From a virus, in IMG/VR virus record IMGVR_UViG_3300010401_000002, positions 1 to 64,000 of that record: 64,000 nucleotides of DNA. The stretch is one strand, 5' to 3'. A program made the translations under genes and the position numbers. Below the pieces are notes generated by a model. That model did no database searches and was not told the origin of the DNA. It worked only from the letters and a program-made list of their open reading frames with translations. Shown here one piece after another: positions 1 to 64,000 of this stretch; position 1 is the first letter of the stretch, and the number at the start of each line of letters is the position of its first letter.

Positions 1-2
1 AA

Positions 3-113
3 CTTTCACCAGAGCAAATTGAACGTAAGGCAGAGGTTGAGCGTGTCGGTGGCATATACTACGAAGCAAAAGATATAAATAGTTTTATAACATTTTACGA
101 TGGCATCAAATAA
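3..113 (+). CDS. VRR-NUC-like nuclease, C-terminal end only (truncated by window)
   Basis: An open frame enters from the left edge and stops at 113, leaving 36 residues (begins LSPEQIERKAEVERVGGIYY). The pattern 'S-x-E-Q ... G-G-x-x-Y-x-A-x-D' is the usual end of VRR-NUC nucleases, which phages use as Holliday-junction or flap nucleases often beside helicase genes. The catalytic part lies outside the window, so the call rests on the C-terminal signature only. The next gene starts inside it at 100. Confidence 0.5.
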   Translation, partial: LSPEQIERKAEVERVGGIYYEAKDINSFITFYDGIK

Positions 114-285
114 ACCACAATTCATTCGTCCGAAACACAAGATGGGAGAATCTGTTATGGTCAAGCAAACAGGCGCACTTGGAGCAATTATAAAGATTGA
201 ACCGTCTAATGGCAGCTATATTTACATGATGGAAAATGTTGATGGGGCTTGGTATGAACATGAGATTGAATCATGGAAACGATGA
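100..285 (+). CDS. Small phage protein, possible SH3-like barrel
   Basis: Sixty-one residues, overlapping the preceding gene by 14 nt. The sequence is rich in short beta-type stretches (ESVMVKQTGALGAIIKIE, then SYIYMME) and ends in a charged segment, which suggests a small beta barrel, but no family was recognised. Tight overlap with both neighbours argues that it is a real gene of the same transcription unit. Confidence 0.6.
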   Translation: MASNKPQFIRPKHKMGESVMVKQTGALGAIIKIEPSNGSYIYMMENVDGAWYEHEIESWKR

Positions 286-335
286 TTGAACATGGTAGTT
301 ACATTTATTGGAATCAAATTATACAAACAAGCAAA

Positions 336-533
336 ATGAAAAAAGAAAAAGTAAGCAAGTTGTTGTTCTCAAAGAACAGTAAAAATCAATGGTCGTGGAG
401 ATTGATTTCTCCGAACGGCAAGAAAATCGCTTGGTCAGGAGAGGAATATTTGACCCGCGCAGGTTGTAAGAAAGGATGGCAGGCTTTGTTTGCGGCAGTT
501 GAATCGGGACGATATAAGGTTGAGGGGGCATGA
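336..533 (+). CDS. DUF1508/YegP-like small protein
   Basis: The body WRLISPNGKKIAWSGEEY followed by a short helix and GRYKV matches the DUF1508 (YegP) repeat, a small beta-beta-alpha unit of unknown function common in bacteria and phages. I prefer the start at 336 because it is preceded by an A-rich Bacteroidota-type initiation region and keeps the whole domain; an in-frame start at 273 would add 21 residues and overlap the previous gene. It overlaps the next gene by 4 nt. Confidence 0.6.
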   Translation: MKKEKVSKLLFSKNSKNQWSWRLISPNGKKIAWSGEEYLTRAGCKKGWQALFAAVESGRYKVEGA

Positions 534-928
534 CCAAGCACAAGCCCTACAACTTCCTAATCAAAGGAACAGTCTATCCATTCGACATACTTGTAAGCGT
601 TGACGAACCCGATATAAAAATCATTGAAACATTACTGCTACTTGGCGTTCCTAAAGAATCATTTGACGATGAATTAAAACGAAAGTTATTAATGAAAGAT
701 ACAGTTGGCGCAAGGTGTGTGATGTTAGAAACAAATCAAACTGTTATAAGAGTAAGGTCACAAAACAGCAGGGACAGGACGATACAAAAGTTGGTTCACG
801 AATTATTTCATCACATGGCATTTTTATTTGACAGGATAGGAATAAAGTTAGTTGCTGAAACAAGTGACGAAGCCTTTGCATATTATTTGGAATGGGTTAC
901 GAGAGAGGCGTTATTGAAATTAAAATAA
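530..928 (+). CDS. Zincin-like putative metallopeptidase (HELFH)
   Basis: A 132-residue protein with the zinc-binding motif HELFHH and, about 20 residues later, an acidic helix (ETSDEAFAYYLEW) that can supply the third ligand, as in gluzincin-like phage peptidases. The N-terminal half is mixed alpha/beta with no known match. It lies among small genes upstream of the capsid module, so a role in head maturation is possible but not shown; an ImmA-type regulatory peptidase is the main alternative. Confidence 0.6.
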   Translation: MTKHKPYNFLIKGTVYPFDILVSVDEPDIKIIETLLLLGVPKESFDDELKRKLLMKDTVGARCVMLETNQTVIRVRSQNSRDRTIQKLVHELFHHMAFLFDRIGIKLVAETSDEAFAYYLEWVTREALLKLK

Positions 929-934
929 AAATAT

Positions 935-1258
935 ATGAAATTACATCACAGCAAACCCGTTATTAAGCAAATGAAGTCCGTAGGCGAACTTCTCGAATAC
1001 CATTACCAGCTTGAAGCAAAACGAAAATCATTGAGTTATGAGTATTGGAAAGATATTGCATGGATTCGCAATTTCTATTCGCTCTATCAAAAACACATTG
1101 ATAAGCTGCTAACTAAAATAAGTGAACTAAACACAAAATATTATATATCGGTTGACGGTGTTATAACAAACCCAGAAACACTTTTGCCCGGCATGAAAGA
1201 AGAAGATTATAATGCGGAATTGAAACCTTTTTTAAACGAAATGGTGGAGGTGAGATAG
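935..1258 (+). CDS. Hypothetical helical phage protein
   Basis: One hundred and seven residues, mostly helical and rich in Lys, Glu and Tyr, starting 6 nt after the preceding stop. No domain recognised. It is the last gene before the opposite-strand insert at 1261-1713, whose stop lies 3 nt beyond its own. Confidence 0.65.
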   Translation: MKLHHSKPVIKQMKSVGELLEYHYQLEAKRKSLSYEYWKDIAWIRNFYSLYQKHIDKLLTKISELNTKYYISVDGVITNPETLLPGMKEEDYNAELKPFLNEMVEVR

Positions 1259-1260
1259 CA

Positions 1261-1713
1261 TCACCATTCGATTACCTGCAATGAAGTAGATTCTGATGTG
1301 CCCATAAAGCTGCACAATAAAGTCACGGCATCGTAACTACGGCTATACTCGTAATATTTGCGGGTCGGGGCGTGAACCAATTTGAAATCGCACACAGGCT
1401 TAATTGTCAACGAATAAGATTCAATAGGGGAACAAAATATAACGAAGCGCAACTTTTCGTAGATGTCGTTTGATTCATTTACTAAACAAAACCTCCCTTG
1501 ATACTTGCACCTGCAAAGATTGTATTTCTCACCCGGCTTTAAAATACTTGATGGCGTAGTTGTACTCACAGCGCAGGATTCAATCGCGCAATATGACATG
1601 ATGTGCTGCCAATTATGGTAGAGGCTTAAAATACTCCAATCATTTCTCCATAACCCTCTTTGTAAAACCAACCCGCTTTTTTGCCCCGCCCAATTATCTG
1701 CTAAACTTTTCAT
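1261..1713 (-). CDS. Cys-rich orphan gene on opposite strand (moron-like)
   Basis: A 150-residue protein read against the virion operon, in a gap where the + strand has no frame of useful length. It contains several cysteines, some clustered (NLCRCKYQGRFC), and many Tyr/Trp/Ser residues; no family was recognised. Upstream on its own strand, within 1714-1760, is an AT-rich tract with a TAAATTTG box, so it may have its own promoter. An isolated, oppositely oriented, separately transcribed gene inside late genes is the usual picture of a moron. The coding call rests on position and open frame only. Confidence 0.55.
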   Translation of the reverse strand: MKSLADNWAGQKSGLVLQRGLWRNDWSILSLYHNWQHIMSYCAIESCAVSTTTPSSILKPGEKYNLCRCKYQGRFCLVNESNDIYEKLRFVIFCSPIESYSLTIKPVCDFKLVHAPTRKYYEYSRSYDAVTLLCSFMGTSESTSLQVIEW

Positions 1714-1754
1714 TGAGATATACTCTTTTCTAAAAACACAAATTTAACAAATAT

Positions 1755-1786
1755 TTGCAAAAGAGAATTATAATGTTTTATCTTTG
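1755..1786 (+). promoter_or_regulatory. Bacteroidota-type promoter upstream of head genes
   Basis: TTG (1755-1757), a 21-nt spacer and a perfect TATCTTTG box (1779-1786), matching TTG/TAnnTTTG. The box ends 41 nt before the start at 1828, so this could restart transcription of scaffold and capsid genes after the inserted minus-strand gene. Confidence 0.55.
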
Positions 1787-1827
1787 TCAAAATAAGCGAC
1801 AACAAACGGCTACATACCCATACAAAA

Positions 1828-2178
1828 ATGAAACAAGACTTCACCGCATCAGAATATCGCGCACAGCCTGAAAATAAATTCACCGAAATCGAATCCACTT
1901 GCAGGTTAGAAGCAGAAAAGTATTTTCAGAAGCACGAAGATAAGCATGAGATGCTCTCAAAAACGATTGAGGCAGGCGATTGTACCATAGAATTTAGTGC
2001 AAATCGTACAGGAATACTTCATAGTAGCGTGCCCCATTGGACACTGTTTGACTTGTGTATTGAAAACATAACAGCAACAGTTCCTGACCCGCCAAAGAAA
2101 ACTAAAGTGGTTGAAGTAGAAGACGAAATTGATGAACCAGAAGTAGAGCCAATCGCAAAACCAAAAGGAAAGAAATAA
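1828..2178 (+). CDS. Hypothetical protein preceding the scaffold gene
   Basis: One hundred and sixteen residues. The N-terminal 85 residues look like a folded domain (two helices, then short strands); the rest is a charged, proline-rich tail ending KPKGKK, which looks disordered. It is the first gene after the promoter at 1755-1786 and lies 25 nt before the scaffold, so it is probably expressed with the head genes. No family recognised. Confidence 0.65.
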   Translation: MKQDFTASEYRAQPENKFTEIESTCRLEAEKYFQKHEDKHEMLSKTIEAGDCTIEFSANRTGILHSSVPHWTLFDLCIENITATVPDPPKKTKVVEVEDEIDEPEVEPIAKPKGKK

Positions 2179-2203
2179 TAATTTCAACTAAATAAAGTCT
2201 ATT

Positions 2204-3280
2204 ATGGCAGATATAATTTTATCAAAAGAAGATGTCGCAGGAATGATTGACAGGGGAGAAATCAACCCCGAAGATTACAAGCAATCTGATAAACCTGCGC
2301 CTAAAGCAGAAGAAAAGGCCGACCTCGATGATGATACGCCAATAGAGAAACCTACGCCAGAACCAAAAAAAGAAAAGAAAGTAAAAGCTGCTGCTGCACC
2401 CGCAAAGGTAGCCGACCCTGTTACAGAACTTCCAGACCCAACAGTAGTTGAAAATGAAGATGTTGTGACAGGTGATGCGGACAAGCCTTTTTGGGAGAAA
2501 GACCCCGAACCAGCAAAAGTTGACTTTGAAAAAGAATTAAAGGCAACTAAAGCCGAATTAGAATTAGCAAAAAAATCAATTGATAGCGACCCCGTTTTAA
2601 AGGCGTGGTTAAAAGCTAAAAAAGAAGGAAAAGACCCGGTTCAGGCAGTAAAAAATCTGTTACTACAAGACCCATCAAATATATCGGATGACGAACTTAT
2701 CGCAGCAGACTTAATGCAGGAAGAAAAGTTGAGTAAAGAAGAAGCGATTGAAAGAGTTGAAGGCATGGATGCTTATTTAAAGAAAAGATTAGCCAAGCCG
2801 CTAAAGGACGCTTTAATTTCGCAACACCAAAGCCAATTTAAAGAATTTGGATTCAACGATTATCTTGAATCCCAAAAAGTACCCGAAGAATTAGAAACTT
2901 TCGCCAACGACCTTACCTCGCAGATAGAGGGTGGCACAGGCAAAAAGTTATTTAATATATTGACACAGGACGAGAAGGTAACAAAAACAATGTTATCTAA
3001 CCTTTCTAAGTCAGACTGTTTCTCGCCAACAGACGAAAATGGCAAATTTGATGCTGATACAGCCAAACTAATTATGATTGTGAAAGACAAAAACCTCCGC
3101 AAGCAATTTTTGGGTGAAATCGCAAAAACATATCAAGATAAAGGTATGCGTGAAGGATTAGCTACAACAAAGGCAGACAGACCTATTGTTTCAGGCGGAC
3201 AGGGATTGGCAGCGTCCAAAACCTCAGCCGATGATATGATAAAGAGTTCTGAAACTGTTTACACTGTATCTAATAAGTAA
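2204..3280 (+). CDS. Putative capsid scaffolding protein
   Basis: A 358-residue, very hydrophilic Glu/Lys/Asp/Ala-rich protein. Residues 20-95 are low-complexity and proline-rich, residues 100-200 are predicted coiled coil, and the C-terminal part is charged. Composition, size and place immediately upstream of the major capsid gene are those of tailed-phage scaffolds, which chaperone capsid assembly and leave the prohead. No sequence motif proves the role, and no protease domain is visible in it. Confidence 0.7.
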   Translation: MADIILSKEDVAGMIDRGEINPEDYKQSDKPAPKAEEKADLDDDTPIEKPTPEPKKEKKVKAAAAPAKVADPVTELPDPTVVENEDVVTGDADKPFWEKDPEPAKVDFEKELKATKAELELAKKSIDSDPVLKAWLKAKKEGKDPVQAVKNLLLQDPSNISDDELIAADLMQEEKLSKEEAIERVEGMDAYLKKRLAKPLKDALISQHQSQFKEFGFNDYLESQKVPEELETFANDLTSQIEGGTGKKLFNILTQDEKVTKTMLSNLSKSDCFSPTDENGKFDADTAKLIMIVKDKNLRKQFLGEIAKTYQDKGMREGLATTKADRPIVSGGQGLAASKTSADDMIKSSETVYTVSNK

Positions 3281-3370
3281 ACGCTCATCCATAGCCAGAT
3301 TGATTACTCCTACAGGGAGTGACAGCAAGTGCCGCATTGTTTAATTTCCAAAATTTTAATTTAACAAACA

Positions 3371-4762
3371 ATGTCATATACATCACAAAATTTAAGAGCA
3401 GCACCGAATTTTTTCCAAAATGGATTCTATGCGGTACAAAGTGATGCCCCATTTATACAGATGGGCTTCAATAATGAGTACAGGGACATGCAGTTTTTAA
3501 AGATGCTTAATACAGGCAGCGTAAAATCAGTATTTACCGAACGACCAAATGGTGTTTATGAGCGCCAAAGAGTTGACAGTCCATACCGTAACGCAACAGT
3601 ATTAACGAGAACTGTATCAGGTAACAATTTAATATTAACCTTCACTGAACCCGATATTGATTACATCAGGGATACAGAGGTTTTATGCGACCCTGCAAGC
3701 GCAACAAACGCAATTGTACAGTTCGCTACAAAGGGAACGGTAACAATTGAGCCGCTTGATGCACCTGCATTTCCTGCAAGCGTATTTGCAGTAGGCGCAA
3801 TCATAAACGTTGTCGGAGGTTTGGCAACGATTCATCGTAGCGGTGGATTAACAAACCTTACACGCGATAGCCGTCCTGAAACATTTCTTTCGGCAATATT
3901 CCGTGACAGCGCAAACACATCTTCACGTGCAAACATTCAACTCCAATACATCTACGGTGAATTGGGAGGCCAGAAAAACAAATTGTATTCATACACAGAC
4001 GACCAAGCGCAAGCTGCAATCCGTCTTATGATTGCAAAAGTTTATATGGGATGGCGCGGCAAGAACGTAATCACTCAAACATCAAGAGGCGCAGTAGCGC
4101 AGCCATGCGGCATTGATTATGCGATTCAGAAAGACGGTGAAATTATTGATATTACATCGCCTCCAACAGCAGCTTACTTACGCCAGTTGGTGCAGCAATC
4201 GTTGTCAATTTCATCACAAGGAAATCAGGACATTCTTATTGCAGGAGGCCGTTTGGCAATTGAGAATATTCGCCAGTTGATTGCACCCGCAGTAATTGCA
4301 TCCGGTGATAGAAACACCTACAACGTTGGGCCGGGCGAAGGTATCCGTTCAATGGGTTGGAGAGAATCAGATGCTAATATTCAGTTGTCGGTAGTTCCAT
4401 TCCTTGCAAATCAGGAAGTTGGTTCACCCGCAACAGGACTTGCAAATCTACCGGGCACAATGGCGCAAAACACATTCTACATCTTTAACCGCACACCAAT
4501 ACCAACAGTAGGTGGTGGAACGGTTGGCCGTGTTCAGGATTTGTATTGGAAAGGCGAAGATGCAATGGAAGAAGGTAAACTTTGGATTAAAGGAATACCG
4601 GGTATGCGTGGCGACACAGGTCAGGCATGGGACAGCGCAATGGGCGCAGGGGCACAAATGACAGCATCACCAATAGACGCAGCGATGAGCGAACTTCTTT
4701 GGGATGGTGGACACGTAATGAACATGACAGGTTGTATTAAAGTTCAACCCTACGTAGCATAA
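3371..4762 (+). CDS. Major capsid protein (HK97-fold expected)
   Basis: A 463-residue protein directly after the scaffold-like gene and before a beta-rich accessory protein. It has mixed alpha/beta content, long stretches of short strands, a helix around YTDDQAQAAIRLMIAKVYMG that fits a spine helix, and Gly-rich C-terminal loops. Size, position and style fit the major capsid protein of Bacteroidota podoviruses. A 90-nt gap with the A-rich leader TTTAACAAACAATG precedes it, a typical strong initiation region in Bacteroidota. The fold itself is inferred, not seen. Confidence 0.75.
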   Translation: MSYTSQNLRAAPNFFQNGFYAVQSDAPFIQMGFNNEYRDMQFLKMLNTGSVKSVFTERPNGVYERQRVDSPYRNATVLTRTVSGNNLILTFTEPDIDYIRDTEVLCDPASATNAIVQFATKGTVTIEPLDAPAFPASVFAVGAIINVVGGLATIHRSGGLTNLTRDSRPETFLSAIFRDSANTSSRANIQLQYIYGELGGQKNKLYSYTDDQAQAAIRLMIAKVYMGWRGKNVITQTSRGAVAQPCGIDYAIQKDGEIIDITSPPTAAYLRQLVQQSLSISSQGNQDILIAGGRLAIENIRQLIAPAVIASGDRNTYNVGPGEGIRSMGWRESDANIQLSVVPFLANQEVGSPATGLANLPGTMAQNTFYIFNRTPIPTVGGGTVGRVQDLYWKGEDAMEEGKLWIKGIPGMRGDTGQAWDSAMGAGAQMTASPIDAAMSELLWDGGHVMNMTGCIKVQPYVA

Positions 4763-4790
4763 TAATATAACAATTTAATACATAAAGAAA

Positions 4791-5663
4791 ATGTTACAAG
4801 CAAAAGAAGACCAGTTTATTGTTATATATCCTTCCACTCCTTATGTGGGTGCAACTGATATTTCTATTACTACCAATGGGGCGTTAAAGTTAAACATCCC
4901 TCCGGCAGCAACGGCAGCAGCAAAATGGACTACGGTAGGTCAGATTAATGACGTAGTTCCAAATACGATTACGAAAATTGGCTATGCAGACGAAGTGGCA
5001 TCGGCAATGACTATTGTATTTCCAACATCATCATCAGGCACACAGCCTGTTGCAGGAAATACTTATGGCATACAGATTAACCCATCGTACCCTGCATTTA
5101 GCTCACCATCGTCAACAGTTCCTGTTCCGCCAGCAGGCGCACCTAACTATGCGCAGCCCTACATCATCAATTACACAGCATCATCGGCAGATACCACATG
5201 GTCAATCCTTGCGGGAAACATGAAGCTGTTAATTGACAAAATGGGTGCACGTTACGGAACGTTTTCGTGTGGCACAGCAGGTACTACCACGATAACGCTT
5301 ACCATTACAGGTATTACAGGTGTAAATGCAGGTCTATTGAGAATTGTAAAGATAAGCGACCCAACAGGTTCACTTACAGTTGCAACTACAGTGGCAGGTA
5401 ACTTACAGCGTTACAGTGGTGCACAGTTGAACGCAAAGCAGATCATCAGCACAACTAACAACATTAATGTTACGTTCACTGAAAGCTATTACGATTTGGT
5501 TTACTTCCAGATTAAAGTTCCTGCGGGAAGTGATTTGGGCGGCGAATTAAAGACAGTACGCGATGTGTACCTGTATGTGAGTAACCCCGGTAAAACATCA
5601 GGGGGCACAACATTTACAGGATTGTTATACTCGTCAATCTTGGCAGGTGTGACTTATCCTTAA
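4791..5663 (+). CDS. Beta-rich capsid-associated or decoration protein
   Basis: A 290-residue protein dominated by Thr, Ser, Gly and Val with alternating beta-strand patterns and a proline-rich linker (residues about 103-118). It starts 28 nt after the capsid gene and is followed by a terminator-like hairpin, so capsid and this gene form a short high-expression unit. A head decoration or head-fibre protein is likely; no family match is claimed. Confidence 0.6.
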   Translation: MLQAKEDQFIVIYPSTPYVGATDISITTNGALKLNIPPAATAAAKWTTVGQINDVVPNTITKIGYADEVASAMTIVFPTSSSGTQPVAGNTYGIQINPSYPAFSSPSSTVPVPPAGAPNYAQPYIINYTASSADTTWSILAGNMKLLIDKMGARYGTFSCGTAGTTTITLTITGITGVNAGLLRIVKISDPTGSLTVATTVAGNLQRYSGAQLNAKQIISTTNNINVTFTESYYDLVYFQIKVPAGSDLGGELKTVRDVYLYVSNPGKTSGGTTFTGLLYSSILAGVTYP

Positions 5664-5688
5664 TGGATTTAAAAGTTTGAACAAAAAA

Positions 5689-5722
5689 GCGGTGGCGAAA
5701 ACTATAGATTCGTCACCGTTTC
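5689..5722 (+). terminator. Terminator-like hairpin after capsid unit
   Basis: Arms GCGGTGGCGAA (5689-5699) and TTCGTCACCGT (5709-5719) pair over 11 bp with two G-U pairs, loop 9 nt, followed by TTCTT. It lies 26 nt after the stop at 5663. Confidence 0.6.
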
Positions 5723-5786
5723 TTAAAAATTTCTATACAATAAAAAGTTCATAGTAGCATATTTTAATATATAAACAGCAAAGCAA

Positions 5787-6815
5787 ATGGCAAAAAACAC
5801 ATTATCATTAACAGTACCCGAATTTAGAATGTCGGACAGCCCAACATATCTTGATTTATGGACAATGCACAAAGACAACGGTAAAGAAATATACCGATAC
5901 ATAGACAACTTTGGAGAGTACCACGAAGGAACAGACAAAGGGGTTTTTAAAACTATTTCAATTGCAAGATTACAGCCCTACGTGCTGAATTTTGACAGTA
6001 ACAACAAAAAGGATGTGACCTTTGCAAAGTTTGTAATGTCAATCCCAAGAGTAAGAGATGCAGACGGGATTACCCGTAAAAAAGTTGGAAGCATTTCAAC
6101 AGCAATGCCAATTATGGGCAGGCTTACACTTGACAGGGCAACAGAAAATTGCCATGTTATACAAACAAGAAGTCAGGTAACAAGCCATTTCCTTCCGCTA
6201 TCGTTGAAGGATAAGGTTATGGTTGCATTAAAATACGGACAAAACATTGAAGGGTTATCGCACACAAGAATCATAGAACTGATGTGTGACCCCGGCTACG
6301 ATTTAGTATTTCCACCAAAGAGCAGGGAGAATGATGGCATCGTAGAAAAACCTATCATGGTTGCAAGAGGTATATTTTGGCAGGGCGCAAACGCTGTTGA
6401 GTACATCAGGATTATGAAAGCAGGACTTAAAACTTTTGAAAAGGAAATTACCATTCAAAAAGGAATTATTTCAGGGGATATTGAATACAAAGCATCAACA
6501 GGCTATTCATTTGGTGGCCAATATGTAGGAAACGACCATTTGGCATTAAACAAAAGTTTTGCCGACCATCCTGAATTATTTATGCTATTGCAGAATCAGG
6601 TTGCCAATAAGAATTTTCAGAACGAAGATGATTTAAAGGATGTGGATGCAGTTGGGTTTGAGGAAATAAAGCCTACGGTAGCAGAGAAGACTGAACCAAT
6701 ACAAGAAGCAAAAGTGCCTGAATTTAATTTATCAAATAATAGTAACGATACGGGGTTTGAAGAAATTATGACACCAAAGTCAAAAAGTAACAAGGCAAAA
6801 GAAACAGTAGTTTAA
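5787..6815 (+). CDS. Hypothetical structural-region protein
   Basis: A 342-residue protein. Residues 1-270 look globular; from about 280 the tail is acidic and low-complexity with two similar motifs (VGFEEIKP and TGFEEIMTPK), then a basic end. No family recognised. Location between capsid and connector-like genes suggests a virion or assembly role. Confidence 0.65.
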   Translation: MAKNTLSLTVPEFRMSDSPTYLDLWTMHKDNGKEIYRYIDNFGEYHEGTDKGVFKTISIARLQPYVLNFDSNNKKDVTFAKFVMSIPRVRDADGITRKKVGSISTAMPIMGRLTLDRATENCHVIQTRSQVTSHFLPLSLKDKVMVALKYGQNIEGLSHTRIIELMCDPGYDLVFPPKSRENDGIVEKPIMVARGIFWQGANAVEYIRIMKAGLKTFEKEITIQKGIISGDIEYKASTGYSFGGQYVGNDHLALNKSFADHPELFMLLQNQVANKNFQNEDDLKDVDAVGFEEIKPTVAEKTEPIQEAKVPEFNLSNNSNDTGFEEIMTPKSKSNKAKETVV

Positions 6816-6946
6816 TGCGATACCACTACACACAATCAGGCAATAAGCAACCTCAAATAAACTTTTGGGTTATATTTCCACCTGCATTTTATGTAGTTCA
6901 TACAGGTTCAGAAAGTCTATTCACGTATAAAACAAATCTTGCTTAA
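6815..6946 (+). CDS. Short protein fitted between two genes
   Basis: Forty-three residues (MRYHYTQSGNKQP...). The start codon overlaps the previous stop (TAATG) and the stop directly abuts the next ATG at 6947. This exact packing supports translation by coupling. Aromatic-rich with no recognised domain. Confidence 0.5.
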   Translation: MRYHYTQSGNKQPQINFWVIFPPAFYVVHTGSESLFTYKTNLA

Positions 6947-7681
6947 ATGGATTTCACGGACACTTTTACTAATGTTGGTTTATCAAAAGTGGTAGCCAGA
7001 GCAAAGATAGAGTTGGGTCTTGGAAATGATTCAACAGTAAACTTTGTATTAGAAAAGATTGCCGAAGAGGCCGCAACACATCTTGATAACCAAGAATCTG
7101 ATATTTATAGAGCCGTTTGCCTTGATTTGGTTTGTGGTGTAGCAGACGTTCCATGCGGGTACAGAACATTTGTAAGTGCTTGTGTGGATGGAATAGAATA
7201 CATCTATGTAAACGATGATTGGTTCAGGGCAAATAACTGTGACTGCGATGTACCGCCAGACATGCGATACTTTGGTACAGTAAGGCGAAACTACAACAAG
7301 TTAGATTTTGGCAGTGACCTAAACACACAAGCGTATCTTATTTATCAGGGGTTAAATGTTGACAGTGAAGGTAATTTAGTGATAGAACCAGAAGCAGTAG
7401 AAGTTTTAGCGTACTCAACGGTAGCAAGTTATTACCGCAGGCGACAGAACCTTGTAATGGCAAGAGAATATCAGTCAATGTACATTGCAGCAAAAAAGAA
7501 CCTTCGCGGAGTTATTGCAATCAGGCGGTCTAAGGAAGACAGACCTTCGATACAGGCAATGATGGCAGGAAGAAGTACAGCAAGTCAATGGCGGGATGCG
7601 TTTAAGGCTTTGGCTATAAGCGGAAATCCGTTTTGGAATTATAGAGGTACGGGAATTGGATTAGGCGGGATATGGGTGTAG
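6947..7681 (+). CDS. Putative head-tail connector (adaptor) protein
   Basis: A 244-residue protein. The C-terminal half is helical (VEVLAYSTVASYYRRR, then AREYQSMYIAAKKNLRGV), ending in a flexible Gly/Trp-rich tail; the centre has a Cys/Asp-rich loop (NNCDCDVPP). Helix-bundle proteins with extended C-termini just after the head genes are typical of ring or adaptor proteins sitting under the portal in podoviruses. Function inferred from position and helix layout. Confidence 0.5.
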   Translation: MDFTDTFTNVGLSKVVARAKIELGLGNDSTVNFVLEKIAEEAATHLDNQESDIYRAVCLDLVCGVADVPCGYRTFVSACVDGIEYIYVNDDWFRANNCDCDVPPDMRYFGTVRRNYNKLDFGSDLNTQAYLIYQGLNVDSEGNLVIEPEAVEVLAYSTVASYYRRRQNLVMAREYQSMYIAAKKNLRGVIAIRRSKEDRPSIQAMMAGRSTASQWRDAFKALAISGNPFWNYRGTGIGLGGIWV

Positions 7682-7890
7682 CGGCATGTTATACAGAAAG
7701 GAGTAATGAGGTAATAAAGATTAGGCTGCTCAAAGAAATGGTCAATCTGAATACCCTCAAAAAAACTTTAAATAATACAGCCGAATATGATAAGCAGATA
7801 AAAATACTGCAAAAGAAAATAGAGAATATCACCATTCAGATTGAATTAGAACGCGCAGCACACGCAATAGAAGATATTGAAAGAAGATAA
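7672..7890 (+). CDS. Small coiled-coil protein
   Basis: Seventy-two residues, overlapping the preceding gene by 10 nt. Nearly all helix with heptad-like leucine/isoleucine spacing (LNTLKKTL ... ILQKKIENITIQIELE). It sits between two connector-like genes; role unknown. Confidence 0.6.
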   Translation: MGVAACYTERSNEVIKIRLLKEMVNLNTLKKTLNNTAEYDKQIKILQKKIENITIQIELERAAHAIEDIERR

Positions 7891-7902
7891 TAACAAATAG
7901 CA

Positions 7903-8733
7903 ATGACAGGGGCTGGTTTCGATAAAATAGTTTCACGCAAGTTAAGCGCAGCCTATACAGGCTTTTATGATAGCGTGGTACGAAAACCTGATGTTTATAA
8001 AGAAGCGTTAGTACAGGCAATAAAAAATGCTTATGAAAGAGATGACGAGCAGCGCGACACCGATAAACTTTTAAATCTTATAGGTCAAACGGTATTAACA
8101 CTTACCTTAAGCGCATATCAAATGTCACTTATAACCGACTACTATCATTTGCTTACTATAAAGTGCTTGTGTCAGGATTATAATTTTGATTTTTCAGATG
8201 CAACACTGCAAAGCAACATCAGCCCGAATCAACTGTCATTCACGTATAGTAATCAGTTAAGGGATAAAGAAATTGTGCAAATTAACGGCACTAATTATTA
8301 TGCAAAAATGATTAGGCCAAAAGTATATACACTATATACCGATGCGGGATTGATAACACCAACAGCAGCAGATAACAAGACTTTTACAACGCCCAAGCGA
8401 TACGTTTATTATTACGCAAAGCAACAATACCCCGACCAATTGATAGGACTATATGGCCAAGCAACAATATATCTTCCAAGGTGGCTGTTCTATGATAGCA
8501 AAATACAGATACTCCCCGATGCAGCAGAAGCAACGATGTATTATGTAAAGAATCCGCCTGTTGCAATTGACCCATTAGATGTTTCAACCGATTTAGAATT
8601 GACCTATCCATACGATTTGCTGATTGATGCAGCCAACGAAGCGTGTCAGATTATAGCAAAAGAAAAACGTGCATGGAATCTATACGGTGCGCAGAAATCG
8701 GATAATCAACAATCACAAACGGTTTTGATGTAA
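7903..8733 (+). CDS. Putative second connector/ring protein
   Basis: A 276-residue protein: helical N-terminus, a beta-rich centre (residues about 110-210) and a C-terminal helix (YPYDLLIDAANEACQIIAKE). The size and the closing Tyr-Pro-Tyr/Asp helix recall tail-adaptor ring proteins of crAss-like phages. That comparison is from memory and should be treated as inference. Confidence 0.45.
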   Translation: MTGAGFDKIVSRKLSAAYTGFYDSVVRKPDVYKEALVQAIKNAYERDDEQRDTDKLLNLIGQTVLTLTLSAYQMSLITDYYHLLTIKCLCQDYNFDFSDATLQSNISPNQLSFTYSNQLRDKEIVQINGTNYYAKMIRPKVYTLYTDAGLITPTAADNKTFTTPKRYVYYYAKQQYPDQLIGLYGQATIYLPRWLFYDSKIQILPDAAEATMYYVKNPPVAIDPLDVSTDLELTYPYDLLIDAANEACQIIAKEKRAWNLYGAQKSDNQQSQTVLM

Positions 8734-8749
8734 TACCTTATAGAATGAA

Positions 8750-11700
8750 ATGGGATTCATCGGAAACTTTACTACAGGCACAGCAGGAAACTACAAGATC
8801 CAAATATCCATGTTGGCGGGTAGTGATTTTGACAGGCGAACACTCTCTACCCTATGGCTTTTCGGAACACATGGATTATTCTTTAAATATCCTTATTTAA
8901 TATTCACAACCAATACAGGCAACAACCAATACGAGTGCCTGCTTGATGGCTATATAGAAAAAGATTATTGGTACTTTGAATACAACCCTTCGCAGCTTGC
9001 ACCAAGAGTAGTTACGGTTATACATGATGTTAGTAACCAAAAGATAAAGTTCTATGTAGATAGTTATTTGTTAGGAATAGTGGATTGCATGGATGCAGAC
9101 CATGTGCCACTGCCTGATTTTAGTGGAACGTACCCATTAAATACCAATAGCAGCTACTTACCCTATTCATTTGACGGCACATTAGGAACGCCTGTATTTA
9201 CAGCCAACAACACCCCTCCAAGTGTAAACACGCCAAGAACACCTGTATATAGAAGTTTGGTTGCACCTGTTGGTTATATAATGGGTAGCGGAAATTGGAG
9301 TGGCGTAGATACTATACAACAACAGTATCCCGACTTTCAACTACCCAATTGGCCAGCAGGGATAGCAAACAGTTATGCAACAGGGAGGCAGATTGACTTA
9401 AAAAGAGTTGTAGGATACCCCGGTAGCGGAACGATAACGCAGCAGGTTATTGATGATACAATTTGGCTAATGGATTTGTTGGCTAACTTTTGGGGGTGGG
9501 TATATAACATAACCGATGGATATATATTCGAGTTTTACGAAGGCAAAGATGACCCACTTTCAATATGCAATCAGCAAATCGATTGGGTGTTAGCAAATCC
9601 GCCCGCAACAGGTGTTTATGAAGCAACTACGGTTGTGAACGGTGGTTATAGTATTGCGCCTTACACATGGAAAGATTTTCAATCAATAGTATATACTGAC
9701 CCGCTATCTTCTATAAACGGTAACAGGCAGATTTATCAGCTAATGATGCAGGCACTATTCGCAAAGGCAGGTGATTTACCGATGCGAATATTTGAAGATG
9801 GTGAAGTGCTGATTGATACTACATTTAATGCGGCAGGTCAGCCACAGGGAACACAGAAGTATGCAGATTTTTATAACTACCTGCGTTCACTAAGCGACCA
9901 AGTATTTTCAAACACCGATAGTATCTTATACAGGATTTACGATAACAGAACATTTAATCTTTCGGGGTTACAATTTGTCCCATTGGTATCTGTAAACGGA
10001 AAGCCAACAAATTCAGCCCCTTATGCGCACACAGGTGGAATAGGAACTATTCAGCAATACATATTATCACCTTGGAATTGGCGGTCGCTAACAGGAAATA
10101 ATAATGGATTTGAATTTTATTATGTAGATAAGCGGTATGAATTAGGTTACGGCTATCCACTAAATATACCACAAATAGGATTAGGGGCAATCAGTACATC
10201 GTATGAAAACCAAGTGCTTTGCGCACAGGGATTGGCATTGTGTGTCCTACTGAAAGTAATGGGTGCAAAGGGTTTTTATGCAAACAATTATTCGCTCACA
10301 GACCCGCGCAGTTATTTCTATATGCTATTTGTTGCTCCTTATGTGCAATCAGCCTGTAATGCTTACGAGGCTTTTTTAGATAGCGGAGTTCTATTAAACG
10401 GAGATACATTTTCAGATACAGCGCAAACCGTACCTGCTTATGTTTATTGGACGGGAACAAAATCAGTACCATGTGTTGCAAGAAAATTAGGCACAGACAG
10501 GTACATGATAGGTTTTGCGTATATGCTGCTTAATAACTATGATGACCAAGCAGACACCTATGATTTCACCGTAACAATAGACGGAATTACGCACGACTTT
10601 TCAGGAGCGAGAGCAGCAAGGCATTGCGGTGATATTTATATTTACAATTCAACAACAGATACCTATACACAGATTACCGATTTCTTTGAAACAACACACT
10701 TTCAATATTGGACTTCGGGTAGCACACCCGACACTACACCGCCCGTATGGAATCAGGCTTACGGAACAGCAGATGTTGTTTTAGCGTGTAGCAATGCAGC
10801 AGGATTAACCACAGCATTAGCGTTTGCGCCAACAGCAACAGACCCAGATAGCCCACCTGCAACAGTAGTTAATACGGGAAATACAGGCAGCATAGCATGT
10901 GGAGCAACTTACACAAGAACATGGAGGGCAACGGACGCATTAGGTAATCATACAGGCACAGCACCCGATTTTGACTTCGTGCAGGTTATACAGATTCTTT
11001 CGGCAGTTGACACTACAGCACCCGTTATACACAATCCCGCAGGAAGTCTTAACGCAACGTTGGAGTGCAATGACGCGGATGGATTAACGTTAGCCCTATC
11101 ATTATTCCCCAATGATGTTACAGATGACTTTGACCCCGCACCACTTCTAAACGAAGTTAGTGATACAATAGTTTTCGGAACGGGAACGCTACTATATACC
11201 CGTACAAGAATTTGGAACTATTCTGATGTTAGTGGCAATATTAGTAGTAACTTTACACAAGTAATAACAGTACAGGATACAATTGCCCCGACATGGACAA
11301 CGGTAGCAGGAGCGTTAGACGGAACATTTCTATACACCGACACCGCAGGAATAAATGCAGCATTGGCAGAAGTTCCATCAGCAACAGATGAATGTGCAGG
11401 GGTTACCGTGAATCCTGTATCGGATTCGGGGCCGGGAATAGTGCCATATACGCGAATAAGAACTTGGGAAGCGGTTGATGACGTAGGAAACATTAGTGAA
11501 ATATTTACTCAAACATTATTTATAACAGCATTAGGAATGGCTTTAGAAATAAAATACGGCACAAGCGAGATTTGCACAGACGAATTGACGCTGCATGAAA
11601 CAACGGGTATTTATGACGACCCTCTTAATCCCGGTGGGTACGGCAACCCGCCAGACAATCCTAACAGTGTTGGATTAGATTATGCGTGGTTGTTTTTTCC

Positions 11701-12139
11701 TGATAGCAACTTTCAGGTTACAACATCAGACCCGATAGACATAACCGTACAAGTTGGCGCATTGGGTTTTCCAACGGACAATTGGGCAAGTACAGGTATT
11801 ATTACGCCAGCAGATGTTGGTTTAACTGAATTTCCGCAAGGTTGGTATCAAATACAGTTTCATTTCAGCACTAACGCGGATGATTATTATATTAACGTTG
11901 ATATGTACAACAACTGCCAAGCGGTTATTGATATGGCAACGTATAACGAATCAATCACAGCGAAAATATTGGCAGGAACTTGTAATTGTAATGATGGCAT
12001 ACCAAACTCAAACTGTCTGTTAGCGTTTATGTACCTGCAAGTTCAAACGCTTTGGGCACAGGAACAATTTGCACAGGCAATGGTGATGTTGAAACTATTA
12101 CAAGATACGTTGGATAACCTTTTAAACACTGATTGCTAA
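8750..12139 (+). CDS. Large tail appendage: LamG-like, barrel-like and three HYR-like repeats
   Basis: A 1129-residue protein. Residues about 20-115 resemble a LamG/concanavalin-type sandwich; about 165-540 look like an alpha/beta barrel carrying a D-x-E motif (D350, E352) at the end of a strand; about 661-928 hold three roughly 90-residue repeats each opening with D-T-x-x-P and closing in a W/A-x-D-x-x-G-N segment, as in HYR Ig-like domains of Bacteroidota surface proteins. The C-terminus is Cys-rich then helical. It probably projects from the tail to bind or trim surface glycans. The barrel resembles the secreted protein at 53970. No N-terminal signal peptide is present, which fits a virion protein. 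Confidence 0.6.
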   Translation: MGFIGNFTTGTAGNYKIQISMLAGSDFDRRTLSTLWLFGTHGLFFKYPYLIFTTNTGNNQYECLLDGYIEKDYWYFEYNPSQLAPRVVTVIHDVSNQKIKFYVDSYLLGIVDCMDADHVPLPDFSGTYPLNTNSSYLPYSFDGTLGTPVFTANNTPPSVNTPRTPVYRSLVAPVGYIMGSGNWSGVDTIQQQYPDFQLPNWPAGIANSYATGRQIDLKRVVGYPGSGTITQQVIDDTIWLMDLLANFWGWVYNITDGYIFEFYEGKDDPLSICNQQIDWVLANPPATGVYEATTVVNGGYSIAPYTWKDFQSIVYTDPLSSINGNRQIYQLMMQALFAKAGDLPMRIFEDGEVLIDTTFNAAGQPQGTQKYADFYNYLRSLSDQVFSNTDSILYRIYDNRTFNLSGLQFVPLVSVNGKPTNSAPYAHTGGIGTIQQYILSPWNWRSLTGNNNGFEFYYVDKRYELGYGYPLNIPQIGLGAISTSYENQVLCAQGLALCVLLKVMGAKGFYANNYSLTDPRSYFYMLFVAPYVQSACNAYEAFLDSGVLLNGDTFSDTAQTVPAYVYWTGTKSVPCVARKLGTDRYMIGFAYMLLNNYDDQADTYDFTVTIDGITHDFSGARAARHCGDIYIYNSTTDTYTQITDFFETTHFQYWTSGSTPDTTPPVWNQAYGTADVVLACSNAAGLTTALAFAPTATDPDSPPATVVNTGNTGSIACGATYTRTWRATDALGNHTGTAPDFDFVQVIQILSAVDTTAPVIHNPAGSLNATLECNDADGLTLALSLFPNDVTDDFDPAPLLNEVSDTIVFGTGTLLYTRTRIWNYSDVSGNISSNFTQVITVQDTIAPTWTTVAGALDGTFLYTDTAGINAALAEVPSATDECAGVTVNPVSDSGPGIVPYTRIRTWEAVDDVGNISEIFTQTLFITALGMALEIKYGTSEICTDELTLHETTGIYDDPLNPGGYGNPPDNPNSVGLDYAWLFFPDSNFQVTTSDPIDITVQVGALGFPTDNWASTGIITPADVGLTEFPQGWYQIQFHFSTNADDYYINVDMYNNCQAVIDMATYNESITAKILAGTCNCNDGIPNSNCLLAFMYLQVQTLWAQEQFAQAMVMLKLLQDTLDNLLNTDC

Positions 12140-13074
12140 TGACAATAACAATTGATTATTCAATACAATTAGCAGCAGCAAAATTAGCTTACGTTGCCGC
12201 ATTAAGACAGAAGGCAGGTGATATAGAAGGTAGTGCAAAACTGTATCAGAAAGCGATTACGGTTTACTTTTACTACAACTCCAACGGTGGTGATAATACT
12301 ACAGCCGAAAAGCAAGCATTAGAGGCACAATATCTTCAATGGGCAAAGCAGGTGCAATCGGAGTATGAAACAGTACCGCAACAAGGATTACCCCCAATAT
12401 TACCACAGGATTTTCAGGCAAGTGAAACAGTTGCAGGAATAGCAAAAATATCTACTCAAACATTGGTTGAAGACACCAACGCATCAGATGATAGCACTAT
12501 TATATCACCACAAAAGCATTGGCAGGGATTCAGGTATGCACTGACACAATCATGGGTTTGGCAGTTGTTACAGGAGTTTGCAACAGCCCCGAAGTTTTCA
12601 TCTCTAACGGCATCAAAATACCTAAAGTTAGACGGAAGCCAAAATGTAATATCGCAGGATATACCCGCAGCAGATATAGTTACAAGTGCAAGTCAAACAT
12701 TTGTAAGCAACAGCCAAATAGCATCATGGACAGCAAAAGTTTCTGATTACGTGTGGTCAACCGTAACAGCAGCAACACAAGCGTTAATAGTTGGAAGCGG
12801 ATATATAATGAATCGCGGCACACTTATAACGGCAACACTACCCGCAACAGCAGCAGTAGGACAAAAGATTTATTGCGTAGGATTAGGCGCAGGGTTCTTT
12901 CAGATTGCTCAAAACGCAGGACAATCAATACAGCATGGCGCAGCAACTACAACCGTAGGAGTTGGCGGCAGTTTAACTTCAACAGGCGCAAGAGATGTAG
13001 TTGAATTATTGTGCGTGACAGCAAACACAACATTCAGAGTGATTAATTCGATTGGAACGTTTACAGTTGTTTAA
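12139..13074 (+). CDS. Tail-fibre-like protein
   Basis: A 311-residue protein whose ATG overlaps the previous stop (TAATG); an upstream TTG at 12133 is less likely. The N-terminus is helical and could dock to the upstream appendage. The C-terminal 80 residues (LPATAAVGQKIYCVGLGAG..., then IAQNAGQSI and ARDVVELLCV) match a beta-rich cap I recognise at the ends of many phage tail fibres and spikes. It is followed by two hairpins, so it ends a transcription unit. Confidence 0.65.
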   Translation: MTITIDYSIQLAAAKLAYVAALRQKAGDIEGSAKLYQKAITVYFYYNSNGGDNTTAEKQALEAQYLQWAKQVQSEYETVPQQGLPPILPQDFQASETVAGIAKISTQTLVEDTNASDDSTIISPQKHWQGFRYALTQSWVWQLLQEFATAPKFSSLTASKYLKLDGSQNVISQDIPAADIVTSASQTFVSNSQIASWTAKVSDYVWSTVTAATQALIVGSGYIMNRGTLITATLPATAAVGQKIYCVGLGAGFFQIAQNAGQSIQHGAATTTVGVGGSLTSTGARDVVELLCVTANTTFRVINSIGTFTVV

Positions 13075-13135
13075 AAAGAAAAGCCCCTTACAAGGGCTGC
13101 AAGGGGATATAAAAGAATGGAAACATTCAAATAAA

Positions 13136-13168
13136 AAAAGAGGCAATTACCCAAAGCCTCTTTTAATT
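13136..13168 (+). terminator. Strong terminator, with a second hairpin just upstream
   Basis: Perfect 9-bp stem AAAAGAGGC (13136-13144) and GCCTCTTTT (13156-13164), loop 11 nt, with A-run before and T-run after, so it could act in both directions. A further hairpin CCCCTT/AAGGGG spans 13084-13106. Confidence 0.8.
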
Positions 13169-13227
13169 AAATCTTCAAACTGCTCAAGGTTTTCAGATTA
13201 ACACCACAAAGATAAGTGAAATAATTT

Positions 13228-13235
13228 TAACTTTG
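13228..13235 (+). promoter_or_regulatory. TAACTTTG -7-type box directly upstream of a start
   Basis: A perfect TAnnTTTG box lies 5 nt before the ATG at 13241 and after the terminator. No clear TTG is seen 19-21 nt upstream. If used, the mRNA would be leaderless or nearly so. Confidence 0.35.
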
Positions 13236-13240
13236 CAAAC

Positions 13241-13840
13241 ATGGCAGCTTTCCATTCCGCAGAATCTTCAATCAGAACCGTATCGGCAGCAACTCGAACA
13301 GACGAGGATAGATGGCCTATTGATTGGGTGCTTGATGAATGGGAATCGTCTTATGGGCGAATGATGGAGGTTTGGTATCAGCAGCACAAGGGAAATGTAA
13401 TTCCTACATCATGGTGGAGGCCAACGACAATAAGAGGATTTAAGAATAAATTTCCTATTGCCCCACTTGCAACAGTGAACGGGGTAAACCATATTTCAGT
13501 TCGAGGTACAAAAGGTTGCAATATTAAATATGTGTTTACAAGCGAGGCTGAATTTTGTAATGCCTGTGAATATGATTGCAATGTGAAAGAAAATAGTGTG
13601 GTAGTAAACGGCAGTCAAATTGAATACAAGGGCAGCATTGTACTTGACCGGATGGAGGTTTCCGCAGTATGGGCACAGCCAAGCGCACTTGCAGAGTTTA
13701 ATCCAATGTGGGATGATTTTCCAATGGACACAGCATTGGAAAGCATGGTAAAAGACGATGTAATTAAAAAACTTTTAATAGCGGCTAAAGGCAAGCCAGA
13801 TGTGGTAAGCGATGGCAGAGAAACAACGATAATGAGATAA
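13241..13840 (+). CDS. Hypothetical tail-region protein
   Basis: A 199-residue protein beginning a new unit after the terminator at 13136-13168. The N-terminal 75 residues are Trp-rich (DRWPIDWVLDEWESSYGRMM, later SWWRP); the middle has a Cys cluster (EFCNACEYDC) that could bind metal or form disulfides. No family recognised; its place before the 1598-residue tail protein suggests a tail role. Confidence 0.6.
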   Translation: MAAFHSAESSIRTVSAATRTDEDRWPIDWVLDEWESSYGRMMEVWYQQHKGNVIPTSWWRPTTIRGFKNKFPIAPLATVNGVNHISVRGTKGCNIKYVFTSEAEFCNACEYDCNVKENSVVVNGSQIEYKGSIVLDRMEVSAVWAQPSALAEFNPMWDDFPMDTALESMVKDDVIKKLLIAAKGKPDVVSDGRETTIMR

Positions 13841-13886
13841 CAAATTCAGAAGGCGCATTACGCAACAATCAGCGTTACGGGATAAT

Positions 13887-16800
13887 ATGGCACAGGACGA
13901 AATTAAGAATGAAAATCAGTTTGCTTTCGGGAGTATGGATTTAACCAACTCTCCCGATTCGATTGATAAGCCTAATTATATTTCAGCGCAGAATGTTGAT
14001 TTTGACCCGCAGATAGGTACAGGTGCGTTTCAAACAGTAGGTAGTGGTAAAACGGTTTCTCCTTTTTTGGGTAACAGGCAATTATTTACACCCGAAGACC
14101 CTGTACATCAGAATAAGAAAATAAGATTAGACAACCTTGACCCATCAGGCTCAGCCTATACAATTGATGGTGTATTCGACCAGAACGGCCACGCAATGAT
14201 ACCTTCTGGTACAACTACGGGAACATTTGATGCAATGGTAGCGTTTCTTGATACTGCATTTGCAACAGCAAATATAGTTGTGATAAAAACAAACTTCACA
14301 ACCAATGTATCTGTAACCTATGAGATAACTACTATTCACACATCATTCGCAGTTCCGTATATAGATTGGAGTATACCCGCATCGGGGTCGCTTACTTCAA
14401 CTACAATACAAGAACCAATTGACGATAGCATTGCTAAAAGATTACAGCCTGTACGCGGGCAAGAAACACTTGGTAAAATCTACACGCTTTATGCACCTGT
14501 ATTTTACGACCCATTTTCATGGGATTTAACAGGTAATAGCAGCAATGAAGGCGGCTTAATGGGATTAACTACTTTACAGTCACACGGAATAATAGGGCAA
14601 GAAAAAATACACATCACTTCGACAAATTCAACTATAAACGGTGATTGGATTGCAGAAAAAGTTGATGGATTTACATTCAAGATATTAGGACTTGCGTATG
14701 CTGCAATATCACCTGTTCCCGCAGGTTCAATTGTGATAACTAAGGTTTCAACATATCTTGAAATATGGAGATACCGCGAATCGGACGAAGTGGCTTATAG
14801 GATGTTATCAACTACAAAAGTTCCTGTAAGATTAAAAAACCTTGTTGACTTAAATGCGCAGCCGATTGACAGCAGCACCGATTTAATAAAGTGGGTGGAT
14901 TGGGAAGATTACCCACGCTACTTTGAATTTAAAAATTCCTATGTAACAGACGGGGCTTTAGTGATTAACGGTGGTATATACTATTATGATACACTTGGCG
15001 AAGAAAGTTTATTAATTCTTGCTAATAATGCAACGATAACTTATACCACGCAGTTACAATCAGGCGGAAACTTACAAGGTGCATCATGGGATTACAGTGC
15101 ATGGGGCAGCGTTGACGGAACGAACCAAATCAAGATAACAGGATGGACAGGGCAGCATCCAATATATGCAGGGAACGATAACAGCACAACAAGTATTGTG
15201 GGAGTTGACCCATTATTGTTACAATCAACAGGCAAGATTGATGTAGTGCAGGTTGATAATATTACCCCCGGTATATGGAAATATATTTATCTAAAAGGTG
15301 TTCAATATTTTAATGGTGGTATAGTTGGCTATAGTATTACAAGGGTAATAATCAACGAAACTCAAACATCGGTATCAATACAGCATACAGGTAATGAGAA
15401 CGACACTCAAGTTCAGGATATTGGAACATTACAATATGTGCCGCCTATATTTAAGACAGGCAGAAATATAAACACTACGAGAAACCGTAATGTAATTACC
15501 AATCTTAAATTAAAAACTATTCCTGATTTATCTGCATGGGCACTAACCTTTAAGCATAACATATGCAAGCGCAGGATTGATGCAATACAGAACAACTTTG
15601 ATGGCAATGGTGGCGTAACGGGTACAGCACAGGAATTTCAGAAGATACTCAACTACGATTTGGTTGGGTATATGATTAACGAGGTGCAAAGATTCGGCCT
15701 CATTGCAAGAGATAAAAAAACAGGCGAATACTTCTTTGCAGGGTTTATAGTTGATGATATAAAGATTGATGCAGCATTAACTAACGCCGCTTCAATCAAC
15801 GACCCTACACGCAGGAATAATCCAAACACTTGCCCCGTAACTGCTGACACTTCACCTTTCTTAGACAACAATCTTACAAGTAGCACATTTCCTATAACCG
15901 ATGTATGTATACCTTATGTTCAGTTTACGGATATTGATTGGAACTTTCAGATTGGAAATACAATAGTTTCAGAACTGATTGACCAGATACAGATTGTAAG
16001 GGCTGAAACGATTGCGGAGGTTTTGGGTAGCGGATTGGGCATACCTGCCGATGTTGCAATAGCAACAGGCGTAGATAACCTTACAGGAGTTGAAGCACCT
16101 GACACAACAACATTCGCACCGTTCTTTGCGTTCCCATACATAAGCGCAGACCCTATAAATGGAGTATCTGCACCCGCAGCAGCAGTAACTAATATCACTC
16201 CAAGCGTAAATAGGAAAACTATATCAATATACTGCTCCGATTTTTATGTAACAGGAAATTACCCCGCAGTTGATACAGCAGCAGATAATATTTTAATCAA
16301 CGGTAAGATTTTAGTTGATGATGGTCTATTTGCTATTAATGCACCTTCACCAGATGATTCAGCCGATGATAATTCATTAAATTATACTTCATTATTCGAC
16401 CCCGATTTGGTTGCCAATGACATTGCCTTATCATTCGATATTGACGAACATGCACAAGTTGGAACAGGTCAAAGCATTGAGGTTGCAGGTGGCGATGTTT
16501 TTACTAATGTAGTTATGAGAACCCCGACAAACGATAAATGGGGTTGGGTATTTGAATCTTTATTTATACGGACTACAGCAGGACTGCCCGAAATAGACCC
16601 CGGAGCGAACGCAAACCAAATTGCCTATGCAGTTCAATATTATCGCGCATTAACAAATAAGTATGGTAACGCTGAAAACACAAACTATATTGATACACAG
16701 GCGTTTTGCAATAGCGGGGCATCTACAGTAGATGTATTTGGTGGCGATACATTCACAATAAGCCATTACCTTAAATTCAGGGGAAATGATATGCTGCACA

Positions 16801-18683
16801 CCTACGGACAGGAGCAGGGGTTTGCAGGTGGATTAAATATTTATACACAATCAAGGGTAAACGTTCAGTTAAGAGCAACGGAGTTGAATAGTGTAGGTGG
16901 AACACAGTATTACTATCCCTATAATGCAACTATCTTCCAATGGCTTACACAGCAGACTTTAGAAAATTTCTCATACAACAAAGGCTATTCTATATTCGGC
17001 CAAACACAATTTCAAACTTACAGAGGATTTGATGCAACACAAGAGCAGCAGCAAGATTTAATAACAGGTGAGGTATGGTCGCTGCAAGAAGTTGTAAATT
17101 CACTATCGCGCAACTTGCGTGTATTCCCAGCGTTAAACATAAAGATTGAGGATTTGCAGTACGGTGGCATTACACATCATGCAACTATGAATGGGGAATT
17201 GGTATCATGGCAACCGCGAATGTTTAAGCGGCAATTCTTTGACACCAACAATATGCTGCAAGATGTTGAAGGCAGCACATTGGTTGTAGGTGACGGAACG
17301 GTGTTAAAGCAAAGAAGTGTTGACATAACACAATTTGGATGCTGTAATAAATTTGCAATAGTAAGCGGGCAATCAGCAGGCGGTGACGACATAAAACTAT
17401 GGCCAAGTGCGTATAGTAAAACTATGTGTCGGTTTGGGCGTGACGGATTGGTAGATATTTCTCAAAGAGCAAACTTTGATGGGTATATTAAAGAGATGGT
17501 AACGCCTTATAACATAGCCAATAATGGTATTTACTACAATGTTGATAACCACGTATATTTATCTGTGTTTAAAACAGGGGGATTATCAAGCCTTATTAAC
17601 TATGACAACTCGCTCATAGGCAACGGCATAACAAGTACATGGGATGCAAGAAGAAAAGTGGCTATTTGGAGCGCAAGGTTATTACAAGGCATAATTCCTT
17701 ATGATGCAACGGTGCACTACAGAATGGGAACGTTTGTTTTATTCGAGGGTGTATTATACCTATCACTTGTAGATAACATTATAAACATCATTCCTTACGA
17801 TACCGATAATTGGATGAAGGTAACGACTCTTGACTTTAATTATCAGGGATTAGCAACATATTTTACACCAGCAGGATGTACAGCAGGCAATTACTATTAT
17901 TATAAAGACGTTATATACTTATGTGATAACAATTCGCCTGCTCAAACATTGCCAACAGATACCGCTTATTTTACGCCTGTGTCTAACTATATTACAGAAC
18001 CGTTAGACATAATCAGCTTTGCATGGCATGAAAAGAGAAATGGTTTCAGCGCATTTATAACGCCAACACCAAAGTTGTATATACAAGGTTCATATTATTA
18101 CTATTCATTCAGCCCAAGAATTAATGCGGATGGAACATTGCCAAAACCGTATATGTTTCAGGAGCAGGTATCATCAGCAGGATTACTCAATTGGTATAAT
18201 AGAAATCAAAAGCCAAATGTGACTTTAGAAGATTATCCACTCACCGCCAAAGGGTATATTAAAATAGTAAAAAACTCTTACAGACAGATTCTTAAAGAAT
18301 TTACTAATATATTTGTGCAATACAGACAAATCGGAACTGTTCTATCAGATGAAAAAGAAGCGCCCTATAAAGTAATTGTTGAAACGAATTATGGAACAGG
18401 GCAGCGAACAACGGTGTCACGCGAAGATTGGGATTATGATACACTTGCAAGATTTATATTCAAGGCGTTTATAAAGAATGATGAACTAACATCCGATGGT
18501 GGCAACAATCCCGATAGTGATACTTCGCAAATGTATGGTACGTGGTGTAGTTTAACGATAATATTTAATGATGACGATAATAGTTACCCTTACTTTGGAA
18601 CGAGATTATTAGTTACAAGTTCAGGAGGCCAACTATCATCGGTTACAGCGAAAGCGGAATTAATGGAAGTGATTACGGTATAA
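13887..18683 (+). CDS. Very large tail protein (tail tube/nozzle type)
   Basis: A 1598-residue protein, beta-rich throughout and with aromatic/Asn-rich loops, starting N-F-A-F-G-S-M-D-L-T-N-S-P-D-S-I-D. Such an opening followed by a very long beta structure resembles large podovirus tail nozzle proteins (P22 gp10-like, and the 'muzzle' of crAss-like phages). It precedes the internal virion proteins, as expected. No enzymatic motif was seen. The assignment is by size, composition and position. Confidence 0.55.
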   Translation: MAQDEIKNENQFAFGSMDLTNSPDSIDKPNYISAQNVDFDPQIGTGAFQTVGSGKTVSPFLGNRQLFTPEDPVHQNKKIRLDNLDPSGSAYTIDGVFDQNGHAMIPSGTTTGTFDAMVAFLDTAFATANIVVIKTNFTTNVSVTYEITTIHTSFAVPYIDWSIPASGSLTSTTIQEPIDDSIAKRLQPVRGQETLGKIYTLYAPVFYDPFSWDLTGNSSNEGGLMGLTTLQSHGIIGQEKIHITSTNSTINGDWIAEKVDGFTFKILGLAYAAISPVPAGSIVITKVSTYLEIWRYRESDEVAYRMLSTTKVPVRLKNLVDLNAQPIDSSTDLIKWVDWEDYPRYFEFKNSYVTDGALVINGGIYYYDTLGEESLLILANNATITYTTQLQSGGNLQGASWDYSAWGSVDGTNQIKITGWTGQHPIYAGNDNSTTSIVGVDPLLLQSTGKIDVVQVDNITPGIWKYIYLKGVQYFNGGIVGYSITRVIINETQTSVSIQHTGNENDTQVQDIGTLQYVPPIFKTGRNINTTRNRNVITNLKLKTIPDLSAWALTFKHNICKRRIDAIQNNFDGNGGVTGTAQEFQKILNYDLVGYMINEVQRFGLIARDKKTGEYFFAGFIVDDIKIDAALTNAASINDPTRRNNPNTCPVTADTSPFLDNNLTSSTFPITDVCIPYVQFTDIDWNFQIGNTIVSELIDQIQIVRAETIAEVLGSGLGIPADVAIATGVDNLTGVEAPDTTTFAPFFAFPYISADPINGVSAPAAAVTNITPSVNRKTISIYCSDFYVTGNYPAVDTAADNILINGKILVDDGLFAINAPSPDDSADDNSLNYTSLFDPDLVANDIALSFDIDEHAQVGTGQSIEVAGGDVFTNVVMRTPTNDKWGWVFESLFIRTTAGLPEIDPGANANQIAYAVQYYRALTNKYGNAENTNYIDTQAFCNSGASTVDVFGGDTFTISHYLKFRGNDMLHTYGQEQGFAGGLNIYTQSRVNVQLRATELNSVGGTQYYYPYNATIFQWLTQQTLENFSYNKGYSIFGQTQFQTYRGFDATQEQQQDLITGEVWSLQEVVNSLSRNLRVFPALNIKIEDLQYGGITHHATMNGELVSWQPRMFKRQFFDTNNMLQDVEGSTLVVGDGTVLKQRSVDITQFGCCNKFAIVSGQSAGGDDIKLWPSAYSKTMCRFGRDGLVDISQRANFDGYIKEMVTPYNIANNGIYYNVDNHVYLSVFKTGGLSSLINYDNSLIGNGITSTWDARRKVAIWSARLLQGIIPYDATVHYRMGTFVLFEGVLYLSLVDNIINIIPYDTDNWMKVTTLDFNYQGLATYFTPAGCTAGNYYYYKDVIYLCDNNSPAQTLPTDTAYFTPVSNYITEPLDIISFAWHEKRNGFSAFITPTPKLYIQGSYYYYSFSPRINADGTLPKPYMFQEQVSSAGLLNWYNRNQKPNVTLEDYPLTAKGYIKIVKNSYRQILKEFTNIFVQYRQIGTVLSDEKEAPYKVIVETNYGTGQRTTVSREDWDYDTLARFIFKAFIKNDELTSDGGNNPDSDTSQMYGTWCSLTIIFNDDDNSYPYFGTRLLVTSSGGQLSSVTAKAELMEVITV

Positions 18684-18732
18684 AAGCTATATGCTAAAAA
18701 TAAATTCTTCAACACTTTAATACAACAAATCA

Positions 18733-19410
18733 ATGCCGGGGGAGGTTTCATTAGCAATAGGAGCAATTCAGACAGGAGTTGCATTAGCGAATCTTTTAAA
18801 GAAGCGCAACAGGCCTGAGTATAATGCCGCGCCACAGTTAGAAGCGGCTTACAGTGATGCTTTGGGGCGTACTAAATATGGCTATACAGGCAATCAAGTC
18901 TTAGGATTTAAGCAAGACCTGCAAAGGAATAATAATCAGCAATTCAGCAAAGCGACAAGTCAGTTTGGAAATCAATTAGGAGGAGTTGCAACGGCGGGAA
19001 TAAATTTTGGGAACATATCAGCATTAAATAACTTCTACAAGAATGATGCTACCCTGATGGGCGAACACGTTAGAAATGCTTATGGCATAGCTGATAAATT
19101 CCAACGCATTGCAGACATGAACACTACGGCAGCAATTCAGAATTACAATCAGAATCAACAGGCATGGGGACATGCACTGGAATCGGGAATTTACAACACG
19201 GCATACGGAGTTAATTCGCAGTTGATGAAAAACAATCCGGCAGACCCTAATGTGGTGGTTAATCCTGTAACGGGACAGCCAGCAGCAGTAACAACAGGTG
19301 CACCTTCAAACGTTCCGCAATATGACAACACTTTTGATAACACAGATACGACATTGTTCGACCCTACATTTGCGCCTTCAACCTCTCACTTTAAAAAAGG
19401 AGTAATGTAA
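18733..19410 (+). CDS. Putative internal virion (ejection) protein, small
   Basis: A 225-residue protein with an N-terminal hydrophobic Ala/Gly-rich helix (SLAIGAIQTGVALANLLKK), then a Gln/Asn-rich helical body and a disordered tail. This composition is typical of podovirus ejection proteins that leave the capsid with the DNA and form a channel through the envelope. Its stop overlaps the start of the next gene, supporting a joint unit with 19410 and 20871. Confidence 0.55.
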   Translation: MPGEVSLAIGAIQTGVALANLLKKRNRPEYNAAPQLEAAYSDALGRTKYGYTGNQVLGFKQDLQRNNNQQFSKATSQFGNQLGGVATAGINFGNISALNNFYKNDATLMGEHVRNAYGIADKFQRIADMNTTAAIQNYNQNQQAWGHALESGIYNTAYGVNSQLMKNNPADPNVVVNPVTGQPAAVTTGAPSNVPQYDNTFDNTDTTLFDPTFAPSTSHFKKGVM

Positions 19411-20867
19411 TGGCCGATTATGGACTTGGGATTGGATTAAGTGGCAAACTCACCAACGTTGAGCGTCAAGATGAGGCGCAGCGCAACCGTGACTATAAGG
19501 CACTCGCAGCGCAGGGAGCAGCAGCAGCAAAGCAAAAAGAGGCCGCACAAAAAAATTATGACGATTGGAGTAAGCTGATTGCCAATAACAATCCGAATAT
19601 ACTGCCTGTTTATACAAAGCCAACAAGCGATATTTCTATTAAGTTAATATCAGATATGACAAGTGGTGTGCAGAAAAATCCTATGTACACACAATCACCT
19701 GAATTTTTAGCGAAGATTGCAGATTGGAGGGCTAAGACGAATTTATATGAGCAGGTGTCGGAGGGAGCGAAGAAAGCAATAGATTACGCAAGTCAACATC
19801 CTGACGATGCTGAATTAGACCCAAAGATAGCAGCAGCAATAAATGATGTTAATTATGACGGGCTTGTTAGCGCAATAGGGGATAGGGTAAAACAACTTGA
19901 CCCTAACGCGGTTGGGGTTAATACAGATATGCTAAGTCCCGATATACTGTTAGTTCACAAAGCTAATCCAATAAAACTAAAAGCTGCTATCGAAAATGCA
20001 GGCGACCCTACTGCGGTATATGCAGAGAAATCATTGGGTTCAGGTACAGATGCAACAGGGACGTTTCAACGCTATCAGCCTATATACCAAAGAGATGCGC
20101 GTAAGATGGCTGAAACAAGCGAGTACCTAAGAGAGTTGAATAACAGCGACAAGCGAAACAAACAATATGACAAAGCAGGGTGGGAAGTATTGCACGGTGC
20201 TGAATCTGCTAAATTATTGACACCCACTACAAGGTATGCGCCACAGGGTAAAGGCGGGTTAAATATACGCAACGGTGTCGCCACGAACGACAAAGGTAAT
20301 GTTATATTTACAGTAACCGACCCAAATGAAAGTGGCGAACGCAAGTTTATAGGAACATTTAAAAATGTACCGTATGAGGATAATAAACTTAAATTCACGC
20401 AACAAGAGAAAGGTAGCGATGGTAAATACCATGATGCAACTTACTACGTGCATAAACCTGTTCCTATAACCGATGGGAAGGGGAATATAAGATTTGAAGG
20501 AGATTATTTTGACGATACCGATAAAGACCCTGTTGATTCAAAACAGCACTCGTTCGTGAATAACGGTTGGGTAAAAGTGAATAGTGAAGCAGGAAAGAAG
20601 TTATTATCTCAATACGTTGCGCTGACAAACAACACAGTTGAAATAGACCCATCGGATAAGGCAAATCCAATAAAGTTTGTTTCAGACCCCAACGGACAAT
20701 TGAATAATGTTACAGGGAATTTAGAAGGGTTGGTAAAAGGCGTTAATAGCAGCATATCGCCTGCAAAGGGGACTTCGATTAATGCACCGAAGAAAGGTAA
20801 GACCACAGTACCAAAGGCAGATAAATCGAAATTAACGAATACTGTAAAAAGCATATTTGGAAAATAA
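19410..20867 (+). CDS. Putative internal virion (cargo) protein
   Basis: A 485-residue protein, Lys/Asp/Asn-rich, with helical N-terminal region (residues 20-160) and a beta-rich middle (about 290-400), then a Lys/Thr-rich disordered tail ending in KSIFGK. No known domain. Overlap with the gene before and a 3-nt gap to the giant gene after suggest co-translation and a shared role as packaged cargo. Confidence 0.5.
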   Translation: MADYGLGIGLSGKLTNVERQDEAQRNRDYKALAAQGAAAAKQKEAAQKNYDDWSKLIANNNPNILPVYTKPTSDISIKLISDMTSGVQKNPMYTQSPEFLAKIADWRAKTNLYEQVSEGAKKAIDYASQHPDDAELDPKIAAAINDVNYDGLVSAIGDRVKQLDPNAVGVNTDMLSPDILLVHKANPIKLKAAIENAGDPTAVYAEKSLGSGTDATGTFQRYQPIYQRDARKMAETSEYLRELNNSDKRNKQYDKAGWEVLHGAESAKLLTPTTRYAPQGKGGLNIRNGVATNDKGNVIFTVTDPNESGERKFIGTFKNVPYEDNKLKFTQQEKGSDGKYHDATYYVHKPVPITDGKGNIRFEGDYFDDTDKDPVDSKQHSFVNNGWVKVNSEAGKKLLSQYVALTNNTVEIDPSDKANPIKFVSDPNGQLNNVTGNLEGLVKGVNSSISPAKGTSINAPKKGKTTVPKADKSKLTNTVKSIFGK

Positions 20868-20870
20868 ATA

Positions 20871-23800
20871 ATGGCAGAAGTATTAGATGCACCTGTACAA
20901 GAAGCACCTCAAACCGATAAGTTGGGGCAACTATATTCTGCATTAAAATCAGACCCTACATATACCAATGTTTTGCCGGACGAAAAAGCGTTTCGTGAAA
21001 CAATGAACAATCCCGAAAAAGCATCTGCATTGCACGATGTTTTGTTGCAGGATGAGACTTATAAAAGCGTAGTGCCAAAAGATTTCGCTGATTTTGCAGG
21101 AACGTTGGAGTTGGGGAAGAAGGAGCAGCCCGCTACACCGCAAGAGCCGCAACAACAACCTCTAATTCAAAAAATAAACTCCCCCAAAATAGGTGTAGAA
21201 AAAAATCCATTTCTAAAGCCGTCCGATAATAACGGTATGGCAGCAGACATGAAGCAAATGACGGCTACAGGAAATCCAATGCCTGAAATCAAAAATGCTT
21301 TACAAGGAGCAATTATAAATCATAGTGCAGCAGGATTAAAAGATTTGGGAGTGGAATTACCCGACTTGAATCCGAAAGATATAAACCCCGAAAAGCAAGG
21401 ATTTGAGAAATCATATTCAGACAAATTAGTAAAATCATTCACCGATTCGCAGCAGTTAAAAGATGAAATATTAGACAGCCCGAATTATCAGCAAAAGATT
21501 GCTAATGAGGTGTCAAAGAAATATTCAGTACCGCAACAAGATGTACTGAATTATATTTCTAAAGTAAACGATACCAAAAAAGACATTCGCTCAAACTTAG
21601 CCGACATAGCACTTAATCCACAAAACGATAAGGCTTATGGTGAATTGGGGAATAACTATTACGGTATAGGTGAATATGACAACGCTGAAAAGGCTTACAT
21701 GGCTGCATTGAGCGTTGACCCTAATAGCGAAGGTGCAAAAAATGGATTAGGCAGCGTTGCATTACAGAAAAAAGATTATCCAACAGCTGTGCAAATGTTT
21801 AGAGAATTGGCATCGGTCAATCCAAATACAGATAACATTTCGAAACTTGCAACAGCCGTATATGGCACAGGGGACTTTGCTAAAGCGCATGAATTAGCCG
21901 ATGCTGCGGTTAATGCAGGCGGTGATATGCCAGATGCTTATGCACTAAAGATAAGGGCTGTAACAAATGCAGTATTAGGCGATAACAAGCAGTCAATAGC
22001 GGACACAAAAGCAAGTGCTGAAATTGAAGGAATGAATGAGCAGCAAGGCGGTGGATATAAAGATGAAAATGGCGTTCCAATTAATGAACATCAATTTACT
22101 CCAGATGAAATAAAGCAAAACAACTACGCAAGAGCATTAGAACAATTTGTTGATGTAGCACACGCTGTAATTGAAGGCGGATTTAATTTAATTCCTGAAA
22201 CTATTGCCGCTAAAGCAATCATTCAAATCGGAACTGAATTATCGCACTACAACGACATTAAGGGTGACATGGCCGCGAAAGGATTTAATGAACGGCTTTC
22301 CGAAGATGTTGCGCGTGATGTTCGCATTGGTTTTGCAGCAGCAACGGTATTTAGCCCCGGTATCTTAAAATTCGCCCAACAAATGCAGGTGGCGGATATG
22401 GTATTGCCAAGTCAAGTGTTAGCAGGAGTAATGCAGCCTATTTCATCTTTAACCAACGAAGGCGCAAGTAACGCTGCAAAGAATTGGGCACAGGTTGGAG
22501 ATGTAATTGCATCGCTATTAATATTTCATGGTGCAAATGAATTAGGTAGTAAGGGTTATAATCGCGCTATTGAATTGGGTGAAAAGATTAAGGGCAACAT
22601 CGCTTTGACTAAGCAAGATGTTGCTGATATTGCAGATGGATTTAACGGAATTACACCCGCTACGGTATTTGCTATTGACAAGAATATTGCGGAGAATGGG
22701 GGGATTAATATAGATAAGAAGGCGGTGGATAAGTCTTTGATAAGCAATGACCAATTAGAACCAGAAAGCAAACAGGCCACAATACCGCCTGCCGACCAAA
22801 AAGAGCTATCTGATTTTGCAAAAGAAAAAGCGAGAATTAATGCGGAATACGAAAAAGATTGGGATGGCTTATCTGACGAAGAAGTTAAAAAGCATCAAGA
22901 CGACAATGAGGCAGTAATTGAAAAACGAAATGAGATTTTCGACAAATATGCTACGGACGCTGAAAAAAAACAACTTGCCAAATTAGGCAAGCAAACTATA
23001 ATTGAAAAATTAAAGAAACGAAAAGCAGATGCCTATTTCAGAAAAGATAACTATATAGAAGATGTTGTTGATAGAATCGTAAAAGAAAATGTTGGCGAAG
23101 ATATTGGTGCAGAGGAATCAAAGCCAGAAAACACTATTGAAAATAAGGTTGATGATGCAGTTGAAGCACGCATAGAAAGAAGATTAAAAAATAGAAATCT
23201 TACCGAGGCTAAAGGAAGCACGTTTTATGAGGACACAAATCTTAAAAACGCAAAAGTTGGAGATGAAATTCACTTTAGCCAACGCGAGAACGGGGAATGG
23301 AAAGATTATAAAACAAAGGTAAAGAGTATAGTTGATGGCAAGATTATATTTGAAAACGGCAAAACAGAAGATGATGTTTCGTCTTACATGAATATAACAG
23401 CAGAGGACGCATGGTTTGCTAAAAATCATCCGGAATTAACGCTTGATAAATCCTCGCAGTCCGAAAGCAAAGTTGAACCCGCCACCCAAGAACCCATACC
23501 CGAAACAGCATCAGCCGAACCCGAAAAGAAAAGTCTTGCAGGGGTTAAGCAAGAGGGTGAGGGTAAGGCAATGAATAGTGATTTAGAGAACAGGGTTTTT
23601 GAACACGATGGGGATATTAAATCTGAAATAAAAGCCATTGATAAAGCGCAGCATGAAAGGGGAAACGTATATTATTTAGATTCCACTACACTAAAAAATG
23701 CGCCTAAAGAAACACTTGATGAAATAAAGGCTGCTTATAAACCAGTAATTGATAAAATTAAATCAGAACACGGGTCAGATGAAATAAGTTTATATCGCTC

Positions 23801-26800
23801 ACAAGAAACATTTCCATCTGGCCTAATTCATAATGGAGAGTTTTTATCATTTACAACAAGGCCATCATTCGCTAAATATTGGAATAAAGAAAAAATGTAT
23901 AGAGATTTTCCTCTATGGTCATTTATTGCGGAAGTTAAAGTTCCCTTTGATGATATTGTGCTTCCCAAAACAAATTTAGGGCAATACGAGTTTGTCGTTG
24001 AGAACAAAGGCAAGACGAAAGAATATTTTGAAAAGCAGATTGAAATAAAAAAACAAGAGTTAGCGGCTGTTGGGTTAAATCAGAAATCAGATTCAGGGCA
24101 TTTAGAGTTAGCGATTAAAGAAGGGCGTTTTCAGAAGGCTATTTCAGAAGGTAAAATGAAACAAAGTGACGCTATCGAATTGATAGAAGGCGCAGGTTTA
24201 GAAGTTCCCGAAGATATTAAACCTGCCGCTAACAAAGAATCAGCGCAGGTGGCCGAAGAAACACCGCTAAAGAGTGACGTTACTGAACCCGTAAGTTCAA
24301 GTAGCACTTCGGAGAAACCCACCCCAGATGAATCCCGCCAATTTGCAATAGACTTTGTAAATCACGATTTGGTTGAAGTGCAAAAAGCACCAACTAAAAC
24401 TAAAGGCGAAAATAACCGTCCAAGCGGCACAAATACAGCAGCGCGATTAGATTTAGGCATGAGTAACGAAGAAAAGATTAGTGCTATAAAACAAATCAAA
24501 TCGGGTAAATACGATGGAGTTGCGGCAAAAAAGTTGCTGGATAAACTTATTGATATGCACCAGAGGGATGATTTTGCATTTATTCAGGGTACAGGTGGTA
24601 ATACTGAAATGGTGCAGGACAGACCTACAAGACAGAATCTACATGAAGCAATTGAGATTGCGAAACTTACGGATAGCGAATATGATAAGCAGGCAGAATT
24701 AGATAATAAAATTGCAGACCACATTGCCGAACATGGGATTACAACAGTTGAAGATGTTACGGCATTAGAAGGTTTTCCATTAAGCCATGAAGATGCTGAA
24801 TTAATTAAAGAATATTTAAAATCAAAAACAGATGGAACAGACAAAGAAAGCACCAACACAGAATCAGTTGAAAGTAGCAGCAAAAGCAAAGATACTTCTG
24901 CAAAAAGCAAAGAAGTGGAAGATGACCCAAACAGGCGAAAAGCCGAAGCAGATTATGAATCAGAATTAGCCGACAAGCAAAAAGCGGTTGATGATGCCAA
25001 ATCGGATTACGATAAGGCACTAAAGAAAATAAATAAGAGTGGTAACGTGTTGTTTGAAAATGTTATGGGGGTTGAGGCTGATGTACAGCACAATCCAGAA
25101 GCAGCAATAAAACCGTTTAAAGAAAAACTTGACAAAGCGAAAGGTCTATTATCTGAATTTGAAAATAATAAAGATAAGTATATAGATGAACGTTATAAGA
25201 ATCAACAGGATTTATTTAATCAAAAACAATTAAAAGAAACGGAGGCCACAAATGCCATTCAAGAGCAAAGCACAACAAAGGTATCTGGAAGCGAACCACC
25301 CAAAGGGAGTGAATCTAAAGGAGTGGGAGAAAGCAACAAACTTCAAGAAGTTGCCGGAGAAGGTGAAGCCGGGAAAGAAAAAGTAACCCCACCAAAGCCC
25401 AAACTCAAATTCAAGCGCAACACCGAAAAGATTAGCAACCTCGATGATGAAATAAAATCGCTTATCACAAAGTCAAGAGGCGAAACTAACACCTTAGTAA
25501 ACTTTGGTGATGCAGTAAAAGTGGTTGCAAAGCTAATTGAGCGCGGCATCTATAAGGCAGAAGATATTGCAAAGTATCTAATTGAACGCGGTTACAATGA
25601 CGTTGTGCCCCATATAAAAGATGCACTAAAGCACATTAAAGAAAACTTTGAGTTAGACCCCGAAGTTAAAACAGCATTGAATAATGATGCTTTACAACAA
25701 GGTCAGACAGGAGTACGTCACGCAGATGTTGATGTAGATGCTGAATTAATGGGAATGAACCCTGTTGAGAAAATGCAGGCTATACCACGTATTGAATCAG
25801 AACAGTCGGCAAGAAAGATTTATGAAAGTCAAAACATGGCCGCAAAGGTTATTGATTTGAACGAAAAGCCGCGACCAATTAATAATGACGAACAAGGCGC
25901 ATTGCAATTATACATTGCAGAACTAAAGAGAAAATCTGCGGCAATATTTGACCAATGGCAGCAGGCAAAACTTGCGGATAATACCGAACTTGCAGATGAA
26001 CTGAAAATACAGTTAGATGATATTCGTGACGGACAACTTACCCCTGCATGGCAGGCATTAAAAAACACCCGTAGCCAAGCCGCAAGAACATTAGGTAATT
26101 GGGAACGTGCAGTAGGCGGTGAAATGCAGTTTGAAGATTTGCGCATGGATTATATGCGGGCTAAGAACGTTACAGAAGTGCCGCCAGAAATTGAGGCGCA
26201 ACTCAAAAAGGCAGCAGATGAATATGCTGAACTTGAAAAGAAATATAATGATGCTTTAGCCGAAGACCAAGCAAAGGCAGCGAAGATTGCAGCACAGGAA
26301 AAGTTACTTGCCGAAAAGCGTGAACAGGAACGCGAATATGTAAAGCAAAAAATAAAGTCACGTCACGTTGAGAAAGCGCAACAGGTAAAAGAAATTGACG
26401 AGCGCATTGATAAACTCAAAGAACGTGCAAGGGTTGTACTGAAAAAATCATTAGGCCAGATGCACGATTTAGGCGGTGCATTAAAAACTTCATTGGAGTT
26501 TGCAGATGTTGTAAAAGATATTGTGAACGAGCATATCAAAAAAGGATTGATTGAGGGTAAGGTTAAGTTTGAAGATATAATTGACAAAGCGCACCAAGAC
26601 CTGCATGAAATATTTGAGGATATAACCACCCGCGATATTCACGAAATTTATTCTGATTATGGTGTAGTAAAGAAACCGCGTGTAGATGATTTGGCAAAAG
26701 CAAAGCGTGAAATCAAGGCAGAGGCTTTTTACGCATCAGCAACAGCAGAAGCCAAAGAAGGAACGCCACCATTTAAAAGAGTAAACCCCGGCAAAGAATC

Positions 26801-29294
26801 ACCCAACGTTCGTGCGGCAAGGCAGGAAATGGAAGAAGCGATGAAGAATAGCGGCATCGAATGGGACAAACGACCACTTGCCGACAGGAGAAAATCTGCA
26901 TTGGATAAGACTAAGCAAACGTTACAAAATCAGATTAACGATTTAACTAAGGCGGTTGAAGACGATAAGATTATTCGCAGAGAAAGAAATAATGTTACGC
27001 TTGATGAAGCCGCAGACAATTTGGTTAAACTACGTGACGAAGCAAAAGAAATCTACAAGGAACATTTTGGCGATGAACTGAAAGCGATTGATGATGCACG
27101 TAAAATTAAAACCGTACAGCAGGCATTAGATAAACTTAATAAGCGTATTGAGAAAGGTGACTTTACAGATAAGGTTACAGAAAAGACAACCAACGCAGAT
27201 TTGATTGCTATACGTGAACAGTTAAAAGATGCACATAAAAAGTTTGCTGAACTACGTGAGATTGCCGACCCCGAATACAACAATCGTAAATACAATGAAC
27301 GATTAGAAAACGCCTATAACAAACTTGCAAAGAAATATGCAGAGCGTGACGAGAATCAGCAATATGCCAATAAAGCAAAAACCACGCAGGTTATAAGCGA
27401 TAAAACATTTGCAGCATGGAAAGCAAAAGAGGCGGCAAAACGAGCATTTGAGCGAAATAAATTAAGGTGGGAACGCGATAACCAAACGCGGCCAATGAAG
27501 ATTGCTACAAGGGTATTGAGGTATATTCGGCAAGGCGCAATTTCCCGCCCAAGTGCAATATTAAAGTTAGGTGCATTTGCCTTACAAGAAGTTGCTTTTA
27601 AACCGTTAATTGACAGAGGTATTGCAAGAGGCATAACCAAAACAATATTTCCAAAATTAGCGAAATCGGTTTGGGAAGGTCAGCATATACCTATTTCAGA
27701 AGAAGTAAAAACCATGAAAGCAACATGGGATAAATTTGGTGAAGAAGCAGTAAAGATTTGGAAAACAGGTGAAGGCAGCATTGATGTTGCAGGCAAGAAA
27801 GTTCACTTAGAACCATCGCTTATTGAAACGTTTGGTATAATACACACGATAGAAAAGTCTTTGATTAAAAATACCACATTTGGATTATCATTTCAAACAA
27901 GACTTGAAATGGCAAGACGCAATGGCGAACCTGTTGATAATGAAGCCTATCAGTTTGCTATATGGAAGGATGCCTTAAAAGATGCAAACCGTTCAATATT
28001 ATTAGGTGATAATTATGCAATGAATATGTATAAGCGGGCTTTTCAGATTACAGGAAAAGAAAACCCTACTGAATACGCTGCAAAATTCTTAGCCAATTTC
28101 TTAATGCCTGTTGTAAAGGTTGGAACTAATTTTACACTACAATCTTATGAAAGAAGTTTTGGAACATATACAGGTACAGCGAAATACATTATTCATAAAG
28201 CCCTTGCAGAAACAGGACAAACGGCATTAGAGAAAATGACACCCGCACAGCGCGAAAGAACCTATCGTATGATTAATAACGGTATGATGGGCACTGCATT
28301 GGGCTTAATCGGTTGGTACGGCTATAAAAACATTGGCGGTTATTATATACCTAACCAAAAGAAAAAGGATAGTGATGTAAAAGAAGGTGATATTAAATTA
28401 ACCGATAGCATGACTATCCCACACCTGCTACTTCATAATCCACGTCTTGCACCTTTACTTATCGGGGCAACAGCGCATAAGATTTTGGATTATCAATTAA
28501 AGAAGGGTAAAATAAAAGATGCTGATTATAAAGATGTTCTTAGCGGTTTGTATGCTGCAAGTTTAGGTATATACGAAGAAAACCCTTTTGCGGTAAGCGG
28601 GGAACATCTATCAAAACTTACTGATATGAGCAATATCGGAACCAATGCCACTGATTTATTAGTTAAGCCTTTTATACCGGGAGTGATTCAGGAACTTGCC
28701 GTACAGCATGACAATTATATTAACGGCAAAGGTACATGGGCAAATCTGAAAACAGGTAATTTAATGGAACGTAAAGCACATTCGCCTACAGAAGATTTAG
28801 AACTTGCAATACCTTATTTAAGAGAAAATGTAACGGCAGGGAGTTCTTATCCTATTAGTGATACCGCAAAGAAAATGTTTGAAGATAATGATGTGCCATT
28901 ACCTACCCGTTTCAAACCCACCAAAGACCCCGAAACAAACGAGCCGTCCGCAACAATTCAAGGTGTGCATATACCTATTAATGAGGAGCAGGCTAAAGCG
29001 GTGGATAAGGAGATGGAGCAGATTATAACGAAAGAGGTTGAGGCAAGGACGAAAGGCGCAGGTAAATTTCCCGAAATAAATTCATCACATAAAGAGCATG
29101 AAGTAAAGAAGGCTATGCTGAAAGGATTGTCTGCAAAAACTTTAAAAGATGAAATCGCTGACATAAAGGAACGAGCGAAAGAAGTTGCGCTGGTAAGATT
29201 AGGTTATGCTACCAAAGAAGCAATCAAAGCTGGCATCAAAGAAAATAAGGCAGAAGCGAAAAATAAAGCTGATGAATTAAAGCATAATAAATGA
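20871..29294 (+). CDS. Giant polyvalent-type virion protein with TPR and ADP-ribosyltransferase-like domains
   Basis: A 2807-residue protein. Residues about 255-325 contain TPR-type repeats (YGIGEYDNAEKAYMAALSVDPN). Residues about 970-1045 carry the three signatures of an R-S-E class ADP-ribosyltransferase: LYRS (R976), SFTT (S993) and QYE (Q1038, E1040). Long charged coiled coils follow (about 1350-1480 and 1750-2250). The last 500 residues hold hydrophobic stretches (near 2220-2260 and 2470-2490) and end in a Lys-rich helix. Its position after two ejection-type genes and before the terminase suggests it is packaged and injected, as with phage 'polyvalent' proteins. Virion RNA polymerase motifs were not seen. 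The frame is intact through all 8.4 kb. Confidence 0.65.
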   Translation: MAEVLDAPVQEAPQTDKLGQLYSALKSDPTYTNVLPDEKAFRETMNNPEKASALHDVLLQDETYKSVVPKDFADFAGTLELGKKEQPATPQEPQQQPLIQKINSPKIGVEKNPFLKPSDNNGMAADMKQMTATGNPMPEIKNALQGAIINHSAAGLKDLGVELPDLNPKDINPEKQGFEKSYSDKLVKSFTDSQQLKDEILDSPNYQQKIANEVSKKYSVPQQDVLNYISKVNDTKKDIRSNLADIALNPQNDKAYGELGNNYYGIGEYDNAEKAYMAALSVDPNSEGAKNGLGSVALQKKDYPTAVQMFRELASVNPNTDNISKLATAVYGTGDFAKAHELADAAVNAGGDMPDAYALKIRAVTNAVLGDNKQSIADTKASAEIEGMNEQQGGGYKDENGVPINEHQFTPDEIKQNNYARALEQFVDVAHAVIEGGFNLIPETIAAKAIIQIGTELSHYNDIKGDMAAKGFNERLSEDVARDVRIGFAAATVFSPGILKFAQQMQVADMVLPSQVLAGVMQPISSLTNEGASNAAKNWAQVGDVIASLLIFHGANELGSKGYNRAIELGEKIKGNIALTKQDVADIADGFNGITPATVFAIDKNIAENGGINIDKKAVDKSLISNDQLEPESKQATIPPADQKELSDFAKEKARINAEYEKDWDGLSDEEVKKHQDDNEAVIEKRNEIFDKYATDAEKKQLAKLGKQTIIEKLKKRKADAYFRKDNYIEDVVDRIVKENVGEDIGAEESKPENTIENKVDDAVEARIERRLKNRNLTEAKGSTFYEDTNLKNAKVGDEIHFSQRENGEWKDYKTKVKSIVDGKIIFENGKTEDDVSSYMNITAEDAWFAKNHPELTLDKSSQSESKVEPATQEPIPETASAEPEKKSLAGVKQEGEGKAMNSDLENRVFEHDGDIKSEIKAIDKAQHERGNVYYLDSTTLKNAPKETLDEIKAAYKPVIDKIKSEHGSDEISLYRSQETFPSGLIHNGEFLSFTTRPSFAKYWNKEKMYRDFPLWSFIAEVKVPFDDIVLPKTNLGQYEFVVENKGKTKEYFEKQIEIKKQELAAVGLNQKSDSGHLELAIKEGRFQKAISEGKMKQSDAIELIEGAGLEVPEDIKPAANKESAQVAEETPLKSDVTEPVSSSSTSEKPTPDESRQFAIDFVNHDLVEVQKAPTKTKGENNRPSGTNTAARLDLGMSNEEKISAIKQIKSGKYDGVAAKKLLDKLIDMHQRDDFAFIQGTGGNTEMVQDRPTRQNLHEAIEIAKLTDSEYDKQAELDNKIADHIAEHGITTVEDVTALEGFPLSHEDAELIKEYLKSKTDGTDKESTNTESVESSSKSKDTSAKSKEVEDDPNRRKAEADYESELADKQKAVDDAKSDYDKALKKINKSGNVLFENVMGVEADVQHNPEAAIKPFKEKLDKAKGLLSEFENNKDKYIDERYKNQQDLFNQKQLKETEATNAIQEQSTTKVSGSEPPKGSESKGVGESNKLQEVAGEGEAGKEKVTPPKPKLKFKRNTEKISNLDDEIKSLITKSRGETNTLVNFGDAVKVVAKLIERGIYKAEDIAKYLIERGYNDVVPHIKDALKHIKENFELDPEVKTALNNDALQQGQTGVRHADVDVDAELMGMNPVEKMQAIPRIESEQSARKIYESQNMAAKVIDLNEKPRPINNDEQGALQLYIAELKRKSAAIFDQWQQAKLADNTELADELKIQLDDIRDGQLTPAWQALKNTRSQAARTLGNWERAVGGEMQFEDLRMDYMRAKNVTEVPPEIEAQLKKAADEYAELEKKYNDALAEDQAKAAKIAAQEKLLAEKREQEREYVKQKIKSRHVEKAQQVKEIDERIDKLKERARVVLKKSLGQMHDLGGALKTSLEFADVVKDIVNEHIKKGLIEGKVKFEDIIDKAHQDLHEIFEDITTRDIHEIYSDYGVVKKPRVDDLAKAKREIKAEAFYASATAEAKEGTPPFKRVNPGKESPNVRAARQEMEEAMKNSGIEWDKRPLADRRKSALDKTKQTLQNQINDLTKAVEDDKIIRRERNNVTLDEAADNLVKLRDEAKEIYKEHFGDELKAIDDARKIKTVQQALDKLNKRIEKGDFTDKVTEKTTNADLIAIREQLKDAHKKFAELREIADPEYNNRKYNERLENAYNKLAKKYAERDENQQYANKAKTTQVISDKTFAAWKAKEAAKRAFERNKLRWERDNQTRPMKIATRVLRYIRQGAISRPSAILKLGAFALQEVAFKPLIDRGIARGITKTIFPKLAKSVWEGQHIPISEEVKTMKATWDKFGEEAVKIWKTGEGSIDVAGKKVHLEPSLIETFGIIHTIEKSLIKNTTFGLSFQTRLEMARRNGEPVDNEAYQFAIWKDALKDANRSILLGDNYAMNMYKRAFQITGKENPTEYAAKFLANFLMPVVKVGTNFTLQSYERSFGTYTGTAKYIIHKALAETGQTALEKMTPAQRERTYRMINNGMMGTALGLIGWYGYKNIGGYYIPNQKKKDSDVKEGDIKLTDSMTIPHLLLHNPRLAPLLIGATAHKILDYQLKKGKIKDADYKDVLSGLYAASLGIYEENPFAVSGEHLSKLTDMSNIGTNATDLLVKPFIPGVIQELAVQHDNYINGKGTWANLKTGNLMERKAHSPTEDLELAIPYLRENVTAGSSYPISDTAKKMFEDNDVPLPTRFKPTKDPETNEPSATIQGVHIPINEEQAKAVDKEMEQIITKEVEARTKGAGKFPEINSSHKEHEVKKAMLKGLSAKTLKDEIADIKERAKEVALVRLGYATKEAIKAGIKENKAEAKNKADELKHNK

Positions 29295-29635
29295 TAACAA
29301 AATCAGAATTAAAAGAACTCAAAGCATTAGGCGAACAGCACGATGTTGTAAAGAAGTTGGTGGATATGTTCGGTAGTCCAACAGTTGACGGATATTTAGC
29401 AGCGAGGGCTTTTTTTGATATGATGAATAAGCAGATTACCGAAAAGGCTGAAAACGGTGGGGAGTATTCAGCAAGCGATAAAGATAACAAGGAATACGAA
29501 CGCCACTTAGCTTACATCAAACAGCGACCGCAACTTGCAAAAGATTTGGAGGCTGATTTAAGCACGATTATAAAATCAGAAGATTTGAAGGCCGAAGCAA
29601 AATCGAAGTCAACAAGTAGTGCAGTGCATTTTTAA
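29291..29635 (+). CDS. Small helical protein before TerL; possible small terminase
   Basis: A 114-residue charged helical protein overlapping the giant gene by 4 nt and ending 23 nt before the large terminase. Position and size would suit a small terminase subunit, but no helix-turn-helix is evident, so this is only a suggestion. Confidence 0.4.
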   Translation: MITKSELKELKALGEQHDVVKKLVDMFGSPTVDGYLAARAFFDMMNKQITEKAENGGEYSASDKDNKEYERHLAYIKQRPQLAKDLEADLSTIIKSEDLKAEAKSKSTSSAVHF

Positions 29636-29658
29636 CGGGCATCGTCCCAATATCCTAT

Positions 29659-31569
29659 ATGGAACAAATTCAGAAAGAAGGCCATTTTAAAAACGGCAAA
29701 AAAGCACCTCCACGATTATTAGAGCGAACGGTTAAGCCCGACTTTTCAAAATCAAATCATCCATTATTAGAGAAAGAAAAGTTCTGGACAAATCAAAAGC
29801 AACGTTGGATTGAAGGAACTTATGTAGAGAATGATTACGGTGCGTGGCGTGTGCCGGGGTTAAGTATCTTCAACTACGACCAAGTAATAATCAAGAACAG
29901 AAATTCAGGTAAGCGCGAACCGTATGATTTAAGGGATGGAAGTTTACTTTTACATCAAACAATAGAAAAAAACTTCCAAGACCATTTAGGGACGGCTGTA
30001 CTTAAAGCACGTTTGGTAGGATTTAGCACAGACCTTTATGGTGGATTCCCGTTTTGGCTTTGGAAAACAAACCCCGGTGCGTCAATTTCGGCAACGGCAA
30101 AAAACAAGGAGCTACTTGCAGAACTTTTTAAGGACAAAACCATATTTGCAGGGGAGCGATTAGATAAAGATATTATTGATTTCAGAAAAAGAAAGACGGG
30201 TAAAACTGCGGATGATAACTATGGCGATATACTTTTAAAAAATCAAACCAAAGACAGTGCTTATGTGCAGGTTGAACTAAAGTACAAAAATGAATTAGGC
30301 GACCCCGAAGAAATTTCAAGCCAAATGAGTTTCGTAGACACCAACCAATCATTAGAAAAGGCATCAGGGTTTTCAGGAACAGGGGCATTAGCTTTATTGT
30401 TTGATGAATTTTTCCTGCATAAATTTCCTGCGCAAACAATTCAGTCAGCAATCAACACACTATTAGACCCTAACAGCAAGAAACTTAATGCTTACATGGT
30501 ATGTGGTGGAACCTGCGAAAATACGGTAAGCGCAGAAAACTTAGCAATACTTTATACCCTTTGGACAAAATTAGAATCGCTATCATTAAGGCCGTTGTTT
30601 ATTCCTGCCCATTACGGATACGAGTGCGTTAATGGATGGAGTGATGTTGAGGCTTATAAAGAGTTTGACGAACAGGAGCGAGAAAAGTTCACACGACTAA
30701 AAGACCAAGAGGGGTTAATAGCACATTGTAAGAATCATTGTCTTACCCAAGATGATGTTTGGCAATTCGCAAAGTCAGCAGTGTTTGAAGAAGATGTTGC
30801 AAAACTTATTGAGAACCAAATAAAAGTAGCGCAACTATCAACTGAATATCAGGCAAGGAAAATAACTCTTAATAATGTTGGCGGCAATATCGAATTAACC
30901 AACAGCAAAGAGTTTCTGGATATGTACGAAATGATTGAACCTGTACGCCCCGGTGCTTTATACTACGCAACATTAGACGGAACAGCAACAGGCTTTAAGT
31001 CAGGCGCGCCCGAAGGCAGCAAGGCAGCAGCGATGATTATAAAGGGTAAAGACCAATCGAGCAAAATAGAATGTTGCCCTGTAATGTGGTGGATACACAG
31101 ACCGCAAAGAGTGATGGATAGTTACAGGGCACTTGTCAACATGGTTCGTTACTATGATAAATTTGGCGGGTTCAGATTAATTTCAGCAGAAGCCAACGCA
31201 GCAACGGCAGAACACCTTACAGAGTTTCTCTTGAATGAAGCATTAGGGAAATTTATTTTATACAAGGCTAACGGAAAACCATTTTATAGCAGGCTTACGG
31301 AACTAAAAATATCACAGTTCCTTTGGGCTAATCCGTTTTTAAGAAAATATATTCAGCATTTTTTTTGTTTACCACTGCTACATGATTTAGCAAGTAAAGA
31401 CGGCAAAGGCGATGCAATGGATAGCTTCTTAATGGGACAGCCGCTATTTCCAATAGGTTTTGATGAAGTTGCGCCAAAGAAAGAAAAACGTGTTATAGAA
31501 AAATCGGTTCTTAAACGTGTTCGTGGTAGAATGATGTGGGTTATAGAAAGAAGGACGGTTAATGCGTGA
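29659..31569 (+). CDS. terL: Terminase large subunit
   Basis: A 636-residue packaging ATPase/nuclease. Walker B is ALLFDEFF with D249-E250. The nuclease half has an RNase H-like arrangement: TLDGT (D440), LISAEAN (E511) and GDAMDSF (D585/D588). The Walker A region is divergent (KARLVGFSTDLYGG), as in many Bacteroidota phages. It cuts concatemeric DNA and pumps it through the portal, which is the next gene. A strong hairpin follows the stop. Confidence 0.85.
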   Translation: MEQIQKEGHFKNGKKAPPRLLERTVKPDFSKSNHPLLEKEKFWTNQKQRWIEGTYVENDYGAWRVPGLSIFNYDQVIIKNRNSGKREPYDLRDGSLLLHQTIEKNFQDHLGTAVLKARLVGFSTDLYGGFPFWLWKTNPGASISATAKNKELLAELFKDKTIFAGERLDKDIIDFRKRKTGKTADDNYGDILLKNQTKDSAYVQVELKYKNELGDPEEISSQMSFVDTNQSLEKASGFSGTGALALLFDEFFLHKFPAQTIQSAINTLLDPNSKKLNAYMVCGGTCENTVSAENLAILYTLWTKLESLSLRPLFIPAHYGYECVNGWSDVEAYKEFDEQEREKFTRLKDQEGLIAHCKNHCLTQDDVWQFAKSAVFEEDVAKLIENQIKVAQLSTEYQARKITLNNVGGNIELTNSKEFLDMYEMIEPVRPGALYYATLDGTATGFKSGAPEGSKAAAMIIKGKDQSSKIECCPVMWWIHRPQRVMDSYRALVNMVRYYDKFGGFRLISAEANAATAEHLTEFLLNEALGKFILYKANGKPFYSRLTELKISQFLWANPFLRKYIQHFFCLPLLHDLASKDGKGDAMDSFLMGQPLFPIGFDEVAPKKEKRVIEKSVLKRVRGRMMWVIERRTVNA

Positions 31570-31576
31570 AAACTAA

Positions 31577-31615
31577 AAGGCTAAGCAGTACCGAACGTCA
31601 ATACTGTTTAGCCTT
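31577..31615 (+). terminator. Terminator-like hairpin after terL
   Basis: Arms AAGGCTAAGCAGTA (31577-31590) and TACTGTTTAGCCTT (31602-31615) pair over 14 bp with one G-U pair, loop 11 nt. There is no strong T-run after it, so it may also act as an mRNA-end stabiliser or a retro-regulatory stem. Confidence 0.6.
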
Positions 31616-31651
31616 ACGTTGAGAGGTAGTGTCTCTTCATCTCCCAAATTT

Positions 31652-31663
31652 GTTTGTACAAAC
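31652..31663. repeat. 12-bp perfect palindrome in terL-portal gap
   Basis: GTTTGTACAAAC is self-complementary over 12 bp. It lies in the 232-bp gap between terminase and portal. It could be a protein-binding site; function unknown. Confidence 0.35.
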
Positions 31664-31701
31664 TATGCGCAAACATTCACCATGTTTACCATATAGCGGT
31701 G

Positions 31702-31729
31702 CAAAGGTAAGAACTTTTCAATACCTTTG
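31702..31729 (+). promoter_or_regulatory. Inverted repeat containing a TACCTTTG promoter box
   Basis: CAAAGGTA (31702-31709) and TACCTTTG (31722-31729) are perfect 8-bp inverted repeats with a 12-nt spacer. The right arm is itself a TAnnTTTG box 72 nt before the portal start. No TTG is visible at the usual distance. This could be a promoter overlapped by an operator, or a simple hairpin. Confidence 0.35.
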
Positions 31730-31801
31730 TATCTAATTGCCAACGTGCAGGGCGGTCTGTCCCAAAGAAAAGAATCTTTTATTAAAACATTATTCTCTTA
31801 G

Positions 31802-34207
31802 ATGGACGCACAGAATTACGCCACCGCAACGGTACGCACAGCACTCCCATACGCCACAGACGTAAAAAATTTAGAATTTATCGAATGTAAGCGTCAACCG
31901 CTATACGTTACCGAAGCGTATAAGTTTGCTAAAAACTGTTACGGGCAAAGTCAATATTTTTTAAACGTTGCCCGCAATCAGGTAAAAGACTGCTACAATA
32001 TTCGCGTTGATGTAAATACTATTGAATCGTCTGTAACGGAAGGTATTAACAGGGGCATTGTCAGAACCCGCATACACGAAGAAGTAAAAGAGAACAGGGA
32101 TTTTTATTATGGATTGCAGAATGACAACCTCATGGCGTGGAGTGCGAACAATCTTTCCATCAGCGTACCGGGTCAAGACTTAAAGAAGTACATTAATCAC
32201 ATGGACGGTGTTCAAACCGCAATGATTAAGCCTATTAAAAAAGGAATAAACACCACCATACTTGACAGTAGTTCCATTGAAAAAAAGAAAGGATTCTTAA
32301 CCCTATGCCACTTGATTATTGACAACAGGGATTTGTTTAAAGAAATGGAGGCAAAAGGTGTTGTTATACGAAACCCGTTTGCTGAAATAATTCCCAATAT
32401 AACCGATATTGAAATTGAAGATATAAAAGATATTGAGGATGCTTGGCGTGATGAATACGAAATTGAATCTGAAATATTCCTTAACAACCTGTATCAGTTT
32501 TATGATATGGAGGAATGTTTTTTAAGGCAGTCAAAAACAAATCTAATTGAGGGTGTTTCAACAATCATTTTGGAAGATGATGGATTGTATTACAAGCCTG
32601 TACAGGTAAATGCTATACAGGCAATGATTGATATTGATTGCAACGACCAATATGGCCGCGACATGATGCGGTGGGGATATGTTGACTATTTGACTTACGA
32701 AGATGTGTGTGCCTTAGTTCCTGATATGGACAAGGATATGAAAGCCGATATTTATAACCTATGTTATACCAACGACCAGCAAACAACAGATTGCTTAAAC
32801 TATCTTCAAGCAGGCTTTGACAATATAAAATGGATAAACCCTGATAATAAACGAATAGCTGTTGTGAAAGGATGGTTTATTGCGCCACGTAATAAGCGTT
32901 ATAAGGAGCGTGAAACAAAATTTGGTGATAGTTACATTGATATAATTGAAAACGAAAGAAAATACACCAACAGGTTTTTAGATGTTCCGCAACCCGATGG
33001 TGTATTAGGCGCTGATATACGCGGTGATTTTGACGAGTGGGATATTCATAAGTATATGATGATACTTAATAAGTATGTGTTTAATTATGGTTATGAAAGA
33101 ATTGTTTATCGCACTACACAGGAAAAATGGAAGCCACAGCCTAATGCAATTCAATTTATACACGACCGTTCACAGGCAATGTTTCGTTCACCTGCTGGAC
33201 GTTTAAAATGGAATCAATTAGAAAAAGACAGGCTAAAGAAAAAGATTGTTCAACTTACTGCAAAAGATAAGGGTCGCAATCTTATGGTTTATGCTGATGA
33301 ACTCACAGATGGATTAAAAGGTCTGATTGAAGATTTTGATGCACAAGGTATATCATTGAAGTTATCACCCAAAGTTGACCATAATCCGCAGGGGAATAAC
33401 AATCAGATTAATACTGTTTCGGAGGTGGTGGATTTATCGCTCTCAAACACTGTGTTGTCTTACTTAGAGCTTATCCGTTCGGAGAAACAGGAGATGAATG
33501 AAATTGCAGGGATTTCAGAGATTCAGCTTGGTCAGGATTCACAGACTATGGGCAAAGGCGTGAGGGAGGCAAGAGTAGCGGCAAGTCAGCAAGGATTAGT
33601 GTCGCAGTATGAATCGTTTGGGAAGTTCTGTACTATTACATTGCAGAGGTTTTTTGATTATAATAAGTTATGCCTTCCTCAAATCAAAAATGAGGAGAAT
33701 CTTTTCATAAGCAAAAGAGGAGAGAATTTATTTGAGTTTACGAAGGAGTTAAGTACGGCACAAATCACCTTGCATATTGATAGTGTGACTGAAATTGACC
33801 CCAAAGAAAAGGATGGTATAATCATGGCTGCGGGCGCAATGGCGCAGCAATCACAGTACTTACAGGACGTAGGTGTATCTCCTATGTTACCATTTCGGCT
33901 AATGCGGGCAACTAACACCGACATTGCGCTTGCGGAAGCAGAACGTTCCATTAGAAAATCACAAAAGAAATTTGCTGCAACACAAGCTGCTAAATTTAAG
34001 TCTGAACAAGATAATGCTGCACAAGCTAATCAAGTGCCTATACTTTTAGAAAAAATGAAACAGGACAATGAAAATTGGCGCACCACCCAAACGAACGAGG
34101 TCAAAGCGATGACAGCGAAAATGGATAAGACTATGGAGTTTTTACAATTGCTTATGCAGCAACCGGAACCGGGGGATGGACAGCCTACGCAATCTCAACC
34201 CGCGTAG
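31802..34207 (+). CDS. Portal protein
   Basis: An 801-residue protein directly after the terminase. The central to C-terminal section has the usual portal pattern: a stretch of helices (EVVDLSLSNTVLSYLELIRS), then the conserved-type EMNEIAGISEIQLG, then a long Gln-rich helical tail. Portals form the dodecameric DNA gate at one capsid vertex. The C-terminus (about 690-801) is Gln/Lys-rich coiled coil. It ends in convergent overlap with the leftward gene at 34195. Confidence 0.75.
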   Translation: MDAQNYATATVRTALPYATDVKNLEFIECKRQPLYVTEAYKFAKNCYGQSQYFLNVARNQVKDCYNIRVDVNTIESSVTEGINRGIVRTRIHEEVKENRDFYYGLQNDNLMAWSANNLSISVPGQDLKKYINHMDGVQTAMIKPIKKGINTTILDSSSIEKKKGFLTLCHLIIDNRDLFKEMEAKGVVIRNPFAEIIPNITDIEIEDIKDIEDAWRDEYEIESEIFLNNLYQFYDMEECFLRQSKTNLIEGVSTIILEDDGLYYKPVQVNAIQAMIDIDCNDQYGRDMMRWGYVDYLTYEDVCALVPDMDKDMKADIYNLCYTNDQQTTDCLNYLQAGFDNIKWINPDNKRIAVVKGWFIAPRNKRYKERETKFGDSYIDIIENERKYTNRFLDVPQPDGVLGADIRGDFDEWDIHKYMMILNKYVFNYGYERIVYRTTQEKWKPQPNAIQFIHDRSQAMFRSPAGRLKWNQLEKDRLKKKIVQLTAKDKGRNLMVYADELTDGLKGLIEDFDAQGISLKLSPKVDHNPQGNNNQINTVSEVVDLSLSNTVLSYLELIRSEKQEMNEIAGISEIQLGQDSQTMGKGVREARVAASQQGLVSQYESFGKFCTITLQRFFDYNKLCLPQIKNEENLFISKRGENLFEFTKELSTAQITLHIDSVTEIDPKEKDGIIMAAGAMAQQSQYLQDVGVSPMLPFRLMRATNTDIALAEAERSIRKSQKKFAATQAAKFKSEQDNAAQANQVPILLEKMKQDNENWRTTQTNEVKAMTAKMDKTMEFLQLLMQQPEPGDGQPTQSQPA

Positions 34208-34428
34208 TAAACTCCTTCAAATTTAGTCTTACTCCATTTATACAAAATGAAATTGCGTTCACTGTATTTCATGTAGCGAAAAAATTCGTGGTCTTGTTGC
34301 GCGGATTCAAGCTCCATATCCTTTGTGAATTGTTCTTTAACAGCCCAATTCTTACCATCAAAGAAAAGAACACCGCAATCGGGTGGAAGTAGTTCGGCTA
34401 ATGTCGCTATGTAATATTTGGATTTCAT
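34195..34428 (-). CDS. Hypothetical protein, end of lysogeny-type operon
   Basis: Seventy-seven residues, aromatic and charged. Its 3' end overlaps the portal gene by 13 nt on the other strand, and its start overlaps the stop of the preceding gene (ATGA). No family recognised. Confidence 0.6.
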   Translation of the reverse strand: MKSKYYIATLAELLPPDCGVLFFDGKNWAVKEQFTKDMELESAQQDHEFFRYMKYSERNFILYKWSKTKFEGVYYAG

Positions 34429-34901
34429 GCAGCAGAATCAGGCGGTGTAATCTCAATATTCCCCATTAAAATTTTCAAAGCATTATTAGCCTTACGGTAC
34501 TGTTCCAAATAATCAATCAATGTGTCATAGTTGATTTCTAATTCAGATGATGTTTCTTTAAGTATTATAACTGATTTAGACTTGCAAACAAGTTGCGTTA
34601 TTTTGTGGCGAATTTTATCACATTCGTGGTGCGCCATTCGTATATCATCAATATTAGTCAATGGAATTGTCTTATCTTCTGCATCATCTAATTCAATGAA
34701 TTTATCCGAACCAGCAACTCCCATTCGGGTATTGCCTTTCTTGTAACCGCAATAAGGCTGTTCAGTATTGAACAATGGATAAATTTCATCTGTAATAACC
34801 CTCGCTAAGTGTGCAATTCCACCCGTAACGTTGAATCCAATAATGTTAGTCAATTTAGTTTCTAATTCAATCTTTGTTAATGGTATCATATTATTTTTCA
34901 A
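34425..34901 (-). CDS. Hypothetical protein in integrase operon
   Basis: A 158-residue alpha/beta protein. The helical C-terminal half (ELEINYDTLIDYLEQYRKAN) may support dimerisation. It overlaps its upstream neighbour by 11 nt and the downstream one by 4 nt. No recognised family. Confidence 0.6.
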   Translation of the reverse strand: MKNNMIPLTKIELETKLTNIIGFNVTGGIAHLARVITDEIYPLFNTEQPYCGYKKGNTRMGVAGSDKFIELDDAEDKTIPLTNIDDIRMAHHECDKIRHKITQLVCKSKSVIILKETSSELEINYDTLIDYLEQYRKANNALKILMGNIEITPPDSAA

Positions 34902-35175
34902 TTATTGGGACTACTCCAAAGAAGTCGGTTAGTGATTGTATTTTATTTGCAAAATCTTTCTCTAAAACTATCTCACAGGATTGAACGCCAACTATGCCGT
35001 CCTTCTTATACATGACGCACACTCCATATTTACCTTTATCGTAAGCGCAGGAAATTAAATAATATCTGTCGCTATGTTTAATAAGCGTTTTGTCAGGCAA
35101 CGGGTTTACAATATTAGATTGCGCCTCTAATCTTTCTCTTACGGTTTCGCTAAAATATAATTCGTTATTTTTCAT
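34891..35175 (-). CDS. Hypothetical protein in integrase operon
   Basis: Ninety-four residues with beta-strand pattern (RYYLISCAYDKGKYGVCVMY). Its start overlaps the integrase stop by 4 nt, so it is translationally coupled to the integrase. No recognised family. Confidence 0.6.
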   Translation of the reverse strand: MKNNELYFSETVRERLEAQSNIVNPLPDKTLIKHSDRYYLISCAYDKGKYGVCVMYKKDGIVGVQSCEIVLEKDFANKIQSLTDFFGVVPIIEK

Positions 35176-36008
35176 TTCTTATTCCTCCAAACATCATTAA
35201 TCATAGTTGCGTGTTTAACCTGCGATGACCTAACATAGCGTAAAAAACTACTAACGTCCTTATGTCCCGTAACTGCCATTATTGTAACAGGGTCAACTTT
35301 TCTTTCGTATAGGTTCGTGCTAAATGACCTTCGACCTCCATGACTGCTAACCTTCATCGCCTTATCTCCAATGCCAGCAGCGACACAACTCATTTTAATC
35401 CACTTGTCGAAAAAACTAATGCTTACTACGGGCATTTCACCGTTATATTTCTTTAATATCTTCTTAGCATAATCATGGATTGGCAGATACACGGATGTTT
35501 TCGTCTTAGTCTGTGTAACGCTGCAAACATTCTCACCATCCTTATACTTAATTTTAGTATAGTCGCTGAAACGACATCCGGTATAACTTAGCAGTATAAA
35601 TATATCAGCACATTTCTGCTGACGTTCATCAAAGTATTTATGCTTGCGAAGCATATCAAGTTCTTTTTCGTTGAGGTGAAATGCTTGAGTTATGATAGAT
35701 TTAACTCTCACCCCGGCAGTGTTGAGTTCTATCTTAGCCAACTTACATAATTGTTTAAGCGATATTGATAACTGCACTATCGTATTCGGTGCATACTTCA
35801 ATTTAGCAGCCCTTACAAACGCAGGATAACCAAACTCCCCTTCAAGCGAATAAAGAAATTTAAGCATACTCCTGTGGGCGTTGTAGTTCGACTTTGTAAA
35901 CTCATTAGATGCAAAGACTTTCGCTAAAGTTGTTGCAATATCTTTGAATGAAGCAGTTGACTGTTCTACGGCTTCGGGGAGGGAGTATGTGGAGGTGGTG
36001 GTGAACAT
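35172..36008 (-). CDS. int: Tyrosine recombinase (integrase)
   Basis: A 278-residue site-specific recombinase. The N-terminal SAM-like core-binding region spans about 15-105. The catalytic domain has a full set of residues: R146 (TGCRFSD), K170 (QTKTKTSV), H223 and R226 (SHGGRR), H249 (TGHK) and the nucleophile Y258 (FLRYV). Phages use such enzymes to join attP and attB. It is shorter than many phage integrases and lacks an obvious arm-binding domain, resembling short Bacteroidota recombinases. Its attP is not identified. It indicates a temperate phage, or an XerCD-like resolution role. Confidence 0.9.
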   Translation of the reverse strand: MFTTTSTYSLPEAVEQSTASFKDIATTLAKVFASNEFTKSNYNAHRSMLKFLYSLEGEFGYPAFVRAAKLKYAPNTIVQLSISLKQLCKLAKIELNTAGVRVKSIITQAFHLNEKELDMLRKHKYFDERQQKCADIFILLSYTGCRFSDYTKIKYKDGENVCSVTQTKTKTSVYLPIHDYAKKILKKYNGEMPVVSISFFDKWIKMSCVAAGIGDKAMKVSSHGGRRSFSTNLYERKVDPVTIMAVTGHKDVSSFLRYVRSSQVKHATMINDVWRNKK

Positions 36009-36009
36009 A

Positions 36010-36375
36010 TTAGAATCTAAAATATTTTTTCCAAAACCAATCTTCTTTTTCCGTGTGCTTTACGCCCTGCTGCTTTTCTTTAACAAACCTTTTATAATCC
36101 TCTAATACATTTTCAACCCTTCCAGAAATAGCGTCAATATCTCTTTTTAATCCCTCGTTTATAAGTTCCAACCCTTTTTTAAAGTGCGGAATTGATAGAT
36201 ACAATTCTCTAATATATGGCATACGAGAACTGTATCGCATAGATTCGCCTCTCCAATCAATCATCACAACGTTTGACGAATCTTTTAGCGTGTCAATTAA
36301 CTCCTGCTGTTTTTTTGCAAAGTCAAGCATATTTATATATTCATCATAATCAATTGTTACTTTCTTTTCGTTCAT
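36010..36375 (-). CDS. Hypothetical coiled-coil protein
   Basis: A 121-residue charged protein with a helical C-terminal half (ELINEGLKRDIDAISGRVENVLEDY type pattern). It ends 1 nt before the integrase start. No recognised family. Confidence 0.6.
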   Translation of the reverse strand: MNEKKVTIDYDEYINMLDFAKKQQELIDTLKDSSNVVMIDWRGESMRYSSRMPYIRELYLSIPHFKKGLELINEGLKRDIDAISGRVENVLEDYKRFVKEKQQGVKHTEKEDWFWKKYFRF

Positions 36376-36381
36376 ATTATT

Positions 36382-36609
36382 TTATTTTAAATCAAACCAT
36401 GTAGGATTTTGTTCTATAAACTTGCGCATATCTTTTTTCGCAACAAAGTAACCTTTACCAACGTAAATCAGTTCGTTGTTTAATTCATCATGCGTAAGAG
36501 GCGTGAAACGGTCTTCCCACAAAGCAATATTAGCAGCACGATTTTCTTCGGGCGTTGGCGGTATTATAAAGCCATCCTTTATTTTGTATCTTAGCGATTT
36601 GTTGTTCAT
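36382..36609 (-). CDS. Hypothetical small protein; possible DNA-binding helper
   Basis: Seventy-five residues ending in a segment (LIYVGKGYFVAKKDMRKFIEQ) that could form a strand and a helix, loosely like small excisionase-type winged helices. Position between a putative regulator and the integrase would fit an excisionase, but the similarity is weak. Confidence 0.4.
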   Translation of the reverse strand: MNNKSLRYKIKDGFIIPPTPEENRAANIALWEDRFTPLTHDELNNELIYVGKGYFVAKKDMRKFIEQNPTWFDLK

Positions 36610-36615
36610 TTGTTA

Positions 36616-36789
36616 TTAAACCTTATCAATCCCTTTTTCAATTGCCAATGCACAAACTTCTGCAATGGTTTTTTGTTTATCGAACTTTTGTATTTGTTTT
36701 AGCAGCACTTTTGTATGAACCGCCTTTTCTACAAACACGGTCACACCTACCGCATCTGTTCCGCATTTTGTGTTGTCTGATTTTTTCAT
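36616..36789 (-). CDS. Putative ribbon-helix-helix regulator
   Basis: A 57-residue protein too short for most gene callers. The layout is strand (GVTVFVEKAV), helix (HTKVLLKQIQKF), helix (KTIAEVCALAIEKGIDKV), the order of ribbon-helix-helix repressors such as Arc/MetJ types. It is the first gene of the leftward integrase operon, and its ATG lies 5 nt from a TATATTTG box whose spacer contains a 14-bp perfect palindrome. This fits an autoregulating repressor read from a leaderless or nearly leaderless mRNA. DNA binding is inferred. Confidence 0.55.
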   Translation of the reverse strand: MKKSDNTKCGTDAVGVTVFVEKAVHTKVLLKQIQKFDKQKTIAEVCALAIEKGIDKV

Positions 36790-36794
36790 GGGGA

Positions 36795-36829
36795 CAAATA
36801 TAAATAGTAATTACTATACGAAACAACAA
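36795..36829 (-). promoter_or_regulatory. Leftward promoter with palindromic operator candidate
   Basis: On the minus strand TTG (36824-36826), 21-nt spacer, TATATTTG (36795-36802). Inside the spacer, 36804-36817 reads ATAGTAATTACTAT, a perfect 14-bp palindrome. A protein on it would block this promoter. Confidence 0.6.
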
Positions 36830-36858
36830 TATTTTAAACTTTAACATTTACCCCGCCC

Positions 36859-36888
36859 TTGCAACTTAAACAATATTCATTACTTTTG
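36859..36888 (+). promoter_or_regulatory. Rightward promoter for fibre/lysis genes
   Basis: TTG (36859-36861), 19-nt spacer, TACTTTTG (36881-36888), a good Bacteroidota match. It lies 71 nt upstream of the start at 36960 and back-to-back with the leftward promoter, forming a divergent switch region. Confidence 0.65.
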
Positions 36889-36959
36889 CTGAACATACTA
36901 TATGTATTGCCTACGTGCATCCGAATTATTCTTAGTTATCCCAATTTAACTTTAATTCA

Positions 36960-38042
36960 ATGAGCAACATAAAAGGCAAATTAGAACAATCATTACGAGC
37001 AATCCCACCAAACCTATCAGACGAACAAACCGTAGCGTGGTTTAGAAGTATGCTTGCTACTATAGCGCAGGAGGTTGATGCGGTGTTATCATCAGCAGGT
37101 GTATCGTCTTTCAATACACGAACAGGGGCTGTAACACTTACAAGTGGCGATGTATCAGGAGCAAGCGGACTGCTTACTACGGGGGCAAACGCGGGTTCAA
37201 CAGCAGCACCAACCGATTTTGGGGGAACTTTCGGAATAAAAGTTGACGCAATTGATTCTTCAGGAACAAGCATGATTTCGTTCGCTAAGATGATTGGCGT
37301 CAAGGAATACACATCAGCACAAGAGGCGTTGCTTGTACCCGGTTCAGGTGCGGTTATTATAAACACTGATATTGTTACGGGTGGTGCGGTAAGACGCTAT
37401 ACGGGGTCGGCTTGGGTAACGGTTGGTGGCGGCGGCCTCTCCCCCACAGGCAGCGATGTAGGGGCGACAAGTCAGGCGCAGGTGTTTACGAATGGATTAA
37501 TCTCTAATGTGTTACAGGCTAATACAGGAGGACGAACTTTATTAAAAAATAATGCTGGTGATGCTTTTTTGAAAACGAGCGTTGGCGGTTTTGACGTTGA
37601 AGTGGGTGATTCTAATGCGGCAGCTAATGGCACATTATTAACTGTTTCGGATTCCGCTGAAACCATTTCATTAAAAGCTGATAATGGTGTTCTTTTGCCT
37701 GACGACCAAATAATTGGTGCAGGTGCAAATGCTAAAATGGCTTTCAACCAATCAGCCCAAACAGCCACGATAACGGCTGCTAATGGGGTGAGTACGAGTG
37801 CGGGGTTTACGGTTGGAACAGACCTACTAACCAATTCCATTAAAAATAACGGAGGCAACGCAATTGTTATTACACAGACTACAACAAACCCTATCACGAT
37901 AAATTCTGGGACAGGGATATTAGAACTTAATCTGCCTGTAGATGGATTGTCTATGAACGGCGGCACAGGGTACACAGGCACATTAGCCCAAGCTATAAGT
38001 GACGGTGCAACTATTGAAAACGGAATAATTAAAAACCCTTAA
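36960..38042 (+). CDS. Phage fibre protein
   Basis: A 360-residue protein: helical N-terminus (residues 1-46), then VSSFNTRTGAVTLTSGDV, a motif widespread in phage tail and head fibres, followed by Gly/Thr/Ser/Asn-rich beta structure to the end. It is the first gene after the divergent promoter. It probably forms a trimeric fibre attached to the particle; a head fibre is as likely as a tail fibre. Confidence 0.65.
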   Translation: MSNIKGKLEQSLRAIPPNLSDEQTVAWFRSMLATIAQEVDAVLSSAGVSSFNTRTGAVTLTSGDVSGASGLLTTGANAGSTAAPTDFGGTFGIKVDAIDSSGTSMISFAKMIGVKEYTSAQEALLVPGSGAVIINTDIVTGGAVRRYTGSAWVTVGGGGLSPTGSDVGATSQAQVFTNGLISNVLQANTGGRTLLKNNAGDAFLKTSVGGFDVEVGDSNAAANGTLLTVSDSAETISLKADNGVLLPDDQIIGAGANAKMAFNQSAQTATITAANGVSTSAGFTVGTDLLTNSIKNNGGNAIVITQTTTNPITINSGTGILELNLPVDGLSMNGGTGYTGTLAQAISDGATIENGIIKNP

Positions 38043-38055
38043 ACAATAATAGATT

Positions 38056-38265
38056 ATGAAAACAGAACAACAATTAAACGAACAGATTGAAATTATCAAT
38101 GAACAAATCGCTAAATGTGAAACAGAGTTAGCATCAATACTTCCAGAAGGAACTGAACCAGAACAGTACGATGAAATAATTAAATCAGAATCATACAATA
38201 CTGTTATGAGAAATAAATCTAATTGGGAGGGACAGAAAACAGGTATCGAATTTACTTTAAATTAA
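38056..38265 (+). CDS. Small coiled-coil protein
   Basis: Sixty-nine residues: Glu/Gln/Ile-rich heptads (QLNEQIEIINEQIAKCETEL) then a short acidic tail. It lies between two fibre genes and could be a fibre chaperone or linker. Function unknown. Confidence 0.6.
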   Translation: MKTEQQLNEQIEIINEQIAKCETELASILPEGTEPEQYDEIIKSESYNTVMRNKSNWEGQKTGIEFTLN

Positions 38266-38280
38266 AAAAAAAATAAAGAA

Positions 38281-39831
38281 ATGAAAAAACTTACAACCAT
38301 CCTATTAATTCTGACTGCTGTTTTAAGCGGCAAATTCGGGAAAGTAGCGTTCGCTACAGCAACATTTGTTTCACTAAAATATGAAGCAGGGCACTCACAA
38401 AACAAGCGATTAACATTTCAAAGTCCCGCGTGTTCAATATCTGCCATTGGTGATACAGGATTTTACTTTGCTGCTTATACATCAACACTGCCAACAACCT
38501 GCAATCCTGCAAATATTGCTATGTGGGGAGTGGGCAAAAGAACTATGTACAACAGCTTCGACACTACCACGTTTATGAAGGGTGTGTGGCTAAAAGAATC
38601 CGACAGCACAAACCACAACAGCATGGCAAGTGTAACAGGCATTACCATGAGTAACAATGCAGGGCGGATATTGCGTATTCCTATGGATAGCGTACTAACG
38701 GTATTCCCCAACAAAACATTTGTTGCGGCAAATTACTATCCGTTAAGCAGCAATCCAAGTGGCTATATTACAGCAAGCGCATTAAGCCCATACTATTTAG
38801 CATCAAATCCATCGGGCTATATTACCTCATCTGCATTATCACCATATCTTACAGCAAGCACAGCCGCTTCGACCTATTATCTACAAACTAATCCTGCAAA
38901 TTACATTGCTTCGATTAACAGTAGCATGGTTACAACAGCATTAGGATTTACACCTTACAACAATACCAATCCGAATAATTATATATCATCTGTTTCGAGT
39001 AGCGATATAACTACTGCATTGGGTTATACCCCTTATAATAGCTCTAATCCATCAGGTTATATTAGTAGTATAAGTAGCGGGAATATTACAACAGCATTAG
39101 GTTACACGCCCTACAATGCTGCAAATCCATCTAACTATATCAGCAGCATAACAAGCGGCAATGTAACTACGGCTTTAGGATATACTCCCGTTACCAATGC
39201 AAGAACAGTTACAATCAACGGCACAGCACAGGATTTAAGCAGCAACAGAACGTGGAGTGTAGGCACATTGGTTGCGGCAGATACAAATTCGTTAAGTAGC
39301 CGTATAAACTTAAAATTAAACAGTACCGATACAGCCACTTTCAGAACTGCATCGAATAATGCCTATGCGTCATTAACCGGAAGTTATTCAAATCCTTCAT
39401 GGATAACATCGTTAGCACAGTCAAAAGTAACATACACAGGAACCACAGCGCAGTATATCAGGGGTGACGGCACATTAGCAACATTGCCAACCGTAAGCGG
39501 GGCTACAGGAACATTCGGGGTAGTTACTACGGCAAATGGCGTTGTATCGGCAGGTAAAAGAATTGAAGTTTATTCAGGCACAACAAATGCAAGTGGTGTA
39601 TATACCGTAACGTTCGGGACGGCTTATTCAGTTGCTCCAAATATTCAGGCAAGCATTACCAATCAGTCCAGCACTAATCAATATGTTAGAATAGCATCTG
39701 TTAGCACAACAGGTTTTACAATTAACGCCTATTCGTTCAGCACAAACACCCTGCTTGGAATAGTCAACTTAATAGCAACAACAGTAAATGTAACAGGTGC
39801 AACTGTTGACGTTCTTTGCACAGAGAAATAA
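38281..39831 (+). CDS. Fibre-like repeat protein with a signal-peptide-like N-terminus
   Basis: A 516-residue protein. Residues 1-25 look like a Sec signal (MKK, then LTTILLILTAVLSG). Residues about 157-190 hold two NPSGYIT-type repeats; from 218 a 26-residue unit starting TTALGYTPYN recurs at 218, 244, 270 and 296, a repeat known from phage tail fibres. The C-terminal 90 residues (ASGVYTVTFGTAYSVAPNIQ) resemble receptor-binding fibre tips. A fibre with a secretion signal is odd: it may be displayed or released by the host cell, or the signal may serve as a membrane-like anchor. Confidence 0.6.
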   Translation: MKKLTTILLILTAVLSGKFGKVAFATATFVSLKYEAGHSQNKRLTFQSPACSISAIGDTGFYFAAYTSTLPTTCNPANIAMWGVGKRTMYNSFDTTTFMKGVWLKESDSTNHNSMASVTGITMSNNAGRILRIPMDSVLTVFPNKTFVAANYYPLSSNPSGYITASALSPYYLASNPSGYITSSALSPYLTASTAASTYYLQTNPANYIASINSSMVTTALGFTPYNNTNPNNYISSVSSSDITTALGYTPYNSSNPSGYISSISSGNITTALGYTPYNAANPSNYISSITSGNVTTALGYTPVTNARTVTINGTAQDLSSNRTWSVGTLVAADTNSLSSRINLKLNSTDTATFRTASNNAYASLTGSYSNPSWITSLAQSKVTYTGTTAQYIRGDGTLATLPTVSGATGTFGVVTTANGVVSAGKRIEVYSGTTNASGVYTVTFGTAYSVAPNIQASITNQSSTNQYVRIASVSTTGFTINAYSFSTNTLLGIVNLIATTVNVTGATVDVLCTEK

Positions 39832-39853
39832 ACTTTAAAACCCATATAACAAC

Positions 39854-40105
39854 ATGAACTACTACAAATTAATTGACGGTGACATAGAAAATTACTATGC
39901 AGAAGGTGAATCTAATGTTACTTCAATTACACTAACCTACAAGGATTCTGTATTAGACAGCGCGGATTACGACCCAACGATAGAGGACGTTCCTATGGAA
40001 GCCATTTCATCCGACTTCGATGAATTTGTACAGGCAAGGTCTGTTGCAGAGGGGTTACACGATGATGGTTTTGCGTTTGTTGGCACAAGTCCAATCCACC
40101 ACTAA
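39854..40105 (+). CDS. Hypothetical acidic protein
   Basis: Eighty-three residues, strongly acidic (many Asp/Glu/Tyr), following the fibre-like gene by 22 nt. No recognised domain; possibly a fibre-assembly factor by position. Confidence 0.6.
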   Translation: MNYYKLIDGDIENYYAEGESNVTSITLTYKDSVLDSADYDPTIEDVPMEAISSDFDEFVQARSVAEGLHDDGFAFVGTSPIHH

Positions 40106-40108
40106 TAC

Positions 40109-40504
40109 ATGTTTAAAAACCTTACTACCATTGAGGTTGCAAACGTGCTTAAATATGGCATATTAATCGTACTTATACTTAATTTAGTTGGGTATGATTG
40201 CTTTGGCATAATTCATTCACTAAATGACACCTCCGACCCCACTAAAAGGTATTTAAGCGATACGGTATTCTTTTGCTGTACTTCGCTTAGTTGGGTTGTT
40301 ATGGCACACACATTAGGAATAGTTAGAAGCAATTTATTTCAACCATTCAAGTGGCTTGCTGTGCTTACAACTATCCTGATAGCATATACTTGGAACGCCT
40401 TCTTAGACGAAGCATTTTTTGACCCTCAAAAATTAGGATGGAACGAGTTGGTTTTCGGCATTTTAACACCTATATTTGCAGTAAGAAAATATATTAAGAA
40501 ATGA
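40109..40504 (+). CDS. Multi-pass membrane protein (lysis-region)
   Basis: A 131-residue protein with about three to four hydrophobic segments (ILIVLILNLVGY, VFFCCTSLSWVVMAHTLGI, WLAVLTTILIAYTW, LVFGILTPIFAV) and a basic C-terminus. Size and company of other small membrane proteins suggest a holin or related lysis protein; no family match is claimed. It overlaps the next gene by 4 nt. Confidence 0.5.
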   Translation: MFKNLTTIEVANVLKYGILIVLILNLVGYDCFGIIHSLNDTSDPTKRYLSDTVFFCCTSLSWVVMAHTLGIVRSNLFQPFKWLAVLTTILIAYTWNAFLDEAFFDPQKLGWNELVFGILTPIFAVRKYIKK

Positions 40505-40878
40505 TGCTATTGCAGGCGGACAAAATAATAGACAGCATGAGTGACGGCCTGAAAGAGGCTGTTCTTAAATCAGATGCAAATGATACATCGGTAATAGTAT
40601 TTTTCTTAGGATTACTCTTTCTTGTAGGAGCTGTTATAATCGTAGCGGTTATGTACCGACAAATGCGGGCTGACAGGAAAGAAATTATACAAATTCAGAA
40701 AGACCATGCTGAAAAAATGGAAGATATTATTACCGTCCGAAATGAAACGATGGAGCGTGTAAATGAATCTTTAAGAAGTGTAGCAGCAGCATCGGCAGGG
40801 ATAATAGCAACAGTAGAAGGACATTCACAATTATTAAAATCAGTACAGGACTTAATTATAACCAAACTCTTGAAATAA
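40501..40878 (+). CDS. One-helix membrane protein with coiled coil
   Basis: A 125-residue protein: short N-terminal region, one transmembrane helix (VIVFFLGLLFLVGAVIIVAV), then a charged coiled coil. The form is that of a phage membrane protein exposed on one side of the membrane, in a gene group that may carry lysis functions. Confidence 0.55.
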   Translation: MMLLQADKIIDSMSDGLKEAVLKSDANDTSVIVFFLGLLFLVGAVIIVAVMYRQMRADRKEIIQIQKDHAEKMEDIITVRNETMERVNESLRSVAAASAGIIATVEGHSQLLKSVQDLIITKLLK

Positions 40879-40885
40879 ACCCAAA

Positions 40886-41209
40886 GTGATAAAACTACTC
40901 CCTATAGCGTTTTTAGACCTGATGATGTTAGGGGTAACTTTTAGCGGGGCTGTATTCACTTTGATTAAGTTTGTGAAAAACAAATTACAACTTACAAGAC
41001 GCGATTGGGTTCTACTTGGTATGTATTGGAGTTACACGCTTTTTATAATGTTGACGTTTTTATTGGAATACATCGTTTACATTCAATGCGATATTGAATT
41101 TAATCAATCAATTTATAGTTGGATATTGATTACTCGCGGGGTTGGGTGCATCTTTACTTGGCTTGCAATAACGTGGTCAAGTGGATATAAGTTTGGGGGT
41201 GAAAATTGA
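40886..41209 (+). CDS. Multi-pass membrane protein (GTG start)
   Basis: A 107-residue protein with three hydrophobic segments (FLDLMMLGVTFSGAVFTLI, LLGMYWSYTLFIMLTFLLEY, ILITRGVGCIFTWLAI). It starts with GTG 7 nt after the previous stop and overlaps the next gene by 4 nt. Holin-like by shape and context only. Confidence 0.5.
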   Translation: MIKLLPIAFLDLMMLGVTFSGAVFTLIKFVKNKLQLTRRDWVLLGMYWSYTLFIMLTFLLEYIVYIQCDIEFNQSIYSWILITRGVGCIFTWLAITWSSGYKFGGEN

Positions 41210-41532
41210 GTGCATCCTCCGAAAATGGCAATGGTATAACGTGGTCGCGTTACATAGTAGCATTTGCCTTTTTCTTAACGGTACAAGCTGCGGTTTTGGG
41301 GCCTGTTTTGTCAAGGCTTGGTGATATTCAAACACAGATTGATAAGCACGAAGCGTTGCCCCATCACTACGGGACTGCGGAGAAGTTGTCTGCTACGGAA
41401 GTTAAGTTTACTGAGGTGGAAACCCAGCTACGTTCGCAAAAAGAAGTTTCGGAAATAAGAATTGCGGCACTTCAAAAACAGATTGATGAACTGAAATTTG
41501 AAATACAGAAAATTAAAGATGGAAGAAAGTAA
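41206..41532 (+). CDS. Membrane-anchored coiled-coil protein; inner-spanin-like (TTG start)
   Basis: A 108-residue protein with one N-terminal helix (YIVAFAFFLTVQAAVLGPVL) and a long charged coiled coil, the layout of inner-membrane spanins (Rz). No ATG is available near the frame start; TTG at 41206 overlaps the previous stop. The next small gene starts inside its 3' end, as Rz1 does in Rz. The spanin idea is inference. Confidence 0.45.
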   Translation: MSASSENGNGITWSRYIVAFAFFLTVQAAVLGPVLSRLGDIQTQIDKHEALPHHYGTAEKLSATEVKFTEVETQLRSQKEVSEIRIAALQKQIDELKFEIQKIKDGRK

Positions 41533-41620
41533 GTCTAACATCAACACCACCATTCTATCAATAGCACTCGCTTTATTCTGTGCGGGCTGCATCTACCTCT
41601 ACTACTGCTATACACACTAA
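41519..41620 (+). CDS. Tiny membrane protein, lipobox-like; outer-spanin candidate
   Basis: Thirty-three residues with one hydrophobic segment and a CAGC motif (ILSIALALFCAGCIY), close to a lipobox but with Cys at the -3 position. Only 10 residues follow, which is short for an outer spanin. It overlaps the 3' end of 41206-41532 by 14 nt. Confidence 0.35.
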   Translation: MEESKSNINTTILSIALALFCAGCIYLYYCYTH

Positions 41621-41624
41621 GACT

Positions 41625-41723
41625 ATGCGCATTTCCCGTTTCACCCGCGACTTGATTATTATTGGAGTGATGATTGGCGCTGCGATGGTGAGCGTGGTGT
41701 GGAGGGCGAAGTTTTCAGGGTGA
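41625..41723 (+). CDS. Tiny one-helix membrane protein
   Basis: Thirty-two residues: basic N-terminus, a hydrophobic helix (LIIIGVMIGAAMVSVVW) and a basic end. Starts 4 nt after the preceding stop. Function unknown; one of several such genes in this genome. Confidence 0.4.
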   Translation: MRISRFTRDLIIIGVMIGAAMVSVVWRAKFSG

Positions 41724-41769
41724 TAATCAATGCTTTAATTATACTGCATTAAAAAATAATTAAAAACGC

Positions 41770-41799
41770 TTGACAATTGATTTTTCGTTATTATCTTTA
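41770..41799 (+). promoter_or_regulatory. Promoter before accessory region
   Basis: TTG (41770-41772), 19-nt spacer, TATCTTTA (41792-41799), one mismatch to TAnnTTTG and the same spacing as at 36859. It lies 8 nt upstream of the ATG at 41808. Confidence 0.55.
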
Positions 41800-41807
41800 C
41801 GCCCGAA

Positions 41808-41966
41808 ATGAAACAGAAATCTACAAAGGGTCGAAAAAAGCTATCTCCATTAGAGAAGAAAATTGAAGTTAGATTTTTTCTTGAAAATAAAATAATATTG
41901 GCTAATGGCGGTAAAGAAAAATACATTGAGAAATGTAAATCATTAGCGGCAAAGGTTAAGAACTAA
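41808..41966 (+). CDS. Small basic protein
   Basis: Fifty-two residues, Lys-rich (MKQKSTKGRKKLSPLEKKIE), mainly helical. It follows directly on a promoter, so it is the first gene of the accessory transcript. It could bind nucleic acid but no motif proves this. Confidence 0.5.
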   Translation: MKQKSTKGRKKLSPLEKKIEVRFFLENKIILANGGKEKYIEKCKSLAAKVKN

Positions 41967-42053
41967 TCGGGTTTCGGAGTGTTTCTCGATAAATCCCCTG
42001 TATATCGCAGGGGTGGCTAATAGGAACAGACTATTCCCCGATGGGGGTAACTA
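41966..42053 (+). ncRNA. Structured leader or RNA element with successive hairpins
   Basis: In the 114-nt gap before 42081, three hairpins can form: ATCGGG with TCTCGAT (around 41966-41991), CCCCTG/CAGGGG (41995-42013, loop 7), and CCCC/GGGG (42036-42046). These are GC-rich in an AT-rich region. It may be a 5' leader of the next gene, an attenuator or a small RNA. No known family was recognised and there is no T-run terminator. Confidence 0.3.
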
Positions 42054-42080
42054 AGCAGTAAACTATAAACAAATAAAACT

Positions 42081-42929
42081 ATGCTAAACATTTTCAAAAG
42101 GTCTATCAAAGGCGAAAACGTAACTGCCGATATAAAGGTTGCGGAGAAAAAATATCCAAAAGAAGTTATTGAAATACACAATCATTTTAATGGTGCTGGT
42201 GAAGCACTTTTAGCGGAAGCACAGCGAACTTTGTCTTTTTGTAGGGAGCGTGATAAAGAAAAAGGTAAGCTACTTAATAGTATTGGGTTCGTAAACACAC
42301 CACAGGCTAAAGAGGTAAAGGAGCTTGAAGTAAGGGAATATGATGCAGAGAAAACCGCTAACTTGGTTGAGTATTACAGAATAAATTATCCCAACAATAA
42401 ATTCATTACAGAAAGAATCGTAAAATGGATTTGCGAAAAATACAACCTTGTGTGTGGTGACGTGTCTTTGTACAAAGGGTTTGTGCCAACGGAAAAACTT
42501 AAACAAATACAATCGTTTAAAGTTAATAAAAATGACAGAGGTTACGCAGAAATAAGAAACCGAGAAACAAAAGAATTGATAGCATGCTTATCTAAATCAG
42601 ACCTTGCAGATAAAAACCTTGATTGGTGCAGGGAATGTATTGACGACAACAAAGAGTTTTACACCACAAGTTGTTCATCGTTCAGAACTAAATTTGCATC
42701 TTACAATTTAAATGACCACTTAAAAGTTTACCCTGTTGGACAAACATTAAAGATTTGCGCCCCAATAAAAGACATGGATACCACAGGGATGAAACTAAGC
42801 GGCTACAAATTAGAAAAGCACATTCCCGACCCTGTTGTATTGCAACCTGTAAATGGCGGCTACCTTATCGTAACCGCGTGGGGTGACGAGGCATCGGATG
42901 AATTAGTTGTAAATCAGAAAATGAATTAA
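42081..42929 (+). CDS. Hypothetical phage protein
   Basis: A 282-residue protein with a helical N-terminal half and a mixed C-terminal half containing several Cys residues (DWCRECIDDN, TTSCSS). No fold recognised. It is followed at 12 nt by the clamp-like gene, so a link to DNA metabolism is possible. Confidence 0.6.
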   Translation: MLNIFKRSIKGENVTADIKVAEKKYPKEVIEIHNHFNGAGEALLAEAQRTLSFCRERDKEKGKLLNSIGFVNTPQAKEVKELEVREYDAEKTANLVEYYRINYPNNKFITERIVKWICEKYNLVCGDVSLYKGFVPTEKLKQIQSFKVNKNDRGYAEIRNRETKELIACLSKSDLADKNLDWCRECIDDNKEFYTTSCSSFRTKFASYNLNDHLKVYPVGQTLKICAPIKDMDTTGMKLSGYKLEKHIPDPVVLQPVNGGYLIVTAWGDEASDELVVNQKMN

Positions 42930-42940
42930 TAAATAAAATA

Positions 42941-43492
42941 ATGGCAAAACAGAAACTTTTAAAACCGATTCATTTGGCTTGCAGCGATGATGATATGCGA
43001 CCAATATTACAGCACATTTATATTGATAAGGGATGTGCAATTGCGACCAATGGAAATATAATGGTTAAGTCTGACCTTATGGAAAACTCTTTGATTAATG
43101 ACCAACAGATTGTTGATAGCCTTGAAGGGAAACTGATTCACAAAGATGTTTGGAAAGACTTAATAAAAGCTGCGCGAATTACGGTTTCGGAAGATAAGAT
43201 TAATGCTTATACAAGCGGAGGAGTGATTGAGTATCCGTTTGCGGAACCTATGGGTGAAGATGGTAAGCCATTGCGTTACCCTAATTACAATACAATTATC
43301 CCTCCTGATTCTGCTAAACAGGAAGTGGCTGAATTTGGATTGAGCAGCGAACTTTTTGCTATTATAGGAAAGGCATTAAAAACAGACAGGCTTAAATGTG
43401 TTCTGAATGGTCGTAATAAAGCGATTTGTGTTACACCTATTGATACTTATGAGGAGTTTGCTATCATTATGCCTATTGATGTTAGTTTGTAA
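42941..43492 (+). CDS. Sliding-clamp-like protein (beta-clamp domain)
   Basis: A 183-residue protein. The opening (IHLACSDDDMRPILQHIYID, then GCAIATNGNIMVK) and the later RYPNYNTIIPPD match patterns seen in beta-clamp domains (conserved D..R..L at the start, A-T-D-G-like loop, P-N-Y..I-P). Bacterial clamps have three such domains in about 370 residues; this has about one and a half, so it could multimerise, act as a clamp mimic, or modulate the host polymerase. A terminator follows. Confidence 0.55.
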   Translation: MAKQKLLKPIHLACSDDDMRPILQHIYIDKGCAIATNGNIMVKSDLMENSLINDQQIVDSLEGKLIHKDVWKDLIKAARITVSEDKINAYTSGGVIEYPFAEPMGEDGKPLRYPNYNTIIPPDSAKQEVAEFGLSSELFAIIGKALKTDRLKCVLNGRNKAICVTPIDTYEEFAIIMPIDVSL

Positions 43493-43513
43493 AAACTTGG
43501 TTGGTTTAGGTTA

Positions 43514-43555
43514 AGGGCAAGCGGTCTGGTTAACGTAAGACTTGCCCTATTTTTA
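43514..43555 (+). terminator. Terminator after clamp-like gene
   Basis: Arms AGGGCAA (43514-43520) and TTGCCCT (43542-43548) with an inner GTCT/AGAC extension after a 3-nt bulge, followed by ATTTTT. Confidence 0.75.
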
Positions 43556-43578
43556 AAGAGTAATTAAACAAAAGCAAA

Positions 43579-43920
43579 ATGAACGATAACACAACAAAAC
43601 TTTTAGAACAGTTAGCAAATAAGTTAGGCACAACAAGCGGATACCTATGGGGTGTGTTAGTAAAACAAGCACCCGTAAGCGCGACTATAACATTAATGTA
43701 TCTGCTGCTAACAATTGCTTACGGCTTTGTCTTATATAAGACATATAAGAAAGCGTTTTCAGTATATGCAATGCCGAGGTTCTTTTGGATTGGTGCTGCT
43801 GTGTTATTTGGAATTATATTTATAATATTATTCTTTTCCTTAGATAATATTATCAACGGTTATTTTAATCCTGAATATTGGGCTTTAAATAAAATTCTTG
43901 AATCTATAAAATCATATTAA
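43579..43920 (+). CDS. Two-helix membrane protein
   Basis: A 113-residue protein with hydrophobic segments at about 36-52 and 68-88 and a short basic loop between. Hairpin membrane proteins of this size are common in Bacteroidota phages. It begins a new unit after the terminator and is followed by a tiny membrane protein at 43922. Confidence 0.55.
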   Translation: MNDNTTKLLEQLANKLGTTSGYLWGVLVKQAPVSATITLMYLLLTIAYGFVLYKTYKKAFSVYAMPRFFWIGAAVLFGIIFIILFFSLDNIINGYFNPEYWALNKILESIKSY

Positions 43921-43921
43921 C

Positions 43922-44035
43922 ATGGTAATCTACATCGCATACTTATTAATAGCAGCAGCATTTATCTACGGTGGTAGGTTGATATACATTGGAATTAAGA
44001 ATGGGGAACATAATGAGTTATTCAAATGGGTATAG
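43922..44035 (+). CDS. Tiny one-helix membrane protein
   Basis: Thirty-seven residues with a hydrophobic helix (MVIYIAYLLIAAAFIYGG) and a charged tail. Begins 1 nt after the previous stop and overlaps the next gene by 10 nt. Function unknown. Confidence 0.45.
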   Translation: MVIYIAYLLIAAAFIYGGRLIYIGIKNGEHNELFKWV

Positions 44036-44232
44036 AAAGCACAAAGACAGTAAGGAGAAGTAGCGCAACGTATATGCTTGGATTAAAGGGCGTTGTTTTA
44101 TACGGGCACGAAAGCAATGAAAAACTTGCTGAATTATTGTACCGCGAAAGGGAGAGTATCTTTGAGAATTACGATGTGGTGGATGACGCTTACGAAGGTG
44201 ACGAATCAGATAACTTTAAAGCGGGATGGTGA
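44026..44232 (+). CDS. Hypothetical small protein
   Basis: Sixty-eight residues, basic at the start and acidic at the end. Overlaps both neighbours (10 nt before, 7 nt after). No recognised family. Confidence 0.6.
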   Translation: MGIESTKTVRRSSATYMLGLKGVVLYGHESNEKLAELLYRERESIFENYDVVDDAYEGDESDNFKAGW

Positions 44233-44477
44233 TGGAAAACGATTGGGTAGATATAAAAGATAGATTGCCAGAAACAAAAAAAGCTGCGGGAAAAACTCTT
44301 TGTACGCACAGGTCAGATGTTGTGGAAACGTATTCTCCTAAAAGCGACGAGACAATCGAATTTGTTGAGTTAAATTATTTTGCAAGATATACCTACAACA
44401 CAAAGGGCAGTTGGTTTCGTGACGACAGTTTAATTACCCATTGGAGGCCGTTCACCCCACCTACTACCACCCCATAA
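44226..44477 (+). CDS. DUF551 family protein
   Basis: An 83-residue protein opening with W-V-D-I-K-D-R-L-P-E and closing with HWRPFTPP, the two ends that define DUF551, a phage/prophage family of unknown function. The start could also be the third codon (44232). Confidence 0.65.
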   Translation: MVMENDWVDIKDRLPETKKAAGKTLCTHRSDVVETYSPKSDETIEFVELNYFARYTYNTKGSWFRDDSLITHWRPFTPPTTTP

Positions 44478-44498
44478 GGAAAAATAATTTAAAAAATA

Positions 44499-44708
44499 AT
44501 GCACTACAAAATAGTAAAATACATATTTAAAAGCGGTCGTGTTGAGTATAGCCCGTTTGTTAAGAAGTGGTTTGGGTGGGTTGCTATAACACGCAACGGT
44601 GGGACATTTATAGAAAGGGTGGTGTGTGATGAACTTGAAAGGGCTGAACGGCTGATTGAGTTGCATAAATCGGGGAATACTAAGTTGGTTAAAAGGGAGG
44701 TGGTATAA
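44499..44708 (+). CDS. Hypothetical small protein
   Basis: Sixty-nine basic residues with two short strand-like stretches around FGWVAITRNGG. Overlaps the next start by 1 nt. No recognised family. Confidence 0.55.
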   Translation: MHYKIVKYIFKSGRVEYSPFVKKWFGWVAITRNGGTFIERVVCDELERAERLIELHKSGNTKLVKREVV

Positions 44709-44974
44709 TGGAAGAAGAAAAAATATTCACATTCACAGAGTACAGTGCTGACAGGCCACCAAAAGCAATCAGGAAAAAAGAATCTGAATTGAGTGCTGCT
44801 GATAAGGCTTATCTGTTAGGAGAGTTGATACATAGGTTTAATCACAATACTCGCGAAAATCAAGATAAGTTTTTAAGAATGATTGTTGAGGATTATGAGG
44901 AAAAGCATTATAACAAAGAGGCGTTGCATGATTTTGAAACGTTTGGGGATAGGAATAAATTGAAAAAACTATAA
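44708..44974 (+). CDS. Hypothetical helical protein
   Basis: Eighty-eight charged residues, mostly helix. Starts on the last base of the previous stop and ends 12 nt before the recombination-type genes. No recognised family. Confidence 0.55.
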   Translation: MEEEKIFTFTEYSADRPPKAIRKKESELSAADKAYLLGELIHRFNHNTRENQDKFLRMIVEDYEEKHYNKEALHDFETFGDRNKLKKL

Positions 44975-44986
44975 ATAAAAAACAAT

Positions 44987-45493
44987 ATGCCAAATTACAG
45001 AGCAGTTTACAAGTCAGACCACTTAGGCGTTATAGACTTGGAGGAATGGGTTGAACAGAGCAAATCGTTAGTGTTCACGATTAAAGAAGTTAAACAGGAA
45101 ATAGGTGTAACTGTTGCAGGTAACAAAGGCAACTATAACATAGCTTATTTTGTTGAACCTATAAAGCCATTAGTTCTCAACGCAACTAACGCCAACACTG
45201 TACGCAAGTTGGGTCGTTTCGGAACAGACGTTGATACATGGAAAAATATTCCTGTTGAGTTATACATTGATAACACCGTAAAAATGAAAGGTCAGGTTGT
45301 TGGTGGGGTAAGGATAAAGACGGTTAGCCCTACTCCGCGACCTGTAATTAATCCTGATAATGCTATTAAGATATTATCTGCATCAACTACACTTGCTGAA
45401 TTGCAAACAAATTGGGGTAAGTTAAGCAAGGATGAACAGGCGTTACCGATAGTAATAAATAAGAAAGATTCACTTAAAGCAACCCTGAAATGA
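44987..45493 (+). CDS. Probable recombination-module accessory protein
   Basis: A 168-residue protein, beta-rich in the first 110 residues (TVRKLGRFGTDVDTWKNIPV), with a short helical C-terminus. Similar small proteins often sit just upstream of YqaJ-type exonucleases in Bacteroidota phages. Its stop overlaps the exonuclease start by 4 nt. A role in single-strand DNA handling is a guess from context. Confidence 0.5.
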   Translation: MPNYRAVYKSDHLGVIDLEEWVEQSKSLVFTIKEVKQEIGVTVAGNKGNYNIAYFVEPIKPLVLNATNANTVRKLGRFGTDVDTWKNIPVELYIDNTVKMKGQVVGGVRIKTVSPTPRPVINPDNAIKILSASTTLAELQTNWGKLSKDEQALPIVINKKDSLKATLK

Positions 45494-46140
45494 TAGCAAT
45501 GTTTGATGTGGTTCAGGGAGAACAGCAATGGTTTGAGATTCGATGGGGTAAAGTAGGTGGCACACTTGCAAAAGGTTTGTTTGTTGATAGCGATACCCTT
45601 ATGATAAAAATGCTTGCAGATAAATTAGAGGAATTTGAATTGAGTGAAGATGATTTTCAAAGTGCCGCAATGGAAAATGGGACTATGCTTGAACCCGAAG
45701 CAAGGGCGCAACTGTCAGACTATACAAATCTTAAATTTTTACCCTGCGGTTGGCTGCAATCTGAATCAATCCCAATATTGGGTATAAGCCCAGATGGTAT
45801 AACAGAGGACTTAAAAACAACTTGTGAATTAAAGTGTCCTGAAAGAGCAAAGCACACAAGCACAGTTTACAATAAAGAAATACCATTAGATAATATTCAT
45901 CAATGCGTACACTACTTTACGGTAAACTCAAAACTCGAAAAACATTATTTTGTTTCATTCAGGCCGCAAAGTAAAGTGCCATTGTTTGTAAAAGAGTTGA
46001 CAAGGGATAGTTTGGTGAACTTAGGAACAGCAAGTAAACCACAAATAAAAACAGTTGGCGAATGGTCACAACTTGCAAGGGCAAATGCAATTGTTTTACA
46101 AGCAAAAATAAACGAAGGGGAAATCAAGGTAACATTTTAA
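45490..46140 (+). CDS. YqaJ/lambda-exonuclease-type viral recombinase
   Basis: A 216-residue nuclease. Signatures in order: QGEQQWFEIRWGKVGGT near the N-terminus, MENGTMLEPEARAQL (about 56-70), ISPDG (about 98-102) and ELKCPE (about 112-117), which together give the PD-(D/E)xK active site of the YqaJ family. It degrades one strand of DNA ends so that an annealing protein can act. Usual partner genes (RecT/Beta/Erf) are not obvious here. Confidence 0.85.
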   Translation: MIAMFDVVQGEQQWFEIRWGKVGGTLAKGLFVDSDTLMIKMLADKLEEFELSEDDFQSAAMENGTMLEPEARAQLSDYTNLKFLPCGWLQSESIPILGISPDGITEDLKTTCELKCPERAKHTSTVYNKEIPLDNIHQCVHYFTVNSKLEKHYFVSFRPQSKVPLFVKELTRDSLVNLGTASKPQIKTVGEWSQLARANAIVLQAKINEGEIKVTF

Positions 46141-46155
46141 ATATAATCAATCATT

Positions 46156-47319
46156 ATGGAAGTAACACAAATCGAAACAGTAAGCGAACAGGCATTAGAA
46201 AAAGTAATCACAGACAGTGGGTTACAATTAAGTGACGCGGAGGCAATTAAGCAATCCTATCTGCCATTCTTTAATCAGTTAGCCGGAATCAAAGCGGAAG
46301 CTGAAAAAATAAACTTTGATAACCCTACTACAACGGATGAAATGATTGCGCGGGAATTAAGATTGCGCACAGTAAAAATTCGCACAGGGTCGGAATTGGT
46401 TAAAGATGAAAGAAAGAAGATTCATTCGCTTAAAGCCAACTTGGAGCAATCTGCATGGAACTTAATCAAATCAACTTGTCAATTAGACGAAGAACGATTT
46501 AATCAAGTTGAAAAGCGTAGAGAGATTTTGGAGAAACAGCGTAAGGCAGACCTCAAAAAAGAGCGCACCGAAAAGCTGTTACTGTATTGTGAAATCGCTG
46601 AACAATTGCCTTTGGGTGAAATGAGTGAAGTTGATTTTGAGAATATGTTTAACGGATATAAGGCTACCTATGACGCTAAGGTCGAAGCAGAACGTAAGGC
46701 AGAAGAAGAAAGGTTGCTTAAAGCGGAACAGGAACGTTTAGAAAATGAGCGCATCAGGGTTGAGAATGAAAGGTTGCGTGTTGAGGCGGAACAAAAAGAA
46801 AAGGCGTTGGCTGCTGAACGTGCTGAACAGGAACGTATATTGGCAGAGCAACAAGCAAAACTTGAAGAAGAACGTAAAATGGCTGCTGCTAAATTGGAGC
46901 AGGAAAGAAAGGAAGCAGAAGAAAAGTTAAGAATTGAGCGTGAATCACAGGCAAAACAATTGGCAGAAGCAGAGAAAAAAGCGCAAGAAGTTGCCGCCAA
47001 ATTAAAGGCTGAACAGGATGCTATATTAGAGCAAGAGCGTGCCGCCAAAGCAAAACTTGAAGCCGAATTAAAAGCAAAGGCTGATGCTGAATTGAAATTA
47101 AAACAGGAGGCTGAACAGAATGAAAAAGACCGTATCGCTGCTGAAAAGGCTGCGGCAAAAGCACCGGATAAGGTTAAATTAAAGGCGTGGATTGAATCAA
47201 TTAAAATGAATGATATTCCAACGGGATTAAGCAACGAATCGGGAACGGTTGGCATGTTGATTTCAAACAAGTTTGATGGCTTTAAAACATGGGCTTTACA
47301 ACAAATTGAATTACTTTAA
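46156..47319 (+). CDS. Long coiled-coil protein of recombination module
   Basis: A 387-residue protein. Residues 1-160 are helical; about 170-330 form an almost uninterrupted Glu/Ala/Lys/Arg-rich coiled coil; the last 50 residues look globular (KLKAWIESIKMNDIPTGLSNE is split here). It follows the exonuclease by 15 nt. Such coiled-coil proteins are common partners in phage recombination loci, but the role is unknown. Confidence 0.6.
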   Translation: MEVTQIETVSEQALEKVITDSGLQLSDAEAIKQSYLPFFNQLAGIKAEAEKINFDNPTTTDEMIARELRLRTVKIRTGSELVKDERKKIHSLKANLEQSAWNLIKSTCQLDEERFNQVEKRREILEKQRKADLKKERTEKLLLYCEIAEQLPLGEMSEVDFENMFNGYKATYDAKVEAERKAEEERLLKAEQERLENERIRVENERLRVEAEQKEKALAAERAEQERILAEQQAKLEEERKMAAAKLEQERKEAEEKLRIERESQAKQLAEAEKKAQEVAAKLKAEQDAILEQERAAKAKLEAELKAKADAELKLKQEAEQNEKDRIAAEKAAAKAPDKVKLKAWIESIKMNDIPTGLSNESGTVGMLISNKFDGFKTWALQQIELL

Positions 47320-47324
47320 TCAAA

Positions 47325-47690
47325 ATGACAAAATATTACAAGGTGGTTGAGGTTGAGAAGGAGTTGCCGGAATGTGGAATTGACTTTATAACAATACACA
47401 GGGATGGACACGTACATATATGGCACAGAGGTTATAACGGCAAAAACGAGAATGACCAACAGTACAGAAATTTGTTAGTACATTCTGGTATAACCCATTG
47501 GCTCAAAGAAATTACCCCGTCCGACCTACCCCCTGCCTCGGATGATAAAGAGATTGAAAGGTTAGGGGCTATTGCATTAGAAGAAACGAACAACATTTCA
47601 GTTCTGACAATTAACGATGACGAAGAAAATATCTTTAGAGTTGGCTTTGTCTTAGGCTATAAAAATGCGCTCAATACACTATTCAAATGA
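47325..47690 (+). CDS. Hypothetical protein with DUF551-like HW motif
   Basis: A 121-residue protein. The segment THWLKEITPSDLPP recalls the end of DUF551 domains; the last 50 residues (DEENIFRVGFVLGYKNAL) look like a separate helical part. Overlaps the next tiny gene by 4 nt. Confidence 0.5.
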   Translation: MTKYYKVVEVEKELPECGIDFITIHRDGHVHIWHRGYNGKNENDQQYRNLLVHSGITHWLKEITPSDLPPASDDKEIERLGAIALEETNNISVLTINDDEENIFRVGFVLGYKNALNTLFK

Positions 47691-47851
47691 TTCCAAACCT
47701 CCTCTTCATCCTTTACATCGAAACCCGCGAACGCTTCCTGTCTGCGCTTCATTGGGCTAAACATAATTATTACGAAATAATCGTGATGGTGGGGCTGATT
47801 GCTATAGGAATAGTGTTTGTGTGGATAGGGATAAAGTTTGGAGGGAGGTAA
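47687..47851 (+). CDS. Tiny membrane protein (MIP family copy 1)
   Basis: Fifty-four residues: MIPNLLFILYIETRERF, then a strong transmembrane helix (IIVMVGLIAIGIVFVWIGI) and a basic end. The first 12 residues resemble those of 48194-48307, suggesting duplication. Overlaps the previous gene by 4 nt. Confidence 0.45.
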   Translation: MIPNLLFILYIETRERFLSALHWAKHNYYEIIVMVGLIAIGIVFVWIGIKFGGR

Positions 47852-47852
47852 G

Positions 47853-48197
47853 ATGAAACAGAACGAAATAATAGAGGGCAACAAAGTTATCGCTGATTTT
47901 GCTGCATTAAAAAGCGAATCTGGTTATTGGCTATTGATTGTCAAATCGGATAGCGGGTGGTTCAATTTCCTCGAATTGAAATATAATGAATCATGGGACT
48001 GGCTAATGCCCGTTGTCGAAAAGATTGAATCATTAGGCTATTACTTTATGATTAACAAATGGACGAGTGCATATACAAACGGAGCTGATGGAGATAGAAT
48101 ATCTATAACAACGGTAGAGGGCAAAACAAAGATTCTTAACACATGGAAAGCCGTAGTTGAGTTCATAAAATGGCACAATCAAAACAATTCAAAATGA
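47853..48197 (+). CDS. Conserved Bacteroidota phage protein
   Basis: A 114-residue protein containing YNESWDWLMPVVEKIESLGY and AVVEFIKWHN, a pattern I recognise from many Bacteroidota phage genomes, function unknown. I place the start at 47853, just after the tiny membrane gene, not at 47838. Confidence 0.65.
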   Translation: MKQNEIIEGNKVIADFAALKSESGYWLLIVKSDSGWFNFLELKYNESWDWLMPVVEKIESLGYYFMINKWTSAYTNGADGDRISITTVEGKTKILNTWKAVVEFIKWHNQNNSK

Positions 48198-48307
48198 TAC
48201 CCCGCATCCTCGCCTTCATCGAAACATCTCGTTGGACACCGCGAATACTTATTATCGTTGTGTTGGGGCTGATTTGGTTGATGGCGAGGGTGGAGAATAT
48301 AATATGA
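48194..48307 (+). CDS. Tiny membrane protein (MIP family copy 2)
   Basis: Thirty-seven residues: MIPRILAFIETSRW, then a transmembrane helix (ILIIVVLGLIWLMA). Overlaps the previous and next genes by 4 nt each. Resembles the gene at 47687. Confidence 0.45.
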   Translation: MIPRILAFIETSRWTPRILIIVVLGLIWLMARVENII

Positions 48308-48660
48308 TGGAAAGAAAAATAAACGAAAACGATTTGGTTGATTCTGAAATGCTAAAAACATACGGAGAAATTGATGGACTGAAAGTCATTGAGGAATTAT
48401 TGTTGTTCAAAGGCGTACAGGTTGCGGGGGCAACAAAGATTGTTCACAAAAAACACTTAGACGATATTGCATTGGTGGTTTATGGACTAAAGGCAAACGC
48501 AACCAATAGACTATACGTAGGGATGCAATTGGATAAGTTTTATAACCGTGCAGGGCTGGTGTGCGATAGTGGGAGAGTAAAAGTTCCTGTTAGTATTTAT
48601 AACAGAGTTAAAGAATTAAACGATAGTTACAAAACTAAAGATAATCAAACATATGAATAA
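48304..48660 (+). CDS. Hypothetical protein
   Basis: A 118-residue alpha/beta protein. I choose the ATG at 48304, overlapping the previous stop (ATGA); an upstream in-frame ATG at 48232 would overlap the tiny gene. No recognised family. Its end overlaps the secreted protease gene by 8 nt. Confidence 0.55.
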   Translation: MMERKINENDLVDSEMLKTYGEIDGLKVIEELLLFKGVQVAGATKIVHKKHLDDIALVVYGLKANATNRLYVGMQLDKFYNRAGLVCDSGRVKVPVSIYNRVKELNDSYKTKDNQTYE

Positions 48661-49759
48661 ACACCTACTCTTATTTTTATTGTTGTGCAGCGTTTCGGCA
48701 GGGGCGCAAATGAAACAACCTCCACCTTGCAAAGTCCTGTACCCGCCACCAACAGCAAGATTCGCGCTAATGAACCTCCCGTTCGTTGCAGGTCAAATGT
48801 CAGCGCACGTTTCAATAGACTTTGATTGTGACAGCATCCTTACCCATGACAAAGGTGCAAACTTAGAAAAGTATGTGCGCGATACTTTATTTAAGCAGGT
48901 AAAGAAATGGTTTGGTATAGACAGCATAAACGTAGATTATCATTCAACACATGGTTGGCTAACTACCGACCCTGAAACAGCAGCAGGAATAACTTCATCT
49001 GCTATGTGGCTATCATCGTTCAGAGATAGAATGATTGTAAGCCACCCTGCAAGTGATTATCATGTATATCTATCAGGTAGCGGGGTGAACATGGGTGGGT
49101 CGGCATATCTCGGAACATTAGGAACTAATTATAATGTAGCGTTCTGCAACCTGCATACTTATGACCATGACGAATTAGATTCGGTATATGATTGGAACGT
49201 TGAGTGTGTGGCGCACGAAATAGCACATGGGTTTTTTGCCTCGCACACACATGGATGCTGCTGGAACGGCAATAATACCGCGATAGATTCATTGCCTGGA
49301 TATACGGAAGGTGGCTGTATAGTTGGTGGCGGCAACATCGCAATACCTACTATTGGCGGTACAATCGAAAGCTATGGACACATAACTCAATACGGTATTA
49401 AGTTTTACTTGGGTTGGGGAGAGCAGCCACGCGATACTATGAGGGGCTTTATTCAGACTGCTAATATAGCGGGCAAACTACTCTACCCCAACGGCTACAA
49501 TCCCTGCTCCCCACCATCAGTAACATCAATCTCTCCCGATACGTTATCGTGCTATGTAAGTTGGACGGCAAATTCATTTAAGTATCGTTACAGATACCGT
49601 AAGATTGGGCAGATATGGAACGCTGCTATACCGAGAACTACGAACAGCGCAACCATAACAGGATTGAGCAGCAAGACTTCGTATAGCGTACAAGTGCGAG
49701 CGTATTGTAATGGAGCGTTTGGTAATTGGGGTGTATTGAAAACTTTTAAGACGAAATAG
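48653..49759 (+). CDS. Secreted metzincin-like zinc protease with FN3 domain
   Basis: A 368-residue protein. Residues 1-18 are a Sec signal peptide (LLLFLLLCSVSAGA). The catalytic domain has HEIAHGFFASHTHGC, with H188, E189, H192 and H198 in metzincin spacing, followed by WNGNNTAID as in reprolysin-like secreted proteases of Bacteroidota. The usual Met-turn methionine is missing: the segment reads TIESYGH, with E239. Residues about 286-366 form a fibronectin type III domain. It is probably exported and could act on host-surface or neighbour proteins. No phage-particle motif is present, so it may be a lysogenic-conversion factor or a gene taken from a host. Confidence 0.7.
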   Translation: MNKHLLLFLLLCSVSAGAQMKQPPPCKVLYPPPTARFALMNLPFVAGQMSAHVSIDFDCDSILTHDKGANLEKYVRDTLFKQVKKWFGIDSINVDYHSTHGWLTTDPETAAGITSSAMWLSSFRDRMIVSHPASDYHVYLSGSGVNMGGSAYLGTLGTNYNVAFCNLHTYDHDELDSVYDWNVECVAHEIAHGFFASHTHGCCWNGNNTAIDSLPGYTEGGCIVGGGNIAIPTIGGTIESYGHITQYGIKFYLGWGEQPRDTMRGFIQTANIAGKLLYPNGYNPCSPPSVTSISPDTLSCYVSWTANSFKYRYRYRKIGQIWNAAIPRTTNSATITGLSSKTSYSVQVRAYCNGAFGNWGVLKTFKTK

Positions 49760-49761
49760 AT

Positions 49762-50187
49762 ATGGTAGCATCAGAATTAAGAATAGGTAATTTGGTAAAC
49801 AGGAAGTATTTAAACCCCAACCCGCGTAATACAGGATATGAATATGAACCTGCTGAAATTACACTGATAAGAGAAAACTCCTGTAATATAAAGTTAAAGG
49901 ATGGAAATAAGTTAGACATTGCATTTAAGCATGGTTCTATAAGCCCTATTGCGATTACAGAAAGATGGTTGTTAGATTTTGATTTTGAGAAGGAGTTTAA
50001 TAATACAAATTCGAGGTGGGAATATTTTATATCGCGTCATGGCAGCAATGTAATTATTGAGCCGTTTAACAGTCAATGGATATTTATTTGGGAATTAAAT
50101 TTTGTTGGCAGACCAATTGATTCTGTTCACCAACTCCAAAACTTATATTTCGCGCTCACAGGTCAGGAATTAACAATAAAAGATTAA
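49762..50187 (+). CDS. Conserved Bacteroidota phage protein
   Basis: A 141-residue protein with the recognisable order LRIGNLV, PIAITERWLLDF, VHQLQNLYFALTGQEL, seen in many Bacteroidota phages and prophages. Function unknown. Starts 2 nt after the protease stop. Confidence 0.7.
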   Translation: MVASELRIGNLVNRKYLNPNPRNTGYEYEPAEITLIRENSCNIKLKDGNKLDIAFKHGSISPIAITERWLLDFDFEKEFNNTNSRWEYFISRHGSNVIIEPFNSQWIFIWELNFVGRPIDSVHQLQNLYFALTGQELTIKD

Positions 50188-50192
50188 GGACA

Positions 50193-50411
50193 ATGATAGC
50201 CGCAAAAGAATTAGCCCAATACGGCAAAGTTGAACAATGTGAAGATTCTGGAGAAATGTTCCATGTAAAAATCACAAAAGGTTTTAGCATGAATATGCGA
50301 AACACATTTGAGTTATTGGATAAAATAAGAAAATCAGTTAGTGGCAAGTACAATACAATTCACGAACTTAAAACAGATAAAGATATATTTCACTTAATTT
50401 TAAAACGATAA
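50193..50411 (+). CDS. Hypothetical small protein
   Basis: Seventy-two residues, mixed strand/helix, no recognised family. Starts 5 nt after the previous stop. Confidence 0.55.
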   Translation: MIAAKELAQYGKVEQCEDSGEMFHVKITKGFSMNMRNTFELLDKIRKSVSGKYNTIHELKTDKDIFHLILKR

Positions 50412-50415
50412 CATC

Positions 50416-50859
50416 ATGACAAAATTTGACGAATACTCCGAAATCCAAAAACATAAAGTCCAGTTAATGTCACTTTGGTTTAATCAGGGAGAGCGCCACA
50501 ACGCGCCCTGTACCTTCATTAACGGGGTAACAAATACAGAAGGAACTAAAACATCTACGGAACTGCGGATGCTTTTATTCAACGGCTTAGATTATCCTGT
50601 TAAGTTCTTCTTAGAAGATGTGTACACCGAAAAGATGGCACTATACTTTTATAACACCTTTGAGCGATTGGATGGCGCACCTGTACCGCGACCGGAACCA
50701 ATTGAGGCAACTAATGGCCAGCGTGAATCAGAACTACTTCGCGTAAACACCCGCTTCAATCATGGGGATATGGTGGAGGCTGCTTACGTGAGGTTGGAGT
50801 TTATGTTTGGGGTGGATTTGGAGAGTTGGGGTGCGTCTTACTATAATGGAGGGGTGTGA
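50416..50859 (+). CDS. Hypothetical protein
   Basis: A 147-residue protein, aromatic-rich (ALYFYNTFERLDGAPVPRP), with acidic and glycine-rich C-terminus. No recognised family. Followed immediately by a tiny membrane gene. Confidence 0.55.
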   Translation: MTKFDEYSEIQKHKVQLMSLWFNQGERHNAPCTFINGVTNTEGTKTSTELRMLLFNGLDYPVKFFLEDVYTEKMALYFYNTFERLDGAPVPRPEPIEATNGQRESELLRVNTRFNHGDMVEAAYVRLEFMFGVDLESWGASYYNGGV

Positions 50860-50860
50860 G

Positions 50861-50950
50861 ATGGATGACAAACAAATTATAATATCGGGATGCTGCTTTA
50901 TAATAGGGTATTTAATGGGAAGGTTAAAACAATGGCTAAAAAAGAATTAG
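50861..50950 (+). CDS. Tiny one-helix membrane protein
   Basis: Twenty-nine residues with a short hydrophobic helix (IIISGCCFIIGYLM) and basic end. It starts 1 nt after the previous stop and overlaps the next gene by 19 nt. Coding status uncertain. Confidence 0.35.
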   Translation: MDDKQIIISGCCFIIGYLMGRLKQWLKKN

Positions 50951-51120
50951 AAAAAGTAAGGTGTAGTGTATGCGGTAGAATATATACTGCAAGAATACCT
51001 AAAGGCGGGGATGGTACATTTTTATATCCACGAAGGCATCAGAGTTTAATAGGCAATCCATGCAAAGGTAATCTTCAAGAGGCGGAATATCTTAACCCCT
51101 ACCCCACGCGGGAACAATAA
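50932..51120 (+). CDS. Small zinc-ribbon-like protein
   Basis: A 62-residue protein with CSVCG near the start and a later H and C (RRHQSLIGNPCKGN) that could complete a zinc site. I choose the ATG at 50932, inside the tiny gene, over 50890. Role unknown. Confidence 0.55.
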   Translation: MAKKELEKVRCSVCGRIYTARIPKGGDGTFLYPRRHQSLIGNPCKGNLQEAEYLNPYPTREQ

Positions 51121-51147
51121 TATTAAGAAAAATAAAAACAATAAATT

Positions 51148-51363
51148 ATGGAAAACGAACAAACAAAAAATGGAGTTAAATCAGACTGCGGAATGTATTC
51201 TGATAAGCAGGGTTTTCAAATAGGTAAGTTTGAAATTTCAATTATGGATGAAGGCGAAAGGCAAACCGTGTGGATAACTGACACTTCAATTGGCGATGGT
51301 GGTGAATTTCCGCTAAAGGATATTGAGGGGATTATCGAAGAATATTATAATAAAAACGTTTAA
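51148..51363 (+). CDS. Hypothetical small acidic protein
   Basis: Seventy-one residues, strand-rich in the middle (FEISIMDEGERQTVWIT). No recognised family. Confidence 0.55.
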   Translation: MENEQTKNGVKSDCGMYSDKQGFQIGKFEISIMDEGERQTVWITDTSIGDGGEFPLKDIEGIIEEYYNKNV

Positions 51364-51408
51364 CCCCAACGCGGCACTAACAAGAAAAATAAAAGGAGGA
51401 AATAAAAG

Positions 51409-51903
51409 ATGGAAAATTATGAACAAGAGGGTTCAACAATATGGTGGCGAAGTATTTCGTGGGATGAGCAAAATAGGCTATCAAAGAAATACCCTGATTT
51501 TAACGGAGTATATGCTATACATAACATTTGGGTTTACGAAAAAAAACCAAGTCCAATTAATCTTAACCCCATGCACACAAAAAACGATAACAAAGAGCCG
51601 CATGAGTTCTGGAATGAATTGCAGCAACTTCTTAATAAGCACTCAAAAGAAAACGGCAGCAATACGCCTGACTTTATTTTGGCTGATTATTTAAAAGAGT
51701 CGCTGCATCTGTTTAATCAGAGTGTTAATCGCAGGGAGGAGTGGCATGGGAAGAATAAGGTGATACAGAATGATGCTATTGAATTTGCAGAATGGTTAGA
51801 CTTATACGGATGGAAAAGAGTCCCTGTAACTAACAGGCAATGGAAAGACGGACCGCATACAAAGACTATTGATGAACTTTATAAATCATTTAAATCAAAA
51901 TAA
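51409..51903 (+). CDS. Conserved Bacteroidota phage protein
   Basis: A 164-residue protein. The C-terminal part contains HSKENGSNTPDFILADYL, REEWHG and TIDELYKSF, a combination I recognise from other Bacteroidota phages; the N-terminal 60 residues differ. Function unknown. An overlapping frame (51323-51694) is a shadow. Confidence 0.65.
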   Translation: MENYEQEGSTIWWRSISWDEQNRLSKKYPDFNGVYAIHNIWVYEKKPSPINLNPMHTKNDNKEPHEFWNELQQLLNKHSKENGSNTPDFILADYLKESLHLFNQSVNRREEWHGKNKVIQNDAIEFAEWLDLYGWKRVPVTNRQWKDGPHTKTIDELYKSFKSK

Positions 51904-51952
51904 TTTGAACCTGTTCGAGCATCCTGATTTGATAAAATAATATTAAAGAAAA

Positions 51953-52294
51953 ATGAAACTCACAAAGAAAGCACTCAACGAATTTATTGGATGGACAACA
52001 AGCCGTTACAATAATTATTTGGGATATGGCACTAAAAAAGAAGCGGTTGATTTAGCATTTAATTCTATAAAGAACGGTTACTATACTTTGATTTGGCTTA
52101 AAAGAGATAAGACACAGGTTGTTAAAGAAGATAAAGAAAAAACAGTTTTTGAAATTCGCTGTGCAAGCTCTGTTGGAGAATCGGGAACAGGCAAATATTG
52201 GAAAGTAAAACAGTCGGGCGATGATTATATTGTTGACTGCATTAATAAAACTATCACAGCAATACGTTCAAATCGGTTAATTAGATTTGATTGA
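51953..52294 (+). CDS. Hypothetical protein
   Basis: A 113-residue protein, basic and beta-rich (GTGKYWKVKQSGDDYIVDC). No recognised family. Confidence 0.55.
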   Translation: MKLTKKALNEFIGWTTSRYNNYLGYGTKKEAVDLAFNSIKNGYYTLIWLKRDKTQVVKEDKEKTVFEIRCASSVGESGTGKYWKVKQSGDDYIVDCINKTITAIRSNRLIRFD

Positions 52295-52326
52295 TTACCT
52301 TGCACATTCACTTTAATACTTGTACT

Positions 52327-52536
52327 ATGAATAACTACACTATAGGCGCTGACGGACTACACGATAGTAAGCCAATTGTATTTAAAGATAACGCGGTTGT
52401 CAGCCCTGTCCGCAACGAAGAAGATTTTATGGAACAGGTTTTGAAAATTAAATCTTACTATGATAATCCACGTCCAAAACTTCGCTATAAATCTGACCTA
52501 TATTGCTCTTTTATGATGATTCTTAATTCACTTTAA
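52327..52536 (+). CDS. Hypothetical small protein
   Basis: Sixty-nine residues. I prefer the ATG at 52327 over an upstream TTG at 52291, since the intervening residues are unlike coding sequence. No recognised family. Confidence 0.5.
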   Translation: MNNYTIGADGLHDSKPIVFKDNAVVSPVRNEEDFMEQVLKIKSYYDNPRPKLRYKSDLYCSFMMILNSL

Positions 52537-52546
52537 TACCTCTAAT

Positions 52547-52783
52547 ATGGACAATAAGCAAAAACTCGAACAATCATTAATCGCACTGCTAACAGAAGTT
52601 GATGTTTCAATAGTAGCCGACATAAGAAATAAAGTTGCAGCAGCAATACACGAAAGCATTGTTGATGTGTGCCACAGAATGCTTAAACTTTCAGAACAAT
52701 GCGAAGAGTTTGGAGAAGAAAAAGTAAAGGCTATACGGAAAATATTGTTGGATAATTTAATTGAGGAATTAAAACCGGAGTAA
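52547..52783 (+). CDS. Hypothetical helical protein
   Basis: Seventy-eight residues, almost all helix with an acidic-basic alternation. Starts 10 nt after the previous stop and overlaps the next start by 1 nt. No recognised family. Confidence 0.55.
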   Translation: MDNKQKLEQSLIALLTEVDVSIVADIRNKVAAAIHESIVDVCHRMLKLSEQCEEFGEEKVKAIRKILLDNLIEELKPE

Positions 52784-53067
52784 TGAGAAAATATTGCTAC
52801 TACATATTTTTTGAACTTGCACATAAGGACGGAAAGACCTATGTAAATTCAAGGACGTGGGTTTGGTTAATTTTTTTTCCTTTGCTTCTGTGTGGTGTTT
52901 TTCTTGTAAAAATAGTAAGTGGGGTTATAACAGGTTTAATAGAGTTTATTTTTGAGGCGTTTAATATGGGTGAGCCAACCAAGTATAGAAAAGAGGATAT
53001 TGATTCATATAAATCACGGTCTTTAAAAAGCAAATTAAACATGATAAAAAATCTAATAGAATTATAA
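52783..53067 (+). CDS. One-helix membrane protein
   Basis: A 94-residue protein with one long hydrophobic stretch (VWLIFFPLLLCGVFLVKIV) followed by an amphipathic segment and a basic tail. Function unknown. Confidence 0.55.
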   Translation: MRKYCYYIFFELAHKDGKTYVNSRTWVWLIFFPLLLCGVFLVKIVSGVITGLIEFIFEAFNMGEPTKYRKEDIDSYKSRSLKSKLNMIKNLIEL

Positions 53068-53079
53068 ATAAATAAAAAC

Positions 53080-53271
53080 ATGGAAAGTTTAATAGGCAAA
53101 AAAATAAAAGTAAAGTACGATTTTCCTCTCGATAATGAGGTGTTTGAAATTATAGGAGAGCGCAAAAATCAGATAGAAATTCAGGGCGATTTTTCGGCAG
53201 GAACTCACAATGTTCTTCAATCGTCATGGATTGATAAGAATAGTATTAAGGAAATTTTACAAACAAATTAA
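53080..53271 (+). CDS. Small beta-type protein, copy A
   Basis: Sixty-three residues ending KEILQTN. The next gene ends with nearly the same residues and the same DNA, pointing to a shared origin of this junction. It may be a small SH3-like protein; no family recognised. Confidence 0.5.
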   Translation: MESLIGKKIKVKYDFPLDNEVFEIIGERKNQIEIQGDFSAGTHNVLQSSWIDKNSIKEILQTN

Positions 53272-53463
53272 ATAACAACATGGAATTAGCATTAGTAAAA
53301 TCCACATTAAAAGGAATGAAGCCCAACACACCGTTAAAAATTAACGGATGGGACTTTCAGTTTTTAAAACTTTCCCCTAACGGAAAATATGTAATGAGTG
53401 TTGACGGCAAATCGCTGTATTACTCAAAAATACATGCAATAGAAATTTTACAAACAAATTAAA
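53251..53463 (+). repeat. 22-nt direct repeat at ends of adjacent genes
   Basis: The sequence from 53251 to 53272 recurs exactly at 53442-53463 (starts GAAATTTTACAAAC), covering the last residues, the stop codon and the start of each intergenic gap. It suggests local duplication or recombination between the two small genes. Confidence 0.7.
53280..53462 (+). CDS. Small beta-type protein, copy B
   Basis: Sixty residues, ending IEILQTN. Shares its final segment with the preceding gene; the N-terminal parts differ in sequence (LKGMKPNTPLKINGWDFQFL). Function unknown. Confidence 0.5.
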   Translation: MELALVKSTLKGMKPNTPLKINGWDFQFLKLSPNGKYVMSVDGKSLYYSKIHAIEILQTN

Positions 53464-53467
53464 CAAC

Positions 53468-53608
53468 ATGAAAATAAAAACATTCAAAAACGGCTATAAA
53501 CACGGATGGGAAATTAATTTCATCATCAGCGTTTTCAATTTAAGAATTGCAAGGTATCAATTGGCTTTGTGGTGTAATTATAATGCTATATTTAACTTTG
53601 CACTATGA
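53468..53608 (+). CDS. Small aromatic/basic protein
   Basis: Forty-six residues (MKIKTFKNGYKHGWEINF...) with a moderately hydrophobic second half. Its end overlaps the next ATG by 4 nt. Coding status supported by overlap only. Confidence 0.4.
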   Translation: MKIKTFKNGYKHGWEINFIISVFNLRIARYQLALWCNYNAIFNFAL

Positions 53609-53733
53609 TTAAAGCGGTTTTAATATACCTTGCACTATTACCAATAGACTACCTGATAAGTATATTTACAAATAAGACTTTTAATGATGCTCATAAGGAA
53701 ACAATGAACGCTATAAAAAACTCTTTGAAATGA
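53605..53733 (+). CDS. Small protein with hydrophobic N-terminus
   Basis: Forty-two residues beginning with a hydrophobic stretch (VLIYLALLPIDYLISIF) and ending in a charged helix. A TAACTTTG box lies 4 nt before its ATG. Overlaps neighbours by 4 nt on both sides. Confidence 0.45.
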   Translation: MIKAVLIYLALLPIDYLISIFTNKTFNDAHKETMNAIKNSLK

Positions 53734-53945
53734 AAGAATTGAAAGACGGCACAAAAGTGTCATCGCGAAGCTATTACTTTCTATTAGACTGGAATGAGCA
53801 AGATGAACACAAAACTATTTATAATTCATGCGGCAAAATGAGCTTGTCGGAATTAAACGCTTTGGAATATTCGTTGTTGTTTCAATATGCAACAGCGAAG
53901 GAGATTGAATCGTTGAGGGTTAAAACAAACGAAATGGCTAATTAA
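53730..53945 (+). CDS. Hypothetical small protein
   Basis: Seventy-one residues, overlapping the previous stop (ATGA). Mixed alpha/beta (SELNALEYSLLFQYATAKEI). No recognised family. Confidence 0.55.
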   Translation: MKELKDGTKVSSRSYYFLLDWNEQDEHKTIYNSCGKMSLSELNALEYSLLFQYATAKEIESLRVKTNEMAN

Positions 53946-53969
53946 TATTTTAATAATAATCTCTAACAA

Positions 53970-56075
53970 ATGAAACTAACAAACTTATCCCCAATTCAAA
54001 CTTGGGTAATCGGGCTAATCATCGCATCAATAATGCGGCTTTGCGCTATCGGGGTGGCTGGGGCGCAGACGTTTACCCTAACGAACGCATCAAAGCCTGT
54101 AATATGGAACACTGTATCAACCTCAAAGGAATACACGTTCTCATTCTATTTTAAATCAGATACAGGAACCCATGAATTAAGAAGTGTGCCGCTATGGAGT
54201 TGTGCTAATCAGGGTGGCAGCTTATCATGGCAGTATCTTAACTACAATTCGTTTGAGATTCAGCTAAATCAAAAGATAGGCTACCAAACTATTTGTGATG
54301 GCAACTTCCATAAATTAACTTTCAGGATAGGCAAAGGAGTACAGGAGGTTCTTATAGATTCAATTCTGTTAGCAAGTCAGCCGTATGGTGAAGTTTCGTT
54401 TAGCGGACAGGCTATGTTTAGCAGTACAAGCGATTATGATAGGGTGAGCGGTACAATAAAAGACCCGATGTTTGTTGACAGGTATGTATCTTCAAGCAAT
54501 GAACGACCGATGCCAAAGGGCACGTTATTTAAACGGAATCTACCAGTTGGCTTAGTGTGGAACGATGAAATAGGGCAATGGGATTGGAGTAATGTAAAGC
54601 CTCTTTATATTCAACTTTCAGAATGTCAGCGATTAGCATTCCCTACAGGCGCCCCCAAGATTCACCTATACTTCGATTTCTTTCAATTGGGCGGTCAGTT
54701 AGATTCTACGGTATCAAAAGATTCAGCGATAAAAGCGGGTGTGATGATTGCTAAGTACATGGCTGATTATAATAATTGTGATGTTCGGGCTATTTCTAAT
54801 TCACAAAACTATTGGGACTATAAAGACCAAGCAACTTCTGAATATGGAAAGTTTAATGCGGCAATGCTTACGCTTGCAAACAGTAATGCAGCATATCAGG
54901 TAAGGGTTGATTGTTCCTTGTCGCAACTAGATGATTTGCCGCCATTCAAAACAATTACTACAGAACAGTTCGCGGCCATGTATCCAAATGAACCATTATC
55001 AACCTTTGATGGTATGGCTGGAATACTTGAAACACAGTACAGGGATATACAGGGAAAATTAAATAAACCTATTTTATTTGTAGTTGCCGACAATGAATAT
55101 GCAAACAAATGGCTTGACACCGCTAAGTATGAATTGAATCCCGCTTGTAAGGCCGATAAAGAAGCATCACATTTAAGTTGGTGGGGTTACTGTTCACAGC
55201 AATACACTAATGCAATGAACAGGATTTATGCAGGTATTAAACGTGCTTGTCCTTCTGCTGAAATCGTTGAATATGATGTAAACTGTCTTAATGAGTGTAA
55301 CTATTACTACGACCCTAAGTTTCAATATAGGATTGCATTAAACACAAACAGACAGGGCACAGACCAATTATATCCACGCAACATTAATGCAATGCTAATG
55401 GGGTACGGGGACTATAGAGGATTGTTGAATTACGAGCAGGTGTCTAAACGCGGTCAAACTAAATCGGGCTACAACTTAAATACTCCGTTCGTTGGTGTCG
55501 GTTATTTAGGCGACCCTAATTTTGATATTGATGCAACACATATAATCGGATTGGAAACATTTTTAGTTGCAACAGGGTCAGCATCTTTATATCCTGCATT
55601 ATTCATTCAGGGTGGAAACAATCCTAATCCTAAATCATTGGCGACACAGTTAATGGCGGCATCAATAGCACAGGCGGCTTGCAAAAATATATGGGACGTT
55701 GTTTTAGCAGGAAGCACATTACCCGGTGATAGGAGCAACGCATGGAGTTGTTACAACGGGACTAATTATACATTTTGGTTTGGCGACTTTGAGTGCATTG
55801 CAGGTGTTAGGCAAATACCGAATACAACAAAATATGCTATATCAACCTTTCATGGTGCTGCTACACTGCTTAAAACCGATTATCCTTATAAAAAAGCAGG
55901 TGGTATCTGGTTGAACGGGAAATACATTCCATTAGAAGCAGGGGCGCAAACTTTTGTATATACCTATGATAGTTCAAAGCCTTATGAGAAAGGTAAAAAT
56001 CCGAAAAGGGTTAATAGTTGGGTGAAGTTAGGAAGTATGGATAATTGGCCTAAAGCGGTTGCGACGGAAGAATAA
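53970..56075 (+). CDS. Secreted LamG plus barrel, glycosidase-like protein
   Basis: A 701-residue protein. Residues about 10-32 are a signal peptide or anchor (TWVIGLIIASIMRLCAIGVA). Residues about 35-170 look like a LamG/concanavalin-type sandwich. Residues about 205-545 look like an alpha/beta barrel: the strand FVVADNEYANKW places N375-E376 where clan-A glycosidases carry the acid/base Glu. The remainder (about 575-690) is beta-rich. A LamG/barrel arrangement is also seen in the tail protein at 8750. It probably acts outside the cytoplasm on a surface or environmental glycan. Enzyme activity is inferred; the nucleophile has not been located with confidence. Confidence 0.5.
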   Translation: MKLTNLSPIQTWVIGLIIASIMRLCAIGVAGAQTFTLTNASKPVIWNTVSTSKEYTFSFYFKSDTGTHELRSVPLWSCANQGGSLSWQYLNYNSFEIQLNQKIGYQTICDGNFHKLTFRIGKGVQEVLIDSILLASQPYGEVSFSGQAMFSSTSDYDRVSGTIKDPMFVDRYVSSSNERPMPKGTLFKRNLPVGLVWNDEIGQWDWSNVKPLYIQLSECQRLAFPTGAPKIHLYFDFFQLGGQLDSTVSKDSAIKAGVMIAKYMADYNNCDVRAISNSQNYWDYKDQATSEYGKFNAAMLTLANSNAAYQVRVDCSLSQLDDLPPFKTITTEQFAAMYPNEPLSTFDGMAGILETQYRDIQGKLNKPILFVVADNEYANKWLDTAKYELNPACKADKEASHLSWWGYCSQQYTNAMNRIYAGIKRACPSAEIVEYDVNCLNECNYYYDPKFQYRIALNTNRQGTDQLYPRNINAMLMGYGDYRGLLNYEQVSKRGQTKSGYNLNTPFVGVGYLGDPNFDIDATHIIGLETFLVATGSASLYPALFIQGGNNPNPKSLATQLMAASIAQAACKNIWDVVLAGSTLPGDRSNAWSCYNGTNYTFWFGDFECIAGVRQIPNTTKYAISTFHGAATLLKTDYPYKKAGGIWLNGKYIPLEAGAQTFVYTYDSSKPYEKGKNPKRVNSWVKLGSMDNWPKAVATEE

Positions 56076-56076
56076 C

Positions 56077-56409
56077 ATGGGAGTACACTTAATAATATAT
56101 AAAATAAAAGGCAAGTCTATGGAAGAAACATGGGGCGGTAAAACTGTTCCATATTATGAAGCAGAAAATGTAGATTGGTGGGACACATTGCGACATAGCG
56201 GTGATAGAGATTTTATTTTGAGCACAGAATTTAACTGTGTTGATAATGATAACGAAGTTGAGGAACAAGAATATTTCAGACCAAAGGATTTTGCAAAAAC
56301 AAGGCAGTGGGTAAGGGATAATGTTGTTGGAATGAATCAGCCGCGTTTATTGGAGGCTTTAGTTAAAATGGAATTAGATGAATCGTTGGCCTTTCATTGG
56401 TCGTGGTAA
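56077..56409 (+). CDS. Hypothetical protein
   Basis: A 110-residue acidic, Trp-rich protein beginning MGVHLIIYKI. I choose the ATG at 56077, one base after the previous stop, over one at 56059. Function unknown. Confidence 0.6.
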   Translation: MGVHLIIYKIKGKSMEETWGGKTVPYYEAENVDWWDTLRHSGDRDFILSTEFNCVDNDNEVEEQEYFRPKDFAKTRQWVRDNVVGMNQPRLLEALVKMELDESLAFHWSW

Positions 56410-56413
56410 GAGC

Positions 56414-56629
56414 ATGAAAATACTTATAGCAGAAGAAGACAATGTTATACGCGAAGTGATAGAAAATAAATCACATTCGCCCCATCTGATTATAACTCCA
56501 TCGGGGCAAGATGGTATTGATGTTTTTAACGGAACATTTTCTGATATAGTTTTTGTTCCGGGCTATATACCCGCCAAACCCAAACCACGCGGCACTAATA
56601 TGATTCCAAAAAAGAAGAAAAGAAAATGA
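56414..56629 (+). CDS. Hypothetical small protein, basic tail
   Basis: Seventy-one residues. The front half (MKILIAEEDNVIREVIEN) is superficially like the start of a response-regulator receiver but far too short to be one. The end is Lys-rich. Start at 56414 preferred to 56378. Confidence 0.5.
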   Translation: MKILIAEEDNVIREVIENKSHSPHLIITPSGQDGIDVFNGTFSDIVFVPGYIPAKPKPRGTNMIPKKKKRK

Positions 56630-56829
56630 CAACACAAGACGAACACGAATTAGCTTATTTCAAAATGCAGATGCTACAAGCTGAAATAGAAATGAACGCA
56701 ATGATAGCGGAAAATAAAAACTGTGAATTAAAGGGGCAGCCTATGAAATTTGCCGAAAACCATTTTATGAATTTGATTGATAGACACAGGATTCATCATA
56801 ATGCGTTTCCGTCTTATACAGGCAGATAA
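56626..56829 (+). CDS. Hypothetical helical small protein
   Basis: Sixty-seven residues, helical, overlapping the previous stop by 4 nt (ATGA). Met- and Glu-rich. No recognised family. Confidence 0.55.
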   Translation: MTTQDEHELAYFKMQMLQAEIEMNAMIAENKNCELKGQPMKFAENHFMNLIDRHRIHHNAFPSYTGR

Positions 56830-56873
56830 AACAATAACAGGCTTGGTCGCCTTCATAAAAACCGTATAGAAAA

Positions 56874-57056
56874 ATGGAAGATAAAATTAACTACGGGACA
56901 TTGGTTGACCCCGAAAAAGAATATCCTGTAACATACACAATTGCACAGGATGGAACAAAAACAATTCAGAACACCTTTTTAAAAGGAAAAGATTTAACCG
57001 AAAATCAGATTAAGGAGCTGGTTGAATCGAGGGGTGTTGTTATGCAGGTGGTATAA
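56874..57056 (+). CDS. Hypothetical small protein, last of rightward operon
   Basis: Sixty residues, beta-strand then helix (DLTENQIKELVESRG). A terminator follows at 57085. No recognised family. Confidence 0.55.
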   Translation: MEDKINYGTLVDPEKEYPVTYTIAQDGTKTIQNTFLKGKDLTENQIKELVESRGVVMQVV

Positions 57057-57084
57057 GTTTTTAAGTTTTTTCATAATGGTTGTT

Positions 57085-57124
57085 CAATCCGTGTAGCGTG
57101 GTAACTATGCGGATTGCTTTTTTT
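57085..57124 (+). terminator. Rho-independent terminator of rightward operon
   Basis: Arms CAATCCG (57085-57091) and CGGATTG (57110-57116) with an 18-nt loop and a T-run (57118-57124). It separates the rightward accessory genes from the convergent leftward operon; 57125-57234 shows nothing else. Confidence 0.75.
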
Positions 57125-57234
57125 AATTAAGCCCCAACCAACACACCCGCCCCCAACCAACAACATAAATCTTATTGCAGTGAAAGTTGCCGCATTGCTG
57201 GGGTGTGAGGGAGAGTTTATAGTGCAAAGTATAT

Positions 57235-57741
57235 TTAATGTGGGTTCGTTGCATGGGAAAGGGTGTTAATGTCAATAGCAAGACCTTGTTCGATAAGATT
57301 GAATACATCAAAATGCCATTCATAAAGTTTTTGAAACAATTCAAGTTGATTATCAACGTGGCGGTCGTCCTTAGTTGCATAATCATGCGCAAGTCCGCTG
57401 TCATAAAATGTGGTTTTGAACGACTTGTTTTCATCATCATATTCAAAACACCTTGACTCCCATTTACTCAAATCTCTGTTTGCTCCACCCTGCAATCCGC
57501 TTATTTCTGATAACACATCAATCGGTACAAGTTGTTCGCCATTAATCTCAATCGTTTTTGTTAAATCCGATAATGGCCGTAGAATTGGCTTAAAATAGCC
57601 TTTGTGAGTTAGCCAATTATAATCAGAAGGCGTTAATATCGTTTCTTTTTTAATATTCCCCGGCCTTTCAGCCCAACGCACTTTCAACCCATACGGCAAG
57701 TAAGCCGATAAATGTTTTAGTTCTAATTTTTTCTTTTCCAT
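57235..57741 (-). CDS. Conserved Bacteroidota phage protein
   Basis: A 168-residue protein with the familiar segments LKHLSAYLPYGLK, KPILRPLSDL and LYEWHFDVFNLIEQGLAIDI, seen in many Bacteroidota phages and prophages. Function unknown. It is the last gene of the leftward operon. The 111-nt gap upstream holds a 6-bp hairpin. Confidence 0.7.
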   Translation of the reverse strand: MEKKKLELKHLSAYLPYGLKVRWAERPGNIKKETILTPSDYNWLTHKGYFKPILRPLSDLTKTIEINGEQLVPIDVLSEISGLQGGANRDLSKWESRCFEYDDENKSFKTTFYDSGLAHDYATKDDRHVDNQLELFQKLYEWHFDVFNLIEQGLAIDINTLSHATNPH

Positions 57742-57799
57742 TTTATTTATTTTATCCTCAACTCCAAAACACCACCCACCGACCCAATATCGTCACTGC

Positions 57800-57821
57800 C
57801 GTCTGCCTAATATAACAGACG
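57800..57821. repeat. Short inverted repeat between genes
   Basis: CGTCTG (57800-57805) and CAGACG (57816-57821), perfect 6-bp arms with a 10-nt AT-rich loop, in the gap between 57741 and 57853. No T-run follows on either strand. Confidence 0.3.
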
Positions 57822-57852
57822 CGATTCTGTTGGAAGTGGAAAGTAAGGGTTG

Positions 57853-58128
57853 TCATTTGATGTTTGATAAGGGGTAGGAATTAATAATAATGCCACATTC
57901 AATCTCTACCTTGTTGTCTAATGTATCATAGCCGTGTAACTCTTTAAAGTGGTTCGCGTTCTTTCTTATCTGGCTATGCTTATATGACGCTTCTTTCAAT
58001 GCCGAACCAACTTCATCAACACACTTAGCCCTTATATTAATTATCAATTGATTTCTAACCCTATCGGTTAATTTAAAATCAATAACGCTTTCTAACCACC
58101 TTACTATTCCTTCGCTTGTCTGTATCAT
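57853..58128 (-). CDS. Hypothetical protein
   Basis: A 91-residue protein, helical first 60 residues (LTDRVRNQLIINIRAKC). Overlaps the preceding gene by 4 nt. No recognised family. Confidence 0.55.
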   Translation of the reverse strand: MIQTSEGIVRWLESVIDFKLTDRVRNQLIINIRAKCVDEVGSALKEASYKHSQIRKNANHFKELHGYDTLDNKVEIECGIIINSYPLSNIK

Positions 58129-58382
58129 TTCAAATTATATTTCTTTTTAATTATATCCATCGGTATTCTGTCCAACTCTTCTTTAAATTTAATCTGCCCA
58201 TTCAAGGCCTCCTGCATTTGTTCAGCCAATTCATCGCCAAACTCTTGCCGTATTTCTTCAATGGTCATTTCTTTGACAACGGGGTTGTTTCCACCAAAAT
58301 AATCATAATCTTGGTTTAAGCAGATGCAGTCTAAGAAATAGAATCCGCATTTATCGCAACGTAGTTCTTCTGCTGTGTCCAT
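58125..58382 (-). CDS. Small Cys-cluster protein
   Basis: An 85-residue protein with CDKCGFYFLDCIC at the start, a possible zinc site, then an acidic helical body. Overlaps both neighbours. Function unknown. Confidence 0.55.
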   Translation of the reverse strand: MDTAEELRCDKCGFYFLDCICLNQDYDYFGGNNPVVKEMTIEEIRQEFGDELAEQMQEALNGQIKFKEELDRIPMDIIKKKYNLK

Positions 58383-58588
58383 TACTTTTCCTCCAATAGT
58401 TTAATAAGTTTTAATACCCAATCTAAAGTTACGTTTTCTCTGACTTGTACTTGTTCCAAACTGTAATCAGAAATAGTTATTACCCACATATCTGATTCCT
58501 TATATGCTGTCACAACCGTGTCCGGGGCAATGTGTTTATAATAATCTATGCCATCTGGCGTAAATCCGTGTTGTAGTAGTTCGTTCAC
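58382..58588 (-). CDS. Hypothetical small protein
   Basis: Sixty-eight residues with a beta-rich N-terminal region (YKESDMWVITISDYSLEQVQ) and a helical C-terminus. Overlaps neighbours. No recognised family. Confidence 0.55.
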   Translation of the reverse strand: MNELLQHGFTPDGIDYYKHIAPDTVVTAYKESDMWVITISDYSLEQVQVRENVTLDWVLKLIKLLEEK

Positions 58589-58809
58589 TTATTCAACTCC
58601 TTTACATATTCAATTATATCCTTAGTAGAACTTAGTTTTGATGGATGATTGCCTAACAATCTTTTTGCTATCACCTTTATTTCATTAAGTATGGCTACTT
58701 CTTCATCCTCTGTAATACCACAATCTTCATCGAACATAAAGAAGTCTGCTTCCGCTAAATGTATTGCCGAATGTATTGTGGCTATTTGTTTTATTTCTAA
58801 AGTTTTCAT
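58585..58809 (-). CDS. Hypothetical small protein
   Basis: Seventy-four acidic, helical residues. Overlaps both neighbours by 4 nt. No recognised family. Confidence 0.55.
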   Translation of the reverse strand: MKTLEIKQIATIHSAIHLAEADFFMFDEDCGITEDEEVAILNEIKVIAKRLLGNHPSKLSSTKDIIEYVKELNK

Positions 58810-58973
58810 TTCTCTAAATGCCTATAATTTATCCTGTTATTCTCCGCCAACATTTCATACAGCCTTTCTAACAATCGGTTAGACTGTAGTGCCTTGAAGT
58901 ATATCCGTTCGTTTCGGGCCTGCTGGCCGAGGCGTTTGACGCGAAGGATTCTGTTGTTTATGTTGTTGTTCAT
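58806..58973 (-). CDS. Small basic helical protein
   Basis: Fifty-five residues (MNNNINNRILRVKRLGQQAR...), Arg/Asn-rich. Overlaps the next gene by 4 nt and starts 6 nt after the stop of the HTH gene. Not recognised. Confidence 0.45.
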   Translation of the reverse strand: MNNNINNRILRVKRLGQQARNERIYFKALQSNRLLERLYEMLAENNRINYRHLEK

Positions 58974-58979
58974 TGGGTA

Positions 58980-59522
58980 TTACAAATTAATCTTTTCCTT
59001 TAAAATAAAATCTCTAACCATAATATACCGCTCTTTAAAATCTGCATTTTTAATAGTTAGCTTTTCAGCCTTTCTTGTTGCTACTGATACTGCGCTATGA
59101 GAAATGTCGCTGTACTTTGCTAAATTCATGCAGCCCCTTTGATAGTTGCTTTCCTTTGCTTTTGGATAAACAAATTCAGATACCAAAAGAAAAATTAAAT
59201 AACGAACGTGGAGGTGTTCGTAGCACCTGCTTTTAGAAAATACAGATTCTTTTTTTACTTTCAGATACTCATAAACAGCATCTGCAATTTTCTCAATTGT
59301 TAATCCCTGTAAATCTTCGGGTTCTGTGTCCATTATTATTTTTTGCCTGAAAACAAGATAATCTTCAACCGAAAATCCGTTTACATGAAACTGAAACCAT
59401 CCGTAACTATCAGTGTATAGGCGACCTTCTTTACCATCCCAATAATAATCTTTTTGCGATACTTTTATTCGCTTTAGTTGTGGCATCTTTTCATCGTGCC
59501 CGTTTGTTGGGGATAGGTTCAT
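58980..59522 (-). CDS. DnaA-domain-IV-like helix-turn-helix protein
   Basis: A 180-residue protein. The C-terminal half (CYEHLHVRYLIFLLVSEF, later MNLAKYSDISHSAVSVATRK) has the order of DnaA domain IV, where D-H-S-T-V-x-H-A-x-x-K marks the DNA-recognition helix; here S-H-S-A-V-S-V-A-T-R-K. The AAA+ domain of DnaA is absent. It may bind origin-like repeats, acting as replication initiator or a regulator of host DnaA sites. The N-terminal 90 residues are unknown. Confidence 0.5.
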   Translation of the reverse strand: MNLSPTNGHDEKMPQLKRIKVSQKDYYWDGKEGRLYTDSYGWFQFHVNGFSVEDYLVFRQKIIMDTEPEDLQGLTIEKIADAVYEYLKVKKESVFSKSRCYEHLHVRYLIFLLVSEFVYPKAKESNYQRGCMNLAKYSDISHSAVSVATRKAEKLTIKNADFKERYIMVRDFILKEKINL

Positions 59523-60046
59523 AGCGTTGTTATTTCCCTCTGAACATACAAAACAACAACCTCACAAGCGGCCAATACAGATGCGCTTGCCAATGCTTTT
59601 AGTATCGCTTCGGGGTTGTCAAAGTATAGGATTTCCTTTTCCATGCCATCATCTATACGTACTTGGCTAAATCCTTTGCCGTTCCAATAATCACCGTATA
59701 TGTTGCGGATTGCGCTGCGTTGGGTCATTATAACAGTTTTTACTGTTTTTGTTGAACATAATTTACAAACGAATCTATGCTTATTGCCTAAGAAATGATT
59801 TCCACAACGGCTACATATGTTTTCATAGTTGCCGTTTTCTTTCTCGTAATCCTCTGGCCAATTGCCTTTGTATTGGAATAGGTCAGCAACCGATTGGTGA
59901 GGCGCAAGTGCGTAATCTGGGTGTGAACGTTGCCTTTCTTCTTTGTCCATACCTAACTCATTCGGATTGAACATTGCTTTGTGTATAGTTTCAAATACGC
60001 CTTTAATATACTCATTGTGAGCTTTGGCCTGTTCTTTATTTTCCAT
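59519..60046 (-). CDS. Protein with zinc ribbon
   Basis: A 175-residue protein with a four-cysteine cluster (CSRCG ... CKLC, about residues 78-97). The rest is unlike known families. It overlaps the HTH gene start by 4 nt, so the two are probably coexpressed. Confidence 0.55.
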   Translation of the reverse strand: MENKEQAKAHNEYIKGVFETIHKAMFNPNELGMDKEERQRSHPDYALAPHQSVADLFQYKGNWPEDYEKENGNYENICSRCGNHFLGNKHRFVCKLCSTKTVKTVIMTQRSAIRNIYGDYWNGKGFSQVRIDDGMEKEILYFDNPEAILKALASASVLAACEVVVLYVQREITTL

Positions 60047-60048
60047 TG

Positions 60049-60300
60049 TTATTTATTTAACGTTTTTATCATTTCCTTAATTTCATCATCAACCGCGTCT
60101 GAATCAACCAATGCCCCAATACTTTCAGTGGCGCAATGGAAGCAAAATTCAATACTTACATAGTAGCTTTTTGCTATATTAGTTCCATCGTGCGTATCTG
60201 CCGAAGTGTAGTTTTTTAATTCAACTTTCTTTCCCTCCTTCAACCCTATTTCAAGTAGTTGCAGGAATCGTTTAATGTCAGCTTTTGTTACTAAATTCAT
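60049..60300 (-). CDS. Hypothetical protein
   Basis: Eighty-three residues from the ATG at 60300 (an ATG at 60324 would add 8). It has strand-rich centre with two Cys (FCFHC) and an acidic helical end. Overlaps the preceding gene by 23 nt. Confidence 0.5.
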   Translation of the reverse strand: MNLVTKADIKRFLQLLEIGLKEGKKVELKNYTSADTHDGTNIAKSYYVSIEFCFHCATESIGALVDSDAVDDEIKEMIKTLNK

Positions 60301-60499
60301 TTTGTTTCTGTTTATAAATTTCAATTATTTCCTTAAAACTCTCTTTAGAAATTCGTTTAATGTCATAGATTTTACACCACCTCATACAATCATCATAGTA
60401 GAAAGTTCCCCTATTCCCCTCCACCCTAACCTGTACCGTCTTTTGGGTGTAGCGGTTGTCGAGGCGGATTCGGGCGGAAACCACAAAGGAGAAATTCAT
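60278..60499 (-). CDS. Hypothetical small protein
   Basis: Seventy-three residues, basic; beta-rich first half (FSFVVSARIRLDNRYTQKTV) then a helix. Overlaps both neighbours. No recognised family. Confidence 0.5.
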   Translation of the reverse strand: MNFSFVVSARIRLDNRYTQKTVQVRVEGNRGTFYYDDCMRWCKIYDIKRISKESFKEIIEIYKQKQNEFSNKS

Positions 60500-61038
60500 T
60501 TTACTATCTTTAAATAATCCGTTTTATCCTTTGGATTGAAGTTGCCGTTTACTAATATGTTGCAGCAGATGTTGGCTAACATTGCGTTGGTTGAATGTTG
60601 GTGTGGCATACCTGCATTTTCCCACCCCATGTAAATATCTTCCATTATCTTAAAGTCATCGGTATTAAAGCCCTTTATGTTTTTATAATTACCGTCACAG
60701 TAATCACCATCTTTTCTTGGGTCAATACTATTACCTAATCTTATTTGAGATAACATTAACCCGCCACGCTGACAAACCTCGCAACCTTTAGGGAGGTTGT
60801 TTAGCCTTTGCTGAAAGATTTTCGCGTTTTTTGCATTGTCTGCAAATACCTCTATTGCGCCATCCCAATAGTTACGGCCTGCGCTAATCATTCCCCTTAC
60901 CACCAACTGCAAACAATCCCATGCAATCTCTAACCGCTTTCCTTCATCGGTTAATTCGTGAAATGCTTTGTTTCTTTTTTCTAAATTGCGTATCTTTTGA
61001 AGTACGCTTGTAAATTTGATTTGTGGAATGATTTTCAT
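60496..61038 (-). CDS. Conserved Bacteroidota phage protein
   Basis: A 180-residue helical protein with a central Cys pair (GCEVCQRGGLML) and segments such as MISAGRNYWDGAIEV; I recognise similar proteins in other Bacteroidota phages, without function. Overlaps the next gene by 4 nt. Confidence 0.6.
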   Translation of the reverse strand: MKIIPQIKFTSVLQKIRNLEKRNKAFHELTDEGKRLEIAWDCLQLVVRGMISAGRNYWDGAIEVFADNAKNAKIFQQRLNNLPKGCEVCQRGGLMLSQIRLGNSIDPRKDGDYCDGNYKNIKGFNTDDFKIMEDIYMGWENAGMPHQHSTNAMLANICCNILVNGNFNPKDKTDYLKIVK

Positions 61039-61050
61039 TTTGTGATGTTT

Positions 61051-61398
61051 TTATTTGTTATCTAATATTGCTTTAATTGCTCTTGCTTGTTGTAATGTAA
61101 TACCTAATGAACCGTAAGATGTTAAAACGTCTTTTATTTCTTTTTCGAGTGTGCGCTTTTCCTGCATATCCAATATGTGCTGCTTAGTTAAATATAATTG
61201 ATAGTTCCATTGGCTGTACTCTTTGTTTTCATACCTTAGATTTTCAAGAGTTATTTTATTTTGCCGCCAACTCACACTTTCTCCCTCAACCTCAAAATAC
61301 TTTCTCCCTACTTTAATAACCGTTACCTCTTTAATTTGCGGGGGTTCGTTTCTGCTGAACACTTCTCGGTATAATTTCTGCCCTACTTCTATTTTCAT
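61051..61398 (-). CDS. Hypothetical protein, SH3-like N-terminus
   Basis: A 115-residue protein: first half beta-rich (EVGQKLYREVF, VTVIKVGRKYFEVEG), consistent with a small barrel; second half helical. Overlaps the upstream gene by 4 nt. No recognised family. Confidence 0.55.
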   Translation of the reverse strand: MKIEVGQKLYREVFSRNEPPQIKEVTVIKVGRKYFEVEGESVSWRQNKITLENLRYENKEYSQWNYQLYLTKQHILDMQEKRTLEKEIKDVLTSYGSLGITLQQARAIKAILDNK

Positions 61399-61589
61399 CT
61401 CAATGCCCTCACAATTAAATTCTTTCCCCCTACGTGCGTGTTAAGGTGTTCTTTCATTTCAACCGCTTTACTATAACTCCTTAGCGGGTTGCCGTTTAAA
61501 TCGCGTGATTTATATAATTCATCCGCGCCTGTTTCTGTTATCTGGAAGATAGCGAATAGGGCTTTCGTTTGGGTGTGGTGGCGTTTCAT
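61395..61589 (-). CDS. Hypothetical small protein
   Basis: Sixty-four residues, basic. Overlaps neighbours by 4 nt. No recognised family. Confidence 0.55.
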   Translation of the reverse strand: MKRHHTQTKALFAIFQITETGADELYKSRDLNGNPLRSYSKAVEMKEHLNTHVGGKNLIVRALR

Positions 61590-61780
61590 GCTGATTCCTC
61601 GCTTTCTTCTTCTTCTTCTTCATCGCCAAAGTCCCCTATAATATCCTTGCACAGTTTAAGGAGCTTTACTTTATACTTCTCTTCCGTTTCAGAAAGTTTA
61701 TTGTTATCTGCCATTGCGGTATAGTAATCTTGTAAATCGCGGTAGGTGTTTTCAAACCTACAATAACCCATGTTTGCCAT
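61586..61780 (-). CDS. Conserved small phage protein with acidic tail
   Basis: Sixty-four residues beginning MANMGYCRFENTYRDLQDY, a start I recognise from many Bacteroidota phages, and ending in a Glu-rich tail. Function unknown. Confidence 0.65.
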   Translation of the reverse strand: MANMGYCRFENTYRDLQDYYTAMADNNKLSETEEKYKVKLLKLCKDIIGDFGDEEEEEESEESA

Positions 61781-61799
61781 TTTGTTTCTGATTTAATTG

Positions 61800-61979
61800 T
61801 TACCTGTTTATTTTTCTTGCTTTTCTCCCCGCCTTACTCTTTGCCCGATTCTTTCTTTGCTTCGGGGTTAATGGTGTCTTTGGGCGTTCCTGTTTGAAAC
61901 GGGGTGCAGGTGCGTTCATCATCGCTTCACCCAATGCTGCGAAGGCTGATAATTCTAAAAGTTTTGATTTGATGCTCAT
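61800..61979 (-). CDS. Small basic protein
   Basis: Fifty-nine residues with an Arg/Lys-rich C-terminal half (LTPKQRKNRAKSKAGRKA), probably nucleic-acid binding. It overlaps the preceding gene by 4 nt. Confidence 0.5.
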   Translation of the reverse strand: MSIKSKLLELSAFAALGEAMMNAPAPRFKQERPKTPLTPKQRKNRAKSKAGRKARKINR

Positions 61980-62164
61980 GCTGTTTTTGAATTTTGTTTA
62001 TTAATTATTTTAATCACATTGTTTACTTCTTTTTGGGACACCTTCATTATCCCGCTTCTCCTTACAGATGTTGGTACAAAATAGTAGTATCCTCTATCAT
62101 CCTTTTTAAAGGAGTTGCTTTTTATTAAATCAATTATATCTTTTTGTTTGCTGCTTAGTTTCAT
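61976..62164 (-). CDS. Small protein, possible winged helix
   Basis: Sixty-two residues: helix (SKQKDIIDLIKSN), a turn with strands (RGYYYFV), then a basic helix (VSQKEVNNVIKIINK). This could be a mini helix-turn-helix or wing; not certain. Overlaps both neighbours. Confidence 0.45.
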   Translation of the reverse strand: MKLSSKQKDIIDLIKSNSFKKDDRGYYYFVPTSVRRSGIMKVSQKEVNNVIKIINKQNSKTA

Positions 62165-62418
62165 AGCGACCTGTCCCCTTCCCCTTTTTTGTCGGAATCT
62201 GATTTAACGTTGTCAAGATACGCAACCGTATTGGCATAGCTGAATCTTTCTATTTCTAAATCCATTACAGGCGCATCCATTTCTTCTGCCTCGTCAATAT
62301 TATTCCTGCGGCAATATGCTGCCGCTTCTTTTTGTGCTGTTTCCCGATTGTCGCACATTAGGTTTAATGTTCCTGCGCCTGTTGTTCCTTTCCATAATTG
62401 AAAGATGTAGTTATTCAT
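62161..62418 (-). CDS. Hypothetical protein
   Basis: Eighty-five residues, mixed alpha/beta with acidic end (EEMDAPVMDLEIERF). Overlaps both neighbours. No recognised family. Confidence 0.55.
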   Translation of the reverse strand: MNNYIFQLWKGTTGAGTLNLMCDNRETAQKEAAAYCRRNNIDEAEEMDAPVMDLEIERFSYANTVAYLDNVKSDSDKKGEGDRSL

Positions 62419-62605
62419 GGTCGCCTCCTTCTGTTATATCGAGTTCCATATCGGGGAGTTCATTCTGCCTGTCAAGAAGTGCCAACTCTAACATTTCATA
62501 AAGCATTGGCGTTGCTCCGTATTTGTTGTAATGTTTTTCGAGCTGCCCATAGGGCATATCGTAATCCTTTGCGGTTTGGCTGATGAAAGGGCTTTTGTGT
62601 TCCAT
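62411..62605 (-). CDS. Hypothetical small protein
   Basis: Sixty-four acidic residues, helical centre (TPMLYEMLELALLDRQNELP). Overlaps the next gene by 8 nt. No recognised family. Confidence 0.55.
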   Translation of the reverse strand: MEHKSPFISQTAKDYDMPYGQLEKHYNKYGATPMLYEMLELALLDRQNELPDMELDITEGGDHE

Positions 62606-62617
62606 AATGTTTGAGCA

Positions 62618-62947
62618 TTAAAGTGTTTGAGTTAAATTTTCCTTTGTCTTATTAATCAGTTTGCCACATTCTCTAAGTAACTCTGGCGTTAGTTCTACGG
62701 ATGAATCAATGGCGTTGTATAGCTTTTTGAGGGCGGTTAACAGTTCCCTATTCTGCTCCATCAACTCCACCGGGCTTAGACCTGTTTCATTAGCTACGTT
62801 GAAGGCTTCCGCGATTAGGGTGGCGTTGGCTATATCTTCCTGCTGTGAAAGTTCTTTTTCTTCATAGCCTGTATCATTGGTGTAGATAGAATATTGACCA
62901 TCTCCGTAGCTTCTTACTTTTACCGCTCCTTTTGTGTGATGCTTCAT
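62618..62947 (-). CDS. Hypothetical helical protein
   Basis: A 109-residue protein with a small beta N-terminus (VKVRSYGDGQYSIYTND) and a long helical remainder. Starts 4 nt after the pentapeptide gene. No recognised family. Confidence 0.55.
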   Translation of the reverse strand: MKHHTKGAVKVRSYGDGQYSIYTNDTGYEEKELSQQEDIANATLIAEAFNVANETGLSPVELMEQNRELLTALKKLYNAIDSSVELTPELLRECGKLINKTKENLTQTL

Positions 62948-62951
62948 GTCG

Positions 62952-63725
62952 TTATTTAGTTTTTAAATTTCTTTGATATTCCATAAGCCCCATAAATTCT
63001 TCCACCCATTCAACCGTTAATTTTACAACTCCGCTATTCTCTGGGGTCTTACCTTTTGATATTTGCATAAACCATCTTTCGGCAGGGCGTGAACCATCGG
63101 GAATTAATCCATTTAGTTTTTCTGATTCTTTGTAATAACAACCTTTACTTTTTGCAATTGTCCCGACTAAACAGCAACATTCACCTTCATAAACAGAACC
63201 ATCTACGCGGCCTTCTTTTAGTGCTTTTAATAAAAATGCGGTTTCGTTTGAGCGTAAAAGTATAGCCCAAATATCGTTTTTAAATGCAGTTAAATCCGCA
63301 TCAGTTAAATTCGCACGAGTTAAATTCGCACGAGTTAAATCCGCACGAGTTAAATTCGCATCAGTTAAATCCGCATCAGTTAAATCCGCACGAGTTAAAT
63401 CCGCACGAGTTAAATTCGCACGAGTTAAATTCGCATCAGTTAAATTCGCACGAGTTAAATCCGCATCAGTTAAATCCGCATCAGTTAAATTCGCATCAGT
63501 TAAATTCGCATCAGTTAAATTCGCATCAGTTAAATTCGCACGAGTTAAATTCGCACGAGTTAAATCCGCACGAGTTAAATTCGCCCTCCATTTTTCTTTT
63601 ACTTCAATCTCTTGTCTGATATACTCTTTTACGGTTTCGGCAATTGTGTTATTTTCTTTTTCGTATTCAAAGATTATACTGCCCGTCCAACGGTTTTTAA
63701 TACTAAGTTTAATTTTCTTTTCCAT
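62952..63725 (-). CDS. Pentapeptide-repeat protein with conserved C-terminal domain
   Basis: A 257-residue protein. Residues 1-47 are an alpha/beta lead-in; residues 48-147 are 20 consecutive pentapeptides of the form A-[N/D]-L-T-[R/D], giving a right-handed four-sided beta helix. The C-terminal 110 residues (DIWAILL, VDGSVYEGECCCLVGTIA, RPAERWF) form a separate domain I recognise from other phage and plasmid proteins with unknown function. Pentapeptide helices can mimic DNA and bind gyrase, but no particular target can be read here. The repeats are unusually uniform in DNA. Confidence 0.75.
   Translation of the reverse strand: MEKKIKLSIKNRWTGSIIFEYEKENNTIAETVKEYIRQEIEVKEKWRANLTRADLTRANLTRANLTDANLTDANLTDANLTDADLTDADLTRANLTDANLTRANLTRADLTRADLTDADLTDANLTRADLTRANLTRANLTDADLTAFKNDIWAILLRSNETAFLLKALKEGRVDGSVYEGECCCLVGTIAKSKGCYYKESEKLNGLIPDGSRPAERWFMQISKGKTPENSGVVKLTVEWVEEFMGLMEYQRNLKTK
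63285..63584 (-). repeat. 20-unit 15-bp tandem array inside pentapeptide gene
   Basis: Three hundred bases of uninterrupted 15-nt units. In coding sense each is GCG-[A/G]AT-TTA-ACT-[CGT/GAT]; only the first base of codon 2 and codon 5 vary (the last unit ends GCA). All other bases, including synonymous positions, are constant. Confidence 0.95.
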
Positions 63726-63755
63726 TTTATTTATTTTGTTTTTGAGTGTGAAATT

Positions 63756-63896
63756 TTACAATTCAATATTATATTCTTTTGCAATCTCCGTTGCCTGTTT
63801 CCATAACTTTCTTTTCTTTTTAAGCTGATACCATTTGCAGTTAATGTACTGACGGCAAATGATGGCTATTTTTATTGTTGCTGTGTTACGTGTCAT
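63756..63896 (-). CDS. Small basic helical protein
   Basis: Forty-six residues (MTRNTATIKIAIICRQYINC...), Lys-rich, with a CxxxxxxxC pair and a helix (KKRKLWKQATEIAKEY). Its ATG overlaps the preceding stop by 4 nt. No recognised family. Confidence 0.5.
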   Translation of the reverse strand: MTRNTATIKIAIICRQYINCKWYQLKKKRKLWKQATEIAKEYNIEL

Positions 63897-64000
63897 GTGT
63901 GAACCTTAAACCCTAATTTTGTTAGTGTTTCTATTGCTGTATTGTAATCCTCCAATGTATCGTATTCGATTACATTATTGCTGCCATACGCGGCTTTTTC
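63893..64000 (-). CDS. C-terminal end of a gene cut by the window edge
   Basis: Thirty-five residues at the end of a leftward gene that starts beyond 64000 (ends KLGFKVHT). Too short for identification. Confidence 0.6.
   Translation of the reverse strand, partial: EKAAYGSNNVIEYDTLEDYNTAIETLTKLGFKVHT

What the first reader, a model, noticed from the sequence alone, without database searches (positions are those of the whole stretch)
23796..23990. ADP-ribosyltransferase signature buried inside a 2807-residue virion-type protein
Seen in sequence: within about 65 residues the giant protein carries LYRS (R976), SFTT (S993) and QYE (Q1038-x-E1040), in the order and approximate spacing of R-S-E class ADP-ribosyltransferases, where the last motif is (Q/E)-x-E. 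Known: phages inject ART domains (for example T4 Alt) to modify host RNA polymerase, and Bacteroidota 'polyvalent' proteins combine such effectors. Inference: an effector delivered with the genome and hidden in a large packaged protein.
Basis: partly seen in the sequence, partly recalled or inferred. Interest (0 to 1): 0.8.

Follow-up and report, generated by a model that had tools for sequence, protein, structure and literature searches.

The report
ADP-ribosyltransferase domain in giant phage protein
A giant protein of an otherwise unknown, probably temperate phage very likely carries an enzyme domain that attaches ADP-ribose to host targets, and its gene sits where phages keep proteins that they inject with their DNA, in a class of domain (R-S-E) reported in 2017 as absent from such multi-effector proteins.

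Summary
Alone, the loose R...S...[QE]xE pattern is chance level. No library recognises the region.

I built a profile, without the window, from R-S-E ADP-ribosyltransferase (ART)-like phage proteins found by a motif scan of IMG/VR. It picks out residues 966-1047 and no other part of the giant protein, aligning R, S-x-T and G-[QE]-x-E. One of 100,000 shuffles scores as high, and 7 of 20,000 with 12 motif residues kept. The family links to a characterised ART, DRAT. AlphaFold2 with this alignment gives a confident model (pLDDT 84) whose best PDB neighbours are ART-fold proteins, though Foldseek scores are weak.

The giant protein's last ~1000 residues are shared with a 3109-aa phage protein carrying Kinase-PolyVal and LPD1 domains. 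It therefore looks like a polyvalent protein, third gene of a 225/485/2807-aa set upstream of the portal gene. Best reading: an injected effector with an exchangeable R-S-E ART domain. Delivery, target and activity are inferred.

Polyvalent-protein ARTs were described as H-Y-D class, with R-S-E reported absent. I found R-S-E-type candidates in other giant phage proteins too. New variant of a known kind.

The parts
20871..29294 (+). 2807-aa giant ORF, candidate polyvalent/ejection protein
   Evidence: ORF list; C-terminal ~1000 aa shared with a polyvalent protein
23718..24020 (+). R-S-E-type ART-like domain, about residues 950-1050 (profile match 966-1047)
   Evidence: HMM built without the window, shuffle and decoy controls, hhalign, AF2 model
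23796..23798 (+). R976 codon, first catalytic-motif residue, in predicted strand 1 (LYR)
   Evidence: invariant R in alignment A5
23847..23855 (+). S993-F994-T995, second motif (S-x-T), in predicted strand 2
23871..23873 (+). A1001, family-invariant alanine six residues after T995
   Evidence: alignments A1 and A5
23979..23990 (+). G1037-Q1038-Y1039-E1040, third motif (Q-x-E), in the last predicted strand
   Evidence: all 47 profile members have E in place of Q1038
21630..21950 (+). TPR repeats, residues 254-360
   Evidence: Pfam TPR_16 9e-11 and others
25698..28670 (+). C-terminal scaffold shared with other phage giant proteins, residues 1610-2600
   Evidence: blastp 2e-58 to the L129 giant protein and 6e-36/1e-21 to the L180 giant protein
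18733..19410 (+). 225-aa ORF, candidate small internal virion/ejection protein
   Evidence: gene order and reading of the sequence; no PHROG match
19410..20867 (+). 485-aa ORF directly before the giant gene, candidate mid-size ejection protein
   Evidence: gene order; no PHROG match
29659..31569 (+). 636-aa ORF, read as large terminase
   Evidence: reading of the sequence only; no PHROG match
31802..34207 (+). portal protein
   Evidence: phrog_6547 portal protein, 5.7e-18

Best explanation
Residues ~950-1050 form a minimal R-S-E-class ADP-ribosyltransferase domain embedded in a polyvalent ejection protein. Proposed working: the giant protein is made late, packaged in the head with the two proteins encoded just upstream, and ejected with the DNA. 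In the host the domain binds NAD+ with R976 and S993, uses E1040 as the catalytic glutamate, and transfers ADP-ribose to a host macromolecule early in infection. Q1038 in place of the first Glu of E-x-E suggests a target residue other than arginine. Shown: motifs, profile homology, confident predicted fold topology, shared polyvalent scaffold, gene position. Inferred: packaging, injection, catalysis, target.
For: HMM from 44 phage R-S-E ART-like proteins (window excluded) hits only 966-1047 (isolated domain 14.3 bits, P 1.9e-6). It is the best non-family ORF of 6698 apart from its own copy in L001; 1 of 100,000 shuffles scores as high; 7 of 20,000 (first profile) and 1 of 20,000 (second profile) when 12 motif residues are kept. 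Open-frame chance matches to the motif pattern score at most 1.4 bits. hhalign to A4: probability 88.8, E 2.5e-6. The profile family reaches a characterised ART: L016 and L076 match Pfam DRAT at 2e-7 and 9.5e-7, and the phrog_4776-type profile hits L076 with 31 bits. AF2 pLDDT 83.9, pTM 0.74, with R, S and E in the first, second and last strands. Top PDB fold neighbours are chains of the ADP-ribosylating toxin ParT. Sub-threshold PDB sequence hits of A4 are led by TreX and TccC3, both R-S-E ARTs by recall. Scaffold shared with L129, which carries Kinase-PolyVal and LPD1.
Against: No Pfam, NCBIfam, PHROG or PDB hit to the domain itself. Foldseek E-values to the PDB are above 0.1 and TM about 0.36. 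With the narrower profile alone the score is only 7.5 bits and hhalign 27.8%. The AF2 alignment is made of the presumed relatives, so the fold is partly imposed; without an alignment the model failed (pLDDT 36). Active-site geometry was not measured. No close relative of this domain was found, so conservation of the triad within its own lineage is untested.
Confidence: 0.62

Rival explanations
1. The domain has the ART fold but is a pseudoenzyme or structural remnant kept as a binding module of the ejection protein.
For: First Glu of the last motif is Gln, unlike all 47 profile members; the residue after R976 is Ser where most relatives have Gly; no close relatives to show conservation.
Against: R, S-x-T and the catalytic-position E are all kept, which a decaying remnant would not be expected to keep; Q-x-E is known from active ARTs (recall).
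Confidence: 0.15
2. The domain uses NAD+ but not to modify host protein: it is an NADase or acts on a nucleic acid or small molecule, for example to blunt NAD-based defence.
For: R-S-E and H-Y-[EDQ] ARTs include NADases and nucleic-acid modifiers (PMC9503650).
Against: The virion-linked R-S-E ART with known activity (T4 Alt) modifies host proteins (PMC5512222).
Confidence: 0.12
3. The giant protein is not injected; it acts in morphogenesis or in the producing cell.
For: No virion proteomics; packaging is inferred from gene order and scaffold only.
Against: A small, a mid-size and a giant gene in a row among structural genes, ahead of the portal gene, is the layout of ejection proteins such as N4 gp50-52 (three proteins with a ~3,500-residue one, PMC12633501); scaffold shared with a Kinase-PolyVal protein.
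Confidence: 0.12
4. The motifs and the profile match are coincidence in a linker region.
For: Bare motif is at chance level; no library hit; one of 100,000 shuffles scores as high.
Against: Profile match is specific in place and register and survives controls that keep the motif; confident fold.
Confidence: 0.08

Closest known systems
ART-PolyVal (Pfam PF18760, Tox-ART-HYD2-like) domains of polyvalent proteins
   Same: ART domain inside a giant multi-domain phage protein with shared polyvalent scaffold domains
   Different: Active site H-Y-D there, R-S-[Q]xE here; no PF18760 match in this genome
T4 Alt (Alt/VIP2 family, R-S-E)
   Same: R-S-E residues in the same order; virion-delivered in T4
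   Different: Alt is a separate head protein; no match of the window domain to any Pfam ART family; 2017 survey reports this family absent from genuine polyvalent proteins
phrog_4776 proteins (annotated unknown function) and DRAT (PF07357)
   Same: Y-R, S-[WF]-T, A, G-[EQ]-x-E in register
   Different: Mostly ~160-280 aa ORFs of their own; E-x-E instead of Q-x-E
R-S-E ARTs fused to MuF head proteins (PMC9503650)
   Same: R-S-E ART carried in a protein predicted to be packaged
   Different: No MuF domain found here; carrier is a TPR plus polyvalent-scaffold protein
N4 gp50-52 ejection set (PMC12633501)
   Same: Giant ejected protein with two smaller partners
   Different: N4 giant protein is an RNA polymerase; no sequence comparison was made

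Membership tests
R-S-E class ADP-ribosyltransferases | Arg after an aromatic/hydrophobic residue in strand 1 | tested here: met
   R976 in predicted strand 61-71 of the model; R invariant in A5
R-S-E class ADP-ribosyltransferases | S-x-[ST] in strand 2 | tested here: met
   S993-F-T995 in predicted strand 81-85; S, T invariant in A1
R-S-E class ADP-ribosyltransferases | [QE]-x-E in strand 5 | tested here: met
   Q1038-Y-E1040 in predicted strand 128-134 (fifth strand of the model); E1040 aligned in all
R-S-E class ADP-ribosyltransferases | ART fold | tested here: inconclusive
   pLDDT 83.9, pTM 0.74; best PDB neighbours ParT but E 0.37, TM 0.36; BFVD hits to uncharacterised phage proteins at 2e-4 and 4e-4
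R-S-E class ADP-ribosyltransferases | R, S and E clustered in a nicotinamide cleft | not testable with these tools
R-S-E class ADP-ribosyltransferases | NAD-dependent transferase activity lost without Glu | not testable with these tools
   Needs an assay
Curated Pfam/NCBIfam ART families (Alt/VIP2-like and others) | Match over the curated cut-off | tested here: not met
   No family matched the domain in Pfam or NCBIfam
ART-PolyVal (PF18760) | H-Y-D active site and PF18760 match | tested here: not met
   No match in the genome; the residues are R/S/E
Polyvalent proteins | Giant multi-domain protein with polyvalent-associated scaffold | tested here: met
   1610-2600 homologous to L129, which carries Kinase-PolyVal and LPD1; no LPD model hits the window protein directly
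Polyvalent proteins | Packaged and injected | not testable with these tools
   Gene position only

The most novel reading that the evidence does not exclude
R-S-E-class ARTs are a recurrent, exchangeable effector of phage polyvalent ejection proteins, sometimes beside an H-Y-D ART in the same chain (L157, L161). The window's Q-x-E version modifies a non-arginine residue of a host target at the moment of DNA entry.
Probability: 0.4. Interest if true: 0.65.

Novelty: new variant of a known kind. Interest (0 to 1): 0.52.

Why it matters
Polyvalent proteins are predicted first-strike effectors of phages, and their ARTs were described as one class (H-Y-D); the 2017 survey states that the Alt-type R-S-E family is absent from them (PMC5512222). 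Finding R-S-E-type domains in a polyvalent scaffold, here and in at least two giant proteins that also carry ART-PolyVal and LPD38, widens the enzymes that may enter the cell with the DNA. It also gives a testable small domain in a phage whose terminase-like and portal proteins had no tblastn match in 50,697 phage records. The work suggests as well that phrog_4776, filed as unknown function, is an ART family.

Tried and rejected
Direct searches with the domain or the giant protein found no relatives of the domain: tblastn in phages and plasmids, peptide-pattern scans, PDB sequences. The E>1 hits in Limnohabitans phage DC31 and Persicobacter lack the triad and were rejected. Scans with the terminase-like, portal and capsid-region proteins found no relatives in IMG/VR. 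AlphaFold2 on the single sequence failed. A scan for the C-terminal MPxVKxxTNF motif gave three loci, of which only L005 is a true relative. PF18760 gave nothing in the own genome and PF03496 nothing in two unrelated records. The narrow profile alone is weak, so I do not rest on it. The six F-type relatives used to sharpen the profile were found with a pattern that the window also matches, so their gain (22.5 bits; hhalign 88.8%) is partly circular; the first profile and the motif-keeping shuffles are the fairer tests.

Full report
Observation. The bare R...S...[QE]xE spacing occurs 7 times in the protein against 9.1 expected in shuffles, so the motif alone proves nothing; only the richer pattern with A1001, G1037 and the hydrophobic residues after E1040 is absent from 2000 shuffles.

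First searches. Pfam, PHROGs, NCBIfam and the PDB do not recognise the region; phage and plasmid collections hold no relative of it. The phage itself is an orphan: its terminase-like and portal proteins find nothing by tblastn in 50,697 phage records. The portal matches phrog_6547 and a phage integrase lies at 35172-36008 (-), so the phage is probably temperate.

Independent profile. I scanned IMG/VR for a pattern of R-S-E ARTs written from general knowledge of the class (S-W-T, A, F, G-E-x-E). It stopped at 120 loci, 116 with an open frame through the motif, mostly phrog_4776 proteins of unknown function. Two members, L016 and L076, match Pfam DRAT, a biochemically characterised ART, at 2e-7 and 9.5e-7, and the phrog_4776-type profile hits L076 with 31 bits. 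An HMM of 44 non-redundant members, without the window, hits the giant protein at 966-1047 and nowhere else of note, with R976, S993/T995 and G1037-x-x-E1040 in register. Tiles peak at 14.6 bits there against 5.0 elsewhere in the protein. The window is the best non-family ORF among 6698 (its own copy in L001 aside), and 1 of 100,000 shuffles reaches the score. With twelve motif residues kept in place and the rest shuffled, 7 of 20,000 reach it, so non-motif residues also carry the signal.

F-type relatives. A second scan with S-F-T and G-[QE]-x-E gave 50 loci, 25 with an open frame; the chance matches among them score at most 1.4 bits on the first profile, while others are clear relatives. Notably L157 (3554-aa open frame), L161 (at least 3090 aa), L163 and L176 carry the domain in giant proteins. 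L157 and L161 also carry LPD38 and ART-PolyVal, so they are genuine polyvalent proteins. Adding six of these loci raises the window domain to 22.5 bits, and hhalign gives probability 88.8, E 2.5e-6. This gain is partly circular because the pattern was cut to fit the window.

Structure. Without an alignment AlphaFold2 failed. With alignment A1 (37 sequences) it gives pLDDT 83.9 and pTM 0.74, with R976, S993 and E1040 in the first, second and last strands. Foldseek's best PDB hits are chains of ParT, an ADP-ribosylating toxin, but at E 0.37-0.57, probability 0.60-0.77 and TM up to 0.36. In BFVD the best hits are uncharacterised phage proteins at 2e-4 and 4e-4. The fold evidence agrees with an ART but is not decisive, and active-site distances could not be measured.

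The carrier. The giant protein has TPR repeats and a C-terminal scaffold, 1610-2600, homologous to a 3109-aa protein of another virus record (2e-58) that carries Kinase-PolyVal and LPD1, and to a giant protein in a Geobacter MAG (L180). The L129 and L180 proteins are 66% and 59% identical in two stretches of the scaffold and 47% at the N-terminus but differ in the middle, as expected for exchangeable effectors on a common delivery scaffold. In the window the giant gene follows 225- and 485-aa genes and precedes the terminase-like and portal genes. A giant ejected protein with two partners is known from N4 (PMC12633501). Packaging and injection remain inference.

Known and new. [quoted passage not shown] PMC9503650 reports R-S-E ARTs fused to MuF. 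The window protein therefore looks like a new variant: R-S-E class, in a polyvalent scaffold. All 47 profile members have E-x-E where the window has Q-x-E; from general knowledge of ARTs the first residue of this motif bears on the target residue, and Q argues against arginine. The novelty statement holds for these databases and these two surveys; later work outside the paper library was not seen.

Verdict. ART-superfamily homology is likely (about 0.85), an active enzyme somewhat less (about 0.65), delivery with the genome likely by context (about 0.75). These three numbers are my judgement, not computed. The target is unknown.

Noticed in passing
L007-L126, e.g. L007:2800-3168:-: phrog_4776, a widespread phage family filed as unknown function, looks like an R-S-E ART family linked to DRAT through L076.
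   Followed up: partly
L161:4577-5017:+, L157:10333-10773:-, L163:1747-2193:+: R-S-E-type ART-like domain inside giant phage proteins; L157 and L161 also carry LPD38 and ART-PolyVal, and in L161 the domain lies just before the ART-PolyVal domain.
   Followed up: partly
L180:1085-11281:+ (ORF residues ~585-660): Giant protein in a Geobacter MAG shares the scaffold with L129 but has a different middle, including an LYR...SFTT stretch with a weak ART profile score (9.5 bits) and no clear third motif.
   Followed up: partly
L129:2339-11665:+: 3109-aa polyvalent protein with Kinase-PolyVal, LPD1 and an HExxH-like stretch, near an integrase-like ORF.
   Followed up: partly
window 25503-25625 (residues ~1545-1585 of the giant ORF): Stretch 'YKAEDIAKYLIERGYNDVVPHI' resembles segments recalled from other polyvalent proteins; it gives a weak second match to the ART profile, judged chance.
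   Followed up: no
window 48653-49759 (+): ORF with M12-type metallopeptidase and fibronectin III matches.
   Followed up: no
window 62952-63725 (-): Pentapeptide-repeat protein.
   Followed up: no
window 38281-39831 (+): ORF with a sub-threshold H-type lectin match near its C-terminus; possible receptor-binding protein.
   Followed up: no
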